Below, one piece after another: positions 1-25,904 of a DNA stretch of 25,904 nt. The stretch comes from CAVPRW01 sp046727435 [NCBI: bacterium] (GTDB lineage Bacteria > Tectomicrobia > Entotheonellia > J063). The position numbers and the translations under genes are program-made. Each line of letters begins with the position of its first letter. The first letter of the stretch is position 1. The stretch is from NCBI GenBank assembly GCA_046727435.1, contig JBKPCR010000178.1, forward strand, positions 1 to 25,904, in the 5' to 3' direction. The notes under the pieces are model-generated. The model had not been told where the DNA came from. It was given only the letters and a program-made list of their open reading frames with translations, and did no database searches.

Positions 1-44
1 GTCGGATTCCGGGTGACCACCTTCTATCCCTGCTTTGAGGATTG

Positions 45-173
45 ATGGTCAGTCGCTACCTCAAGGGATATGCCGTCACTGCGACACCTGCAGGGCAGGA
101 ATTGCACCTGCACGGAGGTACAGTTATCAAAGATCAATCGAGCTCAGCTCCCTATCCCCCACAGCCTTTGTGA
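45..173 (+). CDS. possible 42-aa small protein
   Basis: A short ORF begins at ATG 45 and ends at TGA 171. GAGG lies four bases before the ATG, which is close but usable as a ribosome binding site. The product would start MVSRYLKGYAVTATPAG and has no motif I recognise. The window begins only 44 bases upstream, so it could be the tail or a remnant of something larger. It converges on the gene at 216-545. This is only an ORF with a plausible start, and it may not be expressed. Confidence 0.25.
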   Translation: MVSRYLKGYAVTATPAGQELHLHGGTVIKDQSSSAPYPPQPL

Positions 174-215
174 GACTCTGGTTTCAGGGAAACGGATCGC
201 ACCGGCAGTGGGTGG

Positions 216-545
216 TTAGCGCGCAGTCTGGTTAATAGCCCGTACCGTCGCCTGTGTTTCTTCAGTGAACACGGCCAAATCGCTTTCGGTCACAAGGCCG
301 TGCCGCTGCCACGCCGCGAGCTTGTAACATGCCGTGCTTCGTTTGAAGTCATCAAACATTGAGGCAATCCAATCATCTTCTTTGTGAAGCAGCTCCCAAA
401 GCGCAAGATACGCCTCATGTTCGCGCCCCTCTCTTGTCTGCACGAGCTGCGCTACAGCGGCAAGAATGCGCGCACAGGCGTCGTTCAACGCACGGGTCTT
501 CAGGGCTCTCAGTTTCTTCCAGTCCGTCTCTGGGATGGCTCTCAT
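216..545 (-). CDS. hypothetical protein, 109 aa, helical
   Basis: The product is 109 aa, begins MRAIPETDWKKLRALKTRAL and looks mostly alpha-helical and soluble, with no signal peptide or membrane segment. Its layout (an N-terminal 'PETDWKKL' helix, a middle part 'YLALWELLHKEDDWIASMFDD', and a C-terminal '..VTESDLAVFTEET') resembles small proteins of unknown function seen in many proteobacterial and mobile-element contexts. That resemblance is from memory and carries no function. Codon use looks genuine. The SD is weak: only GAGC just upstream of ATG 545. It stands alone, with a 163-base gap before the rightward ORFs. Confidence 0.6.
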   Translation of the reverse strand: MRAIPETDWKKLRALKTRALNDACARILAAVAQLVQTREGREHEAYLALWELLHKEDDWIASMFDDFKRSTACYKLAAWQRHGLVTESDLAVFTEETQATVRAINQTAR

Positions 546-730
546 AGCTCGTAAAGTACGGATGCTCTTAGTGAGCGCTAACTCTTGATTATATAGACAT
601 CCGTCCGCATAAGCTTCCCCAGATCCCGACCGTGCACGTCGAGATAATCCCCCGATAGGTTAGGTATATACGGCGATGTTGCCGCATAATACCACAAGGA
701 AAGATTTTATGTCTCAAAGTTTTAGACGTC

Positions 731-1204
731 ATGGCCGAAGGAAACGCATGGGGCCCCAGGGTTCCCGACGCCAGGTGTGCCTCCGCCTCCACTGAAGACG
801 CCACGCAGCGCTGGGCCGACGCTCCTCAGTCGCTTGATCCTGTCGGTGCCTGCGACCTCGACAGTGCCGCGTTCTATGAGCAAGCTCTGCTCTCCGAGGC
901 CGACCTCCACTCCGACCAGCTGTGGGCCGCCTTCGATGCCTGGCAGCAGGGCGGCTCGGACGAGCACGATGCGTCCGCCGGCATGGATGTCGCCCGCTTC
1001 CAAGCTGAGGGCCGGCCTCTCATGGACGACCGTGACGTCAAGACCGTCTGGTTGGATGCGCAGCCCAGTCCTGTTCGGGTTCTCTTGCATAACACCGAGC
1101 GCGCCACCTTGCTCGTGGAGCTCAAGGCGCTCGGGCAGAAGGTCTACGCCCTCAGCTGGACCCGCCGCCAACGCTCGGCGTTCTGTGCCCTATGGCGAGC
1201 CTGA
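731..1204 (+). CDS. hypothetical acidic protein, 157 aa
   Basis: A 157-aa product with strongly GC-biased third positions and natural codon use, unlike the overlapping reverse-strand ORF. The first half is acidic (Asp/Glu-rich). The second half is a compact basic alpha/beta-looking stretch ('VRVLLHNTERATLLVELKAL', then 'VYALSWTRRQRSAFCALWRA'). No family is recognised. The start is uncertain: ATG 731 has no SD. A well-placed SD (AAGGA, 691-700 region) instead serves an ATG at 709 in another frame, which gives only about 28 residues before a stop. This leaves open a small frameshift near the 5' end. The gene overlaps the next ORF (1192-1422), so the two may be co-translated. Confidence 0.5.
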   Translation: MAEGNAWGPRVPDARCASASTEDATQRWADAPQSLDPVGACDLDSAAFYEQALLSEADLHSDQLWAAFDAWQQGGSDEHDASAGMDVARFQAEGRPLMDDRDVKTVWLDAQPSPVRVLLHNTERATLLVELKALGQKVYALSWTRRQRSAFCALWRA

Positions 1205-1422
1205 GGCCAGGCGATGCCGGAAGACACCGACCGTCGCATCGCGTGCGCAAAGCGGTCGTGAAGATCCGCCAGGCTGGCCCGCAGCTCCCCAGCCTCGGCA
1301 CACGCCTCTTCGCCTTCGCCAAAGCCAAGCTGATGTGCTCCCCCAAGGCGGGCTGGGCCTTGCTCTGGCAGATGTTTAACGAAGTCAAGGCGGCGCGGAC
1401 GAAGTCAAGCACCGCTCGGTGA
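1192..1422 (+). CDS. hypothetical basic protein, 76 aa
   Basis: A 76-aa, strongly basic ORF that overlaps the end of the previous ORF by 13 bases. The C-terminal half ('RLFAFAKAKLMCSPKAGWAL') reads like genuine protein with GC-rich third positions; the first 20 residues are less convincing. No domain is recognised. Its support comes mainly from codon use and its position between two rightward ORFs. It could be non-coding. Confidence 0.35.
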   Translation: MASLRPGDAGRHRPSHRVRKAVVKIRQAGPQLPSLGTRLFAFAKAKLMCSPKAGWALLWQMFNEVKAARTKSSTAR

Positions 1423-1525
1423 GGGAGATGCATCGGGCCAAGGGGCGGTGTTCTCCGCACCGCTCTACCCGCCAGACCCGGTCGAAGATGCCGGGCCGGG
1501 CCCCCACTCCCGAAGGAGCGCGTCC

Positions 1526-1705
1526 ATGCGCGACGGCTCCCGCGTGCGCCTGCTGGTCGTGCCTCGGGGGCCGATCGGAGCGATCACCGGCGTCTTCCCT
1601 GACGGCTGGTTTCGGGTGGTCTTCCCCTTCGCCCCCAGCCTGCGCTTCCGGCAACATGCACGCCGGCTTATCGAAGTCAAGCCTCCACCAGCCGACTATG
1701 CATGA
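1526..1705 (+). CDS. small KOW-like/SH3-like protein, 59 aa
   Basis: The start at ATG 1526 is chosen because AGGAG lies about eight bases upstream; a longer in-frame ORF from 1448 lacks this. The 59-aa product reads 'GSRVRLLVVPRGPIGAITG', then 'VFPDGWFRVVFP', then 'RRLIEV'. That pattern (Val-Arg followed by Gly-Pro-hydrophobic-Gly, then beta strands, then a terminal hydrophobic 'LIEV') looks like a KOW or small SH3-type barrel, a fold used in ribosome or RNA-polymerase binding. I see the pattern; the family assignment is inference. It is the third of three closely spaced rightward ORFs. A perfect 10-bp hairpin lies 43 bases after its stop. Confidence 0.5.
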   Translation: MRDGSRVRLLVVPRGPIGAITGVFPDGWFRVVFPFAPSLRFRQHARRLIEVKPPPADYA

Positions 1706-1747
1706 ACTCAAGATGCGTGCCGTGAAGTCAAGCACCCGAACCTACTA

Positions 1748-1770
1748 TCTCGCCCGCGTGGCGGGCGAGA
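1748..1770 (+). repeat. perfect 10-bp inverted repeat, 3-nt loop
   Basis: The arms TCTCGCCCGC (1748-1757) and GCGGGCGAGA (1761-1770) are perfect complements around the loop GTG. The hairpin is very stable and lies just after the small rightward gene group. It may end that transcript, but no T-tract follows, so a classical intrinsic terminator is not supported. It could also be a mobile-element end. Confidence 0.5.
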
Positions 1771-2299
1771 CGCTGCTCTTGTCAGCGATCCTACGGCTCG
1801 CCGCCGAGTACAGGTCGAGGGCCACGGAAAGAACTCTGGAGGCATCTAGTGGCTGACATCTCCGACCGAGCTGCTTGCGAGTACAAGTCAATGCGCTACG
1901 GCTGAGATGTTTGCGGCACCCGCGCCAACTGTCGGCGAGACAGGAGCACCGAGGTACAGTTCGCCGACACAGTGAGAACCGGAAGTTTGCCGACGAGCGG
2001 AACATGGGGGCAGCGATAGGCAGCGGCGGGTTGGCGGTGGGGGATCCAAGTGTCGATTCCCCTAAATGAACCCTTGCAGCAATAGCGAGCTCGTTTGCGC
2101 CGCGACATAAAAAATCACAGCACAAGGCTCTCATCTTGAGAGCGGCATTGGCTGCCGGATTTCAGAGCCTGCCGGGAGAGTGGATCAGAGAAGCGAAGTT
2201 GCTGTCCGTGCCGCACGAAAGGGACCCTCAGCGGGCGCGACATTGGCCAGAACTCTCAGCGGCATCGACACGCGCCTGGCTCGGCTGGAAGGTATTGTC
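1771..2299. other. gene-poor stretch, no supported gene
   Basis: I see no ORF here with a convincing start and codon use; the ORFs present are short and of poor composition. Around 1930-1965 an imperfect inverted pair occurs (ACTGTCGGCGAG and TTCGCCGACACAGT). It may be the remnant of an insertion-sequence end, but no transposase fragment can be read. A rightward ORF at 2136-2474 has no domain and an odd composition and is not called. Confidence 0.4.
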
Positions 2300-2750
2300 C
2301 GGGGGAACTGACACCGTGTCGATTCTTTCCGTTACACCTGACAGCACAATTGTATTTACATATCAATCATATGCCTTCAGCCGTGTCAGAAATGTCGGTT
2401 GGTTGGACAGGAGAGAGGCTCCCCATCAAGAAGATGTTGATCATATGACACGGCCAAGGGGACCCGTGCCATGATGTGGCCCAACTCGCACGCCTCTCTC
2501 TTGATCTCCCGAAAACTGACAGATACTGTTGGCGAACGGTGCAGAGTCGAAAATTGAGCCTCGCCTATGGCTTCCTTGAGGGCCCAGGACCATGGAGATG
2601 AATAGGCAGAAAGGTTGGCCTTGGAGGGTGGAAATAGGTTCACCAACAGTATCCTGACATTTCTGACACTCAAGCCCCTACATCCAATGCCGATCAACAG
2701 ATACATCGTGTCAGTTGGAGAAATGCCAACTGACACTTCTGACACCGAAA
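2300..2750. repeat. iteron-like TGACA repeat array
   Basis: A gene-free stretch just beyond the 3' end of the replication-protein gene holds many copies of TGACA/TGTCA. The 15-mer TGACATTTCTGACAC occurs at 2655-2669 and, with one change, at 2731-2745. Its reverse complement, with one change, lies at 2383-2397. Single motifs occur at 2309, 2338, 2446 and 2517. Two arms, GTGTCAGTTGG (2708-2718) and CCAACTGACAC (2726-2736), form a perfect 11-bp dyad with a 7-base loop. Arrays like this next to a replication gene are often initiator-binding iterons, so a replication origin is possible, but this is inference. A 137-aa reverse ORF over the same bases (2386-2799) has low-complexity text and is probably a by-product of the repeats. 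Confidence 0.5.
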
Positions 2751-2785
2751 CCGACAACCCCTTGCATGCAGCCGATTTACACAGG

Positions 2786-5392
2786 TCAATTTCCTGCAAC
2801 CCCAGTCATGCTGCGGCTCCACAGGTGCAGGACGGGGAGCTGCTGGACGCCGCCACAGGTTTTACGGATGATATGTGTATCTCGGCTTTTCCCCTTGTCG
2901 GTGCTTTTGAGCATTCCCGCTTCATGCAGGCTCTTCTGGAGCATGCGTCTGCTGACGGGGAGTGCCTGCTGCTGATCTCGGGCCATGACCTGCACCATAC
3001 GGTAAGCGCTCTCGGGCTCAAGATACAGGTCATCTCCCTCCACCCAGCCGATCAAATCACCCAGTGGGGTCCATCCCATCGCCACAGCTGCGTCGCGGTC
3101 TCCAGGGGGAACGCCCTTGTCAGACGCACGCCAACCAAAGGCCGCAGGACAGCCGCGAGGGGCATGGCCTCCGATGTCAGCAATGTGGGCTTTCCCGGCA
3201 GTCAAGGCTCCCCGCAAGAGCGCCAGGAAACGCTGCGCAGGCTTGTCCTCCTGGTGATGGCCAACCTGCGCCTGCGCGACGTCCTCCAGGACGACCCTGG
3301 CGAGATCCCAGGTCCCTTTGCACTCCGCCGCGGTCAAGGCTCCCACCTCTTGGGCAAACTCCAGGAAGGACGACAGCCCGACCAGGAGATTGGCGATGGC
3401 TTCCGGGGTCCGCTGATGCTGAGCAGCGGTAGAGAACTCCTGGCGCAGCTCACGAATCTTGTCCGGTAAGGCCCGCTGAAGCGCCTCATACCGGGGAGCC
3501 AGCCACCGGAGGTAGGCCGCCATGGCCTGAGCATACAGCCCTGCAGCCGCGTCCGTCTGGCACGCGGACAGCTTGTCCCAGTGCATCCCACCCCGGGGGA
3601 AATCGAGCAGCAGCACTCTCGCCTGCAGGCTATGCCCCTGGAAGAGGTCTTCGCCACTCGAGATCACGAGCGCACGCGGGGGCCTCTCCGGCGCGGCGCT
3701 TAAATCACGTCGCAGCCGGCCCCGGCTCGAGCCGTTCCCCAAGGCCCGGAACAGCCGGTCAGCCTTTTTGTGCATGTCGCTGATGTCTGAAGCCTTGCCC
3801 TTGGGGCAGAAGTCGTCGATGACCAGGAGTATGTCCTTGGCCTGAAAGGCCAGCAGTTCCAGGGCATTTTCGGTGCTGAACCATTTCCCGGGCAGGTGGG
3901 TGCGATCAAACCCTGATCCATAGTGCTGTTGCACCAAGGCCGTCAGCTCGGACTTCCCGACCCCGCTCGCCCCCGCCACATGCAGGCCGAAATCCACCGG
4001 CCCCAAGGGGGCTCGATACGCGGCCAGCCACAGTGGGATCGTCACGGAGAGGGGTGCCACCTCGATCAGACGCATACTCGCTTTGACCACCGCGGCAAGG
4101 GCCTCCCCTCGTGGCGGTTCCGGCAAGTGCATCGGTCGAAGACTCCCTAGGAGGGCCACCTCCATATTGGGGACGTGTCCCCCGGCTCCCAGGATGCCGC
4201 CGCCGTGAAAGTAATACCAGTCCCCGTGGTCGTTCCGTTGCCATCCGGTATGGGTAAACACGCGTCGTTCGACGATGTGCGCAGATGTCGACTGAATCGC
4301 TGCTCGCACCTGGTCCTTCACCCAAGTGCCCGGGGTGACGATGGCTCGCGCGCCCAGCTGCTCAGTCACCCATGTCAGGTTGGGGAATTCCTTGGCGGGA
4401 ACACTGAAGCGCTTGTGTTTGCCATTGACCTCCGCCAACAGCTCAAAATGCCGCCTCGCTTCCATCCCATCGTGCTCAACGATGTCGGCCACGATCTCAG
4501 CGGTGAAGTTCGTCAACGAGACGGGCTCATCCCCATCTGGAGTGGGCTTCATCCAGACAATACCAGCTTTGGTTTGCTGATGTCGTGGGGTCTGAACGCC
4601 TGCCATCTCGGGCTTCTCCTGGGCCTTCGCGATGAGCTCGTCAAAGGCACAGGGGCCGTGCGCGACGACATAGTCGTCAACGCCGACCTTGTGCTCCCCT
4701 TCCTGGGGCAAATCGATGACGGTGACCCGCGCCCCACGGTTGACCAAAAACCGTGTCAGGCGGTCGAGCGCTTGCTTGACCTGCCTCTTGGTTGCGACGT
4801 CGCTATCGAATATGATGAAGACTTGGCGATCGTTCAGCGGCACGTCGTCCCAATCGGGAAGCGCCACCTTGCCGCCGCACGGGTTCGACCCACGCCAGTT
4901 CCACACCCCAGCCAAGACGATCACGCAATGGCCATGGGTGCGGAGGCAGTCGCCCTTTTTCACCCCTTCCGTGATGAAGAGGGGAGCGGCGGGGTTGGCC
5001 AGGGAGTCGGCTAGCCCGACGCCGAAATCGAGCCGTATGCCCTTGCCGGCGAGGGTTTCATATTTGATGGGCTTGCCGGTGCGGCCGTCAGTGCGCGGCG
5101 TATCGGGGCGGAACTGGTACTGCACAGGCTCCCCGCGGCGGCCCAGGATAGGGATCAACAACCCCGGTGCAAGCCTACATTGGGCCTTGGCAAAGCCCAG
5201 CCGCTTGAGTTGCGTGTAGCTATCATCCCCATGAATGGAGCGATAGCCCCGCTCCCGAATCATCTCGAGGGAGATGCCGGAGGCTTGCTCGAGCATGGTG
5301 CGGTGGTGAGGAAGCAACGCCTCTAAACATTCTGGCGCGCCCCCAGTTGAAGAGGGATTGTCATCAGACTCATGAAGGTGTATACTACACAT
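2786..5392 (-). CDS. mobile-element replication protein, Toprim-like plus P-loop ATPase (DUF3854/DUF927-like)
   Basis: An 868-aa cytoplasmic protein. Residues 80-250 look like a Toprim-type DUF3854 domain: 'LFITEGVKKG' (138-147) supplies the acidic Glu and 'FIIFDSDV' (192-199) the DxD motif. Residues 290 to about 640 look like a DUF927-type helicase/ATPase, with Walker A 'GASGVGKS' (474-481) and Walker B 'ILLVIDDF' (521-528). Proteins with this layout act as primase-helicase-like replication factors of phages, plasmids and integrative elements. The start ATG 5392 follows GGGAGAG at five bases and overlaps the end of the upstream 65-aa ORF, suggesting translational coupling. The C-terminal 100 residues are unassigned. 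The gene is the last of the leftward module, with the repeat array just beyond it. The family call is from motifs only; the ATPase class is firm, the exact family less so. Confidence 0.8.
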   Translation of the reverse strand: MCSIHLHESDDNPSSTGGAPECLEALLPHHRTMLEQASGISLEMIRERGYRSIHGDDSYTQLKRLGFAKAQCRLAPGLLIPILGRRGEPVQYQFRPDTPRTDGRTGKPIKYETLAGKGIRLDFGVGLADSLANPAAPLFITEGVKKGDCLRTHGHCVIVLAGVWNWRGSNPCGGKVALPDWDDVPLNDRQVFIIFDSDVATKRQVKQALDRLTRFLVNRGARVTVIDLPQEGEHKVGVDDYVVAHGPCAFDELIAKAQEKPEMAGVQTPRHQQTKAGIVWMKPTPDGDEPVSLTNFTAEIVADIVEHDGMEARRHFELLAEVNGKHKRFSVPAKEFPNLTWVTEQLGARAIVTPGTWVKDQVRAAIQSTSAHIVERRVFTHTGWQRNDHGDWYYFHGGGILGAGGHVPNMEVALLGSLRPMHLPEPPRGEALAAVVKASMRLIEVAPLSVTIPLWLAAYRAPLGPVDFGLHVAGASGVGKSELTALVQQHYGSGFDRTHLPGKWFSTENALELLAFQAKDILLVIDDFCPKGKASDISDMHKKADRLFRALGNGSSRGRLRRDLSAAPERPPRALVISSGEDLFQGHSLQARVLLLDFPRGGMHWDKLSACQTDAAAGLYAQAMAAYLRWLAPRYEALQRALPDKIRELRQEFSTAAQHQRTPEAIANLLVGLSSFLEFAQEVGALTAAECKGTWDLARVVLEDVAQAQVGHHQEDKPAQRFLALLRGALTAGKAHIADIGGHAPRGCPAAFGWRASDKGVPPGDRDAAVAMGWTPLGDLIGWVEGDDLYLEPESAYRMVQVMARDQQQALPVSRRMLQKSLHEAGMLKSTDKGKSRDTHIIRKTCGGVQQLPVLHLWSRSMTGVAGN

Positions 5393-5582
5393 GGTACTCT
5401 CCCATGGTACGGGCCTCTCGCGGCCGTATCGTGATGGCGCGCCCTCCCAGGGTGCATCCTGGGAGGGCGTTTGTCTTGTATGCCTCTGATGCTTGCTGCA
5501 GTGCAGCGGTGAGTCGTCTGTTCCATTTCGCCATCCTCACCTTGAGCCGTCTGTCCATCGCCAAGAAAGCCGGGTCTGGCAC
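5385..5582 (-). CDS. hypothetical protein, 65 aa, overlaps replication gene
   Basis: A small basic ORF with GTG start at 5582 (or ATG 5558, giving 'MDRRLKVRMAKWNRRLTAAL'). Its last codons overlap the start of the replication gene: the SD of that gene (GGGAGAG) lies inside it and its stop TAG lies just past the ATG. This arrangement is typical of coupled operon genes and is the main support. It begins 31 bases after the end of the ParB-like reading frame. No SD is well placed for either start; an AGGAG lies about 22 bases before the GTG. No function can be given. Confidence 0.4.
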   Translation of the reverse strand: MPDPAFLAMDRRLKVRMAKWNRRLTAALQQASEAYKTNALPGCTLGGRAITIRPREARTMGEYHV

Positions 5583-5613
5583 GCTGTTACGGTGCCACCA
5601 AACGCTTCAACTC

Positions 5614-7322
5614 CTACGAAACGTTGTGCCGAGGTGATGATCCTGACATGCCCGCGGGTTCCCCTGCCGTCGCACGGGCCCTGGGTTCGCTCAGCCCTCG
5701 CCTGATCTCCTCCTGCGTCACGGAGTCCATGACTCGCACAGACGCTGGGGGGCTTGGCGGTTGAGACTCCCGACGCCAATGCCAGCGACGAGTTGAGGGC
5801 CTGTAGACGCTGTCGCACGTGCAAAAAATCGTGTCAGTCTCCTCCGAGATACATGGGAACTGCGTTGCACCACAGTACCCACATCGGGTCCGATCCCCAG
5901 GGACCGAGTGACCATGGTCAATACGGGCTGAGACGTCGATCGAGCGGGCGGTCGATGCCGCGGGGGCCATAGCCTCCTCGTCAGGATGGGGCGCTGGATG
6001 GTTAATGGTCCACCCCTCCCCTGTGCTTGGAGCGGTGTCGGAAGTGGTCTGGTCCTGCGCCGTCTGCCCTGGTGCGCCAGAGCCCTGTTCATTCGTGACG
6101 GACGGTTTGGAGCGCCGCGTTCGGGTATGCGCTGGCCTGCTGGGGGCTTGAGGCCGTTCCGGGGTCGACAGCTTCGCCTCCTCCTGGGTAGGGACCACCG
6201 GTTCGTGGGAAGGGTTCCCCTTACCACCCCCCTGAGGGGCGAGCTGGTCGCCTTCCGCCGCATCTCTACCGGAAGCCTCAGCCGATGACACGGTGACAAG
6301 CTCGCCGTTCCCCTGTGCCTGCACTGCATCAGTACCCGGAGGCAGGAATGGGAAAGGCGTGTCACCACCATCATGGCCATTCCTGGCCGCTATCTCGCGC
6401 ATGTCGGCCCCGACAATTATTTCCAGTTCACGACATAGTTCCTGTATGCGCCGAATCGTGGCCATCCCCCGGACCCTCGATTCAGGGGCCAAGCGTCTGT
6501 TCAGCGATCGGAGGCGACCCTGCGTTTGGAGCGTCTCCAGCCTCATGGCGAGATCCTGTAGGGCGCCTACCCAGCCTTCGGCATCGGCCTCCGCCGGTAG
6601 GACTGGGCTTGACCCGAGTGGCGAGCTCGCCTGTTCCACCGGCACTGGGTGCCACTCGTCGCTGACCGGGGAAGGGCGTTCCGGCGCATCAGGGACGTCT
6701 ACTGCCACTGGTGGCTCCGAGCCTGGCGCCTGGGCTTCAGTAGGGGTGTTGCGCGGTTGTGGCGGTTCCTGCCGCGCCAGTGCTTGGGCTGGTCCCTCAC
6801 TCGTAACTGAGAGGCTCTGAGAGGTTTCAGGGCCGTTCGCATCCTCAGTCGGATGAGTGGTGCGGCGCCGAGTTTTCGTGCGCGGATACGGCTTCCCATC
6901 TTTACCCTGGACGGTGGGGGAGGGGGGAGTTTACCAGAATTGGTAAACTGCTGAAGCCAGTTCCCGATCGTAGATTGGGAGACCCCTAAGAGTTGCGCAA
7001 TGCGCTCCTGCGTCTGCTCGTTGTGCCATAGCTTTTCAGCGAGCTGACGCTTCTGGGCCTTACTCAATTGGCGTCGCGCCACGTTGACCTGCCACGCATA
7101 CTCGATTTTTTGCGCCTCGGTCAGGCCTGTGATCACCCGTTTCGGACACTCGATGCCCAGTTCCTCGCAGATGTCCTGCCGTTGGTGGCCGTCGAGAATG
7201 TTCCCCTCCTCGTCAACATCCTTAGGAACCCGCACCCCATCGGCGTCGATACTCGCTTTCAGGGCTGCACGGTCTTCGGGCGATAAGTCAGGCATGAATT
7301 GATAGCGATGTTTCGGTGACAT
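5614..7322 (-). pseudogene. ParB-like DNA-binding protein, frame changes at a C-tract
   Basis: The first frame (ATG 7322, SD AAAGGAAA) encodes a ParB/Spo0J-like N-terminal domain: 'ILDGHQRQDICEELGI' around residues 42-57 is the ParB box, and 'RIAQLLGVSQSTIGNWLQQF' around 106-125 is a helix-turn-helix. At the run C-CCC-CCT (6927-6921) the family-like text jumps to the -1 frame, which continues 'VQGKDGKPYPRTKTRRR' and then a long Pro/Ala-rich region. It ends with a cysteine cluster 'CGYCG...CTC' and a stop at 5614. Joined, the product would be about 569 aa. The original frame carries on as a basic, low-quality tail to 6699. Either one C has been lost (mutation or sequencing error) or the ribosome slips here. 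The gene probably acts as a DNA-binding regulator or partition protein of the island. Domain identity is well supported; the mechanism of the frame change is open. Confidence 0.75.
6928..6949 (-). repeat. 9-bp hairpin abutting the frameshift C-tract
   Basis: The arms AGTTTACCA (6928-6936) and TGGTAAACT (6941-6949) pair perfectly around a four-base loop. Read in the gene's direction, the hairpin sits immediately before the C-run where the ParB-like frame changes. It lies inside coding sequence, within the helix-turn-helix end of the first frame. Confidence 0.6.
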
Positions 7323-7352
7323 GGGCTATTTCCTTTGGTTCATCGGGATGAA

Positions 7353-7376
7353 CGCTCACCTCATCTCGTGTGAGCG
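7353..7376. promoter_or_regulatory. dyad upstream of the ParB-like gene
   Basis: The arms CGCTCAC (7353-7359) and GTGAGCG (7370-7376) are perfect complements, 10 bases apart, centred about 43 bases before the ParB-like start codon. The spacing of about one helical turn is typical of a dimeric repressor operator. A partner such as the nearby HTH protein or the ParB-like protein itself is a guess. Confidence 0.35.
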
Positions 7377-7415
7377 CCTTGTCCGGGTTACAACTCCTCT
7401 GACCCTTTCCTGGAT

Positions 7416-7448
7416 GCAGAGGGCATATGCCTAGGGTATGCCCTCTGC
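7416..7448 (-). terminator. 12-bp hairpin after the HTH gene
   Basis: A perfect 12-bp stem, GCAGAGGGCATA (7416-7427) with TATGCCCTCTGC (7437-7448), around a nine-base loop, begins four bases after the stop of the excisionase-like gene. Its strength and place suggest a transcription terminator or mRNA 3'-end stabiliser between that gene and the ParB-like gene. No T-run follows, so it may be only partly terminating. Confidence 0.5.
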
Positions 7449-7452
7449 CCCA

Positions 7453-7716
7453 TCAGGCTCGTTCACGATCGAACCGGATCGCTTCCTGGCGATGGCTGTC
7501 GATGAAATCCTGAATATCCGAGACCTTCAGCTTCGTAAGACGGCCAACCTTGACGTATGCCAAGCGCCTTTGGCTCAACCATTGCCGTAATGTCCAGACG
7601 CTGACATCAAGGATTTTCGCGCCAACAGGGATACTCACGAGAGGTTGAACCGTCACGGTGAAGCCCGGCGAGGTCGCTTCCGCTGCTTTGCTACGTGCAG
7701 AACGTCCTCGTGCCAT
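7453..7716 (-). CDS. excisionase-like helix-turn-helix protein, 87 aa
   Basis: The 87-aa product has a short basic N-terminus followed by a MerR/excisionase-type winged HTH: 'LVSIPVGAKILDVSVWTLRQ' then 'WLSQRRLAYVKVGRLTKLKV' and 'DIQDFIDSHR'. This is the classic small DNA-binding module (HTH_17 type) found in excisionases and element regulators. The N-terminal Val/Ile helix, the 'WTLRQW' recognition helix and the 'VGRLTKL' wing are all visible. Its ATG overlaps the TAA of the previous gene (TAATG), so the two are translationally coupled. Likely roles are directing excision or regulating the island. No integrase lies in the window, so the excisionase role is inferred. Confidence 0.75.
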   Translation of the reverse strand: MARGRSARSKAAEATSPGFTVTVQPLVSIPVGAKILDVSVWTLRQWLSQRRLAYVKVGRLTKLKVSDIQDFIDSHRQEAIRFDRERA

Positions 7717-7928
7717 TAGCGGTCCCGTCCCACGTGATGCCGCGTGCCATGCTCTTGCGACACCTCGGGAATTGATGGTAGAGGGACGACCTTTCGCGTG
7801 GCTTTGTCGGCTAACCGTTCAAACAAGAGGCGGCGCACGGCGGCGATGATGTCCGCATCGCTAATGGCCACGACCGGTCGTGCGTCGGCAGGGGTGGTTC
7901 CTTCGAAGATGGCTAAAAACAGAGACAT
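7716..7928 (-). CDS. hypothetical protein, 70 aa, first gene of HTH pair
   Basis: The start at ATG 7928 is chosen because of the strong SD GGAGGTGA seven bases upstream; a longer form from 7967 would run through that SD. The product begins MSLFLAIFEGTTPADARPVV and has a central helix 'ADIIAAVRRLLFERLADKA' with a polar tail. No family is recognised. It overlaps the excisionase-like gene at TAATG. The SD lies within a large dyad (7931-7980), so translation of both genes is probably controlled there. Confidence 0.6.
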   Translation of the reverse strand: MSLFLAIFEGTTPADARPVVAISDADIIAAVRRLLFERLADKATRKVVPLPSIPEVSQEHGTRHHVGRDR

Positions 7929-7930
7929 GG

Positions 7931-7980
7931 TTTCACCTCCAGGTGGACACTGAAATGTTCCTTCCACCTGGAAAGTGAAA
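7931..7980 (-). promoter_or_regulatory. dyad covering the Shine-Dalgarno of the 70-aa/HTH pair
   Basis: The inner arms CCAGGTGGA (7939-7947) and TCCACCTGG (7963-7971), and the outer arms TTTCAC (7931-7936) and GTGAAA (7975-7980), form a nearly continuous stem around a 15-base loop. In the mRNA the gene's SD (GGAGGTGA, 7940-7933) sits within the 3' side of the stem. The element could mask ribosome entry in the RNA, or act in DNA as an operator for a dimeric regulator. Confidence 0.6.
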
Positions 7981-8007
7981 TTGGAGGGGGGATCTTTACA
8001 TCAGGGC

Positions 8008-8033
8008 AAAAAAAATTTCGGCTCGGCCGAAAT
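8008..8033 (-). terminator. intrinsic terminator of the LuxR-type HTH gene
   Basis: Read leftward, the stem ATTTCGGC/GCCGAAAT (8 bp, three-base loop) is followed by a run of seven or eight T (complement of 8008-8015). It lies 16 bases after the stop of the 93-aa HTH gene. Stem, position and T-run make a good rho-independent terminator. Confidence 0.8.
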
Positions 8034-8048
8034 CTTCAGGGAAGGAAG

Positions 8049-8330
8049 CTACAGCGCGTCATATTTCTGCTTGAGTCTGAAGCAGAGGACATCGACGGTC
8101 GTTCGCTTGATGCCGAGTTGAGCCGCCGCTTCTTGACGTGAGGCACCGCTACGTAGGAGGGCCAATAGTTCTCGTTCGCGCGGCGATGCCATACCGTCTA
8201 GTGCGGCGATGAGGGTTTGAGCTTCGAGAAGTGCCTCAGGGCTCGGGACCAAAAGACCATCGATAAGCGGCTTCTTCATCTTTATCTGTTTAGCCATCCA
8301 ATTATCGAGCCTCTCATAATCAGTTTCCAA
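8049..8330 (-). CDS. small LuxR/sigma-4-type helix-turn-helix protein
   Basis: The C-terminal half reads 'MASPRERELLALLRSGASRQ' then 'EAAAQLGIKRTTVDVLCFRL', the pattern of a LuxR-type (GerE) or sigma-70 region 4 HTH: a 'SPRERE' helix, a turn, a 'Q.LGI' helix and a 'TVDV' recognition helix. It probably binds DNA as a regulator of the island. No receiver domain is fused. The start is uncertain: TTG 8330 gives 93 aa, while ATG 8297 or ATG 8279 give shorter forms that still keep the HTH. It follows the 304-aa gene by 27 bases and ends in a terminator, so the two form one transcript. Confidence 0.65.
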   Translation of the reverse strand: METDYERLDNWMAKQIKMKKPLIDGLLVPSPEALLEAQTLIAALDGMASPRERELLALLRSGASRQEAAAQLGIKRTTVDVLCFRLKQKYDAL

Positions 8331-8357
8331 GGGGTCTGACCGTTCCCCACCGAGCGC

Positions 8358-9272
8358 TTAATCCAGCAGGATGTCCTCAATGTGATGATGCGCACGCTGG
8401 ATGAGCCAACGAATGTACCAACGAAACGGCAAAGCATCGGGTAGTAATGTGACGACCCGACCGTCCTGATTTTTGATCCATTGTCTCCCAAAACGAATAG
8501 TTTGGGGAAGATCACTTTCGCCTGAAGCCAGAAGCCGTCCCTCCGGGGCCAGCAACTGTCTCACCAGTACTGCTTTACCTTGCCCTTGCACGAGGGCAGC
8601 TTCGTACAGGGCGCGTCGGGCCACTGGGCCAAGTCTCCTCGGGTTAATTTGTGCAATCAGATGGGGGGTGAAACGCCGATCGGGTAGCGTCTCTTGGCTG
8701 AAAATCGCCTGAATATCATCAAGCAATGAAAACCATTCTGAGTCTCCGCGAATCCGATGATCAAACATTGGAAGGAACTTGACAAAGTAAGGGCTTAGAT
8801 AGAAAGTCGCGAAAGACGTCCGGGTCATCTCTGGAGGCTGGTCATTGAGAAGGACATGAAGTCGAGACTCTTTGATGACAGACTCGGCCATGACTCGCAA
8901 GCATTCGACAAACTCTTCGCTGAGGCGCCGTGGTGCAAACTTGACAACCGTCAACGTCTGCTGTGGACGCGCCGTGCTTGTCTTCGTCGCGGACATGTAA
9001 CCTGGGGGTACCGGGGGTACTGCCTTCATTGGTGGTCGCACGGATGGGGTGATTACAGGCCGCCATGTCAGAACGTGCTGAATCGGCTGGCCAATGTGTG
9101 TCAGTCGAGAGAACCTCACCGCCTGTAGCCCACTACAAAGCAAACTTGGCGATAGGATAGGTACGATAGAGAACATGGGCAAAGCTGCAGAAACCACGCG
9201 TATCTGTAAAGGACGCGCGAAATCACTCGAAAGGTGCCCCTGACTGACGCGATGATCCGGGTTGTTCGACAT
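8358..9272 (-). CDS. hypothetical protein, 304 aa
   Basis: The start at ATG 9272 is strongly supported by AGGAGG seven bases upstream. The 304-aa product has a loose, Pro-rich first third and a folded-looking remainder from about residue 105 ('VVKFAPRRLSEEFVECLRVM' onward) ending 'WYIRWLIQRAHHHIEDILLD'. No signal peptide, clear membrane helix or family motif is recognised. It heads the two-gene transcript with the LuxR-type HTH protein. Although it lies next to a tRNA scar, it lacks the Arg...His-x-x-Arg...Tyr set of a tyrosine integrase and the serine-recombinase motifs, so I do not call it an integrase. Confidence 0.6.
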   Translation of the reverse strand: MSNNPDHRVSQGHLSSDFARPLQIRVVSAALPMFSIVPILSPSLLCSGLQAVRFSRLTHIGQPIQHVLTWRPVITPSVRPPMKAVPPVPPGYMSATKTSTARPQQTLTVVKFAPRRLSEEFVECLRVMAESVIKESRLHVLLNDQPPEMTRTSFATFYLSPYFVKFLPMFDHRIRGDSEWFSLLDDIQAIFSQETLPDRRFTPHLIAQINPRRLGPVARRALYEAALVQGQGKAVLVRQLLAPEGRLLASGESDLPQTIRFGRQWIKNQDGRVVTLLPDALPFRWYIRWLIQRAHHHIEDILLD

Positions 9273-9771
9273 AATATTCCTCCTGATGCAGAGCTCCCGA
9301 GGAACGACCCTCGGTCAACCGTCGGGTGTGGCGGTTCGCGCTGCAGACCCTAGGCCGAGGGTATTCTCATTTCTTCATAAAATTCATCGACAACGACAGA
9401 ATAAAGTCAAGGAACATCGAGTTGCCCCAATCCTTCTTGAGACAATGCTGAAAGGGCTAAATGGTGGCTCGCGGTGAAAGCGGGAGTCCACGTAAAAATT
9501 CGGAATCCAGCTTGCGCGAATAAACCCCGAGAAGAGCGATGATTTTGTGAGAGATTGAGTTAGTCTTGGGAGGAAACTTGGCGCGCAGAGGCCTAGGCTG
9601 GATCGAGGTTGGCAAGAGCCGCAAAGCGAGATCTGAAGCGATTCCTGGCCATCGGCAGGCCCAGTATGCAATTGTCAGATATGGTGTCCATATGGGTGTC
9701 TACCAGGGGTACAAATAGCCACATAGTGGAACCCTTCAATCCAATACGTTGAAATCACAAAAGCACTGAAT
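9273..9771. other. gene-free interval at the island edge
   Basis: About 500 bases with no convincing gene; a 95-aa reverse ORF (9384-9671) has no SD and poor composition. It holds a spaced inverted pair, ACCCTCGG (9307-9314) and CCGAGGGT (9355-9362), upstream of the 304-aa gene, which may flank its promoter. Nothing else is evident. Confidence 0.4.
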
Positions 9772-9814
9772 AAAAAAGGGGATTCGGCTCCTGACCTGCA
9801 TTTGCCGAATCCCC
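9772..9814 (-). terminator. strong intrinsic terminator after the tRNA fragment
   Basis: Read leftward, GGGGATTCGGC pairs with GCCGAATCCCC (9814-9804 with 9788-9778) over a perfect 11-bp stem with a 15-base loop, followed by six T (9777-9772). It lies eight bases beyond the cut tRNA half, so it probably once ended the tRNA transcript or belongs to the inserted DNA. Confidence 0.85.
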
Positions 9815-9821
9815 TTACGAT

Positions 9822-9864
9822 GGTTCCGGAGTCCGTTGCTCTATCCGGGCTGAGCTACGGGGGC
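9822..9864 (-). tRNA. truncated tRNA-Arg(CCG), 5' half only
   Basis: Read leftward from 9864 there is a recognisable tRNA 5' half: acceptor strand GCCCCCG, then TA, a D-arm GCTC...GAGC with the usual loop, the stem strand ACGGA, and the anticodon loop CTCCGGA with T33 and anticodon CCG. After about 43 bases the tRNA text stops. The 3' stem, T-arm and the expected acceptor partner CGGGGGC are absent, so it cannot make a tRNA. A break just past the anticodon loop is a classic integration site of tyrosine-recombinase elements. The identity Arg(CCG) rests on the anticodon alone. Confidence 0.75.
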
Positions 9865-9935
9865 GCGAGAATTCTGCCGTCCGAAACTTAGGCTACTGAT
9901 TCTCCGACTAAAGAATTGTAAACGCCTTGATCTGC

Positions 9936-10376
9936 TTAGTCAACTCTTTTGTCAGAGGGATCGGAAGTGTCCCCTGCGTCTTGGTACCCTTCGAGCTCAC
10001 GATCTAGGGACACAAAGCGGGTGAGGATCATCTCACGGATGACATGGGGAGCCGCCGTGGGACTGACCAAGGCAGATGCCACCCAACCACGCACCTCCCC
10101 TTGCATGTGCACCTCCAAGGTGGACACGAGCGCTCGTAACGCGGCAATCTCCTCGGCGAAGTCCCGAGCCGCCAGCGCCAGGCAGTCCGCTACGACCGTG
10201 TAGTCTGCTGCCGACATCGGACTTGTATGGAGCTCTATACTGTCGGGGTCACGGACCAAGCAGGCGATGGCCGTGCACACCTCCTCAAGCGTCTCACGGT
10301 CCGTGGGCATCCCCTGCTGGGCAAGCTTGACTTGAATGCTGGCGTGAATGCGATCGAGCTTCTCCGCCACAGTCAT
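9936..10376 (-). CDS. hypothetical protein, 146 aa, helical
   Basis: The start at ATG 10376 follows GGGAGA at six to eight bases and is preferred over an upstream frame extension to 10481 that lacks an SD. The 146-aa product begins MTVAEKLDRIHASIQVKLAQ and is rich in helix-forming residues throughout, with a central 'VVADCLALAARDFAEEIAAL'. No signal peptide, membrane segment or family is recognised. A TATAAT box lies 67 bases upstream. The gene stands alone just outside the tRNA scar and is the first gene of the apparent chromosomal side. Confidence 0.6.
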   Translation of the reverse strand: MTVAEKLDRIHASIQVKLAQQGMPTDRETLEEVCTAIACLVRDPDSIELHTSPMSAADYTVVADCLALAARDFAEEIAALRALVSTLEVHMQGEVRGWVASALVSPTAAPHVIREMILTRFVSLDRELEGYQDAGDTSDPSDKRVD

Positions 10377-10442
10377 CGGGGTTCTCCCTATTCGGTGGGA
10401 TCGACTTTGCCCCACTTTCCTATGCTTACATCCCAGGTGACG

Positions 10443-10448
10443 ATTATA
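10443..10448 (-). promoter_or_regulatory. candidate -10 box for the 146-aa gene
   Basis: TATAAT read leftward at 10448-10443, 67 bases before the start codon. The expected -35 position holds only a weak match (TGTATC), so an activator may be needed or the call may be chance. Confidence 0.4.
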
Positions 10449-10876
10449 TGCCAACAGGAGGATGTGATACATCACCCTCAATGTCTCAGTCCGTATCGTT
10501 GATAAGGAGTAAAACAGGGACCATGAAGGGAAGTTCCCTCTCGTTTGCTAACGTTTCGGCGTGCGTAGAGACGCTGCGTCACGTTAGTGCGTGAGGCCCG
10601 GGAAACCTCCTTTGCGCGCGAACCGGACGCCGTCTCGCTGCGGCAACGGTGGTGCGGGGGTCACAGGGCAGAGGGGCAGTGCGGTCTCGGTGTACACGGC
10701 CGCTTATCCGCGAGTGAGCCTATGACATGCCACCACCCCTCTGTACTGCACCACATTGCCCGAGGTAAAGTTGGCCCGGAGTCGGACGATAAAGCCACCA
10801 ACGCCAGAGTGATCTCATCATTCACGACACCTGCCGAGGGGCGATCCCCCCGACGCAATAATAATGGAGATCCACA
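10449..10876. other. divergent intergenic region, no gene seen
   Basis: About 430 bases between two divergent genes. A rightward ORF (10587-10880) has no SD, is Arg/Ser/His-rich and lacks any motif, so it is not called. The region probably carries promoters for both neighbours. Confidence 0.4.
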
Positions 10877-11170
10877 ATGACTCAGTGTACCGAGCATCCC
10901 GGCACCAACTTCGATCGGGAGCGCGATGCTAACATGTATGAAATCGTCTATTTGATCAAGCGACCGGGGTATGAATTCGTCTTCTTAGTCCCTACCACTC
11001 ACACTGCCGACGTCAGCGATGCGTCGGCACTTTTCCAACTGCGGTTCCGAAAGCCGCATCAGGAGCGGGAAGTTGTGCTTGACCTGAAGGCCCTCGAAGA
11101 TTTCTACGAGAGTCTGAGCCGCTTGATGGAGTATGTCAGCATCGAGCGGCAAAAATCCCCGCAGTCGTAG
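10877..11170 (+). CDS. hypothetical protein, 97 aa
   Basis: ATG 10877 has GGAG seven bases upstream. A second possible start, ATG 10934 with GGGAGCG before it, would give 'MYEIVYLIKRPGYEFVFLVP', which is where the folded part seems to begin. The product alternates beta-like stretches ('YEFVFLVP', 'REVVLDLKAL') with a C-terminal helix ('EDFYESLSRLMEYVSIERQ'). No family is recognised. It converges on spoVR with a 29-base gap. Confidence 0.6.
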   Translation: MTQCTEHPGTNFDRERDANMYEIVYLIKRPGYEFVFLVPTTHTADVSDASALFQLRFRKPHQEREVVLDLKALEDFYESLSRLMEYVSIERQKSPQS

Positions 11171-11199
11171 GAGCTCAGGCGGCTCTCTAGAGGTCCAAC

Positions 11200-12912
11200 C
11201 TACAGGCGGATGAAATGACGCACGTCCCGGCTCTCGACCACGGTCTGGGGCCGGTCGGCACTACGCACTCCACGAATTTTCCAGTAAATCGGCTTACCCT
11301 TTGGAGCTAAATTCCACAGATTCTCCGGCATCGTCCAACTGGTCTTCCGAATGATAATTCCACCATCATAGTAAGTCGAGTAGTTACGATAGCTGAAGTT
11401 CGGGTCCAGTGACAGGTTCACACTGAAAGAGTCATTGCCGCCTGAGGTCCACTCAAACGTCGGCGGCATGCTGAGTCGAACCTCATCGGCCGGATTGAGC
11501 AGCGCAAGATACTCGCCCATCTCAAAGCCGGTCAAGGTGTACTTGAGGAGGACTGATTCCCCCTGGCTATTGACGGTCCGCAGGCGGATAGGTTTTTTCC
11601 AGAGTTCATGCAGGTATTCCAGCGTCTTCTCGGCATACTTCATGTCCAGCATCCCGAGATCCCCCTGTTCATGCTCCAGCAACAGGGTGCCGTCATCCAG
11701 CACCTTGCTGATGACGATTTTCGGCGCACCATAGTTGAAGCGCACGGCAATGAGGTTGTGGACCACCTCTTCGAGGCTGCGACTCTTGATCTCGATCTCG
11801 CCGCACTTCCGGCACTTTTTGCGGTCTTGCTCGCCGTGTTCGCACGCATAGCCGTAGGCAAATAATTCCAACTCATCGGCGAGTTCTTGGGTGAGATAGT
11901 TAGCCAGGAACGAGATATCATTTTCCTGGCGACGGATCTCGAAGAGCTTCTCACGGCCGGTCAGGGAGGATTTCCCCGCCGCGTACAACTTATCCCATCG
12001 GCGCTCGACATCAACCAAAAGGCGGTACCCCAAGTAGTAGGGATTGATGCTCATCCGGTGCCCGGGATTCACCACTCCCGCATGCAATACCCCGAAATCG
12101 ATCGTCTCACTAGGGGTTAACTTCGTATATTGATTGAGAATTTCAGCATGCCAATAGGTCGCCCAACCCTCGTTGAGAATCTTGGTCTCAAACTGCGGAA
12201 AAAAGTAGTACGACTCAGCCCGGATGATCTCCAAAACATCGCGTTCCCAAGGCTCAATGGGGGCATATTGCGCTAAGAACCACAGGAGATCTTTCTCTGG
12301 GTGCGGGGGCATTACGTCCCCGACCACCACTTTTTTCAGCGCAAATGCTTCTTCGCCGAAGAGGTCCGCATACTCGCGTCCCTTGACCTCGCGCTCGACC
12401 ACAGCTCGGGTGGGATAGGGTTTGCGCACCAATCCCTTATGAAAATCGATGTGGCGATCGATGGCAAAGGCGATATCCATCAGGCGCTCGACGCGATCGA
12501 GTCCGTAGCGGTCAATGTATTCATCAATGCGTAGGGCATGTTCGACCGCTGTGTTCACCATATTGCGGTTGGTGTCGGCGAAATAAATGTTATGCTTAAA
12601 AAAATCGACGTGGGCATAGACGTGGGCAACGACGAGCAGATTGGCGATCTCGGGATTCGTATCGAGCAGAAACGCGTAGCCCGGATTGTTATTCAGCACA
12701 ATCTCATAGATCTTCGACAGCCCCATCTGGCCATGCACGCGCTGCCGATTATACACCTTGCCGTACGACCAGTGCCGGGCCCGAGTGGGCAGGCCATAGG
12801 CAGCAACCTCGGCCATGATATCCTGCGGTACGACCTCGAAGATCACGTCGAAAAAATCCAGACCCAATTGCCGGGCAATGCCTTGCAATTCCTCGAAACG
12901 CGTATTCTCCAT
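11200..12912 (-). CDS. spoVR: SpoVR family protein
   Basis: At 570 aa it is close to the family's usual length and contains its hallmark text: 'FETKILNEGWATYWHAEILN' in the middle, preceded by 'LNNNPGYAFLLDTN' and followed by 'INPYYLGYRLLVDVERRWD'. A four-cysteine/histidine cluster 'CEHGEQDRKKCRKCG' lies in the last third and could bind a metal. SpoVR was named for a spore-cortex role in Bacillus, but it is common in non-sporulating Gram-negatives (YcgB), often near stress-kinase genes; its biochemical function is unknown. The start ATG 12912 follows a GGGGTGAT-type SD. It lies 52 bases downstream of tatA and is probably co-transcribed. The gene ends in TAG, which shows that TAG is a normal stop in this genome. 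Confidence 0.93.
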   Translation of the reverse strand: MENTRFEELQGIARQLGLDFFDVIFEVVPQDIMAEVAAYGLPTRARHWSYGKVYNRQRVHGQMGLSKIYEIVLNNNPGYAFLLDTNPEIANLLVVAHVYAHVDFFKHNIYFADTNRNMVNTAVEHALRIDEYIDRYGLDRVERLMDIAFAIDRHIDFHKGLVRKPYPTRAVVEREVKGREYADLFGEEAFALKKVVVGDVMPPHPEKDLLWFLAQYAPIEPWERDVLEIIRAESYYFFPQFETKILNEGWATYWHAEILNQYTKLTPSETIDFGVLHAGVVNPGHRMSINPYYLGYRLLVDVERRWDKLYAAGKSSLTGREKLFEIRRQENDISFLANYLTQELADELELFAYGYACEHGEQDRKKCRKCGEIEIKSRSLEEVVHNLIAVRFNYGAPKIVISKVLDDGTLLLEHEQGDLGMLDMKYAEKTLEYLHELWKKPIRLRTVNSQGESVLLKYTLTGFEMGEYLALLNPADEVRLSMPPTFEWTSGGNDSFSVNLSLDPNFSYRNYSTYYDGGIIIRKTSWTMPENLWNLAPKGKPIYWKIRGVRSADRPQTVVESRDVRHFIRL

Positions 12913-12964
12913 CGCACATCACCCCCCAGCGATCGACCGTGGAGAAGGGGCCACACGCGAGCCC

Positions 12965-13174
12965 TTAGGACCTCTTACGCACCTCTTCGGGTTTTGCCGC
13001 TGATGTATCTTCGAGAGTCGAACCTCCCCCGCCAGTCAATTCTTTGCCGGCGGCTTTAAACTCCTTGATAGCTTTCCCGAGACCCCGACCGATCTCAGGA
13101 AGTTTCCCCGCACCGAACACCAGGAGTGCGAGGACCAACACGATGATGAGCTCGGGTAGACCAATACCATACAT
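12965..13174 (-). CDS. tatA: Sec-independent translocase subunit TatA/E
   Basis: A 69-aa protein with the TatA layout: a short periplasmic N-terminus 'MYGIGLPE', one membrane helix '[20 protein letters not shown]' with the Phe-Gly hinge, an amphipathic helix '[18 protein letters not shown]', and a polar tail. TatA oligomers form the pore through which folded proteins with twin-arginine signals cross the inner membrane. The SD GGGGGTGAT is near ATG 13174. The gene sits between a DUF192 gene and spoVR, with no tatB or tatC adjacent, so it may be a lone extra copy. TatA and TatB can be confused, but the short tail favours TatA. Confidence 0.95.
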
Positions 13175-13228
13175 GCATCACCCCCTTCGCCATTGCGGAG
13201 CAGCCTCCAATACACCTTGCTCTTTTCT

Positions 13229-13234
13229 ACTATA
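13229..13234 (-). promoter_or_regulatory. candidate -10 box for tatA
   Basis: TATAGT read leftward (13234-13229), about 55 bases before the tatA start, in a locally AT-rich stretch. CTGACA lies upstream at a 14-base spacing, which is shorter than ideal. A separate tatA-spoVR promoter is plausible but not certain. Confidence 0.3.
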
Positions 13235-13323
13235 GCATATTGTCGTGCTGTCAGCTGGGAGCTGTTTGCGGCACGGTCTGGAGACAGTGCTGGCGGCGGC
13301 CGATGACAGTTGTGCACGGGGAC

Positions 13324-13803
13324 TCAGGGGATCGTCCAGCGCAGCTCATCGCCGACGTCAATCCCCGCTTTTGCCACCGCCCCGGCGTTCACTTCCAGCA
13401 CGAATTGGGCCAGACCATGTGAGCTGTAGGTGGGACAACGCGACGGTGGTCGGCAGGGAGGCACAGAAGCATAGACGGACGTGATGCGCCGCTCGGCATC
13501 GGCAAAGATGATATCCAAGGGAATCAGCGTATTGAACATCCAGAAGCTGAGTGGCTGAGCCACCTCGAAGATGAACAGCATCCCTTGATCCGCAGGCAAT
13601 GAGGACCGTTCCATAAGGCCGCGCATACGGGTCTCAGGCGTGGTCGCCAGCTCGGCGTCGACCGTTAACAGCATCGCTCCCGTGCCTGGGCGGAGGACCT
13701 CCACACGCGTGCGGGGGAGGTCAGCTGCATACAGCGAGGCCAGACCGAAAAATACCAGACAGACGACGGTGGGCCTGAGCGCCCTCAGCAGCCATCGCAT
13801 CAT
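13324..13803 (-). CDS. DUF192 family exported protein
   Basis: A 159-aa protein with a clear N-terminal signal sequence (Arg-rich start then 'PTVVCLVFFGLASLYAAD'), so it is probably periplasmic. The body matches DUF192: 'VDAELATTPETRMRGLMERS', 'GMLFIFEVAQPLSFWM', 'TLIPLDIIFADAERRI' and the terminal 'VLEVNAGAVAKAGIDVGDEL'. The family is a small beta-barrel fold with no agreed enzymatic role. The start ATG overlaps the stop of the DHOD-like gene (ATGA), so the pair is translationally coupled. The Met-rich motif 'RGLM' and the 'FWM' motif are intact. Confidence 0.88.
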   Translation of the reverse strand: MMRWLLRALRPTVVCLVFFGLASLYAADLPRTRVEVLRPGTGAMLLTVDAELATTPETRMRGLMERSSLPADQGMLFIFEVAQPLSFWMFNTLIPLDIIFADAERRITSVYASVPPCRPPSRCPTYSSHGLAQFVLEVNAGAVAKAGIDVGDELRWTIP

Positions 13804-14546
13804 GCACCGGTCTCGTGCGCCGTGCGCTTGCCGCTCAACTCCTGCTGGAGGCGTGCAAACACTCCGGGCCCTTCCTTCATCAGCGCACTACCGATCTGCA
13901 CCGCCTTGGCTCCATGACTCAAGGCCCCTTGCGCATCCTTGCCGTTCGATACGCCACCCACCGCGATGAGGTCGAGCGCCCCACCGATGGCTGACTCAAA
14001 GGCCGCTAGCTGGGGCGTGTTACACACGAAAACTTCGATCCGGTGACGCCGCAAGAGGGCGACAGCCTGCCCCATCGCCGCCTCGGGAATGCCTGGCAAC
14101 TTCACGGCCAGAGGCGCTCGGACGGCGGTGCGGACTGCTTTCACTACCTCATCCATGGCGGCAAGGTCACACGCACCGCTGCGATTGCAGGGGACGATGG
14201 GATCGCTGAGGTTGAGCTCGACGATCTGCACCCCCGCTTGCGCATAAGCTTGCGCCAGCTCTACATATTCTGCCGTGGTGAACCCGGCCACGCTACCGAT
14301 AACTGGTTCTCCTGTGGCCTTCAGCTCAGCGAGTACGGCTAGATAATAGGGTTGTCCCGGATTCTCGATGCCACACCCCTGCACTTCTTCGACGTGTGCC
14401 CGCGTTGTCGTGGTCTTGATGACGACCGCGCCCGTTGCCGAAGCCGCTAACTCGCGCAGCTCCTCATGCGTCCCTGACCATGCACCGGAAGCATTCATCA
14501 AACACGACGGGAAGGGGATACCCGCTAGTATCGTCGATACCACCAT
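13800..14546 (-). CDS. dihydroorotate dehydrogenase-like flavoprotein
   Basis: A 248-aa TIM-barrel protein resembling class 1 dihydroorotate dehydrogenases (PyrD): 'LMNASGAWSG' near the N-terminus, 'VVIKTTTT', 'GSVAGFT', 'VQIVELNLSDP', 'LAVKLPG', 'LIAVGGVSNGKDA' and 'GAKAVQIGSALM', the last two being the FMN-phosphate site. Two features differ from true PyrD. The protein is about 60 residues shorter, and the canonical 'NLSCPN' motif around the catalytic region reads 'NLSDPIVPCN'. It may therefore act on another substrate. The SD AGGAG lies about 10 bases before ATG 14546. It heads the DHOD-DUF192 pair. The fold is secure; the reaction is not. Confidence 0.75.
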   Translation of the reverse strand: MVVSTILAGIPFPSCLMNASGAWSGTHEELRELAASATGAVVIKTTTTRAHVEEVQGCGIENPGQPYYLAVLAELKATGEPVIGSVAGFTTAEYVELAQAYAQAGVQIVELNLSDPIVPCNRSGACDLAAMDEVVKAVRTAVRAPLAVKLPGIPEAAMGQAVALLRRHRIEVFVCNTPQLAAFESAIGGALDLIAVGGVSNGKDAQGALSHGAKAVQIGSALMKEGPGVFARLQQELSGKRTAHETGA

Positions 14547-14711
14547 TGTCAGCCATCTCCTGGATAGGTGGCTTTGGCCGTCGGTAAATCCTCAGCACCA
14601 GCCCTCTGCTGCAAGGCGTCTCATAAATGGCGTGTATTGTACCGTTATCGGGCGAGAGGGGTCAAGGGACAATGGGGGCGAACCACCGTCGGCAAAGCTT
14701 TCGTGGCCATC

Positions 14712-14740
14712 TGGACAGGTTTGCTCATTTGGAGGATAAT
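14712..14740 (+). promoter_or_regulatory. sigma-70-type promoter of the aminotransferase gene
   Basis: TGGACA (14712-14717) and GATAAT (14735-14740) are separated by exactly 17 bases, each one base from consensus. The start codon lies about 100 bases downstream. Confidence 0.6.
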
Positions 14741-14842
14741 AGCACCGATATTGATCGTTCCCACTCTGATCCTCTCCCGTCAAAGAGGCGGGAAACGATA
14801 CGGGTGAACGCACGGGAGAGGCCGTGACCTCTAGGAGGTTCT

Positions 14843-16042
14843 GTGCCGCCACACGAGACGCAGGTGCAACGCTCTTTACACCACACCACCATCTCCCGCA
14901 AAGCGCAGGAGATTCGCCCCTTCCTGGCCATGGATGTGTTGGAGCGCGCCCAGGCCATCGAGCGCGAAACCGGGGTGAACATCATCCATTTGGAAGTGGG
15001 AGAACCCGATTTCGATACGCCCCCGGCAATCGTCGACGCGGCCGTCCGCGCCATGCGAGATGGGGAGACGCACTACACACACAGCCTAGGGTTTCCGGAA
15101 CTGCGTGAGGCGATCGCCGCCTGGTACTATGCCCAGTATCACGTCAGTGTTTCGCCCGAGCAGATCATTGTCACCTCTGGCTCCTCTCCGGCAATTCTGT
15201 TGGGGCTGGCTGCCCTCCTGGATCCCGGCGATGAGGTGATCTTGTCCGACCCACGGTATGCGTGCTATGCCAATTTCATCCACCTGTGCGACGGCACCTC
15301 CGTCAATGTGCCCGTCGCTGAAGCCGAAGCGTTTCAGTATACGGCCGCGAAGGTGCGCCTCCATCTCACGACCCGCACCAAAGCCATCCTGATTAATTCT
15401 CCCGCCAATCCCACCGGCACGCTCTTGGCGCCGGACGAAATGGCGGGCATCGCTGAACTGGGTCCACTGGTGATCTCCGATGAGGTCTATCACGGCTTGG
15501 TGTACGAAGGGCGCGCCCACTCGATTCTGGAATATACGGACCAGGCCTTGGTGTTGAATGGCTTCTCCAAGCTCTTCGCCATGACGGGGTGGCGCTTAGG
15601 CTACATCATCGCCCCCCCAAGCTTGGTGCGGCCGATGCAGAAGCTCCAGCAGAATCTCTTCATCTCCGCCGGCGCCTTCGTGCAGCGCGCCGGGATCGCC
15701 GCCCTGCAGCAGGCATGGCCGGACGTGCAGCGCATGGTCGAGCGGTACAATCAGCGTCGCCAGGTGATCTTGGCCGGGCTCCGCGACATCGGTTTCGGCG
15801 TGCCCCATGATCCGACGGGCGCGTTTTATGTCTTTGCCGATGCCACCCGTTTCGGGCGCAACTCCCAGGCCCTGGCCTTCGACATCCTCGAACACGCCAA
15901 GGTCGCCGTCGCTCCAGGCATCGACTTCGGACTCAACGGCGAGGGGTATCTCCGCTTCTCCTACGCCAACTCCCTGGAAAATATTCACGAAGGCGTGCGC
16001 CGATTGAAGCGGTATCTGGTGCATGGGATCGCCCATGTGTAA
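14843..16042 (+). CDS. class I/II PLP-dependent aminotransferase (aspartate-type)
   Basis: A 399-aa cytoplasmic enzyme of fold type I. 'LEVGEPDFDTP' and 'YTHSLGFPELREAIA' form the N-terminal substrate region, 'NSPANPTGTLL' is the conserved Asn-Pro-Thr-Gly loop, 'ISDEVYHGLVY' holds the PLP-pyridine Asp and Tyr, and Lys243 in 'NGFSKLFAMTGWRLGY' is the Schiff-base lysine. 'YLRFSYANS' carries the carboxylate-binding Arg. The reaction is transfer of an amino group between an amino acid (probably aspartate or an aromatic/branched one) and 2-oxoglutarate. The GTG start has TAGGAGG directly upstream. The gene is transcribed away from the DHOD group and converges on the broken kinase gene. Family certain; substrate not. 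Confidence 0.93.
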   Translation: MPPHETQVQRSLHHTTISRKAQEIRPFLAMDVLERAQAIERETGVNIIHLEVGEPDFDTPPAIVDAAVRAMRDGETHYTHSLGFPELREAIAAWYYAQYHVSVSPEQIIVTSGSSPAILLGLAALLDPGDEVILSDPRYACYANFIHLCDGTSVNVPVAEAEAFQYTAAKVRLHLTTRTKAILINSPANPTGTLLAPDEMAGIAELGPLVISDEVYHGLVYEGRAHSILEYTDQALVLNGFSKLFAMTGWRLGYIIAPPSLVRPMQKLQQNLFISAGAFVQRAGIAALQQAWPDVQRMVERYNQRRQVILAGLRDIGFGVPHDPTGAFYVFADATRFGRNSQALAFDILEHAKVAVAPGIDFGLNGEGYLRFSYANSLENIHEGVRRLKRYLVHGIAHV

Positions 16043-16113
16043 TCCATACGGCCGTCCATACATCCAGCCATCAGCCGTTGAGGCAAGGGCACGAACTTGC
16101 CACCGGTTCATGG

Positions 16114-17811
16114 TCAGCCCTCCGTATACTTTGGCAGCTCAACCCAAAAGCTACTGCCCTGTTCGAGCGCTGACTCAACACCGACATGCCCTCGCATGCG
16201 TTCCACGCTTTTGCGCACAATCGCGAGCCCGATGCCAGTACCCGGGTACGCATCGACGCCGTGTAAGCGCTCAAAGACAGCGAAGATACGTTCGTGGTCT
16301 TCTGCTGCGATCCCAATGCCATTGTCTCGTATCCATAGGCGTACCCATTCATCCCGTTCCGTCGTCCATATCTGTATGTGGGACCTTATGCCAGGGGCCA
16401 CGAATTTGAGGCCATTCATGAGGAGATTAGCGACCACTTGCACCAGCGTGGTCGAGTGCCCAAGGACTTGGAGGAGAGGCCTGTCGACGGTCACATGGGC
16501 TGCCTTAGTGCGGATTTCGGCCTTTAGTTCCGTCAAGACCTCCTCCACGACCTCCTCCAGGTTCACCGGTTCGAGCACCATGGCGGTGCGGCCGAGATGG
16601 CTATAGGTCAGGAGATCATGCGTTAGAGCATCCAGCCGGCGGGCAGCGGTCACAATGCGCTGGGCGTAGCCGCGACCTTCCATGTCCAGACAGTCGCTGT
16701 AATCCTCCAGCAGAATTTGAGCGAAGCTCTGGAGAGAGTGCAAAGGCGCGCGCAAGTCATAGGCCACAGAATACGAGAAGGTCTCCAGTTCAGCGTTCAT
16801 CGCCTGTAGTTCGGTGGTGCGCTCGGCCACGCGCCGCTCGAGCTCAATGGCATGACGTTGTACCTGCTGGAGTAATCGGGTTTATTGGATGCCAATCGCC
16901 AATTGGTCTGCTACTTCACGGGCGATGTCCACGTGCTCGGCCGTGAAGGTATCGGGCCGGTCGCTCCACAGGTCGAGCGCGCCAAGCAAGGTCCCTTGCG
17001 CCACGAGTGGGACCCGCACATAGGATCGTAGGCCCTGAACCTGCAGAGCGCAAACCATCGCGGGTGGCGAAGTGAGGGTCAGAACGTCTGTCACAAGATA
17101 AGTCTGGTTGGTCTGCAGCATCGCAAGATCCTGCAGCCCGTATGCCTGCAGCGAGATGCGTGTGCCCACCGGAAATCTGGGAGGGTCACCGCCGACGGAT
17201 GCAAGCACTAGGCTCTCGTGAACCTGCCAATCAAACAGCGAGATACCGCCTCGCCAGCAGGGAATCAAGGCACAAATGTGGCTGAGAGCACCCTGGGCAA
17301 TGGCCTCGGGCGATTGGGCAGTGAGGATAGCCCGATCGATGTTGCGTAGGATGCGCAGGCGTTCCGCGGAGCGCCGCAGTGCTTCCTCCACCCGTCGACG
17401 TTCGGCGATTTCCTCTTGCAGGGCGGCAGTTCTTTCCATCACCATGTCTTCCAGACGCATATTCAACTGCTGCAAGGCTTCCTGTGTCTGGATGAGTTGG
17501 CGATTCTTTTGGACGGCGGTTTCGTATGTGGACAGCAGCAAGTTGAGAATCTGCAGACGGTCTGAGGTGATAAAATATGTTTGTCCGGTAAAAAAGATCT
17601 CCAGCCCCACTGGTGTTCTTTCCTCCCGCCGTAGCTGCTGATTGGCGAGGATGTACTGGATGCGGCCCAGCAGGAATTGCTCATCATATGGCTTGACGAT
17701 GAAGTTATCCGCTCCACACTCCAAGCCGCGAATCACATCTCTAGGGTCGGCCAGAGAGGTCAACAGAATCACCGGAATATGGGTAAGGTCTGCATCACCC
17801 TTGATCTGACG
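16114..17811 (-). pseudogene. 3' part of a REC-GAF-histidine kinase gene, split by IS110
   Basis: This part reads, in order: the second half of a receiver domain ('HIPVILLTSLADPRDVIRGL' and 'FIVKPYD' with its Lys), a coiled coil, a GAF domain ('LRILRNIDRAILTAQSPEAI' to 'LLGALDLWSDRPDTF'), then an in-frame TAA (16884-16882). The frame then continues unbroken 'TRLLQQVQRHAIELERRVAE' into a histidine-kinase core. There the H-box reads 'SYSVAYDLRAPL' with Tyr (codon 16761-16759) where family members have His, while the ATP site ('DNGIGI', 'GTGIGLAIVRKS') is intact. The domain's first half lies beyond the IS element at 19297-19519. The gene is dead three times over: insertion, nonsense codon, and loss of the phosphoacceptor. 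It was the last gene of the chemosensory operon. Confidence 0.9.
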
Positions 17812-17826
17812 TGAAAATAATCCCCG

Positions 17827-19071
17827 TTAGGGCATGGCGTCTGTTGAGGCGCATTGGAGCGTCACGTGATAGCCGAGGCTTTCCAGACGTTTGACCAGTC
17901 GCCGAGCGGTGTCTTCCGGCTGCAGCCGGGCAAAAAAGTCGGCCCCAGCGTCGCGATAGGGCTCCTTCCGTTGAATCATGTAATAGGCCATCACCAGCAT
18001 CGAGTGAGCCACGGCTAAAATCGCGCGCTTTTTGCCGCGCCTGGCCGCCAGACGCCGGTATTGCGCACTGAGATAGGTCCCTTTCGTGCGCGCGGCGGCG
18101 TGGGCGGCTGGCACGAGGGTGGTCCGTAAGAAGCGGTTGCCCTGCCGGGCCTTGCCCGACGTGCGTTTGCCGGCGCTTTCATGGTTGCCGGGGGCGACCC
18201 CAGCCCAGGACGCCAGGTGGTCAGCGCTGGGGAAATGCGTCATATCAGTGCCGATCTCGGCGACAATCATTTCCGCCGTGCGGCGGGCCACGCCAGGAAT
18301 GGTATCGAGCAGCTCCACCGCCTCGTCAAACGGGCCACAGATCGCTTGGATCTGCGCATCGAAGCGGGCAATGGTGGCATCGAGGCTATCGATTTGACAC
18401 CACAGCTCTGTCAACACAAAGCGATGATGCGGCTTCACCCGACCGTCCAGCGCTTGCGCCAGCAGGTCGCGTTTGCTGCGCAGGCGGCCTTTCGCCAACT
18501 CGGCCAGGGCGTGGGGCTCCGTGTGGCCAGCGACCAGGGCCGCCAGCATCGCGCGGCCCGAGACCCCCATGATGTCCGACGCGACCGCGGCCAGCTTGAT
18601 ATTGGCATCTTCCAAGAGCTTCTGCACCCGATTGATCAGGGTGACCCGCTCCTGGATAAAGGTGCTGCGGTAGCGTGTCAGGTCCCGCAGTTCCCGCTGC
18701 GCCACGGGAGGGATGAAGCTGGCGCGCAACAAGCCATGCTGCAGGAGCTCAGCGAGCCACGCCGCGTCCTTCACATCCGTCTTGCGCCCAGGCACCGCCT
18801 TGGCGTGTTGGGCATTGACCAAAATCACCTCGCAGATGCCCTCCAGGATGTTGAACACGGGCTTCCAATAGTCGCCGGTGCTCTCGATGGCGACATGCGT
18901 GCACCCACACGCCAGCAGCCAATCGGAGCGCGCGAGCACATCCACCGTCATCGTCCCAAAGGTGCGAATCTCTTGGCTCCAGCCACCCTGCCCATCCGGG
19001 GTCAACACCCAGGCCACCACTGTCTTTTTATGGACGTCCAAGCCGGCGCACCGCTCGTACATGATGTGCAT
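17827..19071 (-). CDS. IS110-family transposase (DEDD recombinase)
   Basis: A protein of about 414 aa with the two IS110 domains. The N-terminal RuvC-like part has 'GLDVHKKTVVAWVL' (first Asp), 'HVAIESTGDYWKPV' (Glu) and 'GRKTDVKDAAWLAELLQHG' (two Asp). A coiled middle is followed by the transposase_20 part: 'LLDTIPGVARRTAEMIVAEI' and 'LASWAGVAPGNHESAGKRTS' with the nucleophile serine region, then 'RFLRTTLVPAAHAA'. The start ATG 19071 is preferred because GGAGG lies five bases upstream; ATG 19062 is also possible. The reading frame is intact, so the element may still be active. IS110 enzymes work with a bridge RNA that pairs with donor and target. Confidence 0.95.
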   Translation of the reverse strand: MHIMYERCAGLDVHKKTVVAWVLTPDGQGGWSQEIRTFGTMTVDVLARSDWLLACGCTHVAIESTGDYWKPVFNILEGICEVILVNAQHAKAVPGRKTDVKDAAWLAELLQHGLLRASFIPPVAQRELRDLTRYRSTFIQERVTLINRVQKLLEDANIKLAAVASDIMGVSGRAMLAALVAGHTEPHALAELAKGRLRSKRDLLAQALDGRVKPHHRFVLTELWCQIDSLDATIARFDAQIQAICGPFDEAVELLDTIPGVARRTAEMIVAEIGTDMTHFPSADHLASWAGVAPGNHESAGKRTSGKARQGNRFLRTTLVPAAHAAARTKGTYLSAQYRRLAARRGKKRAILAVAHSMLVMAYYMIQRKEPYRDAGADFFARLQPEDTARRLVKRLESLGYHVTLQCASTDAMP

Positions 19072-19077
19072 AACCAC

Positions 19078-19296
19078 CTCCGTTGGAAGAAGGCACGGCG
19101 GGCATGGATACCTGACACGTCAGATCCTGACGTGCGTGCTCAAGGGCAACAGTTGGCGGTGCCTGCAGGGACTCCGGGTCCGACGGCTGGTCAGGCTCGG
19201 GCCACCACGATCAAAAACGACCTCGGGGCCAGCCGCGCAGCTGCGGTTGTAGCACATTTTCATGGGTGGTGGTGACCACCGGTCATGGAGACTGCT
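19078..19296 (-). ncRNA. predicted IS110 bridge RNA (left-end leader)
   Basis: IS110-group elements encode a structured bridge RNA in the non-coding leader before the transposase; this element has about 219 such bases. Visible structure includes an 8-bp hairpin, CACGTCAG (19116-19123) with CTGACGTG (19127-19134), and GC-rich paired stretches nearer the left end (CGCAGCTGCG). In RNA sense the leader holds GATCTGACGTG, exactly complementary to the sequence across the right insertion junction (17803-17813), and CCAACT, which also occurs in the left flank. These are candidate guide segments. The existence of the RNA follows from family knowledge; its exact ends and loops are not determined. Confidence 0.6.
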
Positions 19297-19519
19297 GGCA
19301 GAGTTGGTAGCCATCCATCTCGGGCATGAGGATGTCGCTGATCACCGCGGTTGGCCTGTGCTGACGCATAAAAGCAATGGCCTCGCTGCCGTTTTGGGCC
19401 ACTGCACATTGGTAGCCGTGCTGCTCCAGGATATACTGCAGTTGCAGGGCCTGCGTAGGACTGTCCTCGACAATAAGGATATCCAGCCTCGCGTGTTGGG
19501 ACCCTCCATACCTATTCAC
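19297..19519 (-). pseudogene. 5' part of the REC-GAF-kinase gene, cut by IS110
   Basis: The GTG start at 19519 has AAGGA upstream and overlaps the end of cheB by eight bases, so it was coupled to cheB. It encodes the first two thirds of a receiver domain: 'LDILIVEDSPTQALQLQYIL' with the acidic pair and 'AVISDILMPEMDGYQLC' with the phosphoacceptor Asp. The domain then runs into IS110 sequence and stops after 'QQSP'. The missing beta strands, including the conserved Thr and Lys, are at 17811 downward. Confidence 0.88.
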
Positions 19520-20579
19520 TGCTTGATTCCTTTCTTTTCTTTGACACCAGCCTTATCAAGGCGGGGGCCATTCCATCGGGCGACAGCATGTAGGTCGCCG
19601 CATCGAGTTTGACCGCTTCCCCCGCCATCCCGTACACCACCGCGCTGTCCTTATCTTGCACAATAGTGATCGCGCCTTTGTCCCTCAGTAGCTTCAATTC
19701 CTCCGCTCCGTCTTTCCCCATGCCCGTGAGCAGTACGCCAGCTGCAGAGCGACTGAAGACTTGGGCCACCGACTGAAAGAGACAGGAGATCGAGGGGCGC
19801 AGCCCGTTCTTGGGCGCATCCTGGCTCAGCACGATACGACAGTCCATGCCCACTTGCAGATGCACTCCATCTGGACCCACATAGGCGTGGCCGGGCAAAA
19901 GGTCATCATCGGCGGCGGCGACGTGCACTGGAAATCCGGTGGACTGTGTCAGCCAGTCGGCAAACCCTTGAACGAATCCGGACGCCAAGTGTTGCACAAT
20001 AAGCACGGAGACAGAGAAATCTTTGGGCAGTCCGGAGAGGAGGGTCTGCAACACAGGCGGGCCGCCGGTCGAAGCACCGATAGCGACGACCTGAATGGCC
20101 GTCGACGCTCTCGCCATGTCTGCCTTCCGGGTGGCAGGAACCCTCGCCCCACTTTGAAGAAGAGGCCATCGTCTGACCACTTTGACCTCGGACATCAGCT
20201 TCACGGTTTGGATCAATTCCTGAGCCGTGGCCTCATATTCCGGATGCCTGAGGCCCTGCGGTCGAGGTACCACAGCAAGGGCGCCGGCCTCGATGGCACG
20301 AAAGGTCGTGGTGACTTCATCTGCCACCACGCTGCTATTCACGATCACGATCGGCATGGGATGGGTCTCCATGATTTTGCGGGTGGCTTCCAAACCCTTC
20401 ATCCCCGGCATGTGGATATCCATGGTGATGACATCGGGCTTTTGGCGTTGCACAGCGTCGAGGGCACCCTCGCCGTCGGAGGCGGTGCCGATGACCTGAA
20501 TCTCGGGATCAGTGCGGAGAAGGTGCCACAGAAAATCCCGTACTACGGGCGAATCTTCGACGATCAACACCTTGATCAT
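19512..20579 (-). CDS. cheB: chemotaxis protein-glutamate methylesterase CheB
   Basis: An intact protein of 355 aa from ATG 20579. The N-terminal receiver domain starts directly with 'MIKVLIVEDSPVVRDFL' and has the phosphoacceptor Asp in 'VITMDIHMPGMKG'. The C-terminal methylesterase has the catalytic set: Ser in 'AIGASTGGPP', His in 'IVQHLASGF' and Asp in 'LLTGMGKDGAEELK'. It removes methyl groups from receptor glutamates to reset the chemosensory array. A TTG start at 20615 would overlap the upstream CheA/REC frame; the ATG is preferred because it begins at the domain edge, though its SD is weak. Apart from the cheR tail, it is the only gene of the cluster without a lesion, so it may be the most recently used or simply lucky. 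Confidence 0.93.
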   Translation of the reverse strand: MIKVLIVEDSPVVRDFLWHLLRTDPEIQVIGTASDGEGALDAVQRQKPDVITMDIHMPGMKGLEATRKIMETHPMPIVIVNSSVVADEVTTTFRAIEAGALAVVPRPQGLRHPEYEATAQELIQTVKLMSEVKVVRRWPLLQSGARVPATRKADMARASTAIQVVAIGASTGGPPVLQTLLSGLPKDFSVSVLIVQHLASGFVQGFADWLTQSTGFPVHVAAADDDLLPGHAYVGPDGVHLQVGMDCRIVLSQDAPKNGLRPSISCLFQSVAQVFSRSAAGVLLTGMGKDGAEELKLLRDKGAITIVQDKDSAVVYGMAGEAVKLDAATYMLSPDGMAPALIRLVSKKRKESSSE

Positions 20580-20607
20580 ATAGGGCTCTATGGCATGGCT
20601 AGTGGAT

Positions 20608-22932
20608 TCAGACAAGTCTTTGGATCACGGCGAGGAGATCGCTCTGGTCAAAGCTGCTCTTCACCAGGTAGGCATTAGCTCCAACCTCCATGCCGCGCTC
20701 GCGGTCTGCGTCCGAAGCGAGGGCCGTCACCAGCACCACGGGTATATCGGCGAACTGCTTATCGCCGCGAATCTTGGTCGTGAGGTCGAAGCCATTCATC
20801 CGCGGCATATCGACGTCGGAGACCACGATATCGATGCCTCCACCGCGCAGTTGCGTGAGGCCATCGACCCCATCAACCGCTGTTCTCACTTGGTACCCCG
20901 CCGCCTCCAGGAGATTTCTGAGGAGCATTCGCGTCGTAATGGAGTCCTCCACAAGGAGAACAGATTTCTGCCCTGCTTCTTCTCGCTCCATAGGCGCCGC
21001 ACCGGAACGTAGCGCAGCAGCGCTCGCCCGTACCGCCGATTTCAGCACGTCGGAAACGTTGAGGACGGGTATGACTTACCCCGTGCCGCGGACCGTCGCA
21101 CCGGCGATATTCCGCACACGGGGGAGCTGGGGACCGGGCCTTTTCACCAATACTTCCTGTTCACCAAGCACGGCCTCCACGAGAAAGGCGATGCGCTTCT
21201 TGGCGGCGGCCAGCACCACCACAGGCACACCGTCCACTGCAGCGTCTGTGGCGTTTTTTCGTGAGAGCTCCAAGGTCTCTTCAAGCCGGACGAGGGAGAC
21301 AGCTTGCCCATTCAGCTGCAGCGTCTCTCGGTTCTCTACCGTTTTGATGTTCGCTTTGTTGATGCGCACCACGCTTTCCACCTGCGTCATGGGAAGCACA
21401 AAGAGGTGGTCAGCCACCTACACGAGTACCCCTCGAAAGGTGGTGAGCGTGAGGGGTAGGACGATGTGGAACGTCGTCCCGATATCCGGAGACGTATTGA
21501 CAGAGATCACCCCGCCCAGTTTTTCCGCCCGCTCCCGCACGATGGCCAGGCCGAGCCCTCGACCGGAAATGTCTGTGATGATGGGACTGGTGGATACTCC
21601 CGAGTGGAAAATGAGCGATAACACCTCTTGTTCGTCGAGGTGGTCCAGTTGTTCTTGAGCCATAAGACCGAGCTTCTGGGCGGCTGACTTCACCCGCGCC
21701 ATGTCGATTCCCGCGCCGTCGTCAGACACGAGGAGATCCACCTTGCTGCTGATCTTCTGCGAGATGGCGACTGTCACCGTTCCACGCCGCGACTTGTGCT
21801 TTCGCTCGCGCTCCTAGGGGGCTTCGATCCCGTGATCGATGCAATTTCTCACAATGTGGATGAGTGGCTCTTTCATTTCCTCTAAAATCCGCCTGTCGAT
21901 CTCAATGTCCCCGCTGCGAATGACCACCTCCACCTCCTTACCACGAGCCCGTGCCAGGTCTCGCGCAAGTTTCGGAAGGATTTCCACCAGCGACGAGAAT
22001 GGTTGCAGCGATACCTTTTTCATATTCTCCAGGAGATCGTCCACCATCCTGCCAAGTGCCCGATGATCCTGCTCAGCCGATTTTGCTAGGGTGGCAAGTT
22101 TGCTGTCGAGCGTTTTGATGTAGGCGTCATGCCTCTCCAGGAACTCGAGAAGTTGCCTCACAGGGACACTGGCGTTCTCCGCCATAGCCAGTGGGCGGGC
22201 CTGTCCGTTCCGATTGTCAGCCACTTCCAACGACCACTGTATGACACCTACAGTACGATGCATTTTCGACCATTCCTGTTGCTATACCGCGAGTATGTTG
22301 TTGATGTCGCGCAATTCGGCGACCCGTTGGTTGGCTGTCAGTTTTGCGGAGAGAAGTTTCTCCGCCTGCAGCAACAAAGCGTCCAACTTTGCCGTTGAGA
22401 TCCTCACCGTCTCTGCCAACATCGGGGTCGGAGATGAGGGGCTAGGGACCAGTGGCTGAAGAGCAGAATTGGGGATTGAGATAGGATCTCGGTCCGCGGA
22501 CCCTCGATTCCGGACCACTGACCCTTTCGGTATACCGTCAAGGCGTTGGAGTAGGCCGCTGATCAGGGATTTTTGCGCAGCGGTTGGTCCTGCCTCCGTG
22601 GCCATAAGGAGTGTGCTGAGATTGTTAACCGCTTGCTGGAGCGCATCGAACAATTCGGAGGATAACGCGATCTCCTGGCCCTTCAGGGCTGCGAAGACAC
22701 TTTCCAGCGACTGGCAGATCGCCTCGATTTCCGCCAGGTTCACAGCGCGTGCCGCCCCTTTCAGACTATGCGCCTCCCGTAAGATGGTTTCGATGATGTC
22801 CAATTGTTGGTCCGCGGCCGTGGTTTTCTCGAGTGCAATGAGACCAGAGGAAATGGTGAGGATGTGCTCGCGTGCTTCGACCTCGAAGATCGAGAGCAAT
22901 CTTCTTAGGAAATCACGGTCCCGTTTGTCCAT
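20608..22932 (-). pseudogene. cheA: cheA-receiver hybrid kinase with four in-frame stops
   Basis: One frame of 774 codons reads a complete hybrid CheA: HPt domain with His55 in 'EAHSLKGAARAVNL'; dimerisation region; ATPase core with 'IHIVRNCIDHGIEAP' (N-box), 'SDDGAGID' and 'GRGLGLAIVRE'; CheW-like domain 'HLFVLPMTQVESVV'; and a terminal receiver 'IVVSDVDMPRMNGFDLTTKI'. It is broken by TAG at 22284-22282, TAG at 21816-21814, TAG at 21420-21418 and TAA at 21078-21076, with no frameshift anywhere. Flanking texts are 'NILAV*QQEW', 'GIEAP*ERER', 'RGVLV*VADH' and 'RGTG*VIPVL'. The start ATG 22932 has GGAG upstream. CheA would pass phosphate to CheB and to receivers. All catalytic motifs survive, so the loss appears recent. 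Confidence 0.9.
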
Positions 22933-22962
22933 AGGAATCTCCGCACATGGGAGAGTCGAACG

Positions 22963-23929
22963 CTAAACTCTATATTGCGCAGCCACCTGCTTCAGCTTCT
23001 GACCGAGGTCGTGTAAATTTTGCGCTGCGCTCTCGGTCTGCTTCGCGCTCGTCACGTTCTGCGCGCTCGCCTGCTCGATGTTCTGCATCGCCAGGGCCAC
23101 TTGGTCCATCCCCACCAGTTGTTGTTGCGCCGATGCTGCAATCTGCGTCGCTGCCCGCGCCGCTTCCTCGATACTACCGGCCAGCGACCGGATCGACTCG
23201 CCCACCTCCACAGAGAGTTTCATCCCCGCCTCCACTGCCTTGCTTCCTTGCTGGGTAGCCATCACCGCTGGGTAGCCATCACCGCCGCGCTGGTTGCCTT
23301 CTGGATGTCGCCCAGGATCGCGCGCACTTGAGCTGTGGCCTGCTTCGATCGGCCAAGAATAAGGTTACCCCGATGACACACAGGAGCACACCCCCAAAAG
23401 CTATGATCGCTAGCCCGTCCCTTCCCTGCGCGCCTACAACCTCCATACGGCTTCTGTTGGCGAGCATCAGTGCATCGGAGATCATGTCCTGAGTCCTGTT
23501 CATCATTTGCCCGGTCAGCCTGGCCTCCAGCTCTTCGAGCAGTGCGCCTTTTCCCCTGTCGGTTGCCCGACCTTGGTAGCTCGAGAGGAGCTCGGAGAAC
23601 AGGGTGCGGAGGCTTTCATGTGTTTGGCGCAGCCTATCCATGATGGCTTGTTCCTCGACGCCACCGAAATCCGCCGACCTGGCCAGGAGTTTGGCGAGTG
23701 AAGCATGCTTCAGTTGCCACTATGTCTGCACGCGTTCCTCGTGCCGTAGGGCATACTCAAGGGTGAGGTACCTGAGCGAAGCCACAGCGTTGACGATTTC
23801 TCCCGCTGCCTCGTTCTTGGCAAGTTCCTGTCTCAGCTGCCGCATGGCAAAAAACAGCACGGGGCCGATGAGCAGCACGATTCCCACGGAGAAAAGTCCC
23901 GCGATGCTGAGTCGCGTCGAAATCTTCAT
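22963..23929 (-). pseudogene. methyl-accepting chemotaxis protein, nonsense codon plus internal deletion
   Basis: The N-terminus is intact: 'MKISTRLSIAGLFSVGIVLL' opens the first membrane helix, followed by a helical sensor part. A TAG (23722-23720, 'EERVQT*WQLKHAS') breaks it. The same frame continues to a second membrane helix 'LAIIAFGGVLLCVIGVTLFL'. Directly after 'LADRS' the text jumps, in another frame, to 'SKQATAQVRAILGDIQKATS', which in intact receptors follows the signalling tip. The HAMP domain and the first half of the signalling hairpin, including the tip, are therefore missing. A 17-bp tandem duplication then shifts the frame again before the last 100 residues (from 'MATQQGSKAVEAGM' to 'AAQYRV'). 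The SD GAGGA is at the start. It lies 11 bases after the solute-binding gene and was probably its partner receptor. Confidence 0.9.
23251..23284. repeat. 17-bp perfect tandem duplication in the MCP gene
   Basis: CTGGGTAGCCATCACCG occurs twice in direct succession (23251-23267 and 23268-23284). Removing one copy restores the coding frame 'AAVMATQQGSK'. This is a fresh-looking replication-slippage or repair lesion. Confidence 0.95.
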
Positions 23930-23939
23930 GCTAGATTCC

Positions 23940-24986
23940 TCAATGGATGACTGTCACGGACTCAGGCTTCACGGCTCTCAAGCCGTCTAGATACACGTAA
24001 TTCAAGTAATTGGGAATGTCGGTTCTGGCTGTGAGTTCATTCTTGATCGCCTACCGCGTTTCATCCTCCAGAGCGAGCAGCAGGCTTTGGTTCAACGCGA
24101 TGTTGAAGCGGTAGGTCGGCCACAGCTCGTTTAGGCTTTCAAGGCTCACATTGAGGCCGCTTGCGACGATCTTGCGCTCCGCATCCGGGTCATCCTTGCA
24201 GAATCGCTCCGCACGGACCAGAGCCCGCAAGAGTTTCTTGATCGTCTCGGGATGGCTGACCACACAGTCCCGCGTTCCCGCGAGGTTGTATGGCAGCTCA
24301 TAGATTCCCTCACTGTAAAAGATGGTGCCGTTTTCCCCAAGCTGAGCTCGCAGCACACCCATGTACGGCTCCCATGTCGAGACAGCGTCTACCTCACCCT
24401 TTACTAGAGCATCGGAAAACTCCTCCGGTTTTAGGTCGTGCAGCTCGATGTCATCGGTCGACAGTTTCTGCCTGATGAGAAGGGCGTCTAGCACGAAGTG
24501 TGCGCTCGTGCCCAGCGTGACGCCGATGCGTTTGCCGTTGAGACTGGCCACTGTCAACACGCCTTTATCCTTTCTACCGATGATGCCGTGATCTTTCTCC
24601 ACCGTAAGAATTGTTGCGACGATAGACACCGGCCGCCCTTTCGTCACCGCGAACATGATGGGAAGGTCGGCCACGGTTCCGAGGTCGGCTCGTCCTTCCA
24701 AGGCCGCATCCAACGCGGCCTTTCCGGTTGTGTAAGGCTGCAACGTGACGCTCAGGCCCTCGGTCGCGAAATATCCTTTCACTTGCGCGACGAATATCAA
24801 GCCCGTTCCCGCATAGTGGGTGTTGGCGGCAAGTGTCATCGGTTCGGGCAGCCCGGCGGGCTGCTCCGGTGAAGTCCGTGCCATCCACGTATAACCCGCG
24901 GCCAATAACGCCACGAGAACGAGCGTGCCCATCATTGCGTACCGTACCGCATCCTTTCCGAAAAAACTTGCCGGCCGCTCTGTCAT
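23940..24986 (-). pseudogene. NitT/TauT-type solute-binding protein with in-frame TAG
   Basis: The start ATG 24986 has GAGGAG upstream. The protein begins with a cytoplasmic stretch and one hydrophobic helix ('YAMMGTLVLVALLAAGYTWM'), so it is probably anchored to the inner membrane. It then reads as a SsuA/NMT1-like binding fold: 'HYAGTGLIFVAQVKGYFATE', 'DLGTVADLPIMFAV', 'LNGKRIGVTLGTSAHFVLDA' and 'VDAVSTWEPYM'. The TAG at 24053-24051 interrupts 'LALEDETR*AIKNELTA', where relatives have Trp. The frame continues 35 more residues ('DIPNYLNYVYLDGLRAVKPE') to TGA at 23940. No permease or ATPase genes lie beside it, and the MCP follows at 11 bases. It therefore probably delivers a ligand signal rather than transport. 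The truncation removes only about a tenth of the protein. Confidence 0.85.
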
Positions 24987-25049
24987 TACGATTCTCCTCA
25001 ACAAATTCGCTCAGAGTTCGGGTCATTCATGAGGTTTCGAGGAACAACT

Positions 25050-25694
25050 TCATCGGTTGTCGCCTTCTACCTCTTCAAGGACGATCAACTTGCGGTCCGC
25101 CAGTAATGCGCCGGCATCCAAAATCACCAGCCGATCGCTGGTCACAGCTTTGAGATATGCTGCCCGAATACCGGTGAGGGTGGGGAGCGATGGTTGAATG
25201 CTATCGAGCGGAATAGACCGCACGCCAAGAATGGCATCTGACAGAATCCCAAACACCATGGTGGCATCGTGCACCACGATGACCTTATTGAGGTCGGTCA
25301 GCCCTTTCTCCGGCAAATCAAAGAATTTCTTGAGATCGAGGACTGAGAGGATCTATCCGCGAACGTTGATAATACCCAATACAAATGGCGGTATGCATGG
25401 CAGCGGCGTGAGTTCTTTCAAGGGATAGACCTCGCGGACGTACGACGATTCAACGCCGTACGTCTCATAGGCCAGGAGGAACTCCACGACTTCGAGACCT
25501 TCCTGAGTGGCCTCCTCCCGCTCGGATTCCCGCGCCAGCGTTTGCGCTCGCGTGCGCAGGATTTTTTGCCTCTCCTCGCGCATCGGCATTACCCCATGGT
25601 CGAGCCACGTCCGGGAGGCCTCCAGATGCCGGTATACCGAGCTCCAATCGGTGCCTACTGGCTGTTTCGCGTCTAGTGGGAATGGTTCTGACAT
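25050..25694 (-). pseudogene. cheW: CheW-like coupling protein with in-frame TAG
   Basis: An N-terminal helical extension of about 60 residues is followed by a CheW domain: 'EVVEFLLAYETYGVESSYVR', 'LTPLPCIPPFVLGIINVRG', then TAG (25355-25353). The same frame continues with the second half, 'ILSVLDLKKFFDLPEKGLTD' and 'VFGILSDAILGVRSI', ending at TGA 25050. The usual residue after 'INVRG' is Gln or another polar residue, so CAG-to-TAG is the simplest event. CheW links receptors to CheA. The gene lies 37 bases after cheR and 63 before the solute-binding gene. The SD GGGAAG precedes ATG 25694. An N-terminal fragment alone cannot fold as the double barrel. Confidence 0.88.
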
Positions 25695-25706
25695 TATCGG
25701 TCTTCC

Positions 25707-25722
25707 CAGCAGCCGGCTGCTG
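25707..25722. repeat. 16-bp perfect palindrome between cheR and cheW
   Basis: CAGCAGCCGGCTGCTG reads the same on both strands. It lies between the cheR stop and the cheW SD. It could be a protein-binding site or an mRNA processing hairpin with no loop; nothing else supports either. Confidence 0.45.
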
Positions 25723-25731
25723 CTCGCTGAC

Positions 25732-25904
25732 TTATCGTGTCGTGTGTTGCTGATACATTGACGCGATGATTTCCCTGAGCCGCCCGGCTGTCATCCCTTC
25801 GGACTCGGGCAGAATCTCGTCTGGTTGAGAGGTGCTCAAGAGGGCGAGGACGGTCTCGAGATGCTTGGCTGCTTCTTTGCATTTTCCTTGTCGCAGCTCC
25901 AGCG
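25732..25904 (-). CDS. cheR: C-terminus of a CheR-TPR methyltransferase (partial)
   Basis: The gene runs off the right edge of the window; only the last 56 codons are visible, ending in TAA at 25732. The text 'LELRQGKCKEAAKHLETVLA' looks like a TPR helix pair, and 'LPESEGMTAGRLREIIASMY' matches the tail of CheR proteins that carry C-terminal TPR repeats (WspC-like). Such enzymes methylate receptor glutamates using SAM. The visible part has no lesion. The call rests on this short tail and on its place next to cheW. Confidence 0.6.
   Translation of the reverse strand, partial: LELRQGKCKEAAKHLETVLALLSTSQPDEILPESEGMTAGRLREIIASMYQQHTTR

Follow-up and report, generated by a model that had tools for sequence, protein, structure and literature searches.

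Mixed lesions in a decayed chemosensory operon: in-frame stops, a deletion, a tandem duplication, and an IS110-family insertion

Does a chemosensory operon interrupted by in-frame stops in gene after gene call for a special mutational process, or has it simply decayed? The question arises from the window, by which we mean the whole stretch of DNA analyzed here, 25,904 nucleotides long. The original prediction had read the stops as transition-type nonsense mutations, perhaps left by a short deamination-like burst. The disabling lesions turned out to be of several kinds, namely, stops, a deletion, a tandem duplication, and the insertion of an IS110 element. The locus is very probably an ordinary decayed operon, no longer functional and now drifting, with an IS insertion among its mixed lesions, under the known GC-to-AT bias of bacterial mutation. 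The decay as such was borne out, with eight stops in five genes, while the cheA frame was open in all 80 of the homologs kept (the best 80 of 441 relatives), which indicates that the cheA reading frame is normally kept whole.

Layout of the operon and its in-frame stops

The features of the operon, all on the minus strand, are as follows.

25732 to 25904, minus strand: 3′ end of a cheR-TPR gene with stop TAA, the remainder lying outside the window
25050 to 25694, minus strand: cheW pseudogene, TAG at 25353; PF01584 (E 1.2e-28) when read through
23940 to 25004, minus strand: NMT1/THI5-like binding-protein pseudogene, TAG at 24051; PF09084 (E 4.4e-30)
22963 to 23926, minus strand: mcp pseudogene with TAG at 23720, a large deletion, and frame changes
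23252 to 23285, minus strand: 17-bp unit in two tandem copies inside mcp
20608 to 22932, minus strand: cheA pseudogene (Hpt, HATPase, CheW, and receiver), TAG at 22282, 21814, and 21418, TAA at 21076
19512 to 20615, minus strand: cheB, uninterrupted reading frame; PF01339 (E 3e-54) and PF00072
19292 to 19504, minus strand: hybrid kinase, first part of the receiver domain, 61% identical to residues 2-72 in the kinase of a related locus, L002
17827 to 19077, minus strand: IS110-family transposase within the kinase gene; PF01548, PF02371, and flanking sequence
16114 to 17810, minus strand: hybrid kinase, remainder; TAA at 16882; GAF, HisKA, and HATPase_c; Tyr at 16759-16761

The five genes originally named (cheW, binding protein, MCP, cheA, and hybrid kinase) are thus present, but the set is larger, with the stop-free cheB inside it and, at 25732 to 25904, the tail of a cheR-TPR gene. 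The latter shows 57% identity to residues 451-501 of the CheR-TPR protein of another related locus, L001, in which PF01739 and TPR were matched.

Each of the eight stops, TAG at six sites (25353, 24051, 23720, 22282, 21814, and 21418) and TAA at two (21076 and 16882), is in frame and has coding sequence on both sides. The residues that homologs carry at these sites, given here as tallies and not as ancestral reconstructions, were Gln in 32 of 62 aligned homologs for cheW (65 matches, 3 of them unaligned) and Gln in 4 of 4 rows, taken as two distinct genes, for the MCP. Trp was found in 5 of 6 rows (i.e., 3 of 4 distinct genes) for the NMT1 protein and in 67 of 80 homologs at codon 217 of cheA. 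At the other three cheA sites, the 80 homologs had Glu 36, Asp 13, and Gln 5 (codon 373), Arg 46 and Gln 5 (codon 505), and Lys 47, Arg 13, and Gln 8 (codon 619). The kinase site is unconserved, with no consensus and Gln in 1 of 22 rows. Against the expectation of Gln at seven sites and Trp at one, Trp occurs at two sites (cheA codon 217 and the binding protein) and Gln is in the minority at three in cheA. Judged by these tallies, a single transition is the favored origin at four stops (cheW, MCP, binding protein, and cheA codon 217) and a possible but not favored one at the three cheA stops where most homologs do not have Gln; the tallies are silent on the eighth.

Deletion, duplication, and insertion

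The mcp gene has a deletion of about 160 to 210 codons after the second membrane helix, a size taken from the spacing of 162 to 211 codons between the same points in four intact MCPs of related loci, and its N- and C-terminal parts lie in different frames. What is left of the MCPsignal domain in the window is a weak match covering only positions 109-170 of 172, and the N-terminal part matched no Pfam family. Set beside the intact MCP of L002, which has four-helix-bundle, HAMP, and full MCPsignal domains, the remnant shows that the deletion took the HAMP domain and most of the signaling domain. In addition, a 17-bp unit is duplicated in tandem (one copy from 23252, the other from 23269), which puts mcp out of frame once more.

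Neither the NMT1 gene nor the N-terminal part of the MCP had a match in any of the 80 related loci. An NMT1 match was present in 14 of 30 searched genomes of these loci, the best being 42% identical. In another locus, L147 (10467-12720), a sensor kinase of similar N terminus has two NMT1-like genes next to it, perhaps forming a binding-protein-dependent input module.

The hybrid kinase gene is split in its receiver domain, where the piece at 19504 to 19292 aligns with L002 kinase residues 2-72; what is left of the gene lies below about 17810, and the IS110 element stands between the two. The element extends from about 19291 to about 17810, both ends being approximate, in the same orientation as the kinase, and both family domains, DEDD_Tnp_IS110 (PF01548; E 3.4e-28) and Transposase_20 (PF02371; E 1.4e-22), were found. 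About 215 noncoding bases precede the transposase; such noncoding stretches in IS110 elements can hold a guide (bridge) RNA. No Rfam family scored above its gathering score in the window, and no tRNA was found there. Farther along the kinase, the phospho-acceptor position is Tyr (TAT at 16759-16761), as predicted, in a column where at least 90% of 70 homologs have His. This is a C-to-T change, and the phospho-acceptor is among the 3 of 20 conserved columns at which the catalytic part of the kinase departs from its homologs.

Substitution types and the shortage of indels

We compared the types of substitution at conserved columns, defined by at least 90% agreement among homologs, taking in each case the nearest homolog codon, a choice that favors short paths. 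Besides the kinase, departures were found at 12 of 169 such columns in cheA, 2 of 34 in cheW, and 2 of 26 in the MCP remnant. Only 2 of the 17 single-step changes in the decayed genes were C-to-T or G-to-A (2 more changes in cheA need several steps), compared with 3 of 6 in cheB and 1 of 3 in SpoVR (where 3 more need several steps). In the decayed genes, a burst ought to have pushed this proportion up. The transition signature is unsupported, and the predicted excess over cheB and SpoVR did not appear at these conserved sites. As many departures or more were found, at the same 90% threshold, in 3 of 80 homologs of cheA, 17 of 61 of cheW, and 12 of 73 of the MCP remnant, and likewise in 3 of 68 homologs of the stop-free cheB and 1 of 26 of SpoVR. 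By this measure, the decayed cheW and the MCP remnant do not stand out. Conserved-site departure does not tell dead from living genes here, which speaks against our reading, and is weakened as a test of decay. Within cheA, stops and missense changes at near-invariant sites occur in a neutral proportion (P 0.17-0.25).

Four substitution spectra were modeled, including an illustrative GC-to-AT-biased one. Under these, 2.7 to 3.7% of random changes in the frames concerned create a stop, so that the eight stops imply 217 to 294 substitutions, or 3.3 to 4.4% per site. Transitions make up 25 to 73% of new stops depending on the spectrum, and 64% under the illustrative biased one. In the four supported stops, a small sample, the changed C is preceded by A, A, C, and C, so that no TC context is shared; DddA-type deaminases prefer TC. 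PMC2936535 gives C/G-to-T/A transitions as the most frequent mutation in the five lineages of bacteria that it describes.

A short deamination-like burst, with C changed to T on either strand throughout the operon, would account for the four stops best explained by single transitions, for the His-to-Tyr change in the kinase, and for a cheA without frame-changing indels. However, four transitions in four such stops have a P of 0.11-0.17 under ordinary transition-biased spectra, three cheA stops stand where most homologs do not have Gln, and the conserved-site changes and 5′ contexts do not bear the expected mark. The operon also contains indels and an IS. We consider a burst highly improbable, and transition-only change is likewise unsupported in view of the conserved-site counts and of the indels and IS.

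The cheA gene does run, as predicted, in one frame across 774 codons to TGA at 20608 with no frame-changing indel, and when read through it matches Hpt, HATPase_c, CheW, and Response_reg. Across the full operon, the picture of decay by stops only, with no indels, is contradicted by the deletion and the 17-bp duplication in mcp and by the IS110 element in the kinase. How unusual the lack of indels is depends on the ratio of indels to substitutions, for which the data of Table 1 in PMC4978911, by our calculation, yield values between 0.10 and 0.36 across seven bacteria; the lower ratios of 0.02 to 0.05 used below are assumptions and not measured values. For cheA, four stops without any frame-changing indel have a P of about 0.003 at a ratio of 0.10 and 0.02-0.14 at the assumed ratios (0.001-0.14 overall). 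For the whole operon, two indels, both in mcp, beside eight stops give a P of 0.0007 at 0.10 and 0.02-0.26 at the assumed ratios, leaving the IS uncounted. A lower ratio is reasonable because indels fall mostly in simple repeats in the two Vibrio species that PMC5854121 treats, and cheA has a single homopolymer of six or more.

The indel shortage of cheA, measured against mutation-accumulation ratios, is the sole part of the surprise voiced in the original prediction that is left standing. There is a small chance that a process confined to this locality, making substitutions only, inactivated the operon or at any rate cheA, and left nonsense codons without the small indels that come with neutral decay. 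If the shortage in cheA held against a close relative, it would be informative on how often indels arise in wild bacteria away from simple repeats.

Other explanations, related loci, and known systems

Five flanking genes, encoding SpoVR, an aminotransferase, a DUF3854/DUF927 protein, a dihydroorotate-dehydrogenase-like protein, and a DUF192 protein (2,244 codons together), have 0 stops, versus about 8 expected as computed at the stop rate of the operon (P about 3e-4). This argues against a general sequencing or DNA-damage artefact as the source of the stops, as does the presence of an IS insertion, a large deletion, and a duplication, none of which can be base-call errors. An artefact of sequencing, assembly, or DNA damage is accordingly very improbable. 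The stop-free cheB, with 1.2 stops expected (P0 0.30), is uninformative in this respect, and the transposase, with 0 stops versus 1.3 to 1.5 expected, says little.

It could also be supposed that TAG and TAA have a sense meaning, e.g., Gln, or are suppressed, with the genes expressed whole. The kept frame of cheA and the lack of TGA among the eight internal stops would fit this, although TGA is missing by chance with a P of 0.14-0.20, which is not significant. Homologs have Trp at two of the stops and Glu, Arg, or Lys at others, besides Gln, so that no single residue fits a recoding. Moreover, TAG terminates cheB, SpoVR, and the mcp remnant, TAA terminates the transposase and the aminotransferase, internal TAG and TAA codons are absent from the flanking genes, and the MCP and the kinase carry other lesions. 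We give recoding scarcely any credence, and the same holds for a cheA divided into domain proteins, each with its own start, that would still function jointly. In favor of such a split, start codons lie close behind several stops, pieces of 149, 119, 113, and 146 amino acids follow the four stops, and the stop at codon 505 falls at the ATPase/CheW boundary. The stop at codon 373, however, cuts the ATPase domain (355-495) just past a stretch common to homologs, the MCP lacks its signaling tip, and 0 of the 80 kept homologs are split.

The ordinary decay of the operon would have begun with some lesion that silenced the pathway, the others then building up neutrally under a GC-to-AT-biased spectrum. 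The intact system would have been a chemosensory pathway at the membrane. In it, an NMT1-type binding protein anchored in the membrane would have fed into a receptor of the four-helix-bundle type, and the outputs would have been a CheA-receiver protein and the hybrid kinase. Read in this manner, the locus documents how a chemosensory pathway was lost, one of the lesions being an IS110 insertion. Runs of in-frame stops that seem to bear a special signature should first be checked against homologs and for indels nearby.

Elsewhere in the window, 2786-8330 holds plasmid- or phage-like genes for DUF3854/DUF927 primase-like, ParB-like, and excisionase-like proteins. This run had nothing close to it among plasmids, the DUF3854/DUF927 protein had no relative in viral contigs, and a plasmid megablast with positions 1-24900 of the window gave no match. 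The SpoVR-family protein (11200-12912) was at most 48% identical, over a partial stretch, to anything found; its matches came from 26 of 198 genomes of the phylum of a further related locus, L003 (within that same limit), and from 0 of 245 sampled genomes of the phylum of L002, which makes that phylum an improbable home for the host. A dihydroorotate-dehydrogenase-like protein of 248 amino acids (13800-14546) matches its family in disjoint segments, as though its middle had been lost.

Related loci were obtained by scanning the contigs of a genome collection with CheA, which gave the 441 relatives; the best 80, those analyzed, show 41 to 58% CheA identity. The full set of cheW, mcp (by its C-terminal part), cheA, cheB, and the kinase was matched in 63 of the 80 loci, several of which are cut by contig ends. 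No CheA above 58% was found among 395 genomes sampled from the phylum of L002, and the best CheB reached 61% in the phylum of L001 (396 genomes) and 62% in that of L003 (395 genomes).

Among known systems, the operon is most readily compared with the clusters of cheW, mcp, cheA (with receiver), cheB, and hybrid kinase found in environmental bacteria and archaea, i.e., the 80 loci that include L001 and L002. It resembles them in gene content and in order, cheW-mcp-cheA-cheB-kinase on one strand being the order in 53 of the 80, but five genes of the window copy are broken, and its NMT1-like gene had no match in these loci. In L147, the two NMT1-like genes adjoin an 809-amino-acid protein whose N terminus matches the sensor part of the window MCP at 26%. 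The sensor of that protein is coupled not to an MCP signaling domain but to a histidine kinase part (36% against the window kinase). As for the mode of decay, the stops, deletion, duplication, and IS insertion are like those of bacterial pseudogenes in neutral decay, and transition-rich mutation is reported in PMC2936535 to be general in bacteria, although the operon, above all cheA, has fewer small indels than mutation-accumulation ratios suggest.
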